This document shows positions 1 to 64,000 of a stretch of DNA of 64,000 bases, piece by piece. The notes under the pieces were generated by a model. The model saw only the letters and a list, made by a program, of their open reading frames with translations. It did no database searches and was not told the origin of the DNA. Source of the stretch: Synergistaceae bacterium (GTDB taxonomy: Bacteria > Synergistota > Synergistia > Synergistales > Aminobacteriaceae); the NCBI GenBank assembly GCA_031280635.1, contig JAITGK010000102.1, positions 1 to 64,000 of the forward strand, read 5' to 3'. The position numbers were made by a program, and so were the translations under genes. How positions within the stretch are numbered: position 1 is the first letter of the stretch; each line of letters begins with the position of its first letter.

Positions 1-255
1 AAAACCTTAAGCGCGATGATGTCGGGACCGTCTGTCAAGGCCTTTAATAAGCCGCTTGACTTGTTTCTAGCCAGGTACCTTTTGATGTAGTGTTGAATTT
101 GCTCTCATTTTAGGATTATGCGAGGAAATAAAAGAGCAAAAACCTGATACAAACGGCAAAAACTTTGCGCGGGAAAAAGCCAACGGCTCTAACATGCGGT
201 ACTTACAAGGTTTTATCCCTTCTTGACGTTTTTGCCCTGGGTTGGAAATACAGTC
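1..255. other. Non-coding left edge upstream of the leu promoter
   Basis: No complete gene is visible. The plus frame starting at base 1 stays open only to a TAG at 88-90, and a minus frame is open from about 109 to the edge. Either could be the end of a neighbouring gene, but neither is recognisable. The stretch holds one copy of the dispersed repeat (110-192), annotated separately. Confidence 0.4.
110..192 (+). repeat. Dispersed intergenic repeat, type I, copy A
   Basis: It shares the core ACGGCAAAAACTTTGCGCG and the terminal hairpin with copies at 3393, 41718, 47535 and 62503. The hairpin arm reads AAAGCC-AAC-GGCTCT, so one base pair is weakened. The left end is degenerate compared with the complete copies. 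It has no coding capacity. Confidence 0.75.
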
Positions 256-284
256 TTGACAGAAAAGAAATTTTTCTCTAGAAT
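256..284 (+). promoter_or_regulatory. Sigma70-type promoter of the leu operon
   Basis: A perfect -35 TTGACA (256-261) is separated by 17 bp from -10 TAGAAT (279-284). The spacer is A/T-rich and loosely palindromic, AGAAATTTTTCT. CodY, encoded at 25541-26383, could act here, but no good match to its 15-bp consensus was found. The predicted start near 291 gives a leader of about 265 nt before leuA. Confidence 0.75.
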
Positions 285-320
285 CTTAAATCATTTATTT
301 TTTTTGAGAAAAGAGGGGGA

Positions 321-431
321 ATGAGCGTGACAAAGTGGAAGCGGGGCGGTTTCAGGCTCGTCGTTCTGGGCCTTCTCCTCGGACTTTGCGCGCGCGCGGA
401 TTCCCTTTTTCTTTGGGTCGGCGTTTTCTGA
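321..431 (+). CDS. Leu-rich leader peptide upstream of leuA (candidate attenuator peptide)
   Basis: This is a 36-codon ORF starting at ATG 321 behind a strong Shine-Dalgarno AAGAGGGGGA (310-319) and ending with TGA 429-431. Eight of the 36 residues are Leu and five are Val, with a cluster LVVLGLLLGL at residues 13-22. A hairpin follows the stop at 436-451 (TTTGCC/GGCAAA), and an intrinsic terminator lies before leuA. This is the classic layout of leader-peptide attenuation, in which leucine shortage stalls the ribosome and prevents termination. The hydrophobic core after basic residues also resembles a signal peptide, so a small secreted protein is the alternative. The leader role is inference; the ORF, its RBS and the terminator are seen directly. 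Confidence 0.6.
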   Translation: MSVTKWKRGGFRLVVLGLLLGLCARADSLFLWVGVF

Positions 432-481
432 CGTTTTTGCCGCACGGCAAAGTCGAAAAAACGAAAGACAAAACGAAAAGC

Positions 482-516
482 GGGGATCCGGGCGAAAGTT
501 CGGCCCCCTTTTTTTT
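482..516 (+). terminator. Intrinsic terminator in the leuA leader (attenuator)
   Basis: GGGG...CCG (482-490) pairs with CGG...CCCC (501-508), or alternatively GGGCGA with TTCGGCCC, followed directly by eight T (509-516). It lies 38 nt before the leuA start and downstream of the promoter, so it must act as a conditional terminator rather than an operon end. Confidence 0.75.
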
Positions 517-554
517 CGTACTTTTTCACACCAATACAGAGAGGGGAATTTTTT

Positions 555-2123
555 ATGGAAAGGCGGCAGGACAGGGTTTACATTTTCGACACCACCCTGC
601 GCGACGGCGAGCAGGCGGCCGGAGGCAACCTGAACGTGGTGGAGAAGCTGCAGATCGCCAGGCAATTGGGCAAGTTGGGCGTTGACGTCATCGAGGCGGG
701 GTTTCCCGCGGCGTCCCCGGGGGACTTCGCCTGCGTGGAGGCGATAGCGCGCGAGGTGAGGGAGCCCGTCATTGCTGGGCTCTCTCGGACAAAAGAAGAG
801 GACGTCCGCGCCTGTTTCGAGGCCGTGAAGAACGCCCCGCGGCGCCGTATTCACACCTTCATCGCCACAAGCCCTATCCACATGGAGCACAAACTCCAGA
901 TGAAGCCGGCTGAGGTGTTGGAGGAGATACGCTCCGCCGTCTCCCTGGCCCGCGGGTTGGTGGAGGATGTGGAGTTCTCCGCTGAAGACGCCAGCCGGTC
1001 GGAGCTTCCCTTTCTGATCGAGACCTTCAAGACGGCCGCCGCGGCCGGAGCTTCGACCCTGAACATCCCCGACACCGTGGGCTACGCCACGCCGGAGGAA
1101 TTTTACGACTTCTGCCAAGCCATCATCAAGGGCGTGGGCGCGCCGAAGGTCATCTACTCCGTCCACTGTCACAACGACCTGGGACTTGCCGTCGCCAACT
1201 CTTTGGCGGCGGTGCGCGCTGGGGCCCGTCAGGTGGAGTGCACGATCAACGGCCTGGGGGAACGGGCGGGGAACGCGTCCCTTGAGGAGGTGGTCATGGC
1301 GCTGAAAACCCGTACCGACCGCTACGGCTTCGTCACGGGCCTGGACTCTACGAAGCTCCACCCGACTAGCGCCTTGGTCTCCCGCCTTTCAGGCGTGCAC
1401 GTTCCCCCCAACAAGGCCATCGTGGGAGCGAACGCCTTCGCCCACCAGGCCGGTATTCACCAGCACGGCGTCATGAAAAACCCCCTCACTTACGAGATCA
1501 TGAAGCCGGAGGAGGTGGGAGCGTCCGGAAGTGAGTTGGTGCTGGGCAAACACTCGGGACGCCACGCCTTCCGTGACCGTATTGAGCAAATGGGCTACGC
1601 CTTGACTTCTGACCAGAGTGAGACGGCCTTTGCTCTCTTCAAGAAGCTTTGCGACAGCAAGAAAAACGTCTCCGACGGGGATATCGCCGCCCTGATCGCC
1701 GACGAGATACTCCCGGCGTCGGGCGAGGGGCTTTACGAGCTGAAGCGCTGTTCCGTCAAAACCGGCGACGGACCCACTCTAGCTGTAGTTACCCTGGCCA
1801 ACGGACAGGGTAACATCAGCGACGCGGCCACGGGCAACGGTCCCATCGACGCCGCCTATCGGGCGATCTGGCGGGCCATCGACCTGGAACCGGAGCTGCT
1901 TAGTTTCAACATCAAAGCTACTAGCGATCGGTCGGACTCCCTGGGCGAGACCACGGTAGTGCTCAGATCCGGCGACGTCACAGCGCCGGGCAGAGGCGTC
2001 AGCACGGACGTTATCGAGTCCGCCGTCAAGGCCTTCGTCAACGGGGTCAACCGGCTCCATGTCCTGGCCTCGGCCAGGGGCGTTGAGCTAAACGTCAAAA
2101 AACATAAGCGCCAGTACGCGTAA
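555..2123 (+). CDS. leuA: 2-isopropylmalate synthase
   Basis: LeuA condenses acetyl-CoA with 2-oxoisovalerate, the committed step of leucine synthesis, in the cytoplasm. The 522-residue product has the N-terminal TIM barrel with DTTLRDGEQ at residues 12-20 and the metal-binding HCHNDLG near 203-209. GERAGNASLEEVV follows, and a C-terminal allosteric (leucine-binding) dimerisation domain begins near residue 375. Length is normal for the family. The ATG is chosen because of GAGAGGGG about 8 nt upstream. It is the first gene of leuACDB and sits behind a leader peptide and attenuator. Homocitrate and citramalate synthases share this fold, but the leuCDB context and the regulatory domain favour LeuA. 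Confidence 0.95.
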   Translation: MERRQDRVYIFDTTLRDGEQAAGGNLNVVEKLQIARQLGKLGVDVIEAGFPAASPGDFACVEAIAREVREPVIAGLSRTKEEDVRACFEAVKNAPRRRIHTFIATSPIHMEHKLQMKPAEVLEEIRSAVSLARGLVEDVEFSAEDASRSELPFLIETFKTAAAAGASTLNIPDTVGYATPEEFYDFCQAIIKGVGAPKVIYSVHCHNDLGLAVANSLAAVRAGARQVECTINGLGERAGNASLEEVVMALKTRTDRYGFVTGLDSTKLHPTSALVSRLSGVHVPPNKAIVGANAFAHQAGIHQHGVMKNPLTYEIMKPEEVGASGSELVLGKHSGRHAFRDRIEQMGYALTSDQSETAFALFKKLCDSKKNVSDGDIAALIADEILPASGEGLYELKRCSVKTGDGPTLAVVTLANGQGNISDAATGNGPIDAAYRAIWRAIDLEPELLSFNIKATSDRSDSLGETTVVLRSGDVTAPGRGVSTDVIESAVKAFVNGVNRLHVLASARGVELNVKKHKRQYA

Positions 2124-2136
2124 GGGGGATATAATA

Positions 2137-3396
2137 ATGAAACGCTACACCATGGCGGAAGCGGTCATCGCCGCGCACAGCAAAGACCTAGCGGAGGCCG
2201 GGAATATCTGCGGGGTCAAGGTTGATTTCGCGTTCGCGAACGACATCACGGCCCCGCCCGCGATTAAAGAATTTGCGAGAATGGGAGCCGAAAAGGTGTT
2301 TGACCCGTCGCGCTGCGCGATCTTGCCCGACCACTTCACTCCCCCCAAGGACATCGCCTCGGCGGAACAAGCCAAGATCGGCCGGGACTTTGCGAAACGA
2401 CAGGGAATGCTCTACTGGGAGATCGGCCGCGTGGGCGTCGAACACGCGTTTTTGCCGGAGCAAGGGCATATTTTGCCGGGGGAGATTGTTTTGGGGGCCG
2501 ACAGCCACACCTGCACCGGAGGCGCGTTAGGGGCCCTGGCCACGGGAGTCGGCTCCACGGACCTGGCGGCGGCCTGGGCCCTGGGTACCACGTGGCTACG
2601 GGTTCCAGAGACCTGCAAAGTCGTCTTTGAGGGTATGCCCTCCCCATGGGTGGGGGGCAAGGACTTGATCCTAGCTGTCATCGGCAAACTGGGGGTCGAG
2701 GGCGCGCGCTACATGGCGCTGGAATTTCACGGCGAGGCTTTGTCCGAAATACCACTGGATGGGCGCATGACCATGGCGAACATGGCCATTGAGGCGGGGG
2801 CCAAAACTGGCCTCTTTGTTCCCAGCGAGGCCGTTCTAGCCTACGTGGGAGCGCGAGCGAAGCGAACCTGCTCCCCTATACTCCCCGATGAAGGCGCTTC
2901 TTACGCGAAATCCGTGACAGTAGACCTGAGCGCGCTGGAGCCCGTGGTGGCGCTCCCCCATCTGCCGGAGAACGTGAAGCCCGCCAGAGAGTGCGGGGAC
3001 ATGCTCATCGACCAGGTGTTCATTGGCTCCTGCACCAACGGGCGACTCACCGACATTGAGCAGGCCGTGAAGCTCTTGAAGGGACGCAGGGTCCACGAGC
3101 GGGTGAGACTCATCGTCATCCCCGCGTCCTACGAGGTCTACAACACCGCGCTGGAGCGGGGGTACATCCGCGACCTGACCGAGGCGGGAGCGGTGGTCTG
3201 CACCCCCACCTGCGGCCCCTGCCTAGGTGGATACATGGGGATACTGGCAGCGGGTGAGCGCTGTGTCTCCACCAGCAACCGGAACTTTGTCGGGCGCATG
3301 GGCAGCGCGAAAAGCGAGATTGTCCTCGCCGGACCCCTGGTGGCCGCGGCCAGCGCCGTCCTGGGCCGCGTCGCCGACCCAAGAGAAATCTTATAG
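2137..3396 (+). CDS. leuC: 3-isopropylmalate dehydratase large subunit
   Basis: With LeuD it isomerises 2-isopropylmalate to 3-isopropylmalate. The protein has 419 residues, the short LeuC/HacA-type length seen in archaea and many anaerobes. The three [4Fe-4S] ligands are visible: Cys299 in GSCTNGR, and Cys359 and Cys362 in CGPCLGG. It lies 13 bp after leuA, with GGGGGAT as RBS. The TAG stop is formed by the first bases of a dispersed repeat (copy B), which then fills the gap to leuD. The homologous homoaconitase cannot be excluded from sequence alone, but the operon says leucine. Confidence 0.95.
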   Translation: MKRYTMAEAVIAAHSKDLAEAGNICGVKVDFAFANDITAPPAIKEFARMGAEKVFDPSRCAILPDHFTPPKDIASAEQAKIGRDFAKRQGMLYWEIGRVGVEHAFLPEQGHILPGEIVLGADSHTCTGGALGALATGVGSTDLAAAWALGTTWLRVPETCKVVFEGMPSPWVGGKDLILAVIGKLGVEGARYMALEFHGEALSEIPLDGRMTMANMAIEAGAKTGLFVPSEAVLAYVGARAKRTCSPILPDEGASYAKSVTVDLSALEPVVALPHLPENVKPARECGDMLIDQVFIGSCTNGRLTDIEQAVKLLKGRRVHERVRLIVIPASYEVYNTALERGYIRDLTEAGAVVCTPTCGPCLGGYMGILAAGERCVSTSNRNFVGRMGSAKSEIVLAGPLVAAASAVLGRVADPREIL

Positions 3397-3492
3397 CGGG
3401 TTGTATAATCATGCGCGGAAATGAGAGACCAAAAACCGCGCGCAAAACACAAACGGCAAAAATTTTGCGCGGAAAAGAGCCGACGACTCTAA
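3393..3492 (+). repeat. Dispersed intergenic repeat, type I, copy B
   Basis: A complete copy runs from TATAGCGGGTTG to the terminal hairpin ending CTCTAA. Its first bases provide the leuC stop codon. It contains GAGACCAAAA, ACGGCAAAAATTTTGCGCGG and AAAAGAGCC. The hairpin arms read AGAGCC/GACTCT, so one arm carries the variant seen on both arms of copy G. It sits inside the leu operon, between leuC and leuD. Confidence 0.85.
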
Positions 3493-3509
3493 TCCAAGAG
3501 GTGAATGCG

Positions 3510-4013
3510 ATGAACACGATTTTAAACGGCAAGGCTTGGAAATACGGGGACAACGTGGACACGGACGTAATCATCCCGGCGCGGTACCTCTCCACCAGCG
3601 CGCCGGAGGAGCTGGCGCCTCACTGCATGGAGGACATCGACGAGGCCTTCGCGAAGGGCGTGCGAAAGGGAGACGTTCTGGCCGCGGGGAGCAACTTCGG
3701 CTGCGGCTCCAGCCGCGAGCACGCCCCCATCGCTATCGCCGGCGCGGGAATCTCCTGCGTGGTGGCGGCCTCCTACGCCCGCATTTTCTTCCGTAACGCC
3801 ATCAACGTGGGGCTCCCGATCTTCGAATGCCCTGAGGCTGCGGAGGCCATAGAAAAGGGAGACCTGGTGGAGGTGAACCTTGATACAGGCGCGATCACAG
3901 ATAAAACAAAAAACAAAACTTGGACGGCGCGCCCCTTCCCTCCCTTCCTTCGCGAACTGATCGGCGCGGGCGGCCTGGTTCCATGGGTACGCAAACAACT
4001 GAGGGAGGAGTAA
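3510..4013 (+). CDS. leuD: 3-isopropylmalate dehydratase small subunit
   Basis: This is the swivel-domain subunit that completes the LeuCD active site. The 167-residue product has the typical short-form length and motifs: DNVDTDVIIPARYL near residues 14-27, GSNFGCGSSREHAP near 57-70, and FFRNAINVGLP near 90. The start at ATG 3510 is preferred over an upstream in-frame start at 3411 because AAGAGGTG lies just ahead of it and the upstream part would be repeat sequence. It ends 3 bp before leuB. Confidence 0.95.
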   Translation: MNTILNGKAWKYGDNVDTDVIIPARYLSTSAPEELAPHCMEDIDEAFAKGVRKGDVLAAGSNFGCGSSREHAPIAIAGAGISCVVAASYARIFFRNAINVGLPIFECPEAAEAIEKGDLVEVNLDTGAITDKTKNKTWTARPFPPFLRELIGAGGLVPWVRKQLREE

Positions 4014-4016
4014 CTT

Positions 4017-5132
4017 ATGAAAACCTACAAAATCGCGTGGCTGCCCGGCGACGGGATCGGCCCGGAGGTGACGGAAGAGGCGCGCAAGGCCGTGGACGCG
4101 GCGGGCGCGAGGCACGGCTTCAAGGTGGAGTGGGCGCGCTACCCCTTCGGGGCGACTCATTACGGACGGACGGGCGAGACCCTTCCCGACTCCGCTCTGT
4201 CCGAAATGGCGCTTTGCGACGCGATGCTCCTGGGCGCGGTGGGGGCCCCCTCCATAAAACCGGGAATTTTGGAGCGCGGGATTCTATTGAAGCTGCGTTT
4301 CCACTTCGACCAGTACGTAAACCTTCGCCCAGCTCGCTCCTATGAGGGAGTTCCCTGCCCCATCGGTGGGCGTGTCAACTCCATAGTGGTACGCGAGAAC
4401 ACGGAGGACTTTTACATGGGCGTGGGGGCGACGGCGGAAAGCGGGAACATCGACGCTCCCTTCGAGGCTGAGCGGGGACTGTATAAAGTCTCCGGCCGCC
4501 TGAGCGCCGCTTTCTCATCCGGCTGCGCGGCGGCGGCGCAGGTCGGCGTCCTCACCCGGCCCGGCGTGGAGCGGGTCACGCGCTACGCCTTCAAACTGGC
4601 GGAAGAGCGTGGGGAAAAAGAGGTGACTCTGGCCAGTAAGGCCAACGCCGTTCCCATTCTCTATGGGTTCCTAGATGAGGAAACCCGGCGCGTGGCGGGC
4701 GAGTTTCCAGGCGTAAGCCTAAAAATACAGAACGTGGACGCCCTGTGTTACCACCTGGTGAGAAACCCAGCCAACTACGGCGTCATCCTGTGTCCGAACC
4801 TGTTCGGGGACATCGTGAGCGACCTGCTCTCAGGATTGACGGGAGGACTAGGGCTCGGGGCCGGGGGGAACATCGGGGACAAACTGTCCATGTTCGAGCC
4901 CGTCCACGGCTCCGCGCCCGACATTGCGGGCACGGGAAAGGCCAACCCGTTGGCGGCGGTTTTGTGCGCCGCGATGATGCTCAATCACTTGGGAGAAAGC
5001 GAAGGGGCGCGTTCCGTGGAGCGAGCCTTGGAGTCCTACTTGGCGGAGGGCGGCGCGAAGAAGCCCGTGGAGCTGGGAGGCTCCGCCCTTTGCGCGGAGG
5101 TTGGCGACGCCGTGGTGAAAAAAATCGGATAA
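4017..5132 (+). CDS. leuB: 3-isopropylmalate dehydrogenase (beta-decarboxylating dehydrogenase family)
   Basis: LeuB oxidises and decarboxylates 3-isopropylmalate with NAD+ to give 2-oxoisocaproate. The 371-residue protein starts with LPGDGIGPEV and carries the GDIVSDLLSG metal-binding motif near residues 262-271 and HGSAPDIAG near 300. The substrate-loop motif is RENTEDFYMG near residue 126. This resembles the isocitrate/homoisocitrate/tartrate branch rather than the RELTGG motif of classical LeuB. The position as last gene of leuACDB, with GGAGGAG as RBS, still argues for the leucine role. Substrate range is the uncertain part. Confidence 0.88.
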   Translation: MKTYKIAWLPGDGIGPEVTEEARKAVDAAGARHGFKVEWARYPFGATHYGRTGETLPDSALSEMALCDAMLLGAVGAPSIKPGILERGILLKLRFHFDQYVNLRPARSYEGVPCPIGGRVNSIVVRENTEDFYMGVGATAESGNIDAPFEAERGLYKVSGRLSAAFSSGCAAAAQVGVLTRPGVERVTRYAFKLAEERGEKEVTLASKANAVPILYGFLDEETRRVAGEFPGVSLKIQNVDALCYHLVRNPANYGVILCPNLFGDIVSDLLSGLTGGLGLGAGGNIGDKLSMFEPVHGSAPDIAGTGKANPLAAVLCAAMMLNHLGESEGARSVERALESYLAEGGAKKPVELGGSALCAEVGDAVVKKIG

Positions 5133-5139
5133 CGAACGA

Positions 5140-5175
5140 AAAGCTCATAACGACCGCAAAAATTTTGCTTATAAT
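5140..5175 (+). repeat. Fragment of dispersed repeat, type II
   Basis: AAAGCTCATAA followed by CGCAAAAATTTTG matches the central part of the type II copies at 26547 and 47625. The terminal hairpin is missing. The fragment breaks off where the MITE-like element begins, consistent with an older repeat interrupted by that insertion. Confidence 0.5.
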
Positions 5176-5270
5176 ATTAAGGAAACACTGATTAAACACT
5201 TTGGGGCCTCGCCCCAAACCCCGACTTAGGGGTCGCGGACCCCTCCCCATTTAATCAGCGCTTCCTTAAT
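5176..5270. mobile_element. MITE-like element with 21-bp terminal inverted repeats
   Basis: The left end ATTAAGGAAACACTGATTAAA (5176-5196) and the reverse complement of the right end (5250-5270) agree at about 19 of 21 positions. The 95-bp interior has no ORF and contains GGGGCCTCGCCCC and GGGGTCGCGGACCCC palindromes. It lies between leuB and the capA-like gene, and could also fold into a long hairpin that ends the leu transcript. Confidence 0.65.
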
Positions 5271-5347
5271 AGAGATAACGACTTTAAAATACTTCCCTCA
5301 AAAGTGACAACCGCGAAATGAGGGTTGTAGGGATAAGGGAGACTGAG

Positions 5348-6469
5348 ATGAACAACACGAAGTTTTTTGTAGCGCTTCTTGTGACGCTGATTTGGGGAAC
5401 GGTGGGCTTTGGTGGGGCGCGGGTAGTTTTCGTGGGGGACATCATGACGCATAAAGAACAGCTCGACGCGGCGCGGCGCGGTGGTTCCTGGGACTTCACG
5501 CCACAATTCCGGCGGGTGAGGCCGCTGTTCGAGAACGCGCTTGTGGTGGGGAACTTGGAGACCGTTTTCGCGGGAGAAAAAAGCGGATTCGCAGGCTACC
5601 CTTCCTTCAACACACCGGATGAGCTGGCGGACGCCCTGGTCGATCTGGGCGTGGGAGTCGTGACCCTGGCCAATAATCACATCCTAGATCGGGGAACGGC
5701 GGGGGCCCAGCGCGCCATAGAAGTGCTGGACAAGGTTGGTATCCGCTGGACGGGGCTTGGAGGCGAGCCCTTGACGGTGGACTACGCGGGGCTGCGGTGG
5801 ACGTTTGTTAGCTACAGCTACGGTAGCAACCGGGCGGCGGCATCGGGCGACATCCTCAACACTATCTCCGACAACGTGGTGGAAGACGGGCTTTCCCGCG
5901 CGCGTCTTTCGAGTTCAGACGTGGTGGTGGCCTGCTTCCACTGGGGAAACGAATACCAGTACTCGCCCACAGCCCGCCAACGCCAAGTGTCCGCCCTCAG
6001 CTTCGCCAACGGGGCAAACCTGGTGATCGGGACGCATCCCCACGTGCTTCAGCCCATGGAGGTGGTGAAGTTGGAAGGACGTGGTTACGGCCTCGTCGCC
6101 TATTCTCTGGGAAACTTCGTCTCGTACCAGCGAACTCCACCCCGAGAGCGAAGCGTTATCCTAGCCGTCGATGTGGAAAAAACACCAGACGGGGTGCGAC
6201 TGACCCGGGTCTCCGCCGCCCCGACCCGGGTCTCCGTCGCGGGAGCGGGGAAACATCGCCTGGTGGAGGTGGTCTACGCGGGGGAGAGCCCACGTTTCAA
6301 CCACGCTGGATTGCCGAAAAAGGAGCTGCAAACCGCGCGGCAAGCGGGTAGATTGGTACTGGATTTCTTGGGAGCCGCGGTCAGCGCCGACGCGGAGGGA
6401 TTTTATACCCTGTGGGACGCGACATCCCCTGACGCCCTGCCTAAACCCCGCCGCAAAACGCCCCAATAG
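5348..6469 (+). CDS. CapA-family (poly-gamma-glutamate synthesis-like) exported protein
   Basis: This is a member of the CapA family, a metallophosphoesterase-like fold linked in some species to poly-gamma-glutamate capsule. The 373-residue product has a signal-peptide-like N terminus. The motif series is GDIMTH near 26-31, VVGNLETVFAG near 65, LANNHILDRG near 106, HWGNEYQYSPT near 200, VIGTHPHVLQPME near 227 and YSLGNFVSY near 251. The ATG at 5348 follows AAGGGAG and the hydrophobic segment begins soon after. An upstream in-frame ATG at 5318 lacks an RBS. No capB/capC neighbours are present, so a capsule role is not supported here; the substrate is unknown. Confidence 0.85.
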   Translation: MNNTKFFVALLVTLIWGTVGFGGARVVFVGDIMTHKEQLDAARRGGSWDFTPQFRRVRPLFENALVVGNLETVFAGEKSGFAGYPSFNTPDELADALVDLGVGVVTLANNHILDRGTAGAQRAIEVLDKVGIRWTGLGGEPLTVDYAGLRWTFVSYSYGSNRAAASGDILNTISDNVVEDGLSRARLSSSDVVVACFHWGNEYQYSPTARQRQVSALSFANGANLVIGTHPHVLQPMEVVKLEGRGYGLVAYSLGNFVSYQRTPPRERSVILAVDVEKTPDGVRLTRVSAAPTRVSVAGAGKHRLVEVVYAGESPRFNHAGLPKKELQTARQAGRLVLDFLGAAVSADAEGFYTLWDATSPDALPKPRRKTPQ

Positions 6470-6517
6470 CCTTTGGCGTGGTAACATACAAATCGCCTCG
6501 GTCCCCGCCGCGGTACA

Positions 6518-6726
6518 ATTATCCTAAACTCCCGGAATATTAACTACCTTATATAGAAGAAAGCCTTTGCTTATATACACTTTGAGGAATTATCAAGGTA
6601 GTTAATAATTTTTTATATAACTACCTTGGATACTATCTACCTACAGATATAAATAGTTGCTATTTCTAAATCAATTCTGTATTATACCCTAATAGGGTAG
6701 TTAATTTTTAGGGAGTTTAGGATTAT
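6518..6726. mobile_element. AT-rich MITE-like element with ~30-bp inverted repeats
   Basis: The left arm 6518-6548 (ATTATCCTAAACTCCC, then ATTAACTACC) is matched by the reverse complement of 6695-6726. The interior is strongly AT-rich and has further copies of TAACTACC/GGTAGTTA at 6541, 6597, 6619 and 6697, giving nested inverted repeats. There is no ORF. It occupies most of the gap between the capA-like gene and the WG-repeat gene and differs sharply in composition from its surroundings. Confidence 0.7.
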
Positions 6727-6743
6727 CCTTACATATGAGAGTC

Positions 6744-6781
6744 GCCCTCTTTGGTATCTGGCATATAGAGGGGCTTTTTTT
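6744..6781 (+). terminator. Hairpin with T-run before the WG-repeat gene
   Basis: GCCCTCT (6744-6750) pairs with AGAGGGGC (6767-6774) with one bulge, followed by seven T. It could end the capA-like transcript or control the next gene. Confidence 0.55.
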
Positions 6782-6808
6782 ATGCGTTAAATTGAGAAGG
6801 CGATGGTC

Positions 6809-8737
6809 ATGAAAACAACCCTGCTCAAAAAAATTTTTCTTTTTCTGCTGCTTCGTCTCGCGACCGCACCCGCCTGGGCCTCGGACCTAGAATGGCTTCT
6901 GCCCCCTGCCTACAGTCAGGTGACGCGGTTCTCCGAGGGGTTGGCAGCGGTGGAGGTCAACGGACTTTGGGGCTACGTCGACCCCAGAAGCAAGTGGATT
7001 GTGCCGCCCCGCCTGTCAGCGGCCAAACCGTTCCGCGAGGGACTTGCCGCCGTGGCCGTGGGAACAGGCTGGGGCTTCATTGACCTACGGGGGAATTTTG
7101 TCATCAGCCCCGACTACGGAGCGGTGGGGAACTTTTCGGAGGGACTTGCCGCCGTCCGGGTTCAGGACAAGTGGGGTTACCTGAGGCGGTCTTCTAGGGG
7201 CGAGGGGCCGATCTTCGAGATTCCCGCCAGCTTCGACGTGGCGGGGGATTTCTATCAAGGTCGCGCCGCCGTGGTAGTGGCTGGGGGGCATGGGTTCATC
7301 AACAGAAAAGGGAGCTGGGTTCTTCCCCCTTGGTACGAGGACGCCTGGCCTTTCGTGGAAGATCGAGCGGCGGTGCGCGTGAGGGACGCGGCTTTAGCGG
7401 GCGCGGAGCGGGGAAGCCTGGGTCCCGATGGGAAGATCGGCTTTGTGAACCTGGACGGGGAATGGGTGATACGACCTCAGTTCGACGCCACATTCCGTGG
7501 ACGGGTTTTCTCGGACGGCCTGGCGGGGGTGGCGTACCGAGGTCGGTGGGGGTTCATTAACCGCGATGGACGCTGGGTCGTGGAGCCCATGTACGACGCG
7601 GCGTGGAGTTTTTCCGAGGGGTTCGCCGCCGTGCGCAAGGGGCAAAAGTGGGGTTATGTTTCCACCACCGGCAGGCTGGTGATCGAGGCCGTTTTTGACG
7701 ACGCCATGAATTTTTCCGAGGGGCTGGCCAGCGCTAAATGGCAAGGGCGGTGGGGCTACATCGACCGCAGGGGGGCCTGGGCCGCGGAACCCCTCTACAT
7801 GGAGGCGTGGCCCTTTTCCGAGGGACTGGCCGCCGCCCGCGACGTGCGGGGCCGGTGGGGGTTCCTGGGTCGGAAACTCACACCGCTTTTCGGGGCGGCC
7901 TTCGAGGGGGCCCGTTCCTTTTCCGAGGGTCTGGCCGCCATTGCTTACGAGGGGAAAAAGTATTACATGAACGAGGAGGGCCGCCTGGCCTTCGCCGCCC
8001 GGTTCGACGACGCGGGAGACTTTTCGGAGGGTCTGGCCGCCGTGGCCTCCGGCGACAAGTGGGGTTATATCGACGCAAAGGGGAGTGTGCTTGTGCCTTT
8101 TTCCTTCGAGGTCGCCGGGCCATTCCGGGGCGGACTAGCCGCCGCGCGTCTAAGAAACCGCTGGGGCTACATCGACAAACGAGGTCAGTGGGTCGTCAAA
8201 AATCGCTACGACCAGACCTGGCCCTTCAGCGAGGGGCTCGCCGCCGTGCGCGCGGGCAAGCGGATAGGCTACGTGGATGCCAAAGGGCGCGTCCTTGTCG
8301 CGCCGCGTTTCGGCTTTCCCGCGGAAGGAGAGCAGGCGGGGAGCTTTTCCGAGGGTCTGGCGGCGGTACTGGTGAATGGGAAAACGGGATTCATCGACAA
8401 AGCTGGGAAATTGGCGATCCGCGCCGTCTTCTTGCCGTGGAAAGGAGAAGCGCCCCGGTTCCATTCGGGGCTTGTTCGGGTAGAGACCGCCCAGGGACCG
8501 CGTTACGTGGATCGGAAAGGCAAAGTCTCAGAGGCCCTCGCCGGCGGAATAGACACCGAAACGCCCCCAGGCGCGCTTGTTCCCTTCAAGTCCGCGTGGG
8601 GTGGGTGGGGCTACGCGGACGCCGCGGGGAGGACGGTCATTCCCGCCGTCTTCGACGCCGCCCTACCCTTTAACGAGAGCAAGGCCGCCGTCATGCGCGG
8701 CGGTCGCTGGTGGTACCTTGCGCGGCCAAAACCCTAA
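6809..8737 (+). CDS. Secreted WG-repeat (KWG Leptospira-type) protein
   Basis: The 642-residue protein has a signal peptide (LLKKIFLFLLL, cleavage probably after APAWA). The rest is built of about 17 repeats of roughly 35 residues. The unit pairs a WGY/F-I/V-D/N turn (for example RWGYID, KWGYVS, RWGFIN) with a conserved FSEGLAAV segment. Late units are degraded (KTGFID, RWWYLA). WG repeats are usually non-enzymatic, surface-exposed binding scaffolds; the ligand is unknown. ATG 6809 is chosen over 6803 because GAGAAGG lies 8 nt upstream. It stands alone, preceded by an AT-rich MITE and followed by a convergent gene. Confidence 0.85.
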   Translation: MKTTLLKKIFLFLLLRLATAPAWASDLEWLLPPAYSQVTRFSEGLAAVEVNGLWGYVDPRSKWIVPPRLSAAKPFREGLAAVAVGTGWGFIDLRGNFVISPDYGAVGNFSEGLAAVRVQDKWGYLRRSSRGEGPIFEIPASFDVAGDFYQGRAAVVVAGGHGFINRKGSWVLPPWYEDAWPFVEDRAAVRVRDAALAGAERGSLGPDGKIGFVNLDGEWVIRPQFDATFRGRVFSDGLAGVAYRGRWGFINRDGRWVVEPMYDAAWSFSEGFAAVRKGQKWGYVSTTGRLVIEAVFDDAMNFSEGLASAKWQGRWGYIDRRGAWAAEPLYMEAWPFSEGLAAARDVRGRWGFLGRKLTPLFGAAFEGARSFSEGLAAIAYEGKKYYMNEEGRLAFAARFDDAGDFSEGLAAVASGDKWGYIDAKGSVLVPFSFEVAGPFRGGLAAARLRNRWGYIDKRGQWVVKNRYDQTWPFSEGLAAVRAGKRIGYVDAKGRVLVAPRFGFPAEGEQAGSFSEGLAAVLVNGKTGFIDKAGKLAIRAVFLPWKGEAPRFHSGLVRVETAQGPRYVDRKGKVSEALAGGIDTETPPGALVPFKSAWGGWGYADAAGRTVIPAVFDAALPFNESKAAVMRGGRWWYLARPKP

Positions 8738-8754
8738 AGCTCCCAGGCGCTTCT

Positions 8755-10032
8755 CTAGAGTTTTTCAAGGTTAGAAACCTTGGGTAAAACGCGCTCTCTG
8801 TTGCTGTGGCGCGCCTTGTAGCCGTAGTAGTGCTTCGAAGTGGCAACGAGCACCCCCGTCATGCGGTCCGCTTCGTCGAAGGCGGCCTCGTAAATAGACA
8901 CTCGCTCTAGGGTGTCGCCCGACTCGTCGTATCGCTCCGTTGAGGTGACGCGCATGACGAAAAGCTCCTTCATCACCTGGCGAGCCGTATCCTGCGAGGC
9001 GAAAAGCGCGCGCATGGGCTTCATCAGGAACTGGGACTTCTCCGTTTTATAAATGTCAACAATGGCGTCGTTGGCCTTTATGATGGTGATGCTGTTTAAT
9101 ATCTCATCAAGCCTGGCGTCCACATTTTCGGCCTGCGGACGCTCGACGGGCTCCGGCGGCGCCAGGAAGGCGAAACCCGTGAAGGGCTGCCTAAAGGCAA
9201 AATTCATCTCCCGGCGGCTGTCCCCAATGATAGCCGCGTAGTGTTGGTGGCTCGTCAGGTCTCGTTGGGCGCAGTACAGCGCGGTGATGGAGTCCTCCTC
9301 GCCGAACAGCACCGCGCAGCGCATCTCCACCTGCGCGATTCTATTGAAAGCGTTGACCAGAGTCTCGGCCTTCATCTGCCCAACGAAGGAAAGCATGTCC
9401 AAAAAACGGAGCGCGTCGCTTTGATTGTTGAAAAAAGAAAAAAAAGGCGCCCCCATTAGGCCCTCGCCATTCTCGCCCCTGTAGAGGGTCACTGCCGCGT
9501 CGTTGGCGAACTTGACTTTCAGGTTCTCGCCCAAAAGCTTCAGGTAAGACGTCCTGTCCTCCTGGTCTCGCCGACCCTCCAGGGGCACAGAGGGGCGAAA
9601 CTCCAAATAGGGCTCGTAGGCCAGTCCCAGGTAAGATTCCCAGGAACCTCCGCTCTCGCCAGATGGAGGCTCCCGCGGGACGGGCCTGAAGGTGAAGACG
9701 ATGCCCTCGTCTCCAGCAAAAGAGGCGTTTTGCGCGGTGGCCAGGAAGTTTTTCACCATACTGTCGGCGCCCACGTGGGGAAAGGTGAATTCCTCACGGT
9801 CTTTGTTCCCGGATCGGGCCTTCACAAAAAGGCGGAGCAGGCCTCGTTTCGCGTTTTTCGTGAGGGTGGGAGCGTGGAACAGGTTCACGTCTTCGAGAAT
9901 ATCCTCGGAGATGCCCAGATACGCGTAAAAGAGGGCATTGGCGACGATGGTTTTCCCTCTTTTCCGCTCGACGGCCAGCACAGCGTCGGGTAAAGCGTTG
10001 ATGATGGACAATACCTCCGGGCCGATGTTCAT
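8755..10032 (-). CDS. PAS-domain-only protein of unknown function
   Basis: The 425-residue protein has three PAS-like segments: residues 1-60 (ALPDAVLAVERKRGKTIVAN), about 180-240 (GENLKVKFANDAAVTLYRG) and about 320-400 (SITIIKANDAIVDIYKTEK). No kinase, GGDEF, EAL, HTH or chemotaxis domain is visible, and no membrane helix. The start at 10032 is set by GGAGGAAA just upstream; a longer in-frame reading to 10272 has no RBS. It could be a sensor partner of a protein encoded elsewhere. It is convergent with the WG-repeat gene (17 bp apart) and divergent from the next gene. Confidence 0.6.
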   Translation of the reverse strand: MNIGPEVLSIINALPDAVLAVERKRGKTIVANALFYAYLGISEDILEDVNLFHAPTLTKNAKRGLLRLFVKARSGNKDREEFTFPHVGADSMVKNFLATAQNASFAGDEGIVFTFRPVPREPPSGESGGSWESYLGLAYEPYLEFRPSVPLEGRRDQEDRTSYLKLLGENLKVKFANDAAVTLYRGENGEGLMGAPFFSFFNNQSDALRFLDMLSFVGQMKAETLVNAFNRIAQVEMRCAVLFGEEDSITALYCAQRDLTSHQHYAAIIGDSRREMNFAFRQPFTGFAFLAPPEPVERPQAENVDARLDEILNSITIIKANDAIVDIYKTEKSQFLMKPMRALFASQDTARQVMKELFVMRVTSTERYDESGDTLERVSIYEAAFDEADRMTGVLVATSKHYYGYKARHSNRERVLPKVSNLEKL

Positions 10033-10298
10033 AGCCTTTCCTCCCCAGCCGGGCCCGCGCGCTCCGGCTTCGAATTTGGACGCTTTGAAACCGGACTGAG
10101 CCCATAGTGACGTTGTAATGTAAGGTATAAGTACTGCCGCTATTTTATTCCCAAAAACGCCAAAAGGCAAATTCGCCGTCCAGGGTCGACGGTTCCGCTT
10201 TATGGTTTTCCTATAAAATGATTTGTGATAAACTTTTCCCGTAGCAAATGCCTCATGTTGTACGGGCTTCACGTTGTTATAGTAAGGAGAGGGTGACA

Positions 10299-10655
10299 GT
10301 GCCGCGAGTTTGTTTCAGAAGTTCGTGTGTGTGGGCCACGCTTTTGGCCCTGGTCGTCAGCGTGGACATAACCCCGGAGGCGGCGGATATGCTGCTGGAA
10401 CGCGGGAACAGCCTTAGAGACGTGTGGATCGCTAACGTCTTTTACCAGTGCCGGGCCGGCAACGCGTTCGCGATGGTGAGGAACGGCCTGCCCCAGGGGG
10501 ATGCTTACGATGCCGTGGAGACGGAACGGGTGCGCGTTCACGTCCCGAAGGACATGTCCTTCACCGGAGACGTTCCTAAAATCGTCGTTTTCCCCCGTAA
10601 GAACGGGAGGTTCGATGTGGGCGTCCCCAACACGATGGATAGCGGCGCAAAATAA
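10299..10655 (+). CDS. Small protein resembling the CC/Se-motif (HesB-like) family
   Basis: The 118-residue protein may be exported, since a hydrophobic segment precedes SVDITPEAADMLLERG. The order is ITPEA, then a strand, then QCRAG, then a GLP turn, then VRVHVPKDM. This resembles the CC/Se-motif family of small redox or Fe-S-like proteins. If so, the usual CC or C-Sec pair is reduced to QC here, which would be odd. GTG 10299 is chosen for AAGGAGAGG 7 nt upstream. Family assignment is by eye and weak; the gene itself looks real. Confidence 0.4.
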   Translation: MPRVCFRSSCVWATLLALVVSVDITPEAADMLLERGNSLRDVWIANVFYQCRAGNAFAMVRNGLPQGDAYDAVETERVRVHVPKDMSFTGDVPKIVVFPRKNGRFDVGVPNTMDSGAK

Positions 10656-10677
10656 GCGACAACACGAAGTGACCAAC

Positions 10678-11085
10678 AGCGCGAAAGGCGCCTGCGCCGT
10701 TTTTTTCACCTACGTTCCGTGGGGGATACCGCCGGTTTACTGAGAGGCCCTGGCCTCCGTCGACTCGCTGGAAATCCTGGCGCGCCGAGTTGTGTGTTCT
10801 CGCGCCTTTTCGCTTTGCCTGGCGCTATTCGTTCCCAGGAAACTTGTCCTGTTGTTTCACTCGCGCCGCGCGCTGGGGATGTTGGCGTTTTCCAGCTTGG
10901 CCGTCTCCGCGAACTGGCGCGTCCACATCTGGGTCGTGAGTGACGGCAGGATTTTGGAGAGCGGCTTGGGCTGCTTCATCAATCCTCTGGTCAGCGTTTT
11001 GTTCGGCATTGTGTTTTTCAAGGAGCGCCTCGGAACGTTCCAGCGTTTGGCCGTGGCCTTGGCGGCGGCGGGGGCGTGTCCTTGA
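10678..11085 (+). pseudogene. Truncated, nonsense-mutated rarD-like (EamA) transporter remnant
   Basis: Read in one frame, the translation follows RarD from its N terminus: KGACAVFFTYVPWGIPPVY, an in-frame TGA (10740-10742), EALASVDSLEILARRV, then later WVVSDGRILESGLGCFINPLVSVLFGIVFF. The TGA falls where RarD has the Trp of the LYW-K motif. The frame ends at 11085 after AVALAAAG, leaving less than half of the usual ~290 residues, and some of the first loop is also missing. No RBS is evident. A nonsense mutation plus a 3' deletion makes this a clear relic. Confidence 0.8.
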
Positions 11086-11160
11086 GGCGCCTTTCGCTTG
11101 TGTTGATTGAATTTATTCTTTAAGCGAAAATACCTAGGAAAATAACGCGAAACCAGTAAC

Positions 11161-11166
11161 TATAAT
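11161..11166 (+). promoter_or_regulatory. Possible -10 box of the rib operon
   Basis: TATAAT sits in the AT-rich stretch upstream of ribD, but no convincing -35 is spaced correctly. No FMN-riboswitch conserved boxes are recognisable between 11086 and 11285, so regulation by that RNA is not supported. Confidence 0.3.
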
Positions 11167-11285
11167 AATTAAGCGTCAGGCTCATGCGCTTGCCCCGCCC
11201 TCCTACCCGATTCAGTTTATTTTGAGGTAAAATGTATTTCAACTCAAAGTGGCCCGTGGCGAAGACGGGCGGAGCGGGGAAAATC

Positions 11286-12395
11286 ATGACCGCGAAAAAC
11301 GTTATGGACGAATATTACATGAGGCGCGCTCTCTCCTTAGCGTGGCGAGGACTGGACGAAGCGCGTCCCAACCCCATGGTTGGGTGCGTGTTGGTAAAGG
11401 GATCGGGCCAGGTGGTCGGGGAGGGCTGGCACGCCCGCTGCGGCGGCTCCCATGCCGAGATCGCCGCTTTGACTGACGCGGCGCGGAGGGGTGAGGACGT
11501 TCGGGGCGCGACGGCCTACGTGACGCTTGAACCCTGCTCCCATTTCGGCAAAACCCCTCCTTGCGCCCCTCGTCTGGTGGAGGAGGGAATAGCTCGGGTT
11601 GTGGCGGGTTCAGCGGACCCGAACCCCAAGGTAGCGGGCAGAGGATTCGAAATATTGAGGAGCGCCGGGGTTCAAGTGACTACGTCCTGCCTTGAAGTAG
11701 AATGCAAGCGCCTGAACCGGGGATTTTTTAGGCGGCACACCCTGAACCGCCCCTGGATCACGCTGAAGGCGGCGACTGGGCTAGACGGTCGGATGGCGTT
11801 GCCCTCCGGCGAGAGCAAGTGGATCACGGGCGAGACGGCCCGGACGTGGGCGCATCTTCTGCGCGCCGGTCACGACGGTATCTTGGTGGGGGCGGGCACC
11901 GTTCTGGCGGATGACCCCGAACTGACGGTGCGGCATACTTGCGGTAAATCACCTTTACGCGTAATATTGGACGGCGGTCTTTCGATTCCGTCCACCGCTC
12001 GCGTTCTGAAAGGCGGATGTCTCGTTCTGACCGCGGAGGGCGGCGGAGAGGGACAGGAGGCGTTAGAGCGAGTTGGGGTGGAGGTCTGTCGCTTGCCCGG
12101 AAAGGACGGGCGTGTGGACTTGAGCGCCGCGCTGAAGGAGCTGGCCCGGCGCGGCGTACAGTCTCTAATGGTCGAGGGGGGGCCGAGGACGCTGTCCGCC
12201 TTTATGGGGGCGGGTCTATGCGACGGGTTGGCGCTTTTCACGGCGGCCTCCGTTATGGGCGAGGGGCCAGGCCTGGGGAGCGGGTTACGCTTCGATTTTA
12301 TGGGGGAGGCCCTCCGACTGAGGGAGACGCGCGCGCGTCGCGCGGGAAACGACCTGCTCGTGGAGGGGGTTTTTGAATGTTCACCGGCCTTGTAG
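11286..12395 (+). CDS. ribD: Bifunctional riboflavin deaminase/reductase
   Basis: RibD deaminates the GTP-derived pyrimidine and then reduces its ribosyl group, the second and third steps of riboflavin synthesis. The 369-residue product has an N-terminal cytidine-deaminase domain with zinc ligands His56 (HAE), Cys84 (PCSHFGKTPPC) and Cys93. The C-terminal RibD reductase domain runs from about residue 150 (ITLKAATGLDGRMAL, near-C-terminal MVEGGPRTLSAF). An in-frame ATG at 11232 with GAGGT close upstream would add 18 residues; 11286 gives the usual family length. It overlaps ribE by 19 bp. Confidence 0.93.
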   Translation: MTAKNVMDEYYMRRALSLAWRGLDEARPNPMVGCVLVKGSGQVVGEGWHARCGGSHAEIAALTDAARRGEDVRGATAYVTLEPCSHFGKTPPCAPRLVEEGIARVVAGSADPNPKVAGRGFEILRSAGVQVTTSCLEVECKRLNRGFFRRHTLNRPWITLKAATGLDGRMALPSGESKWITGETARTWAHLLRAGHDGILVGAGTVLADDPELTVRHTCGKSPLRVILDGGLSIPSTARVLKGGCLVLTAEGGGEGQEALERVGVEVCRLPGKDGRVDLSAALKELARRGVQSLMVEGGPRTLSAFMGAGLCDGLALFTAASVMGEGPGLGSGLRFDFMGEALRLRETRARRAGNDLLVEGVFECSPAL

Positions 12396-13045
12396 AGGCA
12401 ATTGGGACGGTGCGGGAGTCGCGATGGGTGGAAAGAGTTCTCCGGCTTTCGATCGAAAGTCTGGAGCTGGTTCCGGAGCTGGCTCTTGGCCAGTCTGTCT
12501 CAGTGGGGGGCGTCTGCCTTACTGTGATAGCGCTGAGAGGCGGGGCCTTTGACGTGGAAATGATGCCGGAAACGGCCTCGCGGACGCGGCTTTCTTCCTT
12601 GACGCGAGGACGCCGCGTCAACCTGGAACGGGCGATGACGCTGGGGGGACGACTAGACGGTCACCTGGTGCTGGGTCATGTGGACGGGACGGCCTCGCTG
12701 GAAAACCTGTCGGGTCCGCCCCGGACAAAGGAGGCGCGGTTCCGCGCGTCAAAGGGCTTAAAAAGCTCAATGCGCTACGTGGTGGCGAAGGGCTCCGTGG
12801 CCGTGGACGGGGTGAGTCTGACGGTGATCGAGGCGGACGGGGAAGGTTTTTCCGTGGGGTTGATCCCCGCCACGCTGGAAAGCACTGCCCTGGGGTTGCT
12901 GGGGCCAGGCGACTTCGTCAATGTGGAGACCGACATCGTGGGAAAATACGTGGAGCGCTTGCTAAACCCGCTCCCCGATAAAGTGGCGAGCGGATCGAAG
13001 GCGGGAGGATTGACTCTAGAGGAGATGTATCAGCTTGGTTACTGA
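12377..13045 (+). CDS. ribE: Riboflavin synthase alpha subunit
   Basis: It converts two 6,7-dimethyl-8-ribityllumazine molecules into riboflavin and one pyrimidine. The 222-residue product shows the duplicated lumazine-binding fold: repeat 1 starts [10 protein letters not shown] and contains [11 protein letters not shown], and repeat 2 contains [11 protein letters not shown] near residue 140. The length is normal for the family. The start lies inside the 3' end of ribD and the stop overlaps ribBA, so translation is probably coupled across all three genes. The gene is also called ribC in some species. Confidence 0.95.
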
Positions 13046-14288
13046 AAAAACGGTGTCCCCGGAAAACGGCGGCGCGGTGAAGTTCGATACGATAGAAGAC
13101 GCCATCGAGGACGTTCGCCAGGGACGCATGGTGCTCATCGTCGACGACGAGTCGCGGGAGAACGAGGGTGACCTCATGGTGGCCGCGTCGTTGGCCACTA
13201 CGGAGCGGGTCAACTTCATGGCCCGTTACGCGCGGGGCTTGGTGTGCGCGCCCATTGACGAGGAGACCGCTAAACGACTTCAACTGGAACCCATGACGCT
13301 GAAGGGTTCCGATAAGCACGGGACGGCGTTTTTGGTCTCGGTAGACGCCAAAGAGGGCATTTCTACGGGGATCTCTGCCGAGGAGCGCGCCATCACGGCG
13401 CGACTACTGACGAACCCAAACGCGAGGTCGGAGGACTTCTACAAGCCGGGGCACCTGTTTCCCTTGCAGGCGCGGCGGGGCGGGGTTTTGAAGCGGGCGG
13501 GGCACACGGAGGCCGCTGTGGACTTGGCGCGGCTGGCGGGACTTCCCCCAGCGGGCGTCATCTGCGAGGTGATGAACGACGACGGCTCTATGGCTCGTTT
13601 GCCGGACTTAGCGCCCTTCGCGGTACGGCATGGGCTGAAACTCATCATGGTGAAGGACCTGATCGCGTGGCGTAGCGTGCGAGAGAAGCTGGTCGAGAAG
13701 GTGGTGGAGGTGGAGTTGCCGACGGAGTTCGGGCAGTTCCGCGCCCATGCCTACCGCGGCGTTATCGAGGAGGACGACTGCCACACTCACATCGCTCTGG
13801 TGAAGGGAGATATATCGGGGGCGGACTGCGTGTTGGTGCGCGTCCACAGCGAGTGCTTGACGGGGGACGTGTTCGGTTCCTTGCGTTGCGACTGTGGGTC
13901 TCAGCTTCACGCCGCCCTGGCGATGATCGAAAAAGAGGGCGTGGGTGTGCTGCTCTACATGAGACAGGAAGGTCGAGGCATCGGCATCGTCAACAAACTA
14001 CGGGCCTACAAGCTGCAAGAAGAAGGCATGGACACGGTAGACGCCAATTTGGCGCTGGGCTACGCGCCGGATTTGCGGGACTATGGGACAGGCGCGCAGA
14101 TTTTGATGGACTTGGGGCTGAAGAACATTCGACTCCTGACGAACAACCCCCAGAAGGTGGTGGGGCTTGAAGGCTACGGTATTCACATTGTGACTCGTCT
14201 GCCGCTGGAAGTTGAGCCCAACGAGTTCAATAAAGGGTACCTACGCGCCAAAGAAAGCAAAATGGGGCATTTGCTGCACTTGTTGTAG
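13035..14288 (+). CDS. ribBA: DHBP synthase / GTP cyclohydrolase II fusion
   Basis: The 417-residue bifunctional enzyme supplies both precursors of the pathway. Residues about 15-215 form 3,4-dihydroxy-2-butanone-4-phosphate synthase ([12 protein letters not shown], then [13 protein letters not shown]). Residues about 220-415 form GTP cyclohydrolase II, with zinc cysteines in [18 protein letters not shown] and the catalytic MRQEGRGIG segment. The start is a TTG at 13035 overlapping the ribE stop, with GAGGAG about 11 nt upstream. An in-frame GTG seven codons in is possible. Confidence 0.94.
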
Positions 14289-14318
14289 GAACGAGGTAAA
14301 AAGGAGGGAGGAAAGCGC

Positions 14319-14804
14319 ATGCGCGTTGTGGAAGGTAAACTAATAGGAACAGGGTTGTCGATAGGGATTGTCGTGGCCCGTTTTAACGAATTGATCTCCA
14401 ATAAGCTGCTGGAGGGCGCGAAGGACGCGCTTCTGCGTCACGACGTGGCCCGCCAGAACATAGATATATTCTGGGCGCCAGGGGCGTGGGAGCTTCCTCT
14501 AACGACCAAAGAACTTGCCCTCTCCGGGAAGTACGACGCGATAGTGGCGCTAGGCGCGGTGATCCGAGGGGACACGCCACACTTTGACTACGTCGCGGCG
14601 GAGGTGTCCAAGGGGCTGGCCAATGTAGGACTGGAACAGCGCGTCCCCATCCTCTTCGGCGTGCTGACCTGCGACACGCTGGAACAGGCCCTACTCCGCG
14701 CGGGCGGCAAAGCGGGCAACAAGGGGGCGGACTGCGCCTGCGGGGCCATCGAAATGGCGAACCTGTTGAAAAACATCCGCCTAGGAGAAAAAAACGCCGT
14801 GTGA
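14319..14804 (+). CDS. ribH: 6,7-dimethyl-8-ribityllumazine synthase
   Basis: RibH condenses the RibD-derived pyrimidine with the RibB-derived butanone; it usually assembles as an icosahedral shell. The 161-residue product has ARFNELIS near residue 20, PGAWELPL near 56, [15 protein letters not shown] near 81 and the [12 protein letters not shown] segment. The ATG follows AAGGAGGGAGG. It is last of ribD-E-BA-H, 30 bp after ribBA. Confidence 0.96.
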
Positions 14805-14815
14805 CGCTTTTTTAT

Positions 14816-14839
14816 TTTTTGCCTTTTTGCCTTTTTGCC
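14816..14839 (+). repeat. Short tandem repeat, (TTTTTGCC) x3, ahead of an RBS
   Basis: Three perfect 8-bp units stand between ribH and the AGGAGG (14841-14846) that serves the next gene. Copy-number change here would alter the leader, not the reading frame. It also contributes T-runs that might weakly end the rib transcript. Confidence 0.6.
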
Positions 14840-14857
14840 TAGGAGGTGCCGCGTCTT

Positions 14858-16591
14858 TTGATCGTCTCCTACAGTCCGGAAATGATTTTTGGCTGCGTGA
14901 GCGCGGGCGTCATATGCCTCTGCGTTCAATACTTGACGAAACGCTTCTTCGAGCCTCGTCAATACAACTACTTGCGTGACCTACTCCTAGCTGGAACATG
15001 GGTGATCCTGGCGCTCTGGTACGGCTCGCCTCAATCCCGCTTCATCGTGGGGGCCGCCTTTCTGGCGGGACTTGTGGGGCTGGCGGAGAGCTTTTGGCCT
15101 GACGCGCGGGCGCATCTGGGCTACCTTCTCATTGGGCTCGCCTGTTCCCGCTTCGTTCCCATTGAGTACATCAGCTTCGTGGACGGCGAATACATTTATT
15201 TCGGTCCCATCATGTCCGTGGCGGTGACCTCCCTTTGGTTTTGGGTTTTCCCCGTCATTTTGCGGCAGATCGACGGCATTTCTGGGTTGGTTGGGTACAT
15301 GCTGGCCGTGACCTTTTCCCTGATGCTGACCTCCGTGGTGCTTGCCATGAACGGGATGCGGGACGCCTTTTTCATGTCCTTCGCGGGGGTGCTGCTACTG
15401 GGCGCGTTTTGGAGCCGGTTCAGCAACGTTTACCGGCAGGCGGGAAGGGCCATGTCGGCCATGTGGGGCACTCTGACGGCGGGCACGGCGATCCTGGGCG
15501 TCAGCAAGGGGATCGTCTTCAGTTCTATGCTCTATCTTTCCTTGGGCCTGTTCGCTATTCCCCTAGCGGAGGCCTCCCTTCACCTGGTGAGCCTGATCCT
15601 GTCCGACCCTCCCCAGGGCGCGGAGAGGTTTTACCGCAAATTGATCCTGCGCGGACTGGATCACCCCGACGCCGTGCACGTCATTGCCGGCCTCTGCGCC
15701 TTTTTGGGCATCGCTTCGGCCTTGTCCCAGTATCCGGAGAGTTACGCGTTTTGGGTCTGGGTGGGCGTCACGGGTCTTGTGGTTCTCGTCCTGTTCGTCC
15801 CGCTCTTTTTCAAATATGGGGGCCGATCCCCTATGTCTCAGGAAAAGCCCAGTCTTTGGGGCATTCGCATCGACAACATGTCCCTCAACTACGCGCTGGC
15901 GAGGGCGCGGGGCATGGTGTTGTCCCCCAAGGGCGCCAGGCTCATTTCCACTGTCAACGCGCTGGGAATGGACGAGGCCGTCCGCGACCCCGAATACCAC
16001 CATATCCTTCGACGCTCGGCAATGGTTTTGTCCGACGGGGTGGGCCTTCTGTGGGGACTGCGCTTTCTGGGGATGCCCATACAGGAGCGCGTGACGGGCA
16101 TCGACTTCGCCGAACAGCTTTGCCGTATGGCGGCGGTAGAGGGCTGGCCTGTTTACTTCCTGGGCTCGCGGGGCGACACGGCCCTGGCCTGTTCCAAGGT
16201 GTTGTCGGCGCGCTATCCTGGACTCATCGTTGCGGGGGCGCGGGATGGATACTTCACCATGGATGACTCCAAAATCGCGGAAGCCGTCCTCCGCTCTGGA
16301 GCGAAAATCCTTTTCGTGGCCATGGGGATTCCTCGACAAGAGAAATGGGTGATCCGCTACGCGAACCACCTGAGCGGAGTGCTGGCTGTGGGCGTTGGAG
16401 GGGCCTTTGACGTCCTGTCCGGCCGACTGAGGCGCGCGCCCCTAGCGATGCAGAAGATGGGGCTGGAATGGCTCTTCCGGTTGTGCCAAGAGCCCTTCCG
16501 TTGGAAAAGAGACCTGTACCTGGCCGCGTTCGTTCTCCGCGTGGTGGCGACGCGCTTGGGGCTTTACGACTGGAAGGGGGAGGAGCGCTGA
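14858..16591 (+). CDS. Degenerate WecA/MraY-like membrane domain fused to WecG/TagA/CpsF glycosyltransferase
   Basis: The product has about 577 residues. Residues 1-330 are polytopic membrane and follow the WecA/MraY pattern (GLVGLAES where DD is expected, RQIDGISGL for the NxxD-G-DG loop). All catalytic acidic residues and the HH motif appear to be lost. Residues about 335-577 form a GT26 (WecG/TagA/CpsF) domain with IDNMSLNYAL, STVNALGMDEA, SDGVGLLWGLRFLG, VFYLGS-type FLGSRGD, FVAMGIPRQEKW and VGVGGAFDVLSG. GT26 enzymes add a sugar to lipid-linked carriers in wall-polymer or antigen synthesis. A GTG at 14846 lies inside the AGGAGG itself, so TTG 14858 is taken as the start. Confidence 0.75.
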   Translation: MIVSYSPEMIFGCVSAGVICLCVQYLTKRFFEPRQYNYLRDLLLAGTWVILALWYGSPQSRFIVGAAFLAGLVGLAESFWPDARAHLGYLLIGLACSRFVPIEYISFVDGEYIYFGPIMSVAVTSLWFWVFPVILRQIDGISGLVGYMLAVTFSLMLTSVVLAMNGMRDAFFMSFAGVLLLGAFWSRFSNVYRQAGRAMSAMWGTLTAGTAILGVSKGIVFSSMLYLSLGLFAIPLAEASLHLVSLILSDPPQGAERFYRKLILRGLDHPDAVHVIAGLCAFLGIASALSQYPESYAFWVWVGVTGLVVLVLFVPLFFKYGGRSPMSQEKPSLWGIRIDNMSLNYALARARGMVLSPKGARLISTVNALGMDEAVRDPEYHHILRRSAMVLSDGVGLLWGLRFLGMPIQERVTGIDFAEQLCRMAAVEGWPVYFLGSRGDTALACSKVLSARYPGLIVAGARDGYFTMDDSKIAEAVLRSGAKILFVAMGIPRQEKWVIRYANHLSGVLAVGVGGAFDVLSGRLRRAPLAMQKMGLEWLFRLCQEPFRWKRDLYLAAFVLRVVATRLGLYDWKGEER

Positions 16592-17055
16592 TGGTCACAA
16601 CGGTGGGAGAAGTGATGGACCGCGACTTGACGGTCGTCATGGAGAACAGCACCATCAACGAAGCCATCGATATTTTTTTCCTTCACAACGTGGGAGGACT
16701 GCCAGTGGTGGACGCGAACTGGAGGCTAGTGGGCTTTCTGTCCGAGACCGACATCTTACGGGCCGCCACGCCGTCCTACCTGGAGGTACTCACGCAGAGT
16801 TCCTTCCTAAGCGGCGAGGAGGAGGAGTTCGCACGCCAGATGAAAAAGCTGGGCGGTCTCCCCGTGCGGGACTACATGACCAAGTCTCCCACTGCCGTGG
16901 AGCCTTACGTGAGCCTCATGTCCATTTCCGACCTGATGATACGGAAGCACCTCCGCCGCCTCCCTGTGGTGGAGGACGGCGTATTGGTGGGAAGCATTGA
17001 CCGCAGGACTCTGTGGAACTTTATCATTGAGGGACAGGATCGCGATGACGGATAG
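16591..17055 (+). CDS. Tandem CBS-domain protein
   Basis: This 154-residue stand-alone CBS pair has motif 1 around residues 5-60 (VGEVMDRDLTVV, GGLPVVDANWRLVGFLSETDIL) and motif 2 around 92-150 (VRDYMTKSPTAVE, HLRRLPVVEDGVLVGSIDR). CBS pairs bind adenosyl nucleotides and usually regulate a partner. The ATG overlaps the upstream stop (TGATG), so it is translationally coupled to the glycosyltransferase fusion. The partner is unknown. Confidence 0.85.
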   Translation: MVTTVGEVMDRDLTVVMENSTINEAIDIFFLHNVGGLPVVDANWRLVGFLSETDILRAATPSYLEVLTQSSFLSGEEEEFARQMKKLGGLPVRDYMTKSPTAVEPYVSLMSISDLMIRKHLRRLPVVEDGVLVGSIDRRTLWNFIIEGQDRDDG

Positions 17056-17392
17056 ACACGGCCCAGCGGCCGTCCCCGACCCTCTTGCCGCCGCGCGGGA
17101 GCAGATCGAGGCCATGAGCCGCCGCCTTGCTGGGGATATGGAGGCAAGAAAGATCGAGTTCGAGCGATTCAAAGAAGATACTTTGTGGCGTTTGAACGCC
17201 CTTTCCGATCGTACCATTGAAAACGCCCGCGCGGAGGAAAGGGAAGTGGACGAACGTCTTGCCCAGGACAGGGCAGAGGCAGACGCGAGGAGCGCCGCCT
17301 GGAGGGAGCGCCTTCTGACTCGGGCCCGCGACAAGGAACTCATCGCCGCCCTGGCGAAGGACGCCTTCGAGCGCTTGCTTCCTCCAGTTTGA
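17045..17392 (+). CDS. Small coiled-coil protein, function unknown
   Basis: The 115-residue protein is dominated by a charged helix rich in Glu, Arg and Ala from residue 15 to 105, consistent with a coiled coil. It overlaps the CBS gene by 11 bp and starts at ATG 17045, so it probably belongs to the same operon. It distantly recalls stalk-like subunits of rotary ATPases, but no motif supports this. Confidence 0.55.
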   Translation: MTDRHGPAAVPDPLAAAREQIEAMSRRLAGDMEARKIEFERFKEDTLWRLNALSDRTIENARAEEREVDERLAQDRAEADARSAAWRERLLTRARDKELIAALAKDAFERLLPPV

Positions 17393-17454
17393 CATATTCC
17401 CACTGAAATTCCAGCGGCTTTGCTGTGATGTAAACTTTTTCGGAAACTACGATC

Positions 17455-18561
17455 ATGGACGAATTTCTTAAAGCCAAACTGCTCTTGAATGCCTGCAAAG
17501 CGCCGCTTTCCGCATGGGAGACCCTGAAAGGACGCAGCGCTCCAGAGGCTTTGTGGATAAAGGGCGAGGGCCTGTGGCGGGAACTAGGCATTCGCCCTTC
17601 GTCCCGCGCAAAACTTGTGGAGCTCCTAGCGGAGCGCGGTTGGCCTGAACGCGAGATGGATCGGGTGGACTCCTTCGGCGCGCGTTTTCTTGCGGCGGAC
17701 GAAGAAGGCTATCCTGTTCGTTTGAAAGACCTGCCCTCGCCTCCCATTGGACTCTACGTCAAAGGAGAGTTAGACGAACGGAAGCCCTACCTGGCAATTG
17801 TGGGAACGCGGCAGTGTAGTCGGTATGGTCAGATGATAGCCGAGGCGCTGGGTCGCGCGGCCGCCTACGCTGGGTTTCAGGTGCTCAGTGGCGGCGCGAG
17901 GGGCATCGACGGGGCGGGGCACCGCGGTTGCCTGGCGAATGCGGGAACGACGGTGGCCGTTCTGGGCACGGGGGTAGACCGGGTGTATCCTGCCGAACAC
18001 CGTCCCCTCTTCCACCAAATCGCGGAGAAAGGGGCGCTGGTGTCGGAGTATCCTATGGGAACGGGCGGCGAACCATGGCGTTTCCCGGAACGCAACCGGA
18101 TCATTGTGGGGATGTGCTCGCGTTTGGTCGTCGTGGAAACCGCGGAGGACGGTGGGGCAATGATCACCGCGCGGCTGGCGCTGGACATTGGGCGCGAGAT
18201 ATGGTGTGTGCCCGGTCGCGTCACGGAGAACGTCGCCAAGGGAACCAACGTCTTGATCCGCGACGGGGCCCACCCTTTGATCGACGTAGAGGACTTCATC
18301 GGAAAAATATCGGGCCGCTACGGGCAGCTTCTGTTGAATTTCCCGGAGGCCCCTCCGCCGTCCTCTCCACTTTCCAAGGAAGAAAAGCTTGTTTTGGAGC
18401 TCCTGCGCCGCAGGGGAGACCGCACGTTGGACGACTTGATGGCGGAAAGCGAACTGGACTTCGTCTCCTTACAGACCTGCCTCTTGTCGCTTTGCGCCTC
18501 AGGCCTCGTCCACGAGTCCGGCCCCGGTCGCTACCAAGAAGCTTGTTCCCTGGCCCCATAG
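17455..18561 (+). CDS. dprA: DNA-processing protein DprA (Smf)
   Basis: DprA binds incoming single-stranded DNA and loads RecA during natural transformation. The 368-residue product has a helical N-terminal part. The Rossmann-like core shows VGTRQCSRYG near residue 105, LSGGARGIDGAGHRG near 143, GTGVDRVYPAEH near 171, FPERNRIIVGMC near 205 and GAMITARLALD near 230. A winged-helix-like C-terminal domain starts near residue 300 (TLDDLMAES). A complete dprA suggests at least a relic of competence; no com genes are seen here. Confidence 0.94.
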   Translation: MDEFLKAKLLLNACKAPLSAWETLKGRSAPEALWIKGEGLWRELGIRPSSRAKLVELLAERGWPEREMDRVDSFGARFLAADEEGYPVRLKDLPSPPIGLYVKGELDERKPYLAIVGTRQCSRYGQMIAEALGRAAAYAGFQVLSGGARGIDGAGHRGCLANAGTTVAVLGTGVDRVYPAEHRPLFHQIAEKGALVSEYPMGTGGEPWRFPERNRIIVGMCSRLVVVETAEDGGAMITARLALDIGREIWCVPGRVTENVAKGTNVLIRDGAHPLIDVEDFIGKISGRYGQLLLNFPEAPPPSSPLSKEEKLVLELLRRRGDRTLDDLMAESELDFVSLQTCLLSLCASGLVHESGPGRYQEACSLAP

Positions 18562-18573
18562 AGACTTTACCCC

Positions 18574-18582
18574 TGTTATAAT
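18574..18582 (+). promoter_or_regulatory. Extended -10 promoter ahead of the NifU-like gene
   Basis: TGTTATAAT combines the TGn extension (18574-18576) with a perfect -10 TATAAT (18577-18582). No good -35 is present, which is normal for extended -10 promoters. It lies just after dprA and about 35-55 bp before the next start. Confidence 0.6.
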
Positions 18583-18636
18583 GAGGTAAGGTGGTTATTT
18601 GAGAAATTTTTTTGTATGAAAGGGGTAATGACAAGG

Positions 18637-19329
18637 ATGATCTATTCCGCAGAAGTCGAGCGTATGTGCCCAGTGGCCAAGGGCGCGTACCACGGCCCGG
18701 CGCCCATCCCCCAGGAGGGGAAGTGGGTGCAGGTCAAGGAGAACGGCGACATCAGCGGCCTGACCCATGGCGTGGGCTGGTGCGCCCCTCAACAGGGAGC
18801 CTGCAAACTGACCCTCAACGTCAAGAACGGCGTTATTGAGGAGGCGCTGGTGGAGACCATTGGCTGCTCCGGCATGACGCACTCGGCGGCTATGTCGGTG
18901 GAGATTCTTCCGGGCAAGACGCTTCTGGAGGCCATGAACACCGACCTCGTCTGCGACGCTATCAACGTGGCCATGCGGGAGCTTTTCCTGCAAATCGTCT
19001 ACGGTCGCAGCCAGACGGCCTTCTCGGAGGACGGCCTGCCTGTGGGCGCGGGGTTGGAGGACCTGGGTAAGGGACTCCGCAGCCAGGTAGGCGCCATGTA
19101 CGGTACCAAGGCCAAGGGCGCGCGCTACTTGGAAATGGCCGAGGGCTACGTGACGCGGCTGGCCCTGGACAAGGACAACCTGATCATAGGGTATGAGTTT
19201 ATCCATATGGGCAAGGCGATGAACGCCATCAAGAAGGGCAAGGACGCGGGCCAGGCCCTGAAGGAGGCCACGGGTTCCTACGGGCGCTTCGCCGAGGCGG
19301 CCAAATACATCGACCCGCGCGAGGAATAG
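18637..19329 (+). CDS. NifU-like iron-sulfur scaffold protein paired with GGGtGRT protein
   Basis: This 230-residue NifU/IscU-type protein has cysteines in MCPVAKG near residue 7, GVGWCAPQQGACKL near 47-58 and IGCSGMTHSAA near 76. These are candidate cluster ligands. It is commonly annotated as an iron-sulfur assembly scaffold and is typically found next to the GGGtGRT gene, as here (12 bp apart). The start is uncertain among ATG 18616, 18628 and 18637; MIYSAEVERMCP is chosen as most like the family, and AAAGGGG lies upstream. The specific client is unknown. Confidence 0.75.
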   Translation: MIYSAEVERMCPVAKGAYHGPAPIPQEGKWVQVKENGDISGLTHGVGWCAPQQGACKLTLNVKNGVIEEALVETIGCSGMTHSAAMSVEILPGKTLLEAMNTDLVCDAINVAMRELFLQIVYGRSQTAFSEDGLPVGAGLEDLGKGLRSQVGAMYGTKAKGARYLEMAEGYVTRLALDKDNLIIGYEFIHMGKAMNAIKKGKDAGQALKEATGSYGRFAEAAKYIDPREE

Positions 19330-19341
19330 GAGGGAACCACA

Positions 19342-20340
19342 ATGGCGACATTCGAGAGCTACGAGCGGCGCATCAAAAAAATTGACTCCGTCCTGAGGGA
19401 GTACGGGATACCGAACCTGGACGAGACGGAAAAAATGTGCAAAGAAAAGGGTTTTTCGCCCATCGACATCGTGAGGGGAATTCAACCCATTGCCTTCGAG
19501 AACGCGGGCTGGGCCTACACTATGGGCGCGGCGATAGCGCTTAAAAAGGGCTGTAAAAACGCCGCGGACGCCGCCGAAGTTATCGGCATAGGGCTCCAGG
19601 CGTTTTGTATCGCGGGCTCCGTAGCGGAGGACCGCAAAGTGGGCTTGGGGCACGGCAACCTGGGGGCTATGCTGCTGCGGGACGAGACAAAGTGCTTCGC
19701 GTTCCTGGCGGGACACGAGTCCTTTGCGGCAGCGGAGGGAGCCATCGGCATTGTGCGTAACGCTAACAAGAGCCGCAAAGCGCCGCTTCGGGTTATTCTG
19801 AACGGCCTGGGGAAGGACGCGGCGCAGATCATCTCGCGGATCAATGGCTTCACCTACGTGCGGACACAGTTCGACTACGCGTCGGGCAAGGTGAACGTGG
19901 TTAAGGAAATCGCCTACTCCGGCGGCGAGCGCAAAAACGTGCGTTGCTACGGCGCGGACGACGTGCGAGAGGGCGTGGCCGTCATGCACCTGGAGGGCGT
20001 GGACGTGTCCATTACGGGTAACTCCACCAACCCAACTCGTTTCCAGCACCCCGTGGCGGGCACGTATAAGAAGGAGTGCGCGGAAATGGGGAAAAAATAC
20101 TTCTCCGTGGCCTCTGGCGGAGGTACAGGGCGCACGCTGCATCCGGACAACATGGCGGCCGGGCCCGCCTCTTATGGTATGACCGACACCATGGGTCGAA
20201 TGCACTCCGACGCCCAGTTCGCGGGGTCGAGTTCCGTTCCCGCTCACGTGGAGATGATGGGCTTCCTGGGCATGGGTAACAACCCCATGGTGGGCGCGAC
20301 GGTGGCCGTGGCCGTAGCCGTCGAGCAGGCAATCAAATAG
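19342..20340 (+). CDS. GGGtGRT protein
   Basis: This 332-residue member of a conserved family is named for its motif, seen here as SGGGTGRTLHPDNMAAGP near residue 258. Other visible parts are IDSVLREYGIPNLDE near residue 14 and a Gly-rich C terminus MGNNPMVGATVAVAVAVEQ. It follows the NifU-like gene within one transcript, with GGAGGGAACC as RBS. Biochemical function is not established; co-occurrence suggests Fe-S handling. Confidence 0.85.
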   Translation: MATFESYERRIKKIDSVLREYGIPNLDETEKMCKEKGFSPIDIVRGIQPIAFENAGWAYTMGAAIALKKGCKNAADAAEVIGIGLQAFCIAGSVAEDRKVGLGHGNLGAMLLRDETKCFAFLAGHESFAAAEGAIGIVRNANKSRKAPLRVILNGLGKDAAQIISRINGFTYVRTQFDYASGKVNVVKEIAYSGGERKNVRCYGADDVREGVAVMHLEGVDVSITGNSTNPTRFQHPVAGTYKKECAEMGKKYFSVASGGGTGRTLHPDNMAAGPASYGMTDTMGRMHSDAQFAGSSSVPAHVEMMGFLGMGNNPMVGATVAVAVAVEQAIK

Positions 20341-20423
20341 GAAATAGTCGGAGGTTTGGCGCAAAAACGCAAAACGAAAACGCGTTGCGCGAAAAACGCT
20401 CCGTGTTCTGGTGAGCCCATTAT
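20341..20423. other. Gap with GCGCAA/TTGCGC inverted repeat, possibly an eroded dispersed repeat
   Basis: GCGCAA (20359-20364) faces TTGCGC (20384-20389), followed by GAAAAACGCTC. This recalls the right half of the dispersed repeat (TTTGCGCGGAAAAGAGC), but the identity is too low to call it a copy. Confidence 0.25.
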
Positions 20424-21599
20424 ATGAAAGGAAGTGCGTTTGTTTTGAGATTGGCGGATCGGTACCAAAAGGCGCAGCCATCTGGAATGGTTAAAATCTT
20501 CCAGGCAATCGAGAAGATGGACGAGGTGCTGAACCTCGGCATCGGCGAGCCCGATTTTGACACGGAGCACGACATCATCGACGTGGCGGCAAGGGCCGCG
20601 AAGGACGGCTTCACGCATTATCCCCCGCTGCAGGGGTTTTTCGACGCGCGCGAGGCGGTTTGCGCTTATTGGAAACGCCATCACGGGCTCAACAGCTCAC
20701 CCGACGAGGTTCTGATGACTGTGGGGGGTATCCAGACCCCGAACTTGGCGATGCAGGCCCTGCTCAACCCTGGCGACGAGGTGGTTCTGGTGGAGCCTTG
20801 CTTCACGCCCTACTTCATTCAGGTTCGGGACAGCGGCGGCGTGCCCGTTTCCGTCAGAACGACAGAAGAAAACGGCTTCGCCCCTACCATTGGCGACTTG
20901 GAAAAAGCGATCACGCCTCGAACTAGGATTCTCCTGCTGAACTCCCCCTGCAACCCCACGGGACGGGTCATTCCACGCGGACAGTTGGAGGAGATCGCCG
21001 CTTTGGCCGCCAAACACGACCTCTTCGTGTTGAGCGATGAGATATACGAATCCCTGGTTTACAAGGGCAAGCACACGGCGTTTTCCACGCTTCCCGGCAT
21101 GAGGGAAAGAACGCTGCTCATGGGAGGCATGTCAAAGAGCCACTGCATGACCGGTTGGCGCGTTGGCTACGCCATCGGCCCCACAGACCTGATTCGCGTC
21201 ATGACCATGATTGCCACCAGCAGAACCTACGGACTGAACACCTTGGCCCAGAAAGCCACCGCCTACGCCCTAGCCAGCCACGACGAAAAATTGATAGAGC
21301 GCGAGAAGATCTTCACCGAGCGCATGGACTATGTCTCCGGGCGTCTGAATAAGATGAGGAACGTTACCTGCGCGTCCGCTGAGGGGGCTTTTTACCTCTT
21401 CCCCAACATCAAGGGCACGGGGCTTACCAGCGAGGCTTTCGTCTGGAAACTTTTGGAGGAATCCCACGTGGCCACTATCCCCGGCTCCGCGTTCGGACCA
21501 AGTGGCGAGGGGTATCTCCGTATCGCCTGCACCCAGTCGATGGAGATTCTGGTCCAAGCCATGGACCGCATGGAAGCCTTCCTGAAAAACCTGAAATAA
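20424..21599 (+). CDS. Class I/II PLP-dependent aminotransferase (aspartate/aromatic-type)
   Basis: The 391-residue fold-type I aminotransferase has LNLGIGEPDFDT near residue 36, THYPPLQGFFDARE near 62, NSPCNPTGRVI near 173 and SDEIYESLVY near 205. The Schiff-base lysine lies in GGMSKSHCMTGWRVGYA (Lys near 237), and RIACTQS near the C terminus carries the carboxylate-binding Arg. Substrate is not determinable; aspartate, aromatic or branched-chain amino acids are possible. ATG 20424 follows GGTGAG at 8 nt. A terminator hairpin follows directly. Confidence 0.88.
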   Translation: MKGSAFVLRLADRYQKAQPSGMVKIFQAIEKMDEVLNLGIGEPDFDTEHDIIDVAARAAKDGFTHYPPLQGFFDAREAVCAYWKRHHGLNSSPDEVLMTVGGIQTPNLAMQALLNPGDEVVLVEPCFTPYFIQVRDSGGVPVSVRTTEENGFAPTIGDLEKAITPRTRILLLNSPCNPTGRVIPRGQLEEIAALAAKHDLFVLSDEIYESLVYKGKHTAFSTLPGMRERTLLMGGMSKSHCMTGWRVGYAIGPTDLIRVMTMIATSRTYGLNTLAQKATAYALASHDEKLIEREKIFTERMDYVSGRLNKMRNVTCASAEGAFYLFPNIKGTGLTSEAFVWKLLEESHVATIPGSAFGPSGEGYLRIACTQSMEILVQAMDRMEAFLKNLK

Positions 21600-21603
21600 C
21601 TTT

Positions 21604-21651
21604 CGGGACTCCATCAAAGAGTTGCCCTCTCTGGGGGAGTCCCGTTTCTTT
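21604..21651 (+). terminator. Intrinsic terminator after the aminotransferase gene
   Basis: A perfect 9-bp stem CGGGACTCC (21604-21612) / GGAGTCCCG (21636-21644) is followed by TTTCTTT. Confidence 0.8.
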
Positions 21652-21705
21652 AACCGCGTCTTAACAGATACTTTGTCATCACATTACATGAGTCGGAACA
21701 AAATA

Positions 21706-21714
21706 TGCTATCAT
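21706..21714 (+). promoter_or_regulatory. Probable extended -10 promoter of mmdADCB
   Basis: TGCTATCAT carries the TGn extension and a near-consensus -10 (21709-21714) about 80 bp before mmdA and downstream of the preceding terminator. No properly spaced -35 was seen. Confidence 0.45.
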
Positions 21715-21794
21715 GAGAACAATGCACGTAAACCCACGGTGTCCGGTGAGGCGATTGCCGGACAAGTTGAACTCAGAAGGGGGAACTTGTCAGT

Positions 21795-23354
21795 ATGGGA
21801 ATCCGCGGTATCGACGAGCTTTGCGAGGAATTAAGGGCGAAACGGACCTCCGCTCTCGCCGGAGGGGGGGAAAAAGCGGTCGCGAAGCAAAAGGAAAAGG
21901 GCAAGGGAACGGCGAGGGAGCGCATCGCGCAGCTTCTAGACCCAGGCTCTTTCGTGGAGATCGATGAGTTCGTCACTCATAGGTGCACAAACTTCGGTCT
22001 CGAAAAGACAAAACCCCTGGGGGACGGCGTAGTCACGGGATGGGGCGCGGTGGAGGGCCGCAAGGTTTTCGTTTTCAGCCAGGATTTCACGGTGTTGGGC
22101 GGCTCCCTGGGTGAGAAACATGCCGATAAGATATGCAAGGTCTTGGACATGGCGATGGAGATGGGCTGCCCCGTGGTTGGCATCAACGACTCTGGCGGCG
22201 CGCGCATTCAGGAGGCCGTAGACTCCCTAAACGGCTACGGCAAGATATTCTTCCGCAACACCCTTTCCAGCGGCGTCATTCCGCAGATTTCGGTTATTGT
22301 GGGGCCCACGGCGGGGGGCGCGGTCTACAGTCCGGCCTTGACGGACTTCGTTTTCATGGTGGAAAAGAACGGCGTCATGCACATCACTGGCCCCGCGGTT
22401 ATCAAGGCCGTCACCGGCGAGGAAGTCACCAGCGAGGAGCTAGGCGGCGCGAAAACCCACAACAACAAGAGCGGAAACGCTCATTTCAACGCCAAAACCG
22501 AAAAAGAGTGCTTTGATCAAATCCGCAAGGTTCTTTCTTACCTGCCCTCCAACAACCTGGATGACGCTCCCGTGACCGAGACGGCGGACAGCGTGGACCG
22601 CGCGGACGCTGAACTCCGCAATATCGTTCCAACGAACCCCAACAAGGCCTACGACGTTCACGACGTGTTGGTGCGCGTGTTGGATGAGGGCGTTTTCACG
22701 GAGGTTCAGCCGGGCTGGGCGCAGAACATCCTCACGGGCTACGGTCGTATAGGGGGTCGCCCCGTGGGCGTCATCGCCAACCAAGCGAAGATCATGGCCG
22801 GGTGTTTGGACATTGACGCTTCCGACAAGGCCAGCCGCTTCATCCGCCACTGCGACGCCTTCAACCTGCCCATCGTAACCTTCGTGGACGTGCCAGGCTA
22901 CTTGCCGGGCGTCACACAGGAGCACGGCGGCATCATCCGCCATGGCGCGAAGCTGCTTTACGCCTATAGCGAGGCCACGGTGCCCCTGCTGACGGTCATC
23001 CTACGCAAGGCCTACGGTGGGGCGTACTTGGCGATGTGCGGCAAGGCGCTGGGGGCCGACATGGTTCTGGCCTGGCCCCAGGCGGAGATTGCCGTCATGG
23101 GCGCGGAGGGCGCGGCCAACATCGTGTTTAAGAAGGAAATCGACGCCTCCACCGACCCCGGCGCCACGCGCCTGGAAAAAATTGATGAATACCGAGCGGC
23201 TTTCGCCACGCCTTACGTCGCGGCGGAACGCGGATTTGTGGATCGGGTGATCCTGCCCGAGGAGACGCGTGGGGAACTCTGGCTTGCCCTCTGCGGACTG
23301 GACAGCAAGAAAGCGGGACGCCCCAGCAAGAAGCACGGCGTTATCCCTCACTGA
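21795..23354 (+). CDS. mmdA: Na+-translocating methylmalonyl-CoA decarboxylase, carboxyltransferase (alpha) subunit
   Basis: This subunit moves the carboxyl group from an acyl-CoA (probably (S)-methylmalonyl-CoA) to biotin on the carrier protein. The 519-residue protein is of the PccB/MmdA type, with TARERIAQLLDPGSF near residue 38, GINDSGGARIQEAVDSL near 130, VGPTAGGAVYSPALTDF near 170 and, in the C-terminal half, VDVPGYLPG and LRKAYGGAYLAM. The following gamma, biotin and beta genes show that this is a membrane Na+ pump rather than a biosynthetic carboxylase. Glutaconyl-CoA or malonyl-CoA as substrate cannot be excluded. The ATG is close behind AGAAGGGGGAAC. Confidence 0.9.
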   Translation: MGIRGIDELCEELRAKRTSALAGGGEKAVAKQKEKGKGTARERIAQLLDPGSFVEIDEFVTHRCTNFGLEKTKPLGDGVVTGWGAVEGRKVFVFSQDFTVLGGSLGEKHADKICKVLDMAMEMGCPVVGINDSGGARIQEAVDSLNGYGKIFFRNTLSSGVIPQISVIVGPTAGGAVYSPALTDFVFMVEKNGVMHITGPAVIKAVTGEEVTSEELGGAKTHNNKSGNAHFNAKTEKECFDQIRKVLSYLPSNNLDDAPVTETADSVDRADAELRNIVPTNPNKAYDVHDVLVRVLDEGVFTEVQPGWAQNILTGYGRIGGRPVGVIANQAKIMAGCLDIDASDKASRFIRHCDAFNLPIVTFVDVPGYLPGVTQEHGGIIRHGAKLLYAYSEATVPLLTVILRKAYGGAYLAMCGKALGADMVLAWPQAEIAVMGAEGAANIVFKKEIDASTDPGATRLEKIDEYRAAFATPYVAAERGFVDRVILPEETRGELWLALCGLDSKKAGRPSKKHGVIPH

Positions 23355-23372
23355 GCACAAGGAGGACGACAC

Positions 23373-23756
23373 ATGAGCGATGTTATCGTAAGAGCGGTTG
23401 TCTTCAGCTGCATCGCCTTTTCGATTGTTTTCATCGTCCTGGGCGGCCTTACGCTGGTGATCTACGCCATGCGGATGCTGACGGGCGGCGGGGAGAAAAC
23501 CGCCGGATCGGCGGCGCCCAAGGAGGCCGCGAAACCGGCGTTGTCAACACCGGCGTTCGCGCCAGCGGCAAACGTGAAGGCCCAGCACGTGGCGGCGATC
23601 ACGGCGGCCATCCTGACCATGACGCAGGGTCGGGGCAGGATCATGAGCATTTCTCCCGTTGGGGGCTCTTCTTTGTGGAACACCACTCAGCGCTGGCGGG
23701 CCATGGCCATCGTAGAGGCCAACGCTCGGACTCTCGCGCCCTCTTGGAAGCGCTGA
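23373..23756 (+). CDS. mmdD: Sodium-pump decarboxylase gamma (OadG/MmdD-like) subunit
   Basis: The 127-residue subunit has one N-terminal membrane helix (residues 5-33) followed by a Gly/Ala/Pro-rich linker. A conserved C-terminal segment reads HVAAITAAILTM near residue 70 and PVGGSSLWNT near 90. The gamma subunit anchors and assembles the complex and is typical of the OadG family. It lies 18 bp after mmdA with AAGGAGGACG as RBS. Confidence 0.85.
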   Translation: MSDVIVRAVVFSCIAFSIVFIVLGGLTLVIYAMRMLTGGGEKTAGSAAPKEAAKPALSTPAFAPAANVKAQHVAAITAAILTMTQGRGRIMSISPVGGSSLWNTTQRWRAMAIVEANARTLAPSWKR

Positions 23757-23840
23757 GGAAAATCGTAAGCATAAACAAACCGAACGCGGCGCGGCATTCA
23801 AACAAAAATTGAAAAAATCAGGAAAGGGGTTTTGTGGGAT

Positions 23841-24236
23841 ATGAGCGCGAAATACAAGGTAACGGTTGATGGTACGGCGTACACGGTCGAGGTCGAGGAA
23901 CTAGGAGGAGGGTCTTCTTTCACGCCCGTAGCCCGCGCGGCGGCTCCCGCTCCTACAGCGGCGCCTGCGACCCCCGTCGCCCCAGCGGTTCCCGCTCCCG
24001 CGGCGGCGCCTGTAGCGGCTGGGGCCGCGGTGATCGAGGCCCCTATGCCCGGCAAGGTGCTGGACGTGAAGGTCTCTGTGGGCGCGTCCGTCAAGAACGG
24101 CGACCTGGTGTTGCTGTTGGAGGCCATGAAGATGGAAAACGAGATTTTCAGCACCGCGTCGGGCACTGTCAAGGAGGTTCGCGTTAAAAGCGGGGATTCC
24201 GTCAACACCGGGGATGTCCTGATAGTTATTGGATAA
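23841..24236 (+). CDS. mmdC: Biotin carboxyl carrier protein of the decarboxylase
   Basis: The 131-residue biotinyl protein has a short N-terminal strand region (YKVTVDGTAYTVEVEE), then an Ala/Pro-rich flexible linker of about 40 residues. The biotinyl domain carries the canonical LLLEAMKMENEI, with the modified Lys near residue 96. It carries CO2 from MmdA to MmdB at the membrane. ATG 23841 is preferred over an in-frame TTG at 23832, which sits too close to the AAAGGGG RBS. Confidence 0.92.
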   Translation: MSAKYKVTVDGTAYTVEVEELGGGSSFTPVARAAAPAPTAAPATPVAPAVPAPAAAPVAAGAAVIEAPMPGKVLDVKVSVGASVKNGDLVLLLEAMKMENEIFSTASGTVKEVRVKSGDSVNTGDVLIVIG

Positions 24237-24278
24237 CTCCTGAAAATTTTCCCCGAAATTTTTTAGGAGGTATCGCCT

Positions 24279-25469
24279 ATGGAAATGTATTTGAAGTCAA
24301 TTGGCGACCTGGCGGCCCAGTCGGGCTTCTCGGCGCTGTTTAAGTTCAACGTCCAGTTTGGTTCGGTTCTGCTGCCAGGATACGCCATTATGCTTGTCGT
24401 ATCGCTGATTCTGCTTTACCTAGCCATTGGCAGGGGCTTTGAGCCCCTGTTGTTGGTGCCCATCGCCTTTGGCGCGCTGCTGGTCAACCTGCCGTTGTCG
24501 GGCATTACGGACGCGGCGAACGAGGCCGCGGGTACCAGCGCTGGGTTCTTGCACTACGTCTACTACGGGGCGCAGCACGAGATCTACCCTATTATCATCT
24601 TCTTAGGTATTGGGGCACTGACGGACTTCGGGCCGCTCTTGGCCAATCCCATCACCTTCCTGTTGGGCGCGGCGGCGCAGTTCGGGGTTTTCGTGGCGTT
24701 CATTGGGGCCAACTGGCTGGGCTTCAACCTCAAAGAAGCCGCTAGCATCGGCATCATTGGCGGCGCGGACGGTCCGACCAGCATTTATCTGACCATGAAG
24801 CTGGGGCAGTCGCAAATTTTGCCGGCCATCGCCGTGGCGGCCTACAGCTACATGTCCCTGGTACCTCTGATTCAGCCGCCTTTCATCAAGTTTTTCACAT
24901 CGAAAAAAGACCGGGCTATTCGTATGGCTCAACTCCGTCCGGTCTCCAAAAAAGAGCGGATTCTCTTCCCCATCATCTGCACGATAGTGGCGGGGCTGGT
25001 GCTCCCCGCCTGCGTTCCTCTGGTGGGGATGTTGATGTTCGGCAACCTGTTGCGGGAGTGCGGCGTGACCGAGCGCCTGAGTCAGGCCGCTCAGAATGAG
25101 ATACTGAACATCACCACCGTGTTTCTGGGGCTGGCGGTGGGTAGCACGATGAGCGCGGAAAAGTTTCTCACGCCTGAAACCCTTAAAATTATTATGCTGG
25201 GCTTGATCGCCTTCACCTTCAGTACAGTAGGCGGGGTGCTCTTTGGACAGATCATGAAGATTTTGAGTGGTGGGCGTATTAACCCGATGATCGGCTCGGC
25301 GGGAGTCTCTGCCGTTCCCATGGCGGCGCGGGTGGTGCAGAAGGTTTCTCAGACGGAAAACCCTGGCAGCTACCTCTTGATGCACGCTATGGGGCCTAAC
25401 GTGGCCGGCGTCATCGGTACGGCGGTGGCGGCGGGCGTTCTGCTGACGCTCCTGACGATGAACCCGTAA
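24279..25469 (+). CDS. mmdB: Sodium-pump decarboxylase beta (OadB/MmdB) subunit
   Basis: The 396-residue polytopic membrane protein decarboxylates carboxybiotin and couples this to Na+ export. Visible features are the family motifs [19 protein letters not shown] near residue 106, [14 protein letters not shown] near 158 (containing the Asp central to Na+ transport in this family), [16 protein letters not shown] near 270 and an [11 protein letters not shown] segment. Order mmdA-D-C-B matches characterised methylmalonyl-CoA decarboxylase operons. The RBS is TTAGGAGG. A bidirectional terminator follows. Confidence 0.93.
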
Positions 25470-25477
25470 GAAAAACG

Positions 25478-25513
25478 AAAAACGCCGGGGGAGCAGCCCT
25501 CGGCGTTTTTTTT
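25478..25513. terminator. Bidirectional intrinsic terminator between mmdB and codY
   Basis: AAAAACGCCG (25478-25487) pairs with CGGCGTTTTT (25501-25510) plus GGG/CCC inside, with T-runs on both strands. It serves the convergent mmdADCB and hslVU-codY transcripts. Confidence 0.85.
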
Positions 25514-25540
25514 GAGCCACGATAGTGGCCCCCACTTTTC

Positions 25541-26383
25541 TCAATAGTTTACTCGAGGAGAGGTGGCCTCACCCAGCTCTTCCACAAAGAAGGGACTTAG
25601 TACCTTGATGTAGGTACCCTTCATCCCCAGGCTGCGGCTTTCGATCAGACCCGCGCTCTCCAATTTGCGGAGGGCGTTTACAATGACGCTCCGCGTCACC
25701 CCCACCCGGTCAGCTACCTTGCTGGCTATCGCGATGCCCTCGGAGCCGTCTAGCTCGGCAATGATGTGCTTCATAGACTCCACCTCGGAGTAAGAAAGCG
25801 CCCGCATCGCCATCTGTACAGCCAAACGATCCCTGGAACGCTCTTCAAGGGTTCTGTTCCTGTCGTTCAGCATTTCCACGCCCACAAGGGTTCCCAGGTA
25901 CTCCGCTAGTAGAATATCCTTGGTGGAGAAGGGCTCCCGAGGCCGCGCCAACACCACCGTGCCCAGCCGTTCCGCGGCGCCGTGAATGGGCACGCACAGA
26001 AGGTACTTCTCCAGCGCGCGTTTCCCCTCGTCGTCGAACAGGTACGCGTCCTCGTCGTTGACCTCCGATTCGCGGAAACGGTTGAGTTTCTCGACAAACT
26101 CCTCCGGCATGTATCCGTCCTTCATCAGGTCGGTCAAAGTCCACGAGGTGTAGTCCGGCGCCCAAGCGTAGCCCAGCACCTTGCCGTTCCTCGCCAGAAT
26201 GTACACGTTCGCCGTCAAAAACTCACACAAAAGTTTTGCCAGATGGATGTAATCCAGCGCCTCCCCGTCCCCGCGGTTTTGAAGCGCGCGCCCTACCTCG
26301 CGGGTCTTTTCCAGCAGGTCCTTCAGGACGTTACCGTCCTTCGCCACGTCACCGTCTTTGATTTCCCTGTCCATATTGCTCAT
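25541..26383 (-). CDS. codY: GTP- and branched-chain amino acid-sensing repressor CodY
   Basis: CodY represses amino-acid synthesis and uptake genes when GTP and Ile/Leu/Val are abundant. The 280-residue protein has an N-terminal GAF domain (about residues 30-180; YILARNGKVLGYAW near 68). The C-terminal winged HTH reads ASKVADRVGVTRSVIVNAL near 224, then LESAGLIESRSLGMKGTYIK, almost textbook CodY. The start at 26383 is chosen for GAGGAGGAAGG upstream; an in-frame ATG at 26401 is less likely. Gene order hslV-hslU-codY matches the clp/cod operon of Bacillus, without codV/xerC. The leu operon in this window is a natural target candidate. Confidence 0.92.
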   Translation of the reverse strand: MSNMDREIKDGDVAKDGNVLKDLLEKTREVGRALQNRGDGEALDYIHLAKLLCEFLTANVYILARNGKVLGYAWAPDYTSWTLTDLMKDGYMPEEFVEKLNRFRESEVNDEDAYLFDDEGKRALEKYLLCVPIHGAAERLGTVVLARPREPFSTKDILLAEYLGTLVGVEMLNDRNRTLEERSRDRLAVQMAMRALSYSEVESMKHIIAELDGSEGIAIASKVADRVGVTRSVIVNALRKLESAGLIESRSLGMKGTYIKVLSPFFVEELGEATSPRVNY

Positions 26384-26546
26384 AACCTTCCTCCTCGACA
26401 CTCCAAATGTCTTTCGCCGACGGGCTCGCCGGTTCCTCCTTCACGCGAATTTTAAGAATTATGTTGCGTTCGCAAACTCTCCGGCGTCAAATTCTATCAG
26501 AATTTTACACATAAATTCGAATTTTGGGAACCGGTTTCCGCGCTTT
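26384..26546 (-). promoter_or_regulatory. codY upstream region with AAATTCT-ATC-AGAATTT palindrome
   Basis: A perfect 7-bp inverted repeat with a 3-bp spacer lies at 26489-26505. On the minus strand it overlaps a possible -10 (TAGAAT). It could be an operator for autoregulation, although it departs from the published CodY consensus. AATTTTAAGAATTAT at 26449-26463 shows about 11 of 15 matches to that consensus. Confidence 0.35.
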
Positions 26547-26631
26547 TTAGAGTCGTTGACTCTTTTACGAACAAAACCTTAGTTATGAGCATTTCATACG
26601 CTATTTTGTTCATAGTTACGCAATCCGCTAT
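26547..26631 (-). repeat. Dispersed intergenic repeat, type II, copy G
   Basis: It is a minus-orientation copy between hslU and codY, related to copy E: the shared parts are TTTTACGAACAAAA..., TTATGAGC and GTTACGCAATCCGCTATA. Its terminal hairpin is AGAGTC-GTT-GACTCT, with both arms changed together compared with AGAGCC/GGCTCT of the other copies. This compensatory change supports a structured RNA or DNA hairpin. Confidence 0.8.
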
Positions 26632-26685
26632 ACACAGAACGCCGCAAGTTTTTTGGAGATTTCGACATAAACATAAACCCTTATT

Positions 26686-28146
26686 TTACAAAAGGTATCG
26701 GCGAATATCCCTATTTTCGACTAAACAATTCAGCCTATTCCGTACAAAATCCGCGTCGATGTCAATGGCGTCTTTGGGCTCGTCGCAGGCGGAGAAGCTG
26801 ATCTCCTCCAAGAGCTGCTCCAACATGGTATGGAGGCGACGCGCGCCAATGTCCTCCATCTCCGCGTTCATCTTGCTGGCGAGGACCGCGATCTCGCGAG
26901 TGGCGTCCTCCGAGAAGAGCAGGGCGGTTCCCTCTGTGGCAATCAGCGCGGTGTACTGCTTCAGGAGGCTGTTTTCGGGCTCTGTGAGGATCTGTCGCAG
27001 GTTTTCCCAGCTCAGGGGCTGAAGCTCAACGCGAATGGGAAAGCGCCCCTGAAGTTCGGGAATTAGGTCCGAGGGCTTCACGCCAGAGAACGCGCCTGCC
27101 GCGATGAAGAGGATGTGGTCGGTTTTAACCGGGCCGTAGCGAGTCTGCACGGAGGAGCCCTCCACGATGGGCAGGAGGTCTCTTTGGACGCCCTCACGGC
27201 TCACATCAGGACTAGAGCCGCCGCCCTTCGCTACGATCTTGTCGATCTCGTCCAGAAAGACGATGCCATCTTCTTGGGCTTTTTCGAGTGCTTCCTGAGA
27301 CAGGGCCTCGGCGTCGATCAGTTTTTCGGCTTCTTCCGCCGTCAGGACACGTCGTGCTTCGGAGACCTTCATCCGACGTTTTTTGGACTTTTTCGGCAGC
27401 ATTCCGCCCAATATCTCGCTCAGGTTGATTCCCATAGAGTCCATCCCCGACGCGCCCAGGAGGGGTATCCCCACGATGGAACTCTCCGAGACGTCGATAT
27501 CCACCTCCCGGTTGTCCAAGCGATCCTGTTTCAGCATCGTTAGGAGCTTGGCGCGGGTAGCCTCGTTCTTCTGAGCGTCCTCGGAGCGATGGTCTTCGTC
27601 TGAGTCCTGAGACTCTCCTCCGCTCCCGAACACCCGCATAATGTCCGGAACGGAGATTTTCCTGTCGCTCCGCGGCAACATCGCGTCTACTAAACGCTGC
27701 TCGGCGCGGTCACGGGCGGGCTCCTGCACGTCCGCCAACATTCGTTTACGCACCATGGCCACGGCGGATTCCACCAGGTCGCGGATCATGGACTCCACGT
27801 CGCGCCCCACGTAGCCCACCTCCGTAAACTTCGTGGCTTCCACCTTGATGAAAGGGGCCTGCACCAAGGCGGCGAGTCGCCGGGCGATCTCCGTTTTGCC
27901 CACGCCAGTGGGTCCCACCATCAAGATGTTCTTGGGGCTTATCTCTCGCGCCATCTCGACGGGCAGTTTCTTGCGCCGCACCCGATTGCGCAACGCCACG
28001 GCCACAGCCCGCTTGGCCTTTTCCTGTCCCACGATATAGCGGTCCAGATACTCCACCACCCGCGACGGGGTTAGGGAGTCATGTTTTAGGTCAACGGTCG
28101 CGTTCCGCCCGGCCTCCGTGACTGGCGTTACATCCAATCCGCTCAT
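26686..28146 (-). CDS. hslU: ATP-dependent protease ATPase subunit HslU (ClpY)
   Basis: HslU unfolds substrates and feeds them to HslV. The 486-residue AAA+ protein has the IVGQEKAKRAVAVALRNR segment near residue 40, Walker A GPTGVGKTE near 76 and the GYVGRDVESMIRDL pore region near 108. Walker B IVFLDEIDK lies near 270, followed by a sensor region and a C-terminal RRLHTMLEQLLEEISF segment. The start at 28146 overlaps the hslV stop (ATGA) with GGAGG upstream; a longer frame to 28191 lies within hslV. Confidence 0.95.
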   Translation of the reverse strand: MSGLDVTPVTEAGRNATVDLKHDSLTPSRVVEYLDRYIVGQEKAKRAVAVALRNRVRRKKLPVEMAREISPKNILMVGPTGVGKTEIARRLAALVQAPFIKVEATKFTEVGYVGRDVESMIRDLVESAVAMVRKRMLADVQEPARDRAEQRLVDAMLPRSDRKISVPDIMRVFGSGGESQDSDEDHRSEDAQKNEATRAKLLTMLKQDRLDNREVDIDVSESSIVGIPLLGASGMDSMGINLSEILGGMLPKKSKKRRMKVSEARRVLTAEEAEKLIDAEALSQEALEKAQEDGIVFLDEIDKIVAKGGGSSPDVSREGVQRDLLPIVEGSSVQTRYGPVKTDHILFIAAGAFSGVKPSDLIPELQGRFPIRVELQPLSWENLRQILTEPENSLLKQYTALIATEGTALLFSEDATREIAVLASKMNAEMEDIGARRLHTMLEQLLEEISFSACDEPKDAIDIDADFVRNRLNCLVENRDIRRYLL

Positions 28147-28685
28147 TCTTCCAATACCTCCAAAGTTACCACGCTGTCGGTGTAAATACATATCTCCGAG
28201 GCAAGTTCTATCGCGCGCTTGGCGACTCGGGGCACGGGCCAGTCTGTGGCCTCGCGGAACGCCCGCGCCGCGGCCAGCGCGTAGCCCGACCCCGACCCTA
28301 TCGAAGCCACGTCGCCCTCCGGCTCAAAGACGTCCCCAGCCCCACTCAGAAGCAGCGTCGCGCCCGCGTCGGCCACCAACATCATGGCCTCCAAACGACG
28401 CAGGGCCTTGTCCAGCCGCCACTGTCTCACCAGCTCCACGGCGCTCCGGGTCAAGTCGCCCTTACACTGTTCCAGACGCTCCTCGAAGCGCTCCAAAAGC
28501 GTCATGGCGTCAGCGGTGCTTCCCGCGAAACCCGCCAGCACCTTCTCGTTGTATAACTTGCGGACTTTTTTGGCGTTGGTCTTGATGATCTGAGAACCCA
28601 ACGTTATCTGCCCGTCGCCCGCCATGGCCACGGTCTTCCCGCTCCTCACGCACACGATTGTCGTTCCCTCAAACAGAGTCTTCAT
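28143..28685 (-). CDS. hslV: ATP-dependent protease peptidase subunit HslV (ClpQ)
   Basis: The 180-residue proteasome-like peptidase forms a double hexamer capped by HslU. A short propeptide MKTLFEG precedes TTIVCVRSG, whose first Thr should become the N-terminal nucleophile after processing. Similar propeptides occur in thermophile HslV. Also visible are VAMAGDGQITLG near residue 19, VLAGFAGSTADAMTL near 49 and SIGSGSGYALAAARA near 127. It is the first gene of hslV-hslU-codY. Confidence 0.95.
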   Translation of the reverse strand: MKTLFEGTTIVCVRSGKTVAMAGDGQITLGSQIIKTNAKKVRKLYNEKVLAGFAGSTADAMTLLERFEERLEQCKGDLTRSAVELVRQWRLDKALRRLEAMMLVADAGATLLLSGAGDVFEPEGDVASIGSGSGYALAAARAFREATDWPVPRVAKRAIELASEICIYTDSVVTLEVLEE

Positions 28686-28829
28686 CTCCTATTCCAGAGG
28701 CCCCACAGCTTTCAATTTTTCAGGAAACACGGGATTCTTAAAGGTTGCGGGCCCTTAAGCAGAATCTTTTCGCAAGACGAAATCCCAAGAAGTTTATTTT
28801 ATCAGCGTTTCATCGATCCGCAAAGCAAT

Positions 28830-29291
28830 ATGTTGCCTCCTCTCCGTCGTCTTTGGAAAAACTGTGAACGTATCGCAAAGCGTTTTTACGTCCTCCTATA
28901 CCTGTCCATCCGGCAGGCGGGCGAACATCTTTTCAAGAGTGAGGACTGTTTCAAAACAATGAAAAGCACTCTTGAGGTAAGGCCCGTGTTCCACTGGTCA
29001 GCCAAAAGAATCTGCGGGCACTTTGTATCGTGTTACATGGCGTTTTTTATGGGCAGGATGCTGGAGATTCTGCTGAAAAGGAAAGGCACACCCGTAAGCG
29101 CAGAGCGAATCATGGAATCGATTGCCGGAGCGATGGTTTGCTCGTTTGAAGTGAACGGCAAACCTTGTTATCTGAAGTGTAAAACCAGTGAAACAGCCGA
29201 ACAGATTTTCTCCGTCACCGGAATGAAAAAACTTCCGAATCTCATGACCTCGAAAGTTTTGAATCGACTGCTTCAACTGAATGTTGTATAA
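28830..29291 (+). pseudogene. C-terminal remnant of an IS1634/IS4-group transposase
   Basis: From about 28917 the translation reads LFKSEDCFKTMKSTLEVRPVFHW, then ICGHFVSCYMAFFMGRMLEI. This matches the end of IS1634-type DDE transposases (the E-containing region and its following helix). Everything upstream, including both catalytic Asp, is missing, and no inverted-repeat ends were found. The first 30 or so codons of the open frame do not look like transposase. It is a dead insertion relic. Confidence 0.7.
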
Positions 29292-29344
29292 ATCCTGAAA
29301 GCCTTCAATCCTGAAAGTGCCCTGTACATCACATTTTCCTGTTT

Positions 29345-29542
29345 TTAACTGTCAAAGTCGGGATAAAGTATGTCGCGGAGTACGTCATAAAGATCCACTT
29401 CTTGTGAGCGCGTCTTCTTTTTTAGGAAGTCCAAATCTCGTGAGATTTGGTTAAACCACTCTCCGCTTACATCTCTGTCATATGCCTTACGCGTATATTT
29501 CTTCTTCCGTCTGTTTTTAACTTGGCTTTTAGTATATCTCAT
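29345..29542 (-). CDS. Small basic hypothetical protein
   Basis: This would be a 65-residue Lys/Arg-rich protein (MRYTKSQVKNRRKKKY at the N terminus, acidic C terminus). No convincing Shine-Dalgarno precedes ATG 29542, and a TTG two codons earlier is no better. It lies between the transposase remnant and pnp and could be real or part of the decayed insertion. It is not recognised. Confidence 0.25.
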   Translation of the reverse strand: MRYTKSQVKNRRKKKYTRKAYDRDVSGEWFNQISRDLDFLKKKTRSQEVDLYDVLRDILYPDFDS

Positions 29543-29551
29543 TTGCAAGAG

Positions 29552-29656
29552 TTTTTAGACAGACTTTAAGCGATCTGAATTGCATAAATTATTAGTATGG
29601 TTAAGTTGGCTCTTGTCTCTCTTCTTTTGAAAAGATTTTAGACACACTCTAAGGCG
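29552..29656. repeat. Imperfect direct repeat TTTTAGACA-ACT-TAAG upstream of pnp
   Basis: TTTTAGACAGACTTTAAGCGA near 29553-29573 is repeated as TTTTAGACACACTCTAAGG near 29636, about 84 bp apart. It may be the footprint of a removed element next to the transposase relic. Confidence 0.45.
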
Positions 29657-29757
29657 AAGTCGTTGTAGCGTCAAGCTTGGTAGAAGCCTCGAAAATGTGT
29701 TATCCTACCTTATATATGGATAAGACGCTGAAGGAATATTGAGGAGGAATGCGCGCA

Positions 29758-32061
29758 ATGGAGAAAGAATTTTCCGTGCGAATTGGCGAGAAGCCGCTGG
29801 TGTTTCGCACGGGCAGGATGGCAAAACAGGCAAACGGCGCCGTCATGGCGTCCCACGGTGAAACGGTGATCTTGACCACGGCCTGCGTGACGGACACTGC
29901 GCGGACGGGCATAGATTTTTTCCCCCTGTTGGTGGACTTCGAGGAACGCTACTACTCCGCCGGTAAGATACCGGGGGGATTCATCAAACGGGAGGGCCGC
30001 CCCAGCGAGTCAGCGATACTCAGCGCCCGCGTCATCGATCGATCGATTCGCTCTCTTTTCAGTGACTTGATGCGCAACGACGTCCACGTAGTCGCCACGG
30101 TCATGTCGGTAGACCAGGTTTATCCCCCCAATGTCCTGGCCATCAACGGCGCTTCCGCAGCGCTGGCGATCTCCGGAATCCCCTGGAGCGGGCCCGTGGG
30201 GGCCGTGAGGATCGGCCTCATCGACGGCAAGTTGGTTGTCAACCCCTCCGAGGAACAAATGGCCCTCTCCGCCCTTGACCTGCTGGTGGCGGGACACAAA
30301 GACGGCATCACCATGGTGGAGTCCGGCGCTGATCAGGTCTCCGAGGAGTTGCTGGTGGACGCCCTGGAGCTGGCGCAAAGTGAGATAAGAAAACTGATTG
30401 CCCTGTTCCTCCGCATGAAAGAGGAGGTGGGTAAGCCGGAAGTGGAGATTGCCGCCCCACCGTCCTACCCGGAGGTGGACGCCTGGATCGAGGAGAATTT
30501 GGCCCCAGTTATTGACGCCGCCGTCCGCGTCCATGAAAAAAAACCGCGTTCTGAAAAAATCGCCGAGGCCAAGAAGCGCGCCAAGGAGCGCTTTGCGGAG
30601 TCCCACCCCGGCCTGGGCGACTACATCTCCGAAGCCATCGACCAATGCGTCAAGAAAATCATGCGATCAATTATTGTAAACGAGGGCGTTCGGGCGGACG
30701 GCCGCGCTATGAACCAGCTCCGCGACATTGAGTGCGAGCTGGGCGTGTTGCCGCGCGTGCACGGTTCAGCGCTCTTCACCCGCGGCGAGACCCAGACCCT
30801 GGCCGTGACGACCCTGGGCATGGTCGGCGAGGACGACCAGGTACTGGACGGAATCAAACTGGACGAGCCGGCCAAACGCTTCATACTTCATTATAACTTC
30901 CCACCGTATTCCGTGGGCGAGGTGCGCCCCATGCGAGGCCCCGGCCGTCGCGAGATCGGTCACGGGGCCCTGGCTGAACGCGCGCTGCGCTACGTTATTC
31001 CCTCGGAGGGGGAGTTTCCCTACGTCATTCGCGTCGTTTCAGATATTTTGGAGTCCAACGGCTCCAGCTCCCAGGCCAGCATCTGCGGGGGCAGCCTGTC
31101 GATGATGCACGCGGGCGTGCCCCTGCGCAAACACGTCGCGGGCGTGGCGATGGGTCTCATTAAGGAAGGAGAGAAGGTCCAGATCCTCACCGACATACAG
31201 GGCCTGGAAGACCACTATGGCGACATGGACTTCAAGGTAGCGGGAACGCGGGACGGCGTGACTGCCCTTCAAATGGACAACAAGGCGGGCGGCGTCACTC
31301 GGGAGATTTTGCAAAAAGCGCTCTCTCAGGCCCGCGAAGCGAGACTGCAAATCCTGGACAAGATGGACGCGCGCATTTCCACCCCGCTGAACCTGTCGCC
31401 CAGCGCGCCCCGGGTCCATAAAACGGCTATCGATCCCGAAAAAATTCGAGACGTCATTGGTCCCGGCGGAAAGGTGATACGGGGCATCACCCAAAGGACG
31501 GGGGTCAAGATCAACGTGGAAGACTCCGGGAACATCAGCATTGCCGGCCCCACGCAAGAACAAGTGAACGAGGCGTTGTCCATCATTCGGGGCCTCACCA
31601 AGAACTTGGAGGCGGGCGAGATATACTGCGGCGCCGTGACGCGGCTCATGGCCTTCGGGGCCTTCGTGGAGTGTCTGCCCGGCAAGGAGGGTCTGCTGCA
31701 CCTGAGTGAGATCAGCGCGCGCCGCATCCCAAAGGTGGAGGACGTTTTCAAGCCCGGCGACAGAGTGCTTGTAATGGTCAAGGAGATCGACGACATGGGT
31801 CGAGTGAACCTGACGCGCCGCCGTATCGTGTCGGATGAACCGAAGGTGGCGGCCGCCGGGTTCGCTCACTGTCTGCCCGATGAGCGCGAGCGTGAGAACC
31901 TCATCGAGAGCGTTTCGGGAAACTCCCCCGCCGCTCCCCACTACGACCGCGACCGCGCTGACCGTGAACGTGGCGAGCGCGGTGATAGAGGCGGCGACCG
32001 CGATCGCGGCGATAGGGGGCGCCGTCCTTACAGCGGAAGGCCTCCCAGAAGGGACTACTGA
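29758..32061 (+). CDS. pnp: Polyribonucleotide nucleotidyltransferase (PNPase)
   Basis: PNPase is a phosphorolytic 3'-5' exoribonuclease of mRNA decay. The 767-residue product has two RNase PH domains: one at residues 1-210 with [21 protein letters not shown], and one from about 300 with [12 protein letters not shown] and [17 protein letters not shown] domain follows near 555 ([17 protein letters not shown]) and an S1 domain near 620 ([14 protein letters not shown]). The tail after residue 700 is Arg/Asp/Gly-rich with DRDRGDRG-like repeats, which is longer than usual. ATG 29758 is chosen because the GAGGAGGA RBS would be too close to ATG 29749. rpsO is not upstream, unlike many genomes. Confidence 0.95.
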
Positions 32062-32065
32062 GACC

Positions 32066-32509
32066 GTGTCCGTATCGGTTTCTATAACTCGTTCCGGGCG
32101 TGCGAGGGAGTTTCCCCTGCCGGATTACGCCACGCCCGGCTCGGCTGGGTTAGACGTTCGGGCGTCGAAGGGACTTGTTCTGCGGCCTGGCGAGAGGGCG
32201 TTGGTACCGACAGGCGTCCATATCGCGCTCCCCGCCGGGTACGAGGCTCAGGTGCGGCCCCGGAGCGGTCTGGCCCTGAAATACGGTATCGTTCTGCCCA
32301 ACAGTCCTGGCACGATCGATTCCGACTACAGGGGCGAGATAGGCGTGATTTTGCTGAACTTGGGCGACGCGCCCTTCACGATTGAGCCAGGCGACCGCAT
32401 CGCTCAGATCGTAGTTGCCCCTGTCACCCGCGTGGAGTGGGTGGAAGTGGACGCCTTGGACGAGACAGAACGCGGCCCAAACGGCTTTGGCAGTACGCGG
32501 CGGAAATAG
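32066..32509 (+). CDS. dut: dUTP diphosphatase
   Basis: It hydrolyses dUTP to dUMP and PPi. The product of about 147 residues contains all five trimeric dUTPase motifs: [46 protein letters not shown] and the C-terminal [11 protein letters not shown]. In the last motif one Gly is replaced by Asn. The start is GTG 32066, just after the pnp stop; AGAAGGG lies 13 nt upstream, so the exact start is tentative. Confidence 0.92.
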
Positions 32510-32535
32510 ACGGGGGCAAGAGGAGATTACTCAAG

Positions 32536-32913
32536 GTGCTGGTTCGAAAAGAATTTACATTTGACGCGGCGCACAACCTTGTTCGCTACCACGGGAAATG
32601 CGAGGCTCTGCACGGTCACACCTATCGTTTGGCCGTAGAACTGGAGGGAGCCCCGGACGAGGAGGGAATGGTTCTCGACTTCGCGAAACTGGCGCAGGTG
32701 GTGAGGGAGCGTGTGGTGTCGCGCCTGGATCACGCCTATATCAACGAGCTCATCGCGCAGCCAACAGCGGAGAACATCGCCGGCTGGGCCTGGGAGCGGA
32801 TCGAAGCGGAGCTTTCCTGTTCCAACTGCAGGCTCTACCGAGTGGAGGTCTGGGAGACGCCCACAAGCTGCGCCGTTCTCAGAGCTGACGATCGGACGGA
32901 AAAGAGGCCGTAA
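32536..32913 (+). CDS. queD: 6-carboxytetrahydropterin synthase
   Basis: QueD makes 6-carboxy-5,6,7,8-tetrahydropterin from dihydroneopterin triphosphate in queuosine/7-deazapurine synthesis. The 125-residue product has FTFDAAHNL with the zinc-binding His and a catalytic-Cys segment GKCEALHGHTY (two more zinc His). The later LDHAYINEL and PTAENIAGWAW segments are also typical. GTG 32536 follows AAGAGGAGAT. FolE2 directly downstream makes the substrate from GTP. QueC and QueE are not in the window. Confidence 0.92.
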   Translation: MLVRKEFTFDAAHNLVRYHGKCEALHGHTYRLAVELEGAPDEEGMVLDFAKLAQVVRERVVSRLDHAYINELIAQPTAENIAGWAWERIEAELSCSNCRLYRVEVWETPTSCAVLRADDRTEKRP

Positions 32914-32914
32914 A

Positions 32915-33697
32915 GTGAAGGACGTGCAGAACGAGAGGGACTCCCGGAACGTGGCCATCGACCGGGTGGGCGTGCGAAACGTCAGGTACCCCGTGGTCGT
33001 GCTGGATCGGGACAACGGCACCCAGAGCACGGTGGCGTCGGTCTCCATGTCCGTGTCCCTGCCCCACGAGTACCGCGGTACGCACATGAGCCGCTTCATC
33101 GAGGCGTTGGAGGGCTGCAGGGACAGCAGAATAGGCCCAGCGGCCCTGGAGGCCCTGACCCAATGCCTGTGCGGGAAGCTGGACGCTACGGAGGCCGAGG
33201 TCGTCTTCCGCTTCCCCTACTTCATCGTCAAGAGGGCCCCGGTGTCGGGGATCGAGAGCCGCATGGGCTGTGACGCCAGTCTTCGTGGAACGTGCAGGGC
33301 GGGCGAGTTCGACATGGTCACGGGGGTGGAGGCGGGGGTTCAGACCCTCTGTCCCTGCTCAAAGGAGATCTCCTCCCAGGGAGCCCACAACCAGCGCGCG
33401 GCGGTTCGTCTGGACGTCAGGATGACCGAACTCGTCTGGTTCGAGGAGATGATTCAGATGGTGGAACGTTCCTCGTCCGCTCCCCTTTTCACTCTGCTGA
33501 AACGCGCGGACGAGAAGTATGTAACGGAACAGGCTTACGCCAACCCGCGTTTTGTCGAGGACGTGGTGCGCGATCTGGCCGTGGAGCTGAATCAGGACGG
33601 CCGTATCACCTGGTACTCCATATCCGTCACGAGCGCGGAAAGCATCCACAATCACGACGCTTTCGCGGAGCTGCGCCGGGATAAAAGGGGGGACTGA
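32915..33697 (+). CDS. folE2: GTP cyclohydrolase FolE2 (type IB)
   Basis: It converts GTP to dihydroneopterin triphosphate, the entry to folate and 7-deazapurine synthesis, and is the metal-flexible alternative to FolE. The 260-residue product carries HMSRFIEALEG near residue 59, the catalytic-Cys segment VQTLCPCSKEIS near 145 and GAHNQRAAV near 157. The GTG start is one base after the queD stop, so the two are tightly coupled. The neighbouring queD points to queuosine as one use of the product. Confidence 0.95.
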   Translation: MKDVQNERDSRNVAIDRVGVRNVRYPVVVLDRDNGTQSTVASVSMSVSLPHEYRGTHMSRFIEALEGCRDSRIGPAALEALTQCLCGKLDATEAEVVFRFPYFIVKRAPVSGIESRMGCDASLRGTCRAGEFDMVTGVEAGVQTLCPCSKEISSQGAHNQRAAVRLDVRMTELVWFEEMIQMVERSSSAPLFTLLKRADEKYVTEQAYANPRFVEDVVRDLAVELNQDGRITWYSISVTSAESIHNHDAFAELRRDKRGD

Positions 33698-33738
33698 CGC
33701 TGCGGTCTTCGGGAGGGCGGAGGTCAGACAAGGGGAAC

Positions 33739-34641
33739 TTGAGTTTTTTAAAAAAAACAGTATACTGCGCCGTGGTTTTGTTCCTGGCAATGGGGGTTGT
33801 CAAGGGATATCTCCTCTGGCTGGACAATTATTTTGGGTCGCACCCAGAAGTGGTATACGCGGCGGCGGCGGGCTACATGGAGGACCTTCCACTGGAGGGC
33901 GCGCTGATATGGGACGAGGAGGTCGTCGCCGCGCCAGTGGACGGGACGCTAACCTATCCTTCTTCCACGCCAAGGCGTGTGATGAAGGGCGAAACCGTGG
34001 CCGTGGTAGATGGGACTGCGGTCAGGGCGCGAACGGCGGGCTACTTCATCCCGGCCCTGGATGGGCAGGAGGGGAACTGGGTCTACTCGCGACTCTGGCC
34101 TGGGATTCTGGACTTTCCGCGGTCCGTCGCGGCGGCTCCGTTGGGGAACGGCGCGCGGTTGCGGCGGGGGGACCCGTTGGGCAAACTGGTTCCTCAGCCT
34201 CAGGATTTGAGGTGCATCGCGTACCTGGACAAGACGGCCGCGCTGGAGCGAGACATTTCGCGCGGGTTTGTGGATATTAGGATGGAATCGGACGGCAAAA
34301 TCCGCCAAGCGGCGGTACGCGCCTATCTGGACGCGGGGCGGAAGTTCAAGGTGTACCTCACCTTGCCCTTTTTCCCACCCTCGGCGCTTTTGTCACGGGG
34401 GTTTTCGTGCAGCGTGCTAACGGGAGAGCAGCGGGGCGTGTCTGTTCCCGAGTCGGCGGTGTTACTGCGGGGTGGGAGGCTGGGGGTGCTCATGGTGCGG
34501 GGGGGGATAACGGAGTTCGTGGAGATGGAGGGCTTCCCAGCGGACGAGGGCAGTTTTTTCATCACGAAGAGCATTGACGCGGGCAGCGTGGTCGTCCTCC
34601 ACGCGGACAAGGTAAAAGAAGGAGTTATCAGGCTTTGGTAA
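33739..34641 (+). CDS. HlyD-like membrane-anchored protein upstream of yggS
   Basis: The 300-residue protein has one N-terminal membrane helix (residues 6-28). It then has a beta-rich periplasmic part with barrel-sandwich-like segments (EGALIWDEEVVAAPVDG, VMKGETVAVVDG) recalling HlyD/membrane-fusion proteins. The coiled-coil hairpin of true efflux adaptors is not evident and no ABC partner is adjacent. Genes of this kind often precede yggS in anaerobes, suggesting an envelope or division role. The start is TTG 33739 after AAGGGG. It overlaps yggS by 7 bp. Confidence 0.6.
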   Translation: MSFLKKTVYCAVVLFLAMGVVKGYLLWLDNYFGSHPEVVYAAAAGYMEDLPLEGALIWDEEVVAAPVDGTLTYPSSTPRRVMKGETVAVVDGTAVRARTAGYFIPALDGQEGNWVYSRLWPGILDFPRSVAAAPLGNGARLRRGDPLGKLVPQPQDLRCIAYLDKTAALERDISRGFVDIRMESDGKIRQAAVRAYLDAGRKFKVYLTLPFFPPSALLSRGFSCSVLTGEQRGVSVPESAVLLRGGRLGVLMVRGGITEFVEMEGFPADEGSFFITKSIDAGSVVVLHADKVKEGVIRLW

Positions 34642-35318
34642 AAGAACGCGCGGGAATAAAAGACCGTATCGCCGCCGTGCGGGAAAGGATAGAGCGAAGC
34701 GCGGGCCGCCGGGCCGCTGAGGTCAAACTGATGGCGGTCACGAAGACCCGGACGGTGGAGGAAATGCTTGAAGCCGCTCCTCTCGTGGACGCGCTGGGGG
34801 AGAATCGGGTGCAGGAGGCCGCCGCCAAAAAACGCGATTGGTCCGGCTCCGTTCAATGGCGTCTGATAGGGCGGTTGCAAAGCAACAAGGTTCGCAAGGC
34901 TCTCACGCTGTTCGACGCCCTGGACTCCCTGGACTCCGAAAAATTGGCGGTGGACGTGGAACGCATAGCGGGGGAGCTGAGGCGGGACGTCCCTGTCCTT
35001 ATTGAGGTCAACACCTCAGGTGAGGTCAGCAAGACGGGAGTCGCCCCGAGGGATTTCCCCAGGCTTTTGGAGCGGGTGTTGGCGTGCCCTCGCCTGAAGT
35101 TGGAGGGACTGATGACCATTGGCCCCCTGACAGACGACGAAGCGCGGGTGAGAAGCGCCTTCGCCCACCTGCGAGAGATGGTCGCGGACGCTCGGAAGGC
35201 CTCGGGCCTGGCGTTGCCTGTGCTCTCCATGGGAATGAGCGGTGACTACGAGTGGGCGATTTTGGAGGGTAGCACTCTGGTCAGGATAGGGACGCTCTTG
35301 TTTGGGGCGAGACGCTGA
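34635..35318 (+). CDS. yggS: PLP homeostasis protein (YggS/PROSC family)
   Basis: This single-domain alanine-racemase-fold protein binds PLP and buffers it. The 227-residue product has LMAVTKTRTVEEM with the PLP Lys near residue 36, GENRVQEAAAK near 57, WRLIGRLQSNK near 76, VLIEVNTSGE near 121 and LSMGMSGDYEWAI near 196. The TTG start overlaps the upstream gene, with AAGGAG 10 nt ahead. Confidence 0.93.
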   Translation: MVKERAGIKDRIAAVRERIERSAGRRAAEVKLMAVTKTRTVEEMLEAAPLVDALGENRVQEAAAKKRDWSGSVQWRLIGRLQSNKVRKALTLFDALDSLDSEKLAVDVERIAGELRRDVPVLIEVNTSGEVSKTGVAPRDFPRLLERVLACPRLKLEGLMTIGPLTDDEARVRSAFAHLREMVADARKASGLALPVLSMGMSGDYEWAILEGSTLVRIGTLLFGARR

Positions 35319-35413
35319 GGAAGACAAACGGGATTTTTTTGCTTTTTGTCGCCGCGCTCTTTCTCAAGCCGCGCGATATCTTTCGATATGGATAAGGTGG
35401 AGGCGGAATTTTC

Positions 35414-36007
35414 TTGAATCCCAAAATGAAGGTATTGAAGGCGCTGAATCTGCCAAACACGTTGAGCCTCATCCGCGTTTTCCTGGCCCCGCTGGTGCTC
35501 CTGTTTCTTTCCCTACGCATCACCACACCCGTCCCCTATCTGACCGATCTGGGGAAAGGACCCCTGACGTGGGGGGACGTACTAGCGGGAGGAACCTTTA
35601 TCGCCGCGGCTATAACGGACTCCCTGGACGGGTACATCGCGCGCAGGCACAAACTGGTGACGACGCTGGGGAAGTTCATCGACCCCCTTGCGGACAAGGT
35701 GCTGGTCATCGCGGCGATGGTGGCCTTGGTGGAGTTGCAGCGAGTGCCAGCGTGGATTGTCGTTGTCATCATCACGCGCGAGTTTGTGGTGACAGGCCTG
35801 CGGCTGGTGGCCTCCGCTGAGGGCGTGGTGATCGCCGCCTCGCCGGGAGGCAAAATCAAGACGATTTTCCAGATCGTCGCCGTCTCCCTTCTCATACTGA
35901 AGCTACCGGGCGGAATAGCCTTAATGTGGGTGGCGATGTTCCTCACCGTCTGGTCGGGGATGGAGTACCTCGCCAACGGCGCGAAAATGCTGATTGAGAC
36001 GGACTGA
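35414..36007 (+). CDS. pgsA: CDP-diacylglycerol--glycerol-3-phosphate 3-phosphatidyltransferase
   Basis: PgsA makes phosphatidylglycerophosphate for phosphatidylglycerol and cardiolipin. The 197-residue membrane protein has four to five helices. The CDP-alcohol phosphotransferase signature is complete: DSLDGYIAR, then a Gly in TLGKFIDPLADKV eight residues later, with the spaced Asp residues intact. LNLPNTLSLIR near residue 11 is typical of the family. The start is TTG 35414 after GGAGGCGG; an in-frame ATG at 35426 lacks an RBS. Confidence 0.93.
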   Translation: MNPKMKVLKALNLPNTLSLIRVFLAPLVLLFLSLRITTPVPYLTDLGKGPLTWGDVLAGGTFIAAAITDSLDGYIARRHKLVTTLGKFIDPLADKVLVIAAMVALVELQRVPAWIVVVIITREFVVTGLRLVASAEGVVIAASPGGKIKTIFQIVAVSLLILKLPGGIALMWVAMFLTVWSGMEYLANGAKMLIETD

Positions 36008-36025
36008 GGTCAGTATGGAGGGTGA

Positions 36026-37660
36026 ATGTTGGGTCTGATAAGCGGCTACATGCGGGATATGAAGCGGGAGTTTTCCGGGTATGGAGCGGCGGCGTTCGGA
36101 CAGGACGCCCTGGCGGGGGTAACGGTTGCCGCCGTAGCGCTGCCTCTGGCGCTTGCCTTCGGGGTCGGAAGCGGGGCGGACGCGGCATCGGGGCTGATCT
36201 CAGCTATTGTATCGGCGTTCGTCATTGGGGGGCTTTCCGGCGCGTCCTTTCAAATTTCCGGACCCACGGGGGCCATGACGGCCATCCTGATCCCCCTGTC
36301 GGCTAGGTTTGGATTTTCTGGGGTGCTGGCAGCGGGCTTCGTCTCCGGGGCGCTACTGATCTTAGCGGGACTGTGCCGGGCGGGCAGGCTGGTCAACCTC
36401 ATTCCGGCCCCCGTCATCACTGGGTTCACCTCCGGCATCGCAGTCATCATCGCCTTGGGACAGTTGGAATCCCTCTTCGGCGTCAAGTCCGAGGGGACGG
36501 AAACGCTAGGACGGGCCTACAACATCTTTGCCCACGGTTTTCACCCCAACCTTTACGCGACGGCGGTGGGAGCGGTGGTGATTTTGCTCGTGCTTCTGTG
36601 GCCCAAGAAATGGGCCTCACGAGTACCGGGCTCCCTGGCCGGGATCGTTTTTGGAGCGACGGCTTGCTCTTTTCTGAGGCTTCCTGTGGACACGGTGGGG
36701 AACATTCCACAGACGCTGATGCATGAGTCTCGCCTGACGACCGGAATGTTGGTTGAAGTACTTTCCCAGCCCATCCTGGTGGCGGGAACGAGCATCGCGG
36801 CCTTGGGCATGGTGGAAAGCCTGCTCTGTGGGATAGCCGGGGGCCGGATGAAGGGGGAGAAGCTCAACGTGGACCGCGAGCTGGTCGCTCAGGGGCTCGG
36901 CAACATCCTGCTCCCCTTTTTGGGCGGGGTACCGGCCACGGCGGCCATTGCCCGCACCAGCGTCGCCATCAAGTCCGGCTGCCGCACGAGGCTAACCGGC
37001 GTAACGCAAGGGGCGGCGCTTTTGCTGTCCATGTTTCTGCTGGGGCCCTTCATGTCGAAAATCCCGCTGGCGGCCCTGGCCGGGGTTTTGATCGTCACGG
37101 CTTGGCGCATGAATGAGTGGCGTAGCATCCGGTACATTTTCGGGCGCAAGTTCCGCTGGGGTGAAGCGAAATTCCTGATCACCCTAAGCGCCACTGTCGT
37201 CTTTGACCTAACCATCGCCATAGCGGCGGGGGTGTTCTTCGCTGTGGCGACCTTCGTAAGCAAGGTGGCCTCCATTGAGGTGACGGTGAGTGAGATTGAC
37301 CCAGTCCGGCTCCATGGCAGGTCCGTTCCGACCCCGCACACCCAGGTGGTCTATGTAACCGGCCCCATGTTTTTCGCGGCCATGGGGCGGTTCGAGGAGG
37401 CCGTCCACGCGGCGGAGGCGAAGGTACTTATTTTCTCGATGAGGGGAGTCCCTTACATCGACACCTCCGGCGCGCAAATGCTGTGGGACTTCTGCTCTCA
37501 GAAAAAAAAGGAGAGCGTCTTGGTGTTTTTCTCAGCTTTACAGCCTAGGGTCAAGGAGCTACTGTTCCAGGCGGGCGTCGCGGAACTCGTGGGCAGGGAT
37601 TCTTTCTACGAAACGGCCCTGGACGCCATCGAAGCGGCGAGCGCCATGAGGCGCGCCTGA
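36026..37660 (+). CDS. SulP-family anion transporter with STAS domain
   Basis: The 544-residue SLC26/SulP protein has about 12-14 membrane segments, beginning DALAGVTVAAVALPLALAFG near residue 27, with the GGLSGASFQISGPTGAM element near 70. A cytosolic STAS domain starts near residue 430 (VVYVTGPMFFAAMGRFEEA, then RGVPYIDTSGAQMLWDF). SulP proteins carry sulfate, bicarbonate or dicarboxylates; the substrate is not determinable. ATG 36026 follows GGAGGG. It lies 18 bp after pgsA. Confidence 0.9.
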   Translation: MLGLISGYMRDMKREFSGYGAAAFGQDALAGVTVAAVALPLALAFGVGSGADAASGLISAIVSAFVIGGLSGASFQISGPTGAMTAILIPLSARFGFSGVLAAGFVSGALLILAGLCRAGRLVNLIPAPVITGFTSGIAVIIALGQLESLFGVKSEGTETLGRAYNIFAHGFHPNLYATAVGAVVILLVLLWPKKWASRVPGSLAGIVFGATACSFLRLPVDTVGNIPQTLMHESRLTTGMLVEVLSQPILVAGTSIAALGMVESLLCGIAGGRMKGEKLNVDRELVAQGLGNILLPFLGGVPATAAIARTSVAIKSGCRTRLTGVTQGAALLLSMFLLGPFMSKIPLAALAGVLIVTAWRMNEWRSIRYIFGRKFRWGEAKFLITLSATVVFDLTIAIAAGVFFAVATFVSKVASIEVTVSEIDPVRLHGRSVPTPHTQVVYVTGPMFFAAMGRFEEAVHAAEAKVLIFSMRGVPYIDTSGAQMLWDFCSQKKKESVLVFFSALQPRVKELLFQAGVAELVGRDSFYETALDAIEAASAMRRA

Positions 37661-37679
37661 GAACACGGCTTTCTTCATT

Positions 37680-38834
37680 ATGCGGCTCATTGCTTACCTG
37701 ATCGTCACCACCTGGGCGATCTATTCTTGTTCCAACGTTTTTTTTCTTTTCGCGGCCTACCTAGAGCGCAGTGGCTTTCCGTCCGAGGACGCCGGGCTCC
37801 TGGTGGGGGCCTTTTACGGGGCCACGACGCTGGCGCGCGTGTTGGGCGGCTGGGCTGTGGAACGCGTCGGGATACGCCGCGCTATGGCAGCCTCAGCGTT
37901 CCTCTGCCTAGGAGCGGCTCTTTTGAACTTGGCCGCGTCTTCCTTTTGGCACTTTTTATGGATTCGCCTAGCGATGGGATGCGCCTATGGGGTGTTCGTG
38001 GTGGCCCTAACCACCTATCAATCCCTGGTGATCCCCGAAGAAACCCGCGGTCTGGCTTTTGTCTTCATTACCCTGGGAGCCCTCTCCTGTCTTTTCACCG
38101 TCGTCCCACTGGCGGACTGGTTGCTGACGCGGGGATACGACAAGGCGTTTCTAGCGCTCCCCGTGGGCGCGGCGCTGCTCTGCGCGGTACAGGCCTTCCG
38201 CCTGCCGCCCGTCTCCGCCGCGTTTGACGCTGGGGAGCAAAGCTGGGGAACGTGGGGCGAGTTCTACCAATACTCTCCCTTTTGGCGTATCGCGGCATCC
38301 TGTATTTTCTTTGGGCTCTGCGACGCCTCAATTGTCTACATCCCAGCCTTGGCGCTGTCCATGGGACTCGCGCCCTCTTCCTTCGTCGTCGCCAATGGAC
38401 TGGGAGCGCTGGCAATGCGGACGCTGGCGCGGGACTTCTTCAATCGTCACCCCCGCTATGCCCTCGCGGGACCCTCCTTGCTGGTCATGGCGGTTTTTCT
38501 CTACCTGACCCCTCTGTCGAAGGACAATCTAGGACTCTTCGCCTGCGGTTTTTTCTACGGCGTGGGGATGGGCTACGGGTTCCCGGCGCACCTGGCTCTG
38601 ATTGGCGACCTGGCGCCCGCGCGTCTGCGCGCGAAATCGTCCACGCTGGTTTATTTCTGCTACGACGTCAGTTTTTTCCTCTTGCCCATGCTCATGGGTT
38701 TCGTGGCCCCCATGCTGGGGAAGACCGGAGCGTTCCGACTCCTGGGGCTTTCATGCGTCGCTTCCGGCGTCGGCGTGACCGTCATGTGGGCGCTGTTCGC
38801 GGAGGTCCCCAAAAAAGAAAGAAAAGCTGGTTGA
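37680..38834 (+). CDS. MFS transporter
   Basis: The 384-residue major-facilitator protein has 12 predicted helices. The loop 2-3 region ARVLGGWAVERVGIRRAMAA near residue 53 fits the MFS G-x-x-x-D/E-R-x-G-R-R/K pattern. Drug or metabolite export is likely by family; substrate unknown. It follows the SulP gene by 19 bp but without a clear RBS, so its start may lie slightly downstream. Confidence 0.8.
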   Translation: MRLIAYLIVTTWAIYSCSNVFFLFAAYLERSGFPSEDAGLLVGAFYGATTLARVLGGWAVERVGIRRAMAASAFLCLGAALLNLAASSFWHFLWIRLAMGCAYGVFVVALTTYQSLVIPEETRGLAFVFITLGALSCLFTVVPLADWLLTRGYDKAFLALPVGAALLCAVQAFRLPPVSAAFDAGEQSWGTWGEFYQYSPFWRIAASCIFFGLCDASIVYIPALALSMGLAPSSFVVANGLGALAMRTLARDFFNRHPRYALAGPSLLVMAVFLYLTPLSKDNLGLFACGFFYGVGMGYGFPAHLALIGDLAPARLRAKSSTLVYFCYDVSFFLLPMLMGFVAPMLGKTGAFRLLGLSCVASGVGVTVMWALFAEVPKKERKAG

Positions 38835-39131
38835 CGCGGCGGATTGCATCATGTTATCGTAATACAGGGAGGCGCGAAGCCCCCCCTTTATTCCGTCTCC
38901 TCAGCAATCCCAATTTTGAAAGCGATTTTTTGCTACAAGCGCGCGTAAAAGCCGCTGCCCTTGACGGGGTTGAACCCGTAACCCCATTAAACATCAACGA
39001 AATCGCGTTTCCCGCGTGTCGTTTGTCTGTGATAAAGTCCTCCCATAACTCGTCTGTGAAAATGTCCGCTGGGTAAAATGTGGAAGCTACCTCTTTAAGC
39101 TTGCTTGCGAATTTGAGAGGTCAGTTCCAGC
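38835..39131. other. Intergenic stretch with hairpins before the sugar locus
   Basis: No supported gene. A terminator-like hairpin GGGAGGC/GCCCCCC followed by TTTATT lies at 38867-38892 after the MFS gene. A perfect GGGGTT-N8-AACCCC inverted repeat at 38966-38985 is a possible operator. A plausible-looking minus-strand frame (about 38900-39070) has no start or RBS. Confidence 0.4.
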
Positions 39132-39160
39132 TTGACAAACGAGGCCGCCTCCAATATATT
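39132..39160 (+). promoter_or_regulatory. Sigma70-type promoter of the sugar-utilisation locus
   Basis: TTGACA (39132-39137), an exact 17-bp spacer and TATATT (39155-39160). The predicted 5' leader of about 170 nt contains a hairpin GCATCGG/CCGATGT with a five-base loop (39202-39220). Confidence 0.75.
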
Positions 39161-39336
39161 AACCTAAGCGACTCATCGTTATGGTATAGATTTTTTCGAG
39201 AGCATCGGAGAAGCCGATGTATTCGGATTACATTCAAAAATGGCCTCGGCCAGGGTTCTATTATCACGATAAGATTCTATTGTCAAAAAGGGAAAAGAAC
39301 TCACCGCGCGAAAATAAACCGCAAAGGGAGATCGTG

Positions 39337-40221
39337 ATGAACAAGTTTGGCATACACTATGCGTTCTGGGGAAATCAGTGGGATGCGGACCTGTGCGAGA
39401 GGGTGCGTTTTGCCGCCGAGGCCGGGTTCAACGTGCTGGAGGTCACACCTCCCGGCTACATGATCGAACTCGACAAAAACAGGATGAGCGAACTCAAAAA
39501 ATGCGCGGAAGACAACAACGTGGAGTTAACTTTTTGCATTGGATTCCCCCGCGAAAAAGACATGTCCAGTCCCGACGCGGACGTGCGCGCCGCCGGAATC
39601 AACTATTCAAAGCGCATGATCGAGGCCGTGCACCACATGGGCGCTGAGATGCTCAGCGGCATTCTGTACAGTTGGTGGCCCTATCTCTACGACATCCCAA
39701 TCACGCCCACATACAAGGCGGATTGCTGGAAACGCGGCGTCGAGTCGGTCAGGCAGGTGATCCCGATGGCGGCGGAGGCCGGTATTTTTTACGTTGTTGA
39801 AATGGTGAATCGTTTTGAGCAGTTCATCGTCAACTCAACCGCGGAGGGCAAGCGCTTTTGCCAGGATGTAGGACATCCCAACATGCAGCTTCTGATCGAC
39901 GTGTTTCACGCAAACATAGAAGAGGAAAACATAGCGGACGCTGTCCGCGACGCTGGTGGTCTGCTGGGGCATATGCACTGGAGCGAAAACAACCGCCGCC
40001 TGCCTGGGACAGGTCGTCATATGCCGTGGAGCGAGATAGCGGCGGCGCTCAAGGAAATAGACTACCAAGGGCGGATCGTCCTTGAACCCTTTGTGGCAAC
40101 TGGAGGCCTGGTAGGTCATGACCTGCGCATCTGGCGCGACCTGGACACCGACGTATCGTTTTCCGCGCGTCAAGAGGCGCTGAAAAAATCCCTGGCCTTC
40201 GCCAAAAAGCTGATGACTTAA
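39337..40221 (+). CDS. Ketose 3-epimerase (D-tagatose/D-allulose 3-epimerase family)
   Basis: The 294-residue TIM-barrel epimerase resembles D-psicose (D-allulose) 3-epimerase along its length. Shared features are FGIHYAFWG at the start, AAGINYSKRMIEA near 88, VEMVNRFEQFIVNSTAEG near 153, LLIDVFHANIEEE near 183 and EPFVATGG near 247. Metal-ligand positions (Glu in VEMVNRFE, Asp in LLIDVFH, a later His, Glu in VLEPF) are all present. It would interconvert ketohexoses such as D-allulose and D-fructose, or ketopentoses. ATG 39337 follows AAGGGAG. First gene of the locus, with the promoter above and the kinase next. Confidence 0.85.
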   Translation: MNKFGIHYAFWGNQWDADLCERVRFAAEAGFNVLEVTPPGYMIELDKNRMSELKKCAEDNNVELTFCIGFPREKDMSSPDADVRAAGINYSKRMIEAVHHMGAEMLSGILYSWWPYLYDIPITPTYKADCWKRGVESVRQVIPMAAEAGIFYVVEMVNRFEQFIVNSTAEGKRFCQDVGHPNMQLLIDVFHANIEEENIADAVRDAGGLLGHMHWSENNRRLPGTGRHMPWSEIAAALKEIDYQGRIVLEPFVATGGLVGHDLRIWRDLDTDVSFSARQEALKKSLAFAKKLMT

Positions 40222-40231
40222 GGCCAACACC

Positions 40232-41722
40232 ATGGCGCTTTTATTGGGGATTGACATCGGGACGTCCAGCGTCAAAGCGGTGCTGATAGACCGGGAGGGC
40301 GCTGTTCTCTCCCTCTCGCGGCAGGAATATTCTTTCGACATTCCGCGGAAGGGTTGGGCCGAGCAGGACCCTGAAGTTTGGTGGCAAGCCGTGCGTCATA
40401 CGGTGAGAGAGGTCGTGCGCAAGACAAACCCGCGCCCCTCGCGCATAGACGGGATAGGGTTCTCGGGGCAGATGCACGGACTGACGCCTCTGAGTTCCGA
40501 CGGAAAGCCTTTACGCAAGGCCATAATCTGGTGTGACCAACGTTCTATCGCGCAGGTGGAGAAAATTCGCGGCGTCTTTGGGACCGAAAAGCTTGGGACG
40601 ATCACCCGCAATCCAATCGCGACGGGTTTTCAACTGGCGTCTTTGCTTTGGATGAAGGAGAACGAGCCACACATTTATGACAAAATTAGTCATGTGCTCC
40701 TGCCCAAGGATTACGTGCGTTATCGTATGACAGGGCGCTTGTCCACTGACATAACGGATGCGTCAAGCACCTTGGCTCTCGACGTGCGGCATGGATGCTG
40801 GGCGCGCGAAGTTCTTGACAGGCTGGAGTTAAACGCGGGGTTCTATCCTCCCATTTTTATGCCGGACGAGGAGGCCGGCGTCGTAACGCCCGAAGCGGCG
40901 CAAGCCACTGGCCTCGAAGCCGGTATTCGGGTTTTTCAGGGCGGGGCCGATCAAGTGATGCAGGCCATAGGCAATGGTATTATAGCTCCGGGACAGGTTT
41001 CTGTCACGATAGGCACAGGAGCGCAGATATTCTCCCCTATAGCGTCGCCGTTTTACGACAAGGCCCTGCGCTCCCACACGTTCAACAATTTTTGCCGGGG
41101 TAGCTGGTACTTCATGGGCGCGACTCTGGGGGGAGGACTTTCACTCAAGTGGCTGCGCGACAATATTTTTCCGAAAGGAACGTCCTATCAGGACATGAAC
41201 AACTTGGCTGAGAAAATACCACCTGGGAGCGAGGGTCTCGTTTTTTTGCCTTACTTGGCCGGCGAACGCACTCCTCACATGGATCCTTACGCCAGGGGAA
41301 TGTTTTTTGGTCTCCAGCTCAACCACACCGCGGGGCACTTGGTTCGGGCGGTGATGGAAGGAGTGGTATTCTCCCTCAAGGACTGCTTGGCTGTGTTCTA
41401 CGAGATGGGGCAGGAATGCCAACGCGTCATCGCGTCGGGAGGAGGGGCTCAAAGCGCTTTGTGGCTGCAAATCCAGGCGGACGTCCTGCAGCGTCCCGTC
41501 TACACGTCGCGAATGACGGAGCAGGCCAGCGTTGGAGCGGCCATCTCGGCCGGGGTCGGCGCTGGGGTATACGCCGATTACGTCGAGGCCTGTTCTGCCG
41601 TCATACGATGGAACGACCGGCCTCATCTCCCCATTCGCCAAAACGCCGACGCTTACGAGGAGTATTACCGGCTTTTCCGAGACTTGTACGCCACCAATAA
41701 GGAGTCCATGCGCCGTTTATAG
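40232..41722 (+). CDS. xylB: FGGY-family carbohydrate kinase (xylulokinase-like)
   Basis: It phosphorylates a ketose, probably the epimerase product. The 496-residue product has GIDIGTSSVKAVLID at residues 6-20, IGFSGQMHGLTPL near 77, PKDYVRYRMTG near 160, the catalytic Asp in GGADQVMQAIGNG near 237 and GTGAQIFSP near 257, and AGERTPHMDPYARG near 347. It is closest to xylulokinase by eye, but D-allulose or D-ribulose may be the true substrate. The TAG stop is formed by the first bases of dispersed repeat copy C. Confidence 0.85.
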   Translation: MALLLGIDIGTSSVKAVLIDREGAVLSLSRQEYSFDIPRKGWAEQDPEVWWQAVRHTVREVVRKTNPRPSRIDGIGFSGQMHGLTPLSSDGKPLRKAIIWCDQRSIAQVEKIRGVFGTEKLGTITRNPIATGFQLASLLWMKENEPHIYDKISHVLLPKDYVRYRMTGRLSTDITDASSTLALDVRHGCWAREVLDRLELNAGFYPPIFMPDEEAGVVTPEAAQATGLEAGIRVFQGGADQVMQAIGNGIIAPGQVSVTIGTGAQIFSPIASPFYDKALRSHTFNNFCRGSWYFMGATLGGGLSLKWLRDNIFPKGTSYQDMNNLAEKIPPGSEGLVFLPYLAGERTPHMDPYARGMFFGLQLNHTAGHLVRAVMEGVVFSLKDCLAVFYEMGQECQRVIASGGGAQSALWLQIQADVLQRPVYTSRMTEQASVGAAISAGVGAGVYADYVEACSAVIRWNDRPHLPIRQNADAYEEYYRLFRDLYATNKESMRRL

Positions 41723-41801
41723 TGGGTTGCGCAATCATACGCAAAAATAAGAGACCAAAAGCCGGGTATAAACGGTGTGCGTAAAAGAGCCAACGGCTCT
41801 A
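41718..41801 (+). repeat. Dispersed intergenic repeat, type I, copy C
   Basis: It starts TATAGTGGGTTGCGCAATCA, supplying the xylB stop, and ends with the perfect hairpin AGAGCC-AAC-GGCTCT. It is about 13 bp shorter than copies B, D and F because part of the GCAAAAACTTTG segment is missing. Confidence 0.85.
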
Positions 41802-41904
41802 AAACCGTGGCGGCGTTTGGGAGGTGAGAGCGCGGAGTTATAGTTTTTGTCGCGCGCGCGTTTGGGCGATGTTTGGGGATGTATTGAAAGGAGGAAAAAA
41901 TCAC

Positions 41905-42930
41905 ATGAAAAAAGTCAGAATTCTCGTGCTTGCGCTTGTTGTTGCCGCAGTTTCGGTCACGACCTGTTTTGCCGCCGACGAGGGCAAGTGGCAGCTTCTT
42001 ATCTCCGTCCACAATCTCGACAGCGAGTTTTGGGCTCAGGAAGCGGCGGGAGCCGTTTTGTTCGCGGAATCGCGTCCGGACGTGGCGTACACCATACAGC
42101 CCAGCTACGGCGACGACAACACCCTAATACAAGGGCTGAAGGACTTCATCGCGCAGCACGGCAAAAAAGTTATCGCCGTGTTCGATCCCTCGTCGGCGGC
42201 CAACACGGTGAACATCGTTGACGTGTGCGAGGAGGCCGGGGTGTACTACGCGATAGCGTGGCATTTGGCCGAGGGCCTGAGCGTTGAGGGCAATAAGCAT
42301 TTCGTGGGACATTTCTCACCAGACGACGAGGTATCCGGCTATAGGACGGCCTCTTTCCTGCTCGAAAAAATCGGCAAGAAAGGAAACGTGGTCTACCTGC
42401 ATGGCAAGATCGGCGAGGACTCCGCCGCGTCACGCTATCAGGGGATGTTGCGCGCGCTGAAGGAGGCCCCGGACGTGAAACTGGTTGACTACCAAGTCGC
42501 CGACTGGGATCAGGAGAAGGCCATGGCCATCACGGAGACATGGCTTGCCACCAAAGGCCCCATCGACGGTATCATCGCCGCCAACGACACCATGGCCCTA
42601 GGAGCCATTGAGGCGCTGAAAAAGGCCGGGCTTAAGGTTCCCGTCACCGGTACCGATGGCATTCAAGCGGCTTTCGACGCCATTCAGGCCGGGGATATGC
42701 TCTGCACCATCGCCAATGACGGTTATCTCCTGTTTGGCTACATGGCGGCCTACGCCTACGCGGCCGCCACCGGCGCGCCTCACGACACCGGCAGCTTCCA
42801 CACGAACACCGTGTTTGTGACGAAGGACAACGTGGGACAGGTCATCAATGATTACATCAAAGGGAAACCAAAGTACGACTTCACCGATCTGAAATTCCCC
42901 ATCATGTCCAAGAAGGAAAAAGGGGAATAG
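41905..42930 (+). CDS. Sugar ABC transporter substrate-binding protein (importer 1)
   Basis: The 341-residue periplasmic binding protein of the ribose/galactose class has a signal peptide (VRILVLALVVAAVSV, cleavage near FAAD). Its mature part begins WQLLISVHNLDSEFWAQEAA. Later hinge-region landmarks are GIIAANDTMALGAIEAL and VPVTGTDGIQAAFDAI. It has the best RBS of the locus (AAAGGAGGAAA). It belongs with the permease, ATPase and second permease immediately downstream. Ligand unknown, probably a pentose or ketohexose. Confidence 0.88.
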   Translation: MKKVRILVLALVVAAVSVTTCFAADEGKWQLLISVHNLDSEFWAQEAAGAVLFAESRPDVAYTIQPSYGDDNTLIQGLKDFIAQHGKKVIAVFDPSSAANTVNIVDVCEEAGVYYAIAWHLAEGLSVEGNKHFVGHFSPDDEVSGYRTASFLLEKIGKKGNVVYLHGKIGEDSAASRYQGMLRALKEAPDVKLVDYQVADWDQEKAMAITETWLATKGPIDGIIAANDTMALGAIEALKKAGLKVPVTGTDGIQAAFDAIQAGDMLCTIANDGYLLFGYMAAYAYAAATGAPHDTGSFHTNTVFVTKDNVGQVINDYIKGKPKYDFTDLKFPIMSKKEKGE

Positions 42931-42988
42931 CGACACATTTCAGACCGCGTCGCGGATCGGCGGCGCGGCCTTTTTGGGGAGCGTTGTT

Positions 42989-44020
42989 ATGGTGCGTGAC
43001 GACAACAGGGATTTCGAGGCTCGCAGCCAATCCATCGCGGCGCAGTTCAGGGAAAAGGTCAAAAGAGAAGCGCTACGGGAAAAATTGAGGGTCTACACTC
43101 CCATACTGCTGCTATTCGCTCTGTCCTTGATTTTCTCGGTTTACGACCGTCGTTTTTTCTCCGCAGCGAACATCAACAACCTTTTGTACCAAATGGCGAT
43201 CCCCCTGATCTTGGCGACGGGCATAACCTTCGTTCTGCTCCTTGGCAGCATTGACCTCTCTCTGGAGGGGATAATGGGTTTATCCGGTTCTTCCATAGCC
43301 CTATTGATCCAGAACACAAAAAACGCCAATGACTTCGGCGCGTTGGGCGTGGCAGCGCCGATAGCCGGATGCGCGCTTTTGGGCGCTCTCACGGGTTACA
43401 TACACGCCAAAACGCGCATCGCGTCTTTTGTGGCGACCTTCGCTATGGGCAGTATAGCCACGGGCCTGGCAGTGCTCACCTACAGGGGAGTGCCGGCCGT
43501 ATTGAAGGCCCAGTGGGTCGTTGGCCTTTCCGTGGGGTCTTTCTTGAGGATACCCTACCTGACGTGGATAGCGTTCGGGATATTCGGGGCCGGCTGCGTG
43601 TTGCTTCATCAGACGGCCTTTGGAGTCGCGGTGTACGCCATAGGCGACAACGAACCGGCGGCGAGGGCGTCAGGCAGCAAGGTGGACGCGGTCAAAATAT
43701 CCGCTTTCGCGATTTGCGCGTGCACGGCCGGCATAGCGGGCTTCGTCTCTTGCGTCCGCCTGAAAATAGGGCAGGTCGCCATTGGCACGGATCAGCTCTT
43801 TCCAGCTATCACGGCCCTTGTTCTGGGCGGCGTGGCCCTCACTGGAGGCAAAGGCGGAATGCTTCAGACCTTTGTGGGGGTACTCATCTACACGGAGTTG
43901 CAAAACTTTTTGACCATCGTCGGCGTGGACGCTTACTATAAAAACGCGGTACAGGGAATCATCATTATCGTGGCCGTGGCGCTGACCGTCCCTCGCTCCA
44001 GAAAAACCATCTCTAAGTGA
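42989..44020 (+). CDS. Sugar ABC transporter permease (importer 1)
   Basis: The 343-residue RbsC-type membrane protein has about 8-10 helices, with the family signature ITFVLLLGSIDLSLEGIMGLSG near residue 77 and LVLGGVALTGGKGGMLQTFVG near 278. ATG 42989 follows GGGGAGCG; an in-frame TTG at 42974 has no RBS. The last bases overlap a GTG-initiated reading of the ATPase gene. Confidence 0.88.
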   Translation: MVRDDNRDFEARSQSIAAQFREKVKREALREKLRVYTPILLLFALSLIFSVYDRRFFSAANINNLLYQMAIPLILATGITFVLLLGSIDLSLEGIMGLSGSSIALLIQNTKNANDFGALGVAAPIAGCALLGALTGYIHAKTRIASFVATFAMGSIATGLAVLTYRGVPAVLKAQWVVGLSVGSFLRIPYLTWIAFGIFGAGCVLLHQTAFGVAVYAIGDNEPAARASGSKVDAVKISAFAICACTAGIAGFVSCVRLKIGQVAIGTDQLFPAITALVLGGVALTGGKGGMLQTFVGVLIYTELQNFLTIVGVDAYYKNAVQGIIIIVAVALTVPRSRKTISK

Positions 44021-44034
44021 GAGGGGTGACGGAT

Positions 44035-45573
44035 ATGGCGCCGCCGAGCGGCAGCGAACTCCTTTTCAAGGGAAGGAACCTGGGAAAGGCCTACAGCGGC
44101 AACACCGTTCTGGAGAACATCAATATTGACGTTTACAGGGGCGAGGTGATCGGCCTCGTGGGGGAAAACGGCGCCGGGAAGTCCACCCTGCTCAAGATCT
44201 TGTCCGGCGTCGAGACGCCGACAAGCGGCGCAATGGAGATGAACGGCTGCCCTTATAAATGCGCTTCTATGCTGGACGCCAACAGACAGGGGGTTGGCAT
44301 GGTGTTCCAGGAGCAGTCGCTGATAGGCAGCCTTACAGTGGCGCAGAACATTTATAGGGGACGGGAAGAGCGCTTCAGCAGGTTCGGCGTGGTGAACTGG
44401 CGGAAAATGAACAACGCCGCAGTGGAAGCGCTGGCCTCCGTGAACGTGCGCGACGTGCAACCAGGCGTAAAGGTCTGGAACATCGGCTTCGCCGCGAGGC
44501 AGATGGTGGAGATAGCTAAGGTGTTGGACATCGTCTCCCACGCCACCAACAACCACTCGCTGATCCTGCTGGACGAACCGACCACCGTCCTCTCTTCTGA
44601 GGAGATCGAAAGTCTGTTCCTTCAGGTGCGCAAAATGTCCGCTCATGGCAACTCCGTGGTCTTCGTTTCGCACCGCTTGTCGGAGGTGCTGGAGCTCTCC
44701 AGCAAAATCTACGTATTCAAGGACGGCAAGAAGACGGCGGAGCTTGGCGCCTCGGAGGCTAACGAGGCAATTCTTTACAAAAAAATGGTGGGGCGCGAGA
44801 CCACCGGCGAGTACTATCTGTCCGATCGTCAGACCGTCCCCTCCAGCGAGGTGGCGCTGGAGGCGGAATCCCTTTGCCAGTTCGGCGCGTTTATAGACGT
44901 TTCCTTCCAGCTCCGGAAAGGGGAGGTGCTTGGGCTCTGCGGGGTAGAGGGCTCCGGCAAGGAGGCCGTCTGCGCCGTGCTTTGCGGAGACGAGTCCGCG
45001 ACGGGCGGCTCAATCAAGGTCAACGGAAGGGAGTTAACGTTTGCCTCGCCCAGGGACGCGCGCCGAGCGGGAATCTTATTGGTGCCGCGCGATCGCCGGG
45101 AGGACGGCTTGGTGGGAATGCTCCCGATACGCGAAAACATCACCCTTTCCAACTTGAAAAAGCTGACTCAGTGCGGCGTGGTCTCGTTGAGCGGACAAAA
45201 CGAGATCGCCGAAAGTTGGGTGAAAAAGCTAGGCATAAAATGCAGCAGCATATTCCAGAGAATATCCAGCCTTTCCGGCGGAAACGCCCAAAAAGCCGTA
45301 TTTGCCCGCGTACTGGAAAGCGAGTGTCCGGTGCTGATCCTCGACCACCCTACAAGGGGCGTCGACGTCGGCTCGAAGCGGGAGATATACGCCCTAATAC
45401 GGGATATCACCAGCAAAGGCGTTTCTGTCGTACTTCTCGGCGATACTCTAGACGAGTGTATCGGTCTCACGAGCCGGATCATTGTCATGAAGGACGGGCT
45501 TATCACCGGCGAATTCGACTGTTCTGCCGGCAGCAAGCCGTCCCAAGTTGAAGTCGTTCAAAAAATGATGTGA
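44035..45573 (+). CDS. Sugar ABC transporter ATPase, tandem NBD (importer 1)
   Basis: The 512-residue RbsA-type protein has two ATP-binding halves. NBD1 has a good Walker A GENGAGKST near residue 46 and LILLDEPT. Its signature is unusual: GFAARQMVEIAKVL replaces LSIGEQQMVEIAKAL, followed by a short insertion. NBD2 has a degenerate Walker A (VEGSGKEAV) with a good LSGGNAQK signature and LILDHPTRGVDVGSK. GAGAGGGG 8 nt ahead selects ATG 44035 over GTG 44017. One asymmetric competent ATP site is likely. Confidence 0.87.
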   Translation: MAPPSGSELLFKGRNLGKAYSGNTVLENINIDVYRGEVIGLVGENGAGKSTLLKILSGVETPTSGAMEMNGCPYKCASMLDANRQGVGMVFQEQSLIGSLTVAQNIYRGREERFSRFGVVNWRKMNNAAVEALASVNVRDVQPGVKVWNIGFAARQMVEIAKVLDIVSHATNNHSLILLDEPTTVLSSEEIESLFLQVRKMSAHGNSVVFVSHRLSEVLELSSKIYVFKDGKKTAELGASEANEAILYKKMVGRETTGEYYLSDRQTVPSSEVALEAESLCQFGAFIDVSFQLRKGEVLGLCGVEGSGKEAVCAVLCGDESATGGSIKVNGRELTFASPRDARRAGILLVPRDRREDGLVGMLPIRENITLSNLKKLTQCGVVSLSGQNEIAESWVKKLGIKCSSIFQRISSLSGGNAQKAVFARVLESECPVLILDHPTRGVDVGSKREIYALIRDITSKGVSVVLLGDTLDECIGLTSRIIVMKDGLITGEFDCSAGSKPSQVEVVQKMM

Positions 45574-45591
45574 TTCGGGAGGAGCAATGAA

Positions 45592-46536
45592 ATGTCGGTA
45601 AAAGACGCCTTGTGGCGGCACACTTATATCATCTGCGCCCTGTCGGTCATAGGAGTGTTCTACCTGATCAACCCCCGCTTCCTGTCACTTTACTCGGTGC
45701 AGAACATGGCGCTTGAAGTGGCGCCCCTCCTGCTCATGGCGGTGGGGATTTCTTTCGTGCTCTTCACGGGTTGCATCGACCTTTCCACTGGCGCCGTGGC
45801 CTCTTGCGTCTGCGTCTTGACGGGAACTTACGTCGCCGACATCGGCAACGCCATCCTTCCGCTCATGCTTTTCATCGGACTCTTCACTGGTTTCGTGAAC
45901 GGAGTCATCGTGACCAAACTCAAGATTCCGTCTTTCATCGCGACGCTGTGCGCGCAGAGCGTGTGGAAGTGCGTGGCGCTGGTTCAGTCCGGAGGCGGCT
46001 CCAAGAACATTCCCATCGCCAGCCGGGGGGTCGTCCTTTGGGCCTCTCGCCAATTTCTGAACCTGCCGCTTCTTTGCTGGATCTCTTTTGCCGTCATGCT
46101 CGTTTTTTTCTTCGTTCAGCAAAAAACAATCGTGGGCAAGTCCATTTTCGCCGTGGGGGCCAACGAAAAGGCCGCTAGAATGGCGGGCGTAGACACGGCA
46201 AAAGCCAAAATATGGGCGTTCGTCTTCTCCGGCCTGGGCAGCGCGCTTTCCGGTATGCTATACGCTTACAAGCTCAAAAGCAGCGTGCCCAATATCGGCG
46301 ACCCTTTGAACCTGATGGCGATCTCCGCCGTCGCTCTGGGCGGCGCTCTGCTGTCGGGGGGCAAGGGCAGCGTGCTACGGACGTTTGTGGGCGTCATAAC
46401 GGTCATTGCCATATCGTCGGGCATGAACATGGCGGGCGTGGACGCTTTTTGGAAGAACATCACGTATGGGATCGCGCTGATCCTGGCTATCATCGTGAAC
46501 TCGGAAAAGGGAACAAGGGACCTGATAGTGAAATAA
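45592..46536 (+). CDS. Second permease of importer 1
   Basis: The 314-residue RbsC-type permease has GISFVLFTGCIDLSTGAV near residue 51 and VALGGALLSGGKGSVLRTFVG near 247. It is paralogous to the permease at 42989. Having two different permease genes flank one ATPase implies a heterodimeric channel. It is 18 bp after the ATPase, with GGGAGGAG as RBS. Confidence 0.86.
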   Translation: MSVKDALWRHTYIICALSVIGVFYLINPRFLSLYSVQNMALEVAPLLLMAVGISFVLFTGCIDLSTGAVASCVCVLTGTYVADIGNAILPLMLFIGLFTGFVNGVIVTKLKIPSFIATLCAQSVWKCVALVQSGGGSKNIPIASRGVVLWASRQFLNLPLLCWISFAVMLVFFFVQQKTIVGKSIFAVGANEKAARMAGVDTAKAKIWAFVFSGLGSALSGMLYAYKLKSSVPNIGDPLNLMAISAVALGGALLSGGKGSVLRTFVGVITVIAISSGMNMAGVDAFWKNITYGIALILAIIVNSEKGTRDLIVK

Positions 46537-46587
46537 AAAAATAAATTGCGCCCTTAGGTCGCAAAAACAAAAAGGAGGAGCAATATA

Positions 46588-47538
46588 ATGAGAAAAGTGT
46601 CGTTTGTGGCCACGTTTCTGGCAATACTGGCGCCATGGTGCGGGACATCGCTCGCCGCGCCGCAGGAGATCAAAGCGGCGATGCTACTCAAGACGCTGGC
46701 GAATCCCTTCTGGGTCGATATGAAAGGCGGTATTGAGGCCGAGGCCGCCAAGCTGGGAATCAAAGTAGAGGTGTTTGCCGTGGAGTCGGAGGCGGATATC
46801 GACGGCCAATTGAAGAAGCTGGAGGATATTTTGAACAGCGGAGCCTATAATGGTATAGGAGTTGCCCCCATCACCGCCACCAATCTGATCTCCGGCGTGG
46901 TCAAGGCCAACAAGAGCGGCGTGCCCGTGGTCAACATCGACGCGAAAATCGACGAAAACGCGCTCAAGGACGCGGGGGGCTACGTCATCGGCTTCGCCAC
47001 CAGCGACAACTACAAGGTAGGAGCGATAGGCGCTGATTACATCATAAAGCAGCTGCCGAAGGGCGGGAAAGTCGCCATTATAGAGGGGCGCGCTGGCGAC
47101 CTTTCCGGCGAGCTCCGCCGCGACGGATGCAGAGACGCTCTTGAAAAAAACGGCAAGTTTCAGGTCGTTGACGTTCAGCCAGCCGACTGGGACCGCCAGA
47201 AAGCCCTTGATGTGGCCACCAACATCATCACGAAGACGCCCGACCTCGCCGCTTTCTTTGTGGCCAACGACACAATGGGACTGGGCGTTCTGCAGGCCAT
47301 ATCGAACACCGGCAACACCAGCAAAATTCTACTGGTGAGCACGGACGCTTCGGACGAAACCCGAGAGGCTATCAAAACCGGCAATATGGTTGCGGTTTGC
47401 CAAGACCCAGCCCAGATCGGGGCCACGTGCCTCAATATCTTGGTTGAGGCCGTCAAGACGGGCAACAAAGGCTCGCTGGACGCTAAACCGGCGGAGCGGT
47501 TGGTGAACGCAAACCTGGTTACAAAAGACAACATTTAG
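46588..47538 (+). CDS. alsB: D-allose-type periplasmic binding protein
   Basis: The 316-residue binding protein closely resembles E. coli AlsB. Shared features are LKTLANPFWVDMKGGIEAEA near residue 34, VAIIEGRAGDLSGELRRDG near 165, QPADWDRQKALDVATNII near 196, VANDTMGLGVLQAISN near 225 and DPAQIGAT near 272. The signal peptide cleaves near SLAAP. The TAG stop is supplied by the edge of repeat copy D. It forms importer 2 with alsA and alsC, but is separated from them by two repeats and a terminator. Confidence 0.88.
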   Translation: MRKVSFVATFLAILAPWCGTSLAAPQEIKAAMLLKTLANPFWVDMKGGIEAEAAKLGIKVEVFAVESEADIDGQLKKLEDILNSGAYNGIGVAPITATNLISGVVKANKSGVPVVNIDAKIDENALKDAGGYVIGFATSDNYKVGAIGADYIIKQLPKGGKVAIIEGRAGDLSGELRRDGCRDALEKNGKFQVVDVQPADWDRQKALDVATNIITKTPDLAAFFVANDTMGLGVLQAISNTGNTSKILLVSTDASDETREAIKTGNMVAVCQDPAQIGATCLNILVEAVKTGNKGSLDAKPAERLVNANLVTKDNI

Positions 47539-47629
47539 AGCCGTTGGCTCTTTTCCGCGCAAAGTTTTTACCGTTTATATCCGGCTTTTGGTCTCTTATT
47601 TCCGCGCATGACTATGCAACCACTATAGA
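47535..47629 (-). repeat. Dispersed intergenic repeat, type I, copy D
   Basis: It is a complete minus-orientation copy that starts inside the alsB stop codon with AGAGCC-GTT-GGCTCTTTT and ends ACCACTATAG. On the alsB transcript the hairpin plus TTTT is a minimal intrinsic-terminator-like structure. It is joined head to tail with copy E. Confidence 0.88.
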
Positions 47630-47709
47630 GCCGTTGGCTCTTTTGTGAACAAAATTTTTACGGTAATTATGAGCTTTTTGCGCGCTATTTTAGCGTTTAC
47701 GCAATCCGC
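47625..47709 (-). repeat. Dispersed intergenic repeat, type II, copy E
   Basis: It begins TATAGAGCC-GTT-GGCTCTTTT, sharing the TATAG with the end of copy D, and ends GTTTACGCAATCCGC. Its middle (GTGAACAAAATTTTTACGG, then TTATGAGC) differs from type I and matches copy G at 26547. Confidence 0.82.
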
Positions 47710-47745
47710 GAAGCGTTAGCGGCGTGTGGGGCGAGAACTCACAGG

Positions 47746-47779
47746 ATAAAGGCGCTGCTGAAGTAGCGCCTTTATTTTT
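47746..47779 (+). terminator. Intrinsic terminator between alsB and alsA
   Basis: ATAAAGGCGCT (47746-47756) pairs perfectly with AGCGCCTTTAT (47765-47775), followed by TTTT. It would limit transcription into alsA/alsC, keeping the binding protein in excess. Confidence 0.8.
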
Positions 47780-47806
47780 GACTCAAGGGGAAAGCGGCGA
47801 TATGCT

Positions 47807-49321
47807 ATGGACAAACACAAATTGATCGAGATGAAAAACATCGAAAAGCGTTTTCCTGGCGTGGTCGCGCTAAAAAACGTGAACTTCGACCTCCACGCCG
47901 GGGAGGTGCACGCGCTGATTGGCGAGAATGGGGCGGGGAAGTCTACGCTGATGAAAATCCTGAGCGGCGTCTACGTTCCTACCGCCGGCGTCATTGCGGT
48001 CGAAGGCGCGGAATATCCCTCTTTGACGCCAAAAGAAGCGATAAGTCTGGGAATAAGCGTCATCTTTCAGGAACTCAGTGTGATCGACTCCCTTTCTATA
48101 CTGGAAAACCTCTTCGTCGGAAAACTCATGACGAAGAAATGGGGAGGATTTCTGCCCACAGTGGATTTCGTCGCCATGCGAAACAGTACCAGCGAAATTC
48201 TCAAACAGGTGGGGCTGAAAGCAAGGCCCGACGCGCTTGTCGCCACCCTCTCCATTTCGCAAAAACAACAGGTTGAAATAGCCAAGGCCCTGGCCGCCAA
48301 CGCGAAGGTCATTATCATGGATGAACCCACGTCGTCTCTTAATCAAACCGAGACGGAACATCTATTTCAAGTCGTCCGTTGTCTGAGAGAAAACGGCGTG
48401 GGGATCGTCTATATCTCCCACAAGATGCGCGAACTTAGAACCATCGGGGACAGAATCACCATTCTGAAGGACGGGGCCACGGTGAGAACCATACAGATGA
48501 GCGAAGCGGCCTCTGAGGAACAGATTGTTGCCATGATGGTGGGAAGGGAGCTGACCCACAACTTCAAGCGGGCGTCCCGAGCGGGGGATCGGGTTATTTT
48601 CAAGGCCAGTGGCATAACCCGGCTCGACGGGAAGGCGAAAGGCGTGAGTTTCGACCTGCGCGAGGGAGAGATTTTGGGATTCGCCGGCCTGGTAGGCGCG
48701 GGGCGTACCGAGCTGATGAACTCCATCTTCGGCGCGGAGCCCGTAGCGTCCGGCAAAATCTATTTGGATGACAAAGAACTGCCGCTCCAGTCCCCATATC
48801 TCTCGATCAAAAACGGAATCGGCATGATCACCGAAAACCGCCGTGAAACCGGCTTCATGGAAAATTTTGAGATATGGCGGAACCTGGTCATCGCCCATTC
48901 CATGAAAAGGTCTTCTTTAAGAGGGCTTTGGGGGCTTGTTCGCAAGAGAGAGGAAATGGCGTTGGCCGAGGAGTACAGGGAAAAAATGCGGATCAAGTGC
49001 GCCGGGGTCCAGCAGATGATCAGCACCTTGTCGGGCGGCAACCAGCAAAAAGTGATTATAGCCAAATGGCTAGCGGCGGACGTCCAATTGCTGATTTTCG
49101 ACGAACCTACTCGTGGCATCGACGTGGGCGCGAAAAACGAAATTTACTATACGATGCGTCGCCTTGCCAACAACGGCAAAGGTATCGTCATGGTTTCGTC
49201 CGAGCTACCGGATCTGCTATCGGTATGCGACAGGATCGCCGTGTTCGCGGGAGGGCGGATCAGCGCTATACTAAACGCTTCCGAGGCCACGGAAGAAAAA
49301 ATTATGATGGCGGCAATGTGA
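47807..49321 (+). CDS. alsA: D-allose-type ABC importer ATPase
   Basis: The 504-residue tandem-NBD protein is of the RbsA/AlsA group. NBD1 has Walker A GENGAGKST near 42, signature LSISQKQQVEIAKAL near 145 and IIMDEPTSSL. NBD2 has GLVGAGRTEL near 290, ITENRRETGFMENF (an AlsA-like segment) near 345, LSGGNQQKVIIAKWL and LIFDEPTRGIDVGAK. Both signature motifs are intact, unlike importer 1. AAGGGGAAA lies about 13 nt ahead of the ATG. The AlsC homologue follows 12 bp later. Confidence 0.88.
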   Translation: MDKHKLIEMKNIEKRFPGVVALKNVNFDLHAGEVHALIGENGAGKSTLMKILSGVYVPTAGVIAVEGAEYPSLTPKEAISLGISVIFQELSVIDSLSILENLFVGKLMTKKWGGFLPTVDFVAMRNSTSEILKQVGLKARPDALVATLSISQKQQVEIAKALAANAKVIIMDEPTSSLNQTETEHLFQVVRCLRENGVGIVYISHKMRELRTIGDRITILKDGATVRTIQMSEAASEEQIVAMMVGRELTHNFKRASRAGDRVIFKASGITRLDGKAKGVSFDLREGEILGFAGLVGAGRTELMNSIFGAEPVASGKIYLDDKELPLQSPYLSIKNGIGMITENRRETGFMENFEIWRNLVIAHSMKRSSLRGLWGLVRKREEMALAEEYREKMRIKCAGVQQMISTLSGGNQQKVIIAKWLAADVQLLIFDEPTRGIDVGAKNEIYYTMRRLANNGKGIVMVSSELPDLLSVCDRIAVFAGGRISAILNASEATEEKIMMAAM

Positions 49322-49333
49322 GGGGTTTCGATT

Positions 49334-50284
49334 ATGGAGAAAAAAACTTTCGCCTATTACTGGGAGAGATTCGGTACCTTGAGTATCTTCACGTTAATGA
49401 TTCTGATCACGTCTTTTTTCGCTCCTCCCCAATTTCTTTCGACAACCAACCTGGTGCAGATCGTTACCCAAAGCGCCACCACTATGCTGCTCGCCAGCGG
49501 GGAATTTTTCGCCATTTTGATCGCTGGCATAGACCTTTCGGTGGGGTCAGTGCTGGCTTTGTCCGGCATGGCAACGGCCAAGATAATGGCGGTCGGACTT
49601 CACCCCATCTTTGCCGTCCTGGCTGGTTCCATAGGGGTTGGGGCCCTGCTCGGGGCCGTCAACGGCGCTTTAGTGAACTTCACCAGGTTGCACCCGTTTA
49701 TCATCACGTTGGGAACCCAGTCCATTTACAGGGGGCTCACCCTGATCCTATCCAACGCCAAACCTGTATTTGGGTTTCCTCAAAGTTTTAAAACCGCGCT
49801 GGGCGGAATGCTGTTTGGGAGAATTCCCATGCCTGTGGCGACAGCCCTTACAGTGGCGGCCGTCTTGTGGTTCTTGACGAGCAGGACGGTGATGGGGCGC
49901 AACTTGTACGCAATAGGCGGCAACCGGAACTCCGCCTGGTACTCGGGCATCGACGTGAAGCTGCACACGCTTTTGGTATTCGTTATCTCCGGTATATGCG
50001 CGGGGTTGGCCGGAGCGGTGATGATGGCGCGCCTGGGTTCCGCGGAGTCCATGGCCGGCGTGGGGCATGACACCTTCGCCATTGCCGCGGCCATCATCGG
50101 CGGCGCCAGTTTCTTCGGCGGAAAGGGTAAGATCCCCAACGTAATTGTGGGAGCCTTGATCATTGGACTCATCAACAACGCGCTGAACATGTTGAGCATC
50201 GAAACCTATTACCAGCAAGTGGCGACTGGCTCCCTCATCATTGGCGCCGTGGCGCTGGACATGGTTGCATCGCACAGAAAATAG
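49334..50284 (+). CDS. alsC: D-allose-type ABC importer permease
   Basis: The 316-residue protein has about 9-10 helices and strong similarity to E. coli AlsC: FGTLSIFTLMILI near residue 13, GEFFAILIAGIDLSVGSVLALSG near 56 (quoted parts only), NRNSAWYSGIDVKLHTLLVF near 198 and AIIGGASFFGGKGKI near 254. It forms importer 2 with alsB and alsA. D-allose is the best-supported ligand by homology; D-allulose or D-ribose are alternatives. Confidence 0.87.
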   Translation: MEKKTFAYYWERFGTLSIFTLMILITSFFAPPQFLSTTNLVQIVTQSATTMLLASGEFFAILIAGIDLSVGSVLALSGMATAKIMAVGLHPIFAVLAGSIGVGALLGAVNGALVNFTRLHPFIITLGTQSIYRGLTLILSNAKPVFGFPQSFKTALGGMLFGRIPMPVATALTVAAVLWFLTSRTVMGRNLYAIGGNRNSAWYSGIDVKLHTLLVFVISGICAGLAGAVMMARLGSAESMAGVGHDTFAIAAAIIGGASFFGGKGKIPNVIVGALIIGLINNALNMLSIETYYQQVATGSLIIGAVALDMVASHRK

Positions 50285-50295
50285 GAGGTCAATTT

Positions 50296-50955
50296 ATGAC
50301 GAAGCTGGAAATTTGCGCTCATGTGGATCACACCGCGCTCAAGGCGTTCACCACCTGGGAGGACGTGAGAAAGCTCTGTGAAGAGGCCCTAAAGTACCGA
50401 TTCGCCTCGGTTTGTATTCCACCGTGTTACGTCAAGCGCGTCAAGGAAGCTTATGGGGACAAGGTCGTCGTGTGCACCGTAATCGGCTTCCCTCTGGGTT
50501 ACGAGGTCACTCCGGCCAAAGCGGCGGAGGCGTCGCGGGCGGCGGCTGACGGGGCCGACGAAATCGACATGGTTATCAACGTCGCCGACGTCAAGAACGG
50601 CGACTTCGGAAAAGTCCGCGAAGAGATCGAGCAAATCCGTACAACCACAAAGGGCAAGGTACTCAAGGTCATTGTCGAAACCTGCTACCTGAGCGAGGAA
50701 GAAAAAATCAAGCTTTGCGAGATCGTTACCCAGACAGGCGTCGATTACATCAAAACCTCCACGGGCTTCGGCACAGCGGGGGCCGCCCTTGAAGATGTGA
50801 AGCTGTTCAAGCGGCGCATTGGCCCTGCTGTCAAAATCAAAGCCGCCGGAGGCATAAGGACGTTCGAGGACATGGAACGATACATCGCCGAGGGCTGTGA
50901 GCGTATTGGAACTAGCTCCGCCGCGAACCTGCTAGAAGAAGAGGAAAGCCGCTGA
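50296..50955 (+). CDS. deoC: Deoxyribose-phosphate aldolase
   Basis: DeoC cleaves 2-deoxyribose-5-phosphate to glyceraldehyde-3-phosphate and acetaldehyde. The 219-residue class I aldolase has HVDHTALKAFTTWEDV near residue 9, VIGFPLGYEVTPAK near 62 and KVIVETCYL near 132. The Schiff-base Lys lies in DYIKTSTGFG near 157 and the proton-relay Lys in VKIKAAGGIRT near 180. The position inside a sugar-import locus with a Gfo/Idh gene suggests a catabolic rather than nucleoside-salvage role. No deoA/deoB/deoD is present. Confidence 0.92.
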   Translation: MTKLEICAHVDHTALKAFTTWEDVRKLCEEALKYRFASVCIPPCYVKRVKEAYGDKVVVCTVIGFPLGYEVTPAKAAEASRAAADGADEIDMVINVADVKNGDFGKVREEIEQIRTTTKGKVLKVIVETCYLSEEEKIKLCEIVTQTGVDYIKTSTGFGTAGAALEDVKLFKRRIGPAVKIKAAGGIRTFEDMERYIAEGCERIGTSSAANLLEEEESR

Positions 50956-50956
50956 C

Positions 50957-51949
50957 ATGAATAAGTTGAAAGTGGCCGTGTTGGGCGGCGGCTGGTTCGG
51001 TCAGTTTCATCTGGACAACCTGTTGAAGATGGAAGACGTGGAGGTCGCGGCCTTTGCCACGGGCAACGTTGAGCGCCTAGCGAGGCTTTCCGTCAAGGAG
51101 CCGAGAGCCCGCGCTTATTCTGACCAAAGAGACTTGATCGCCCAAGAGCGCGACCTAGACGCCTTGATCGTGTGCGTGCCGCCGGACCGTCACGACGGGA
51201 TCGAGCATCTGGCGGCGCGGAACGGAATAAATCTCTACATGGAAAAGCCCCTTGGGGTTGACTTGAAAGAAGTGCTCGCCTGCGAAAAAGCGATAAGCGA
51301 GTCGGGCATTGTCTGCGCTGTCGGTTATCAGACACGTTATAACCCCCAGGTGGATGAGATGAAGGCGCGGTTCGATAACGACGAAATTGGCGTGGCGGCG
51401 GCTAAATGGATAGGCGTCACGCCACAGACGCCATGGTGGAGGATCAAGGCCCGTTCCGGCGGGCAGTTCGTTGAGCAGGCGACCCACATGGTGGACCTTT
51501 TGCGCTATTTTTTCGGAGACGTGGAATCCGTTTACTCGGCCCGGCGTTTCGGGTTACTCCGCGGTGTTCCGGACTACGACGTGGAAGACGCCTCCGCTAC
51601 GGTGTTGGTTTTTGAGAGCGGCCTGCTCGCCACCGTAACGTGCGGTTGTTTCGTCGATCCTAAAGAGGGGAAGAGCGAGGTTCGTATCGAGATGTACGGC
51701 AAGCGACAACGCTTTGTGTACGAATGGGATACCATGGTCCGTTGGGAAAATAGGCGAGAGTCCAGCGTACGTTGCTTTGGCAACGAGTTTCACTTTCCAG
51801 CTCTGCGAACCTTTCTCGACGCCGCGCGCGCCAAAGACGCCTCCAAGATTCGTAGCCCTTACGCCGACGCTGTCAAGACGTTCAAAACCACCTGGGCCGC
51901 CAACCTCTCCATGGAAAATCACGCGGAAGTCTCGTTGCGCTCGTTGTGA
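50957..51949 (+). CDS. Gfo/Idh/MocA-family oxidoreductase
   Basis: The 330-residue NAD(P)-dependent sugar dehydrogenase has an N-terminal Rossmann fold starting LKVAVLGGGWFGQFHLDNL. The family MEKPLGVDLKEV motif with catalytic Lys is near residue 97. The C-terminal domain includes GGQFVEQATHMVDLLRYFFG near 170 with the active-site His region. It follows deoC by 1 bp, last gene of the sugar locus. It may oxidise or rearrange the imported sugar; the substrate is unknown. Confidence 0.87.
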   Translation: MNKLKVAVLGGGWFGQFHLDNLLKMEDVEVAAFATGNVERLARLSVKEPRARAYSDQRDLIAQERDLDALIVCVPPDRHDGIEHLAARNGINLYMEKPLGVDLKEVLACEKAISESGIVCAVGYQTRYNPQVDEMKARFDNDEIGVAAAKWIGVTPQTPWWRIKARSGGQFVEQATHMVDLLRYFFGDVESVYSARRFGLLRGVPDYDVEDASATVLVFESGLLATVTCGCFVDPKEGKSEVRIEMYGKRQRFVYEWDTMVRWENRRESSVRCFGNEFHFPALRTFLDAARAKDASKIRSPYADAVKTFKTTWAANLSMENHAEVSLRSL

Positions 51950-51969
51950 CGCGCTGGCGACCCTGAGCG

Positions 51970-52989
51970 TTACTTGTCCCTTCGGCGCAGCAACAACCAG
52001 CAGAAGAAGGGGCCGCCCACCAGGGCTGTGACCACTCCCACGGGCAGTTCGCCCAGGTTCTGCGACAGGCCGTCGGCCAGGGCCATCAGGCAACCCCCGC
52101 CCCAGAAAGCGAAGAACAAAAGTGGTCGGTGCGACGGCCCGATGGCGATTCTCAAGAGGTGCGGCGCCACCAGTCCAACGAAGCCGATGATGCCGAACGA
52201 GCCAACCACCGCCCCTGTTCCCAAGGAAACGAGAGCGAGGAGGACGGCGCGCAGGCGGCGCTCATTGATGCCCAGGAGGCTGCCCCGTTCCTCGCCCAGC
52301 GACATGGCGTCCAACTGCCGCCCCCAGGTCCAGGCGGGAAGCGCCACGAGAAGCGCCGCGGCCCAGGTCCCCAGCGCGCTTCCCGGCGACGCCCCGGCGA
52401 AACTGCCCATCAGCCAAAGGACAATCGCGCCCAGCCGTTCGTCGGCGATGGCTTTTAAAAAAGTTACCCCAGCGGACAAAAACGCGCTGACGACAATCCC
52501 CGCCAGAACCAGGTGAGCGCGACCTCCGCCCGACCGCCAGGCGATGACCTGCACCGCCCACAGCGCCGCGAGAGCGCCAAGAAACGCCGACGGCGTGACC
52601 CAGTGACTTCCGGCCACGAAGCCCAGGGCCCCGCCAAAGGCCGCTCCCGCCGCGATACCCAGGGTATAGGGTTCGGCCAAGGGGTTGAGCAAAAGCCCCT
52701 GGAGCACTACGCCCGCCACGCTCAGAAGCCCTCCCGCCCCCAGCGACGCCAGAAGCCGGGGGAGCCGTACGACCCGTATCACGAGCGCCTCGGGCGAACC
52801 CCGCTTCACCTCGCTCAAAAAGGGAGATAGGAGCAAGAGCGCCCTCGTTGGGGAGATCTCCCAGTCGCCTCGCGTCAGCCGCCAAAAGACCACGACGGCC
52901 AAAGCGCAGAACAACAGCGCCGCAAGTCGCCTCCTGCGACGCCGAAGTTTTTTTTTATAAACGTCCAGCTCCGCGCTCACGCCGCTCAT
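51970..52989 (-). CDS. FecCD-family ABC permease (metal-chelate/cobalamin type)
   Basis: The 339-residue permease has about 9-10 helices, with RLPRLLASLGAGGLLSVAGVVLQGL near 70 (shown in part), NPLAEPYTLGIAAGAAFG near 97, ERRLRAVLLA-type coupling-helix region near 237 and GFVGLVAPHLLRI near 272. FecCD permeases import ferric siderophores, heme or B12. No binding protein or ATPase gene is adjacent, so it is an orphan here. The N terminus is very basic (KKKLRRRRRRL). The start at 52989 follows GAGGG; a longer frame to 53097 is unlikely. It converges with the oxidoreductase gene. Confidence 0.85.
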   Translation of the reverse strand: MSGVSAELDVYKKKLRRRRRRLAALLFCALAVVVFWRLTRGDWEISPTRALLLLSPFLSEVKRGSPEALVIRVVRLPRLLASLGAGGLLSVAGVVLQGLLLNPLAEPYTLGIAAGAAFGGALGFVAGSHWVTPSAFLGALAALWAVQVIAWRSGGGRAHLVLAGIVVSAFLSAGVTFLKAIADERLGAIVLWLMGSFAGASPGSALGTWAAALLVALPAWTWGRQLDAMSLGEERGSLLGINERRLRAVLLALVSLGTGAVVGSFGIIGFVGLVAPHLLRIAIGPSHRPLLFFAFWGGGCLMALADGLSQNLGELPVGVVTALVGGPFFCWLLLRRRDK

Positions 52990-53268
52990 CGTCTTGAATC
53001 CCTCGCTTTTTATAGAATCAAAGCCCTTGTAGATAGTGATTGGTGGTTGATAAAAAAGTAAAAACAAGGGAACTTTCCTCTTTCTTCTAATCACCAACCA
53101 CGAGTCACTGGACCTTAACCAATACTTCCTTTAGAAATATTTTAACGCTGGATTAATATTTTGAATGAAGATGGGGTTACAATAACTTAAAGAACGCTTT
53201 CGAAGTAGGGAGTAGGGTGGAGATCGTCGCGTTGAACGAAAATTTCAGGTAAGGGGGACAGGATTGCT

Positions 53269-53517
53269 ATGATGAAAAAATTGATGGTGGCAGTGATTTT
53301 GGTAGCGACACTGTGCACAGCGGACGCCGCGATGGCGTATGGGCGTCACCACAGACGCTATCCTCCACACGGCGGACTGTATGTTGGGTATGAAGACTGT
53401 GGATATGGGATAGAGATAAGAATTCCCCTACCAGGGCCGCACGACCACAGACGCTACCGACCCAGGCACGACTACTACAGGCGCCATAGGCAGGAACGTT
53501 ACCATCGCGGCTGGTAA
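53269..53517 (+). CDS. Small secreted His/Arg/Tyr-rich protein
   Basis: The 82-residue protein has a clear signal peptide (KKLMVAVILVATLCTADAAMA). The mature part of about 59 residues is loaded with His, Arg, Tyr and Pro, in runs such as YGRHHRRYPPH and DYYRRHRQERYHRGW, plus one Cys. Such composition could bind metal ions or anionic polymers. AAGGGGGA lies 10 nt before the ATG. It stands alone next to the FecCD permease, transcribed away from it. No family recognised. Confidence 0.6.
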   Translation: MMKKLMVAVILVATLCTADAAMAYGRHHRRYPPHGGLYVGYEDCGYGIEIRIPLPGPHDHRRYRPRHDYYRRHRQERYHRGW

Positions 53518-53548
53518 AAAACGCTGAAAAACGCTGATTGAAGGGACT

Positions 53549-53580
53549 TCAGGGGGTCAGGACGCACACTGCCCCCCTGA
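53549..53580 (+). terminator. Strong hairpin after the His-rich gene
   Basis: TCAGGGGG (53549-53556) pairs with CCCCCCTGA (53572-53580) around a 15-nt loop. There is no T-run, so it may stabilise the mRNA 3' end rather than terminate on its own. Confidence 0.45.
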
Positions 53581-53751
53581 GCCAGGGTAAACGCGTCAAA
53601 CAGCATCAAGCAACCGCGGGATATAATCGCCGTCCAGCGCGGTAGCGGGGGCTATGGCGCGACAGCTAGCCGGGCGGTAGGCGAGGCGCTGAAAGAAGTC
53701 GGCATACCGGTACCAGGTTTAGGCGGTTGGGGCGGATTGTTCGGTTTTTAG
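53581..53751 (+). pseudogene. Possible C-terminal gene remnant, Gly-rich
   Basis: One frame is open for 56 codons between a TGA and the TAG at 53749-53751. It ends in a plausible protein tail (AVGEALKEVGIPVPGLGG, then WGGLFGF). It has no start codon or RBS, so it may be the surviving end of a lost gene. Not recognised. Confidence 0.25.
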
Positions 53752-53780
53752 GCAAGGGGGCTACCGCCCCTCCGCGTTTC

Positions 53781-54902
53781 TTATCTCTGTTGAAGTTCTT
53801 TTCCCACGCGCATCAGTATTCCTACCTTGACCCACATGAAAACCATGGCGCTGCCTCCCGCGCTCAGGAACGGCAGAGGAATGCCCGTCAGAGGCGTCAG
53901 CTTCATGACTCCCCCCAGATTGAGGAACATGGGAAAGAGAATGGAAGCCGCCACACCCCATATCAGAACGGCGAGGTAGGGCTCGGCGGCGCGCCGGTAA
54001 ACGCGGTAGACCTTGTACGTCCAGAAGACGTAAAGCGCCAAGACCACAAGCGTTCCGACAAGCCCAAACTCCTCACCTATCGTTGGGAAGATATAGTCGG
54101 TGTGGGCCGCTGGCAGGTAGTCCAGCTTTTGCAGGCCCTTTCCCACACCGACGCCGAAAATCCCGCCGTTGCTGAAGGCAACCAGCCCCTGAATGATCTG
54201 GAATCCCCTGCCCGTGGGCTCAGACCAGGGATCCAGAAAGGCCAAAAGCCGCTCCCGGCGGTATCCCTCCATGTAGATCATCAGTAAGAAGATAAAGAAC
54301 AGAAACGCGCCCCCGGCCAGAGGGTACTTCCAACCCTGGTTCACCACGTGCATGGACATGCACAGGGCGAACACGAGAATAAGCCCTCCCATGTTGGGCT
54401 GAAAGAAAAGCGGAAAGGCCGAGAACAGGGCCACGGTAAGCGTTGGCCTGCAAAAACACTGAAAGCCCTGTCTCCTTGACGCGGCTAGGCGGTCGGCCAG
54501 AAACAGGGGCACGGCCAGCGTCAGAATTTCAAGGGGCTGGAACTGGAACCCCAAGACGCTCAACCATCGGCGAGCGCCCCCCACCTTGACCCCTATGCCC
54601 GGAACGAGCGTTCCCAGCGTCATGAGCAACGCTCCCAGCCACAACAAACCACTCATCCGGCGGATGAAAGGCAAGGGCGTAAGGGCGCAACAGAACATCA
54701 GCAACAAGCCCAGCCCTAAAAAGCGGCATTGCTTGAAGGCCGCTCCATAAGGCGAAACGCCCTCCGCGCCGCTCCCTGACGTCAGAGAAGCGATCATCAG
54801 GATGCCACAGAGGCTCAAAACCATTGGAGTCACCCACAAAGGCCAGTTTTTGAGCGGAACGGCCCTGCTCCTCAGAGTCCGTCCCCGCCCCCGCGCGGCC
54901 AT
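53781..54902 (-). CDS. ftsW: Lipid II polymerase FtsW (SEDS family)
   Basis: The 373-residue membrane protein has about 10 helices. FtsW polymerises septal glycan strands together with FtsI. Visible motifs are GGARRWLSVLGFQFQPLEILTL near 105, a QPNMGG segment near 170, GRGFQIIQGLVAFSNGG near 236 with GVGVGKGLQKLDYLPAAHTD after it (the catalytic Asp region), and TGIPLPFLSAGGSAM near 343. The start is uncertain: ATG 54902 has no obvious RBS, and the frame runs on to 54974 inside murD. Last gene of the cluster. Confidence 0.9.
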   Translation of the reverse strand: MAARGRGRTLRSRAVPLKNWPLWVTPMVLSLCGILMIASLTSGSGAEGVSPYGAAFKQCRFLGLGLLLMFCCALTPLPFIRRMSGLLWLGALLMTLGTLVPGIGVKVGGARRWLSVLGFQFQPLEILTLAVPLFLADRLAASRRQGFQCFCRPTLTVALFSAFPLFFQPNMGGLILVFALCMSMHVVNQGWKYPLAGGAFLFFIFLLMIYMEGYRRERLLAFLDPWSEPTGRGFQIIQGLVAFSNGGIFGVGVGKGLQKLDYLPAAHTDYIFPTIGEEFGLVGTLVVLALYVFWTYKVYRVYRRAAEPYLAVLIWGVAASILFPMFLNLGGVMKLTPLTGIPLPFLSAGGSAMVFMWVKVGILMRVGKELQQR

Positions 54903-54945
54903 TACACCGGCCCTGCCGGCTCTGCCGCTCTCGAAACGCCAGGGG

Positions 54946-56313
54946 TCAGCCCTCCAGCTCCCCGACGAGGGCACGGAAGTGCTCTCCCCTTTGTTTGTAA
55001 TTTTCGTACATGTCCCAGCTCGTGCAGGCGGGCGAGAGCAAGACCACCATCCCCGGATGGGTCAGCTTTCGCGCCATGAGGACGGCCTCCTCCATACCGG
55101 AAACCCTGTGGACGGAGGCGAACCCAGCGTCTCTCAGAGCCGCCTCTATCCGGTCTTTCTCCGCTCCCAGCACCACGGCGGCTTCGGCCTCTTTCATCAC
55201 GGCCTCGGCCAGCGTCCCGTAGTCCTCGCCCTTGCCCTTGCCCCCCAGGATGACGACCTTGCGTCCCTCAATGGAAGTCAGCGCCGTCACCGACGCCGCC
55301 ACGTTGGTACCCTTGGAGTCGTCGATGTAGGTCACTCCATTCACCTCCCCCGCCAGCTCACAGCGGTGAGGCAGGGGACGGAAGCCCTTCAGGGCCTCGG
55401 GGGGCAGGGTCACGTTCAGTAGTTTCACCGCGGCCAGGGCCATAGCGGTGTTTTCCAGGTTGTGCCGTCCTAGAAGCGTCGTGTCCCTGTAGCTGAAAAG
55501 AGGATACTCCTTTCCTCCAAGGCGAAGGACGGCCTGGTCTTTTCCCATAAAGACACACCCAAAGAATTCGCCGCCCGGCTCCTCGTCCCAGCTCAGAACG
55601 GCAAGCCTGTCGTACCTAGACGGGCCAAGCGTTTGACGGTCGCGGGCCTGGATCACCCCCCAGCCCCTTTCGTCTTGGAGGGAAAGCAGCTTTGCCTTGG
55701 CTGCCCTGTAGGCTTCGTAACTCCCATGCCAGTCGATGTGGTCGGGCGCAAGGTTCGTGATGATGGCGACCGCGGTCTTCATCTCGTGGGCCCAGTGCAG
55801 TTGGAAGCTGCTGAGCTCCAGCACCACGTAGTCGAACGTTTCCCTTGTGAAAAGCGCCGCGGCCTCGCCGATGTTGCCGCCAACGCCCACCTTCAGGCCC
55901 GCCTTTTTCAAGATATGCCCGGTCAACGCGGTGAGAGTGCTCTTCCCGTTGCTGCCCGTCACGCCCACGATGGGGCCTCGAATGTGGGGCGCCGTGAAGT
56001 CCAGCTCTCCTATCACGGGCACACCCAGGCGCTCCGCCTCCTGGACACAGGGCGCGAAGGGGGGAATGCCGGAACTGAGTAGCAGCGCGTCAGCCTCGAA
56101 AGCGCGCGGAGAGTGTCCTCCCCCCTCCCAAGCCACGCCGTTTTTTTCCAGTCGTTCGGCGGAACCTTGAGGTAAGGCGGCCTTTTCTTCGGAGACGAAG
56201 ACCCTCGCGCCCAGGTCGTGGGCCAAAAGGGCCAAGGCCACACCGCTGACTCCGGCCCCGATCACCGTGAGTTGTTTGCCGTTCCAGTCTTTGCCTTTTT
56301 TGTTTTCCGCCAT
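54946..56313 (-). CDS. murD: UDP-N-acetylmuramoyl-L-alanine--D-glutamate ligase
   Basis: MurD adds D-Glu to UDP-MurNAc-L-Ala. The 455-residue Mur ligase has an N-terminal Rossmann domain (LTVIGAGVSGVALALLA), the ATP loop GVTGSNGKSTLTAL near 118, NLAPDHIDWHGSYEAY near 185, YIDDSKGTNVAASVTAL near 318 and a C-terminal domain with LLSPACTSWDMY near 428. GAGGGAT precedes ATG 56313. It starts 5 bp after the mraY stop. Confidence 0.95.
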   Translation of the reverse strand: MAENKKGKDWNGKQLTVIGAGVSGVALALLAHDLGARVFVSEEKAALPQGSAERLEKNGVAWEGGGHSPRAFEADALLLSSGIPPFAPCVQEAERLGVPVIGELDFTAPHIRGPIVGVTGSNGKSTLTALTGHILKKAGLKVGVGGNIGEAAALFTRETFDYVVLELSSFQLHWAHEMKTAVAIITNLAPDHIDWHGSYEAYRAAKAKLLSLQDERGWGVIQARDRQTLGPSRYDRLAVLSWDEEPGGEFFGCVFMGKDQAVLRLGGKEYPLFSYRDTTLLGRHNLENTAMALAAVKLLNVTLPPEALKGFRPLPHRCELAGEVNGVTYIDDSKGTNVAASVTALTSIEGRKVVILGGKGKGEDYGTLAEAVMKEAEAAVVLGAEKDRIEAALRDAGFASVHRVSGMEEAVLMARKLTHPGMVVLLSPACTSWDMYENYKQRGEHFRALVGELEG

Positions 56314-56318
56314 ATCCC

Positions 56319-57335
56319 TCACCTGCCGAAAACCAAGACGCACAGCGCCGCCGTCAGGGACGCGCCCACGGCGTGAATCGCGAGGAATCTTCCCGTGACC
56401 TTCGTTTCATCCCAGCCCATGCGCTGAAAATGGTGGTGCAACGGGGCCATCCTGAAAACCTTTCTTCCGAACCCACGGATAGCGATAATCTGAACGGCGG
56501 ACGAAAGCAGTTCCAGGCCGAAAATGAAGCCCGCTGGAATCAGCGCCAGCACCGCGCCGCCCTCCACGCACAGCATAACCAGCGCGCCCCCTAAAAAATG
56601 CGAGCCCGTATCGCCCATGAAAATACGCGCTGGGCGGATGTTGTAAAACAGGAAAGCCGTCAGCGTCCCCAAGAGCACGGCAAAGTCCACCACCAAACAA
56701 GGCGAGAGCTTCAAAATGCAGGCCAACACGCCAAGGGAGATAAGAAAGGCCCCTCCCGCCAGCCCATCCAGACCATCCGTTACGTTAACGGCGTTCATCA
56801 TTCCCACCGTCCCCAGAATGGTTAGCGGCACGGCGAGCCAGCCTGGCCAGTCAAGGGCGCCCCGCCAGGCGAAAAGCCCAAACCTCGCCTCCGCCGACGT
56901 CACCCAGATCGACGCCACGGCCACTTGAACAGCCAATTTGCCCAGGCTGGAAAAACCCTCACTGGATCGGCGGCTGACTTTGAGCCAGTCGTCCCAGAAT
57001 CCAATGGCCCCGCAGGTAACGGGTAGACTCCAGAAAAGGACAGACCAGTTGACGACCAACAGCCTCACCTCCGCGACAATGGCGGCAAAGGCCATAACGA
57101 TAAAGGCGACGCCCCCCATGGTCGGGGTGGCGGCCTTGATTTCCACGTCGATGCCAACGCCGTAGCTTTTTTGTACCTGACTAACCCGCAGACGGTGCTG
57201 GACGGAGATCAAGATATTCTGGAGTTCCAGACCACCGACGAGACTCAGTACCCCGGCGACAGTCACAAGGCCAGCAAAGGACAAGAGGAAGGAGAAGATA
57301 AGCCAGTTTGTCGTTCCCGCTTCTCCCATGTCCAT
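56319..57335 (-). CDS. mraY: Phospho-N-acetylmuramoyl-pentapeptide-transferase
   Basis: MraY transfers phospho-MurNAc-pentapeptide to undecaprenyl phosphate, giving lipid I. The 338-residue product has ten helices, with TPTMGGVAFIVMAF near 69, the catalytic GFWDDWLKV near 110, NAVNVTDGLDGLAGG near 185, FMGDTGSHFLGG near 240 and the MAPLHHHFQRMGW triple-His motif near 296. The ATG overlaps the murE stop (TGATG). murF, normally between murE and mraY, is missing. Confidence 0.95.
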   Translation of the reverse strand: MDMGEAGTTNWLIFSFLLSFAGLVTVAGVLSLVGGLELQNILISVQHRLRVSQVQKSYGVGIDVEIKAATPTMGGVAFIVMAFAAIVAEVRLLVVNWSVLFWSLPVTCGAIGFWDDWLKVSRRSSEGFSSLGKLAVQVAVASIWVTSAEARFGLFAWRGALDWPGWLAVPLTILGTVGMMNAVNVTDGLDGLAGGAFLISLGVLACILKLSPCLVVDFAVLLGTLTAFLFYNIRPARIFMGDTGSHFLGGALVMLCVEGGAVLALIPAGFIFGLELLSSAVQIIAIRGFGRKVFRMAPLHHHFQRMGWDETKVTGRFLAIHAVGASLTAALCVLVFGR

Positions 57336-58804
57336 CACCGCGCCAGGCGTATCCACTCATCGACGGTTTCCGCGTCGTTGTAGGGGATTTTTCTGCCCTG
57401 TATCGTCAAAAATTTCTCCGGTCCCTTGCCTGACACCACCAACACGTCCCCCGACCCAGCGGCGGCCAGGGTCTTCGTGATTGCTTCTTTCCTGTCCAAA
57501 ATAACCTCATAGGGGATCTCCCGGCCGCTGTTTTCGATCCCCTGGACGATGGCCTCCGCAATCCGCGCGGGGTCTTCGTCACGGGGATTGTCCATCGTGA
57601 CCACGACCCGGTCGGCCAGCCCCGCCGCCACACCCCCCAGCGCCGGGCGGTTGGACGGGTAACGCCCGCCCCCGTGCCCAAAGATGGAGACCAGCTTACC
57701 GGAGCAGAAGCCCCGCGCCGCCGACAGCACGTTGCGGAGCGCCTCCGGCGTGTGAGCGAAGTCGATGACGCAACAAGCCCCACTGGGCAGGGGGTGTCTT
57801 TCCAGTCGTCCCGGCGCCTGGGGAACGCTCGCTATGCCCTTCGCGATTACGGCGTCGTCGAGTTTTCCCCTTAGAACGGTCGCCGCGCCCAAGACGTTGG
57901 CGACGTTAAAACTCCCCGCTAGCGGGCTTTTCACCGGCAGGGGCGACCAACCCTTGGCGGTGATGACAAACGAGCTCCCCTCCACGTCCAGTCGCGTCCC
58001 GGAGGCGTCGGAAAGGGAGAAGGGTCGGAACTCTGGAGACGCGAACTCCGCCAGCAGCCGCGCTCCGTAGGGGTCGTCCGCGTTGATAGCCGCCACGCGG
58101 CATTCCTTGGAGTGCTTTGTGAACAAAAGGCGCTTTGCCTGAAAGTAGTTTTCCATGTCTTTGTGGTAATCCAAGTGCTCTGGGCTGAGGTTGGTGAACA
58201 CGACCGCGTCGAAACGACAGCCCGAGAGCCGCCCAATATGGAGTCCGTGAGAGGACGCCTCCATGACGCAAGCTTCGCACCCGTTTCCCACCATGGCTGC
58301 CAACAGCCTTTGGAGACGGCAACTTTCGGGCGTGGTTCGCTCCGCGTCGCGCTCCTGGACGCCGTCGCTCTCCACCACCGTGCCCAGAAGCCCCGTCCTC
58401 AGACCAGCGGCTTGCAGAATGCCGCGCAGGATGTACGTGGTGGTGGTCTTGCCATTGGTACCCGTCACCCCAACCATGAAAAGCTTCGAAGCCGGTTCCC
58501 CATACGCCAAGGCGGCCAGCTCCCCCATGAGCCCCCGAGTGGACGAGGTTCGGAAGAGTGGAAGACCTGTCTCCACGGGGCGCTCGCAGACCAAGGCCGC
58601 AGCCCCGGCCGCCTCCGCCGCCGGGATGTATCGGTGTCCATCGTCTTTTTCGCCCTCGATACAGCAAAAGACGGAGTCAGGACAGATCTCACGACTGTCC
58701 GCGAAGACGCCAGAGACCTCCGGATCTTTGGCCCCCTCAGCCGCCGTGAAGGCAAATGAAAAACCCCTTTCCGTCAGGGTTTGAACCAGGGACGAGAGCC
58801 TCAC
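57335..58804 (-). CDS. murE: UDP-MurNAc-L-Ala-D-Glu--meso-diaminopimelate ligase
   Basis: MurE adds the third residue of the wall peptide. The 489-residue product has the ATP loop GVTGTNGKTTTTYIL near 114, TTPESCRLQRLL near 155 and EASSHGLHIGRL near 180. The DNPR motif (MDNPRDEDP near 403) indicates meso-diaminopimelate rather than lysine. The GTG start overlaps the ftsI stop (GTGA). It is followed directly by mraY. Confidence 0.95.
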   Translation of the reverse strand: MRLSSLVQTLTERGFSFAFTAAEGAKDPEVSGVFADSREICPDSVFCCIEGEKDDGHRYIPAAEAAGAAALVCERPVETGLPLFRTSSTRGLMGELAALAYGEPASKLFMVGVTGTNGKTTTTYILRGILQAAGLRTGLLGTVVESDGVQERDAERTTPESCRLQRLLAAMVGNGCEACVMEASSHGLHIGRLSGCRFDAVVFTNLSPEHLDYHKDMENYFQAKRLLFTKHSKECRVAAINADDPYGARLLAEFASPEFRPFSLSDASGTRLDVEGSSFVITAKGWSPLPVKSPLAGSFNVANVLGAATVLRGKLDDAVIAKGIASVPQAPGRLERHPLPSGACCVIDFAHTPEALRNVLSAARGFCSGKLVSIFGHGGGRYPSNRPALGGVAAGLADRVVVTMDNPRDEDPARIAEAIVQGIENSGREIPYEVILDRKEAITKTLAAAGSGDVLVVSGKGPEKFLTIQGRKIPYNDAETVDEWIRLAR

Positions 58805-60468
58805 AGTATCGCCTCCGAGCCGAAAATTTTCAGTTCCGCCATGTCCTCAACGATTTTCCTCGCCGCGGGAGCCGCCACTTCCCCACCGTAGTACTGCCCG
58901 GCCGACGGCTCGCCCAAGACGAATAACAGAAGATACCGCGGGTCCTCATAGGGCCAGAATCCCAGAAAGGACGACACGTAGCGTCCTTCCACGTACTTTC
59001 CCTTCTCCGCGACCTGGGCCGTGCCCGTCTTGCCGGCAAGCCGAGTGACAGGGGTGTTCGCTCTTCGACCCGTGCCGGAGACCACGGCCTCCCGCAACGC
59101 GGCCCTCAACCACTGGCTTGTGGCGGGGGTCAGCACCTCGCGCGCCGCGTGCCTGCCGCCCCGATAGACGACCTCGCCCGCGGGGTCTATGGCCTCCCGC
59201 ACCAGGTAGGGGCTCAGGAGCTTCCCCCCGTTGACCACCGCCGTCATGCCCGTGGCAAGCTGCAAAGGCGTGACGCCAATCCCTTGCCCAATGGAGACGT
59301 TTGCCGGCATAACGCCCCGCCACTGGCCCGGCTGGGCCAAGAGACCCTTTTCCGTCTTCCCCAGATCAATGTCGCTGGCCTTACCAAAGCCCCAGGTGAG
59401 CAGTGTGCGGTACATGTCCAGGGGAGTGGAGCGCACCCCTATCTGAGCCATACCCACGTTTGAGGATTTGACCAGTATGTCCATTGTGGAAAGCGTTCCC
59501 ATCGCCCTTTTGTACGCCTCGGTGATGAAGCCGTCGGCGACCTTCAGGCGAACGGGACAGTGAAACGTTTCGTCCGCGCGCGCCAAACCGCTTTCGAGGG
59601 CTATGCCCATGAAGATGGGTTTAAAGGTGGAGCCGGGCTCGTAGTTTCTGCCCACCGCGTTGTTAACGGCGTTAGAGGAGTTCAGCTCATCCCGATTGTT
59701 GGGGTTGAAAAAGGGCCAGCTCGCCATTGCCAGCACGGCCCCTGTGTTGGGGTCCAGGCACAGCGCGGCCCCCCATTTTGCCTTGTGCTGAATGGCGGCC
59801 TCGTTCAGGCGTTTTTCAGCGATATATTGAATCCTGATATCGATGGTGAGCGTGACCGCGGCTAGGGTTCCGTCGCGCCCAGGGCCCAGGGGTCGCCCCC
59901 GCGAGTGTCGGGTGAGAATTCTATAGCCTGGGGGCTCGTAGAGGCTGGAATCCCAGGCCAGCTCCAGGCCGGAGAGTCCCGTACCGTCCGCGTCGCAGAA
60001 GCCCAGTACGTGGGATAGGAGCGCGCCATGGGGGTATTCCCGTTTTTTCTCTTTTTCCTCGTAAAGGCCCTTCAGCTTCAGGGTCAGGATTTTCTGGGTT
60101 AGGTCAGGCGACACTTTACGCGCCACCCGCACGTAGCGTCCTTCGAGGGCGCGCGAGATTTGATCGACGACGGCGTCGGACACCAACCCCCGGAGCGCGG
60201 GCGCGTCCGAGGGCGACCAGTGCTTGGGGTCGATAAAAAAACTGGAGGCGGCGACTGAGCGGGCCAGGTCGTTTCCCAAGCTGTCTCGAATGACGCCCCG
60301 GTTGCTCCCGACCGGCGCGCGTCCCCAGTACTGGCTCCGAGAGCGGGATAGGACGAGAGGGTCTGGAAAGCAATGGTACTCCACCAGCTTCCAGATCACG
60401 ATGGAGAAGAGAGCGACAAAAAAAAACCAGGGGCTTACGATGTGGCGTCTGGTTGCCGTGGAGGGCAT
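58801..60468 (-). CDS. ftsI: Peptidoglycan D,D-transpeptidase FtsI (PBP3)
   Basis: This class B penicillin-binding protein performs septal crosslinking. The 555-residue product has one N-terminal membrane helix (residues 12-28) and a pedestal domain. The transpeptidase domain has EPGSTFKPIF (active-site Ser near 280), VKSSNVGMAQ near 338 and LAGKTGTAQV near 478. There are no PASTA repeats. Start 60468 is chosen for GAGGAAAAACA; an in-frame ATG at 60492 has no RBS. It lies between ftsL and murE. Confidence 0.94.
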   Translation of the reverse strand: MPSTATRRHIVSPWFFFVALFSIVIWKLVEYHCFPDPLVLSRSRSQYWGRAPVGSNRGVIRDSLGNDLARSVAASSFFIDPKHWSPSDAPALRGLVSDAVVDQISRALEGRYVRVARKVSPDLTQKILTLKLKGLYEEKEKKREYPHGALLSHVLGFCDADGTGLSGLELAWDSSLYEPPGYRILTRHSRGRPLGPGRDGTLAAVTLTIDIRIQYIAEKRLNEAAIQHKAKWGAALCLDPNTGAVLAMASWPFFNPNNRDELNSSNAVNNAVGRNYEPGSTFKPIFMGIALESGLARADETFHCPVRLKVADGFITEAYKRAMGTLSTMDILVKSSNVGMAQIGVRSTPLDMYRTLLTWGFGKASDIDLGKTEKGLLAQPGQWRGVMPANVSIGQGIGVTPLQLATGMTAVVNGGKLLSPYLVREAIDPAGEVVYRGGRHAAREVLTPATSQWLRAALREAVVSGTGRRANTPVTRLAGKTGTAQVAEKGKYVEGRYVSSFLGFWPYEDPRYLLLFVLGEPSAGQYYGGEVAAPAARKIVEDMAELKIFGSEAIL

Positions 60469-60493
60469 TGTTTTTCCTCGCGCGGGAGACATA

Positions 60494-60832
60494 TCAGTTC
60501 ACAAAAAGCCAGCCTGGCGGCTCGACGGGCAGCGTGGCGCGCGCGCTGGCGGGGACGTGAATTGTCTTCGGCCTAGCGGTGATCATTCCCCACTGGTCTT
60601 TGCAGTACTCATAAACTCTGGCCAGCGAAGTCAAGCGCGATAAAGCCGTCCTGAGTTCCTGTTCCTCGTCAGAGCGGAGCTTGACGCTCCTGTCAAGCCG
60701 GTTTAAAAGCCGTTCCAGTCGAGCGATTTCCAATCGGGAGGCTGTGAGTCCCGCGAACGACAGGAACAGTACCCCAGCGATCGCCAGGATCAGTGGGAGT
60801 CTCAACCGTTCTTTTTGTCGCTTGCTCCTCAT
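60494..60832 (-). CDS. ftsL: FtsL-like cell-division protein
   Basis: The 112-residue bitopic protein has a basic N terminus (RSKRQKERLRLP), one membrane helix (residues 13-32) and a heptad-rich coiled coil (EIARLERLLNRLDRSVKL). This is the expected FtsL architecture, and it sits exactly between rsmH and ftsI. Sequence conservation of FtsL is low, so the call rests on topology and position. Confidence 0.75.
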   Translation of the reverse strand: MRSKRQKERLRLPLILAIAGVLFLSFAGLTASRLEIARLERLLNRLDRSVKLRSDEEQELRTALSRLTSLARVYEYCKDQWGMITARPKTIHVPASARATLPVEPPGWLFVN

Positions 60833-60838
60833 TTTCCT

Positions 60839-61774
60839 CTATCTCCCTGTCGTTTTCATTGACATAGCCGGGCGCGAAAACCGGAAGACCCGAAGTTTCG
60901 CGCTGCGCGCCTTGAAGTTGGCCTCGATCTCCTCCGGACTGGGCAGGATGGGGCGCCGGGTGAGGGCTTCTCCCCCTTTTTCCTTCTCCCACGCCCGAAA
61001 GGTGTGCTTGACGATACGATCCTCCAGCGAGTGGTAGGAGACAACGGCCACCGTTCCCCTTGGCGACGCCAACCTCGCGGCCGAGGCGAGTCCTGCTTCC
61101 AGCTCCCCAATTTCATCGTTCACATAGATTCGGAGCGCCTGAAAAACCCGCCTTGCCGGGTGTCCGCCCATTTTTCTCTGAGCTGGAGCGGGAAGAATTT
61201 CTCGTATCAATCCAGCCAGCTCTCCTGTGGTACGCGGGGGCCCTTTCCACTTTCGGCGTTCCGCTATTCCCGCCGCGATCCGGCGAGAGTGGCGTTCCTC
61301 GCCGTACAGCCAAAAAATTTCCGCCAATTCCTCCGCGGAAAGTCCCGCCAGCAGCTCCGCCGCGGTCGTCCCCTCGCTGGGGTCCATTCTCATGTCCAAC
61401 GGTCCATCATTTTGGAACGAGAACCCCCGCTCCCCGTCTACAAGTTGCATATTGGAAACGCCTAGGTCAAACAGGAAGGCGTCAAAGGGCGCGTCCTTTG
61501 CCAGAAGTTCCTCCATCGCGCCAAAATTCACGCGGAACGCCCTAAAGCGCGACCCATACCCCACCAGGCGAGCCTTCGAGATATTCACCGCCCAGGGGTC
61601 TCTATCCAACGCGTACACTTGGGCTTCCGAGAAAGTTCGCAGAATTTTCTCGGAGTACCCCCCCAGCCCTAGAGTGCAATCAAGGATTTTTCCGTTTCCC
61701 AAGACACCAGCAAGTTTCAAGAAGGAAACCACCCGCTCCACAAGCACCGGCGCGTGCTCCGGCTCCCTCAGCAT
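60839..61774 (-). CDS. rsmH: 16S rRNA m4C1402 methyltransferase RsmH (MraW)
   Basis: RsmH N4-methylates C1402 of 16S rRNA with SAM. The product of about 311 residues has HAPVLVERVVSFL near residue 7, the SAM motif DCTLGLGGYSEKIL near 32, FDLGVSNMQLVDGERGFSF near 102, DMRMDP near 127, RRVFQALRIYVNDE near 218 and the SYHSLEDRIVKH motif near 256. The start is uncertain: ATG 61774 fits the family, while TTG 61798 and GTG 61822 lie upstream in frame. mraZ is not present upstream. Confidence 0.93.
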   Translation of the reverse strand: MLREPEHAPVLVERVVSFLKLAGVLGNGKILDCTLGLGGYSEKILRTFSEAQVYALDRDPWAVNISKARLVGYGSRFRAFRVNFGAMEELLAKDAPFDAFLFDLGVSNMQLVDGERGFSFQNDGPLDMRMDPSEGTTAAELLAGLSAEELAEIFWLYGEERHSRRIAAGIAERRKWKGPPRTTGELAGLIREILPAPAQRKMGGHPARRVFQALRIYVNDEIGELEAGLASAARLASPRGTVAVVSYHSLEDRIVKHTFRAWEKEKGGEALTRRPILPSPEEIEANFKARSAKLRVFRFSRPAMSMKTTGR

Positions 61775-61855
61775 AGAACGCCCCGCGCCCTGTCGCAAAC
61801 CGTGCTCAAAAGCCCTCCACACCTTTCGCCGTCTCGGCCAGCCATCTCTTTGTTA

Positions 61856-61885
61856 ATTATAACTTCATGACACTTTTCCCTACAA
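61856..61885 (-). promoter_or_regulatory. Promoter of the rsmH-ftsW (dcw) cluster
   Basis: On the minus strand TTGTAG (61885-61880), an 18-bp spacer and a perfect TATAAT (61861-61856) stand about 80 bp before the rsmH ATG. Confidence 0.65.
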
Positions 61886-62278
61886 TAGCGCTCATTATCC
61901 ATCAATATAAGAAAAACCTTGAAACATCGGGATAGTGAAGTGAAAAGACAACATCTATCCACGTAAACACTGCCCACCATTGGGTGTTTGTTGTTGAATC
62001 ATCTCTCTCATTTTTTAATTATCTCAAACTTTACCTAATTTGAAAAGGAATTAATTCGCGCTTTTATAAGTATTTTTACCTGGAGCGTGTTTGCGACAGC
62101 ATGGTGGGAAAGTGAACGGCTTTAGTCGTTGGATGAGAATCGCGGGGGCCGCCAACGCGCGGCGTTCGCTTTGTCTTTTTGCCTTCTTGCCGCGTGTCCG
62201 CGTTCATGCTAAAATTCCCTTCATTAAAATATATCAACCATGGACTTACTTGAAATACATCAAGGAGCCAAAAAACAA
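61886..62278. other. AT-rich intergenic stretch between rsmH and the tnpB relic
   Basis: No supported gene. It contains a hairpin at 61965-61986 (AAACAC..CCCA-CCAT-TGGG..GTTT), upstream of the rsmH promoter, and an AT-rich block 61990-62075. The short open frame at 62091-62282 has no clear coding character. Confidence 0.4.
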
Positions 62279-62489
62279 ATGAGAACCTACGCGCTTTATT
62301 GCTCCAAACAAAACAAACACATCCGCCGCAAGCTCAACCTTGCCGGCTCGATCCACAATCACTTAATCGCTCCGCGCCGCCGCTATGATCGAATATTCGG
62401 CAAGGACGCCGTAAATCCGCTCAAAGTGGGGGCGTCCACTCTTTAAGGAAGAGGATGTAAGGCCGGCTTCGGTCGGCTGTCTTTGTTGA
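62279..62489 (+). pseudogene. Internally deleted IS605-type tnpB remnant (both ends kept)
   Basis: ATG 62279 (CAAGGAG ahead) opens a typical TnpB N terminus (MRTYALYCSKQNKHIRRKL, then AGSIHNHLIAPRRRYDRIFGK) for about 42 residues. From 62433 a different frame gives a TnpB-like C terminus (LFKEEDVRPASVGCLC, stop at 62487-62489). More than 300 internal codons are gone, and the two parts are out of frame. The 3' segment includes GGCCGGCTTCGGTCGGCT, a hairpin in the region that in intact elements gives the guide (omega) RNA. It is a non-autonomous or dead derivative. Confidence 0.6.
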
Positions 62490-62502
62490 GTTTCCACTGG
62501 TT

Positions 62503-62595
62503 TTAGAGCCGTTGGCTCTTTTAAGCGCAAAGTTTTTGCCGTTTATATCCGGTTTTTGGTCTCTTGTTTTCGCGCGTGATTACGCGACCCGCTAT
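62503..62595 (-). repeat. Dispersed intergenic repeat, type I, copy F
   Basis: It is a complete minus-orientation copy, AGAGCC-GTT-GGCTCTTTT to GCGACCCGCTATGG, between the tnpB relic and the abgA-like gene. It has the same internal order as copy D (AAAGTTTTTGCCGTTTATATC, in part; TTTTTGGTCTCTTG). Confidence 0.87.
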
Positions 62596-62636
62596 GGCCG
62601 TGGGAGTGTGTCAGCAAGATTTATGGAGGTGTTCGC

Positions 62637-63911
62637 ATGGATTGGGAACGTTTGGAAAAAGTCATGATCGAGACGCGACGCGATCTCCACCGATACCCCG
62701 AAAGCGCGTGGACGGAGTTCCGCACGTCGGCGGTGGTCGCGGCGCGGTTGGAAAAGCTCGGCTATGACCTGACCGTGGGGCTGGACACGGTGGAGCTCTC
62801 GGCGGTCATGGGGCGTCCTCCTCAGGTGGACGCTCACATTGAGCGCGCGAAAGCGCAGGGCGGAGACCCCGCGTGGATTGGCGGAATGCGGGGCTACCCT
62901 GGCGTCGTGGCGGCGCTGAGGACGGGGAGACCCGGCCCCGTTATCTCGCTCCGGTTCGACATGGACTGTGTGGATGTGGACGAGGCTGAGAGCCCGGAAC
63001 ACCGTCCAAACCGCGAGGGGTTCGCCAGCGTCAACCCGTGTCTGGCGCACGCTTGCGGGCACGACGCTCACACGGCCATTGGCCTAGGCCTGGCGGAGGT
63101 TCTGATGGAAAGGAAGAACGCCTTGGGCGGCGAGGTCAGACTGGTTTTTCAGCCAGGTGAGGAGGGGTGCCGGGGCGGTTACGCCATGACGCGGAAGGGT
63201 GTCGTGGACGGGTCGGACTACTTCCTGACCCTGCATATTGGCGGGGAGACGCCAAGTGGGGTATTGGGGCTCAACTCGCTGGGACACCTTCCAACCACGA
63301 AGTTCGACGTGGAGTTTACTGGTAAGGCCGCTCACGCCGCCGGAGCGCCCCACGAGGGTCGCAACGCGCTTCTGGCCGCGGCGTCCGCGGCGCTGGCGTT
63401 GCACGGCATAGCGCCTCACAAGGACGGGGTCACGCGCGTTAATGTGGGAGCGCTGAACGCGGGCACGGGTCGCAACGTCGTCCCCGGCAAGGCGCTGATG
63501 AAGGCCGAGACTCGCGGCGAGACCCAGAATGCCGCCGACTACGTTTACGCCCGCGCTCAGGAAATCCTGAAAGGGGCGGCCGTGATGTACGGCGTGGAGG
63601 TGGAGGTGGTCAAGACCGGCGCGGGCACTGACGCGGTGGGCGACGACGCGCTGGTGAGGAGGGCCGGCGGGGTCGCGCGGGAGCTTGGGCTTTTCCGCGA
63701 GGTTCGTGATACCGCGCGGGCCGGCGGAAGCGAGGACGCGACCTGGATGATGCGCCGCGTTCAGGAAAACGGCGGACAGGCCCTTTACATGGCCCTAGGT
63801 TCGGACATCAGCGCTCCACACCACAATGGTTGTTTTGACTTAGACGAGTCCGTCATGATCCTCGGCGTCAAGACCTTAGCCGCTTTGGTGGAAGAACTTC
63901 AAAAACCTTGA
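62637..63911 (+). CDS. M20-family amidohydrolase similar to AbgA (p-aminobenzoyl-glutamate hydrolase subunit A)
   Basis: The 424-residue M20 metallopeptidase resembles E. coli AbgA through its whole length. Shared features are RRDLHRYPESAWTEFRTS near 14, LRFDMDCVDVDEAE near 102, HACGHDAHTAIGLGLAEVL near 139 (zinc His and Asp), FQPGEEGCRGG near 171 (catalytic and zinc Glu), TTKFDVEFTGKAAHAAGAP near 221, GTGRNVVPG near 280 and AGSEDATWMM-like GGSEDATWMM near 363. AbgA with AbgB cleaves folate breakdown products; AbgB may follow beyond the window. ATG 62637 follows ATGGAGGTG. Confidence 0.85.
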   Translation: MDWERLEKVMIETRRDLHRYPESAWTEFRTSAVVAARLEKLGYDLTVGLDTVELSAVMGRPPQVDAHIERAKAQGGDPAWIGGMRGYPGVVAALRTGRPGPVISLRFDMDCVDVDEAESPEHRPNREGFASVNPCLAHACGHDAHTAIGLGLAEVLMERKNALGGEVRLVFQPGEEGCRGGYAMTRKGVVDGSDYFLTLHIGGETPSGVLGLNSLGHLPTTKFDVEFTGKAAHAAGAPHEGRNALLAAASAALALHGIAPHKDGVTRVNVGALNAGTGRNVVPGKALMKAETRGETQNAADYVYARAQEILKGAAVMYGVEVEVVKTGAGTDAVGDDALVRRAGGVARELGLFREVRDTARAGGSEDATWMMRRVQENGGQALYMALGSDISAPHHNGCFDLDESVMILGVKTLAALVEELQKP

Positions 63912-63960
63912 GGAGGATGAGCCTAGCTCGACATAGCGTAGTAAGGAAGGTATGAAAAGT

Positions 63961-64000
63961 ATGAAAAAATATTTTATTTGGACTGTGGTTTTGCTTTCGT
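63961..64000 (+). CDS. Start of a further gene, cut by the window edge
   Basis: AAGGAAGG (63943-63950) lies 10 nt before ATG 63961, which begins MKKYFIWTVVLLS, a likely signal peptide or membrane anchor. An in-frame ATG at 63952 sits too close to the RBS. Too short to identify. Confidence 0.5.
   Translation, partial: MKKYFIWTVVLLS

Follow-up and report, generated by a model that had tools for sequence, protein, structure and literature searches.

What could a membrane domain related to WecA contribute to a glycosyltransferase once its own catalytic motifs are gone? The question is raised by a gene at 14858..16591 (+ strand) of the window, by which we mean the whole 64,000-nucleotide stretch of Synergistaceae DNA that was analysed. 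Its open reading frame (~577 aa) encodes an 11-helix N-terminal membrane domain followed by what appears to be an intact GT26 (TagA/WecG) glycosyltransferase. An earlier sequence-only reading had proposed a fusion of a WecA-like membrane half to a GT26 half, and the open frame, the predicted fold and the PF03808 match all agree with it.

Results

Start site and gene context

We considered the TTG at 14858 to be a better start than the alternative in-frame GTG at 14846, since an AGGAGG (14841-14846) lies 11 bases upstream of the TTG and the GTG overlaps this ribosome-binding site. Residue numbers of the fusion are counted from the GTG; 4 has to be subtracted for the TTG start. Directly upstream lies a riboflavin operon in the order ribD-ribE-ribBA-ribH (window 11232-14804), which is kept in most of the named Synergistota loci, often with serS in between. 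Window 8500-21000 gave no match to Rfam, FMN riboswitches included. The neighbourhood of the fusion consists of riboflavin and housekeeping genes, with no glycan genes adjoining and no functional link to it.

Fold and ancestry of the membrane half

The pseudo-PNPT membrane domain spans residues ~11-325 (14876..15820, + strand) and has 11 predicted helices. A search of PDB sequences with the profile of this domain gave no match, and a fold comparison was needed. The AlphaFold model of the domain alone (pLDDT 79.6, pTM 0.81) was compared to the PDB using Foldseek. The top 23 matches were all MraY/DPAGT1 chains with a probability of 1.00 (E 1.6e-5 for 8tlu_E and TMt 0.67 for 6oyz_B), and MraY/DPAGT1 were the only confident fold matches. 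Superposition had been named beforehand as a test that could refute kinship with polyprenyl-phosphate sugar-1-phosphate transferases, and the modelled domain does superpose on MraY/DPAGT1. This indicates that the membrane half has the MraY/DPAGT1 fold. In the full-length predicted model, Foldseek likewise returned MraY/DPAGT1 for the membrane half and TagA for the other half; the pTM was 0.63, and how the GT26 half sits over the groove is therefore not fixed by this model.

Against PF00953 the window protein's membrane half scores 11.9 bits, under the curated cut-off of 27. Of the five homologues in two deeper families, f11 and f12, four pass this cut-off at 34-37 bits, and the f11/f12 membrane-domain profile scores 34 bits against WecA and at best 15 against MraY. 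Aligned by hhalign to 21 true Synergistota WecA, columns 61-283 pair with 69-276 at P 3.6e-4, with HH-suite's own probability at only 37%, and each lost motif stands opposite its intact WecA counterpart. Taken together, the fold match, the WecA profile alignment and the PF00953 scores of f11/f12 argue that the membrane half descends from WecA/TagO, to which it appears nearer than to MraY.

The active site of MraY faces the cytosol. The last helix, TM11 (residues 301-325), would return the chain to the cytosol, and the GT26 half would then lie on the side of the old active site, a topology that fits docking of a substrate in the membrane half. The helix count here is taken from predictions and the sidedness from general knowledge of MraY.

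Loss of the catalytic motifs

In MraY and WecA, the residues of the DD, GD and His motifs bind Mg and do the chemistry. In the window protein, hhalign places AES (residues 80-82; 15083..15091, + strand) opposite the GYMDD of the genome's WecA, and alignment to this WecA and to homologues places FWSRFSNVYRQAG (residues 188-200; 15407..15445, + strand) at the lost GDxG loop. The lost HxHH loop site (15632..15667, + strand), located by homologue alignment, keeps Y263, G270 and H273. By the same alignment the DxxxG loop is retained as DGISG (residues 143-147; 15272..15286, + strand) with an invariant D143. Compared to the genome's true WecA, GYMDD has become GLAES, IDGVNG has become IDGISG, FLGDGGS has become RQAGRAMS, and HLHH is absent. 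The alignment therefore confirms the readings AES and DGISG and the loss of GD and HH given from the sequence alone.

The motif status of homologues had also been named beforehand as a refuting check, and the catalytic residues are not kept in the 85 homologues aligned. None of the 85 has a genuine DD where the motif belongs; the single DD string, in L021, is out of register. The HxH/HH motif is missing from the window protein and from 84/85 rows, the sole exception being an outgroup row with YHH. Partial leftovers of GDxG occur only in some outgroup members of this alignment, and in Synergistales a conserved FWSR and YR stand at the GD site. The leftovers differ between outgroup lineages (LGDELSTMLG in L161, another in P0006), which is what descent by decay from an active WecA would produce. 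The contrast set of 21 true WecA has DD in 21/21, the textbook GDGGS in 16/21 and the textbook HxHH in 19/21. Since the residues lost here are those that bind Mg and catalyse in MraY/WecA, the membrane half is, in all likelihood, catalytically inactive.

We considered H273 as a remnant of the catalytic HH and rejected this, because its counterpart in WbpL/WecA-type enzymes is a conserved His further along (GYPHAAVT). All three of Y263, G270 and H273 have aligned counterparts in active copies of the WbpL type (HLYQQFIKAGYPHAAVT), and are therefore inherited.

The GT26 half

The GT26 (WecG/TagA/CpsF) domain with its C-terminal appendage covers residues 337-571 (15854..16558, + strand). It matches PF03808 (E 1.1e-57, 194.9 bits against a cut-off of 27.4), TIGR00696 (158.1 bits against 69) and TagA in PDB 7mpk (E 3.4e-44). 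In the 7mpk alignment T369, D397, R415, Q498 and R552 correspond to TagA T37, D65, R83, Q167 and R221, and they are conserved in homologues. The equivalents of TagA Thr37, Asn39, Asp65, Arg83, Gln167, Glu168, Arg214, Arg221 and Arg224 are all present; every TagA residue named as catalytic or pocket-conserved in PMC6493773, from which the functions of these residues were taken, is thus kept. The GT26 half seems intact, as had been claimed. The TagA/TarA equivalog NF041710 scores 138 bits against a cut-off of 350; because this cut-off is not reached, we infer, rather than assign, specificity for UDP-ManNAc as the donor.

Conservation and constraint

Full-length homologues were found in 59 of the 61 relatives, including all 48 good genomes, with a few split by contig ends, and the membrane half was matched in 172/188 Synergistota genomes. 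The plain similarity search with the membrane half missed five genomes of f11 and f12, and an absence of the fusion from these deeper families was rejected after a GT26/PF00953 search. Three f11 genomes have full-length fusions, a fourth has the fusion split between contigs, and the f12 genome has only a membrane-domain fragment cut at the contig end. The f11 fusions carry different leftover catalytic motifs. In a pattern scan all 42 named loci were Synergistota, the patterns being specific to Synergistales. The plasmid search with the membrane half gave no match, and among the plasmid GT26 matches listed only the GT26 half was covered, with none of the 266 records reaching 80% of the query. 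The matches in 172/188 genomes and the full fusions in f11 speak for a gene that is not decaying. In two relatives (L016, L019; G010:C30 and G015:C28) the matched stretch of the fusion gene has one in-frame stop each (TAA, TAG); with open frames of 575-585 aa at these loci, the stops are probably the normal gene end read through.

D143 is Asp in all 85 aligned homologues, outgroup included; G147, K221, Y263 and G270 are nearly invariant, and position 191 is R or K. The phylum-wide set is limited to these six positions, with H273 and the YR motif not common to the outgroup. Some of these residues may be structural, and active relatives have the Y, G and H as well. Constraint is uneven along the membrane half. 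Mean entropy is 1.15 bits in the DGxxG loop, 1.20 in the GD-site loop, 1.06 in TM8 and 0.77 in the TM8-9 turn, all conserved at least as well as the GT26 half (1.49 bits). It rises to 2.64 bits at the old DD site, 2.60 in TM1 and 2.8-2.9 in TM11 and the linker. Such a pattern is unlike that of a bare anchor; it would be explained by a ligand site that has been kept or by contact with another protein. Presentation of the lipid carrier and recruitment of a true WecA both fit this conservation pattern.

True WecA and pathway genes

In order to find an active WecA, a check set beforehand, we searched the genome and identified an intact one (L002) on contig C151, with YMDD, DGVNG, GDGG and HLHH, directly before wecB. 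The MraY of the genome, with intact motifs, is a separate enzyme (56319..57356, - strand) and was used for comparison. WecA and MraY are present in nearly every relative, and almost all have a true WecA in addition to the fusion. Some Synergistota have an additional intact WbpL/WecA-type enzyme (DD, MDGIDG, GDxGS, HRxH) beside MraY and WecA (L099-L103, in relatives G052, G043, G014, G031 and G022). In 17/21 genomes examined wecA is followed by wecB. In two families wecB lies away from wecA, elsewhere in the genome (L130, L133, L135 and L137, in G038, G040, G047 and G049).

All 48 good genomes have wecB; CsaB, in some cases scoring under its curated cut-off, is present in 47 of them, and so are LCP proteins. 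The genome of the window also encodes two paralogous proteins of OmpM type, each with an SLH domain at the N-terminus and a barrel of the outer membrane (L174:178-1746, - strand; L175:1372-2997, + strand). SlpA-like/OmpM connectors have been reported in Synergistetes (PMC9388160), and pyruvylated wall polymers are bound by the SLH domains of some diderm Terrabacteria (PMC10628300). Paenibacillus alvei makes pyruvyl-ManNAc-GlcNAc-PP-lipid with TagA, CsaB and MnaA, the last an epimerase of the WecB type (PMC6030368). The co-occurrence of WecB, CsaB and LCP proteins, the SLH porins, the TagA residues and the fact that the fusion is the only GT26 above cut-off in the genome point to a role of the fusion in a pyruvylated wall-polymer pathway, an assignment made from gene co-occurrence only.

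The fusion could also serve another ManNAc glycan (O-antigen/ECA-like) rather than an SLH-binding wall polymer, which would be compatible with any mechanism of the membrane half. Several glycans are served by GT26 enzymes, co-occurrence does not amount to linkage, and the pathway genes are scattered. However, the genome has no second GT26 above cut-off, and nearly all relatives with the fusion also have CsaB and LCP proteins. We regard this other destination as unlikely, at roughly a quarter of our belief.

Discussion

Candidate mechanisms

Homology and fold, loss of the catalytic site, the intact GT26 residues, phylum-wide conservation and pathway co-occurrence were computed directly; what we infer is the substrate, the polymer and, most of all, that the dead half serves to dock the lipid. 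Our leading proposal, held at slightly below an even chance, is that the fusion is the TagA-type ManNAc transferase of an outer-membrane-anchoring polymer, whose pseudo-WecA docks undecaprenyl-PP-GlcNAc for the fused GT26. The separate intact WecA would make undecaprenyl-PP-GlcNAc and WecB would make UDP-ManNAc. The pseudo-WecA would take undecaprenyl-PP-GlcNAc into the old polyprenyl groove and hold it at the cytosolic face, where the fused GT26 would add ManNAc. CsaB would then pyruvylate the ManNAc, giving a wall polymer that could be gripped by the SLH/OmpM porins. Docking in the old groove is the mechanism we favour, tentatively and with a little less than half of our confidence; the ligand is likely to be the product Und-PP-GlcNAc rather than the bare carrier. 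Against this reading, TagA as a free-standing protein can bind the membrane and act with no domain of this kind (PMC6493773); the small phylum-wide residue set, some of it perhaps structural, the full-length pTM of 0.63 and the neighbourhood without glycan genes also count against it.

The conserved surface might instead be a protein contact. The pseudo-WecA half could heterodimerise with the true WecA, so that GlcNAc-PP-lipid would be handed straight to the GT26 and the half's own pocket would be mainly structural or regulatory. Polytopic enzymes such as MraY are dimers (PMC10942596), and the true WecA accompanies the fusion in almost every relative. Yet the highest conservation lies in the cytosolic loops and TM8-9 round the old active site and not on one outward helix side, as judged helix by helix. 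We would give this partnership perhaps one chance in four.

Less probable still, and rather doubtful in our judgement, is that the membrane half is a mere anchor keeping the GT26 at the membrane. The free drift of TM11 and the linker would be natural for an anchor, and TagA requires membrane contact for activity (PMC6493773). It would leave unexplained, however, the retention of D143 in 85/85 homologues and of K221, Y263, G270 and the 7-8 loop, and the GT26 retains its own C-terminal appendage for membrane binding. Remaining catalysis by the membrane half through some unusual metal-poor mechanism, which would make the protein bifunctional, is highly improbable despite the retained D143 and fold: the window protein lacks the DD pair, the GD Asp that binds Mg and the His loop, the DD site varies freely and an intact WecA is present.

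If the dead half does hold undecaprenyl-PP-GlcNAc, it would offer a natural product-bound WecA for structural study. The docking reading, if true, would also mean that two consecutive membrane steps are linked in one chain and that outer-membrane anchoring in Synergistota has a phylum-specific step. That in a whole phylum a dead copy of the first enzyme serves to hold the substrate for the second, to which it is fused, in a route to an outer-membrane-anchoring polymer, we put forward with some reserve, as somewhat short of an even chance. For annotation, the fusion gene should not be called WecA.

Comparison with known systems

Kinases and proteases include well-known pseudoenzymes; for the MraY/WecA superfamily we are aware of no described case. 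No published description of the fusion was found in the open-access literature searched. A 2024 table gives the domain content of the polytopic enzymes as 'PGT only' (PMC10942596). For outgroup members Pfam will show the domain combination, which is hence not hidden from databases.

With WecA/TagO and MraY (PF00953) the fusion has in common the fold, topology, motif order and one Asp of the DxxxG loop; unlike them, it is without the catalytic and metal residues and is joined to the next enzyme of the pathway. TagA/TarA (PDB 5WB4, 7MPK; PMC6493773; P. alvei TagA, PMC6030368) has the same GT26 fold, catalytic residues and C-terminal appendage arginines, but the known TagA is a free-standing peripheral protein, whereas the Synergistota fusion adds an 11-helix N-terminal domain. 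All enzyme types of the SLH/OmpM-pyruvylated wall polymer pathway (TagO, MnaA/WecB, TagA, CsaB) are present and conserved in relatives. The Synergistota pathway, known here from genes alone, differs in that its ManNAc transferase would be the fusion.
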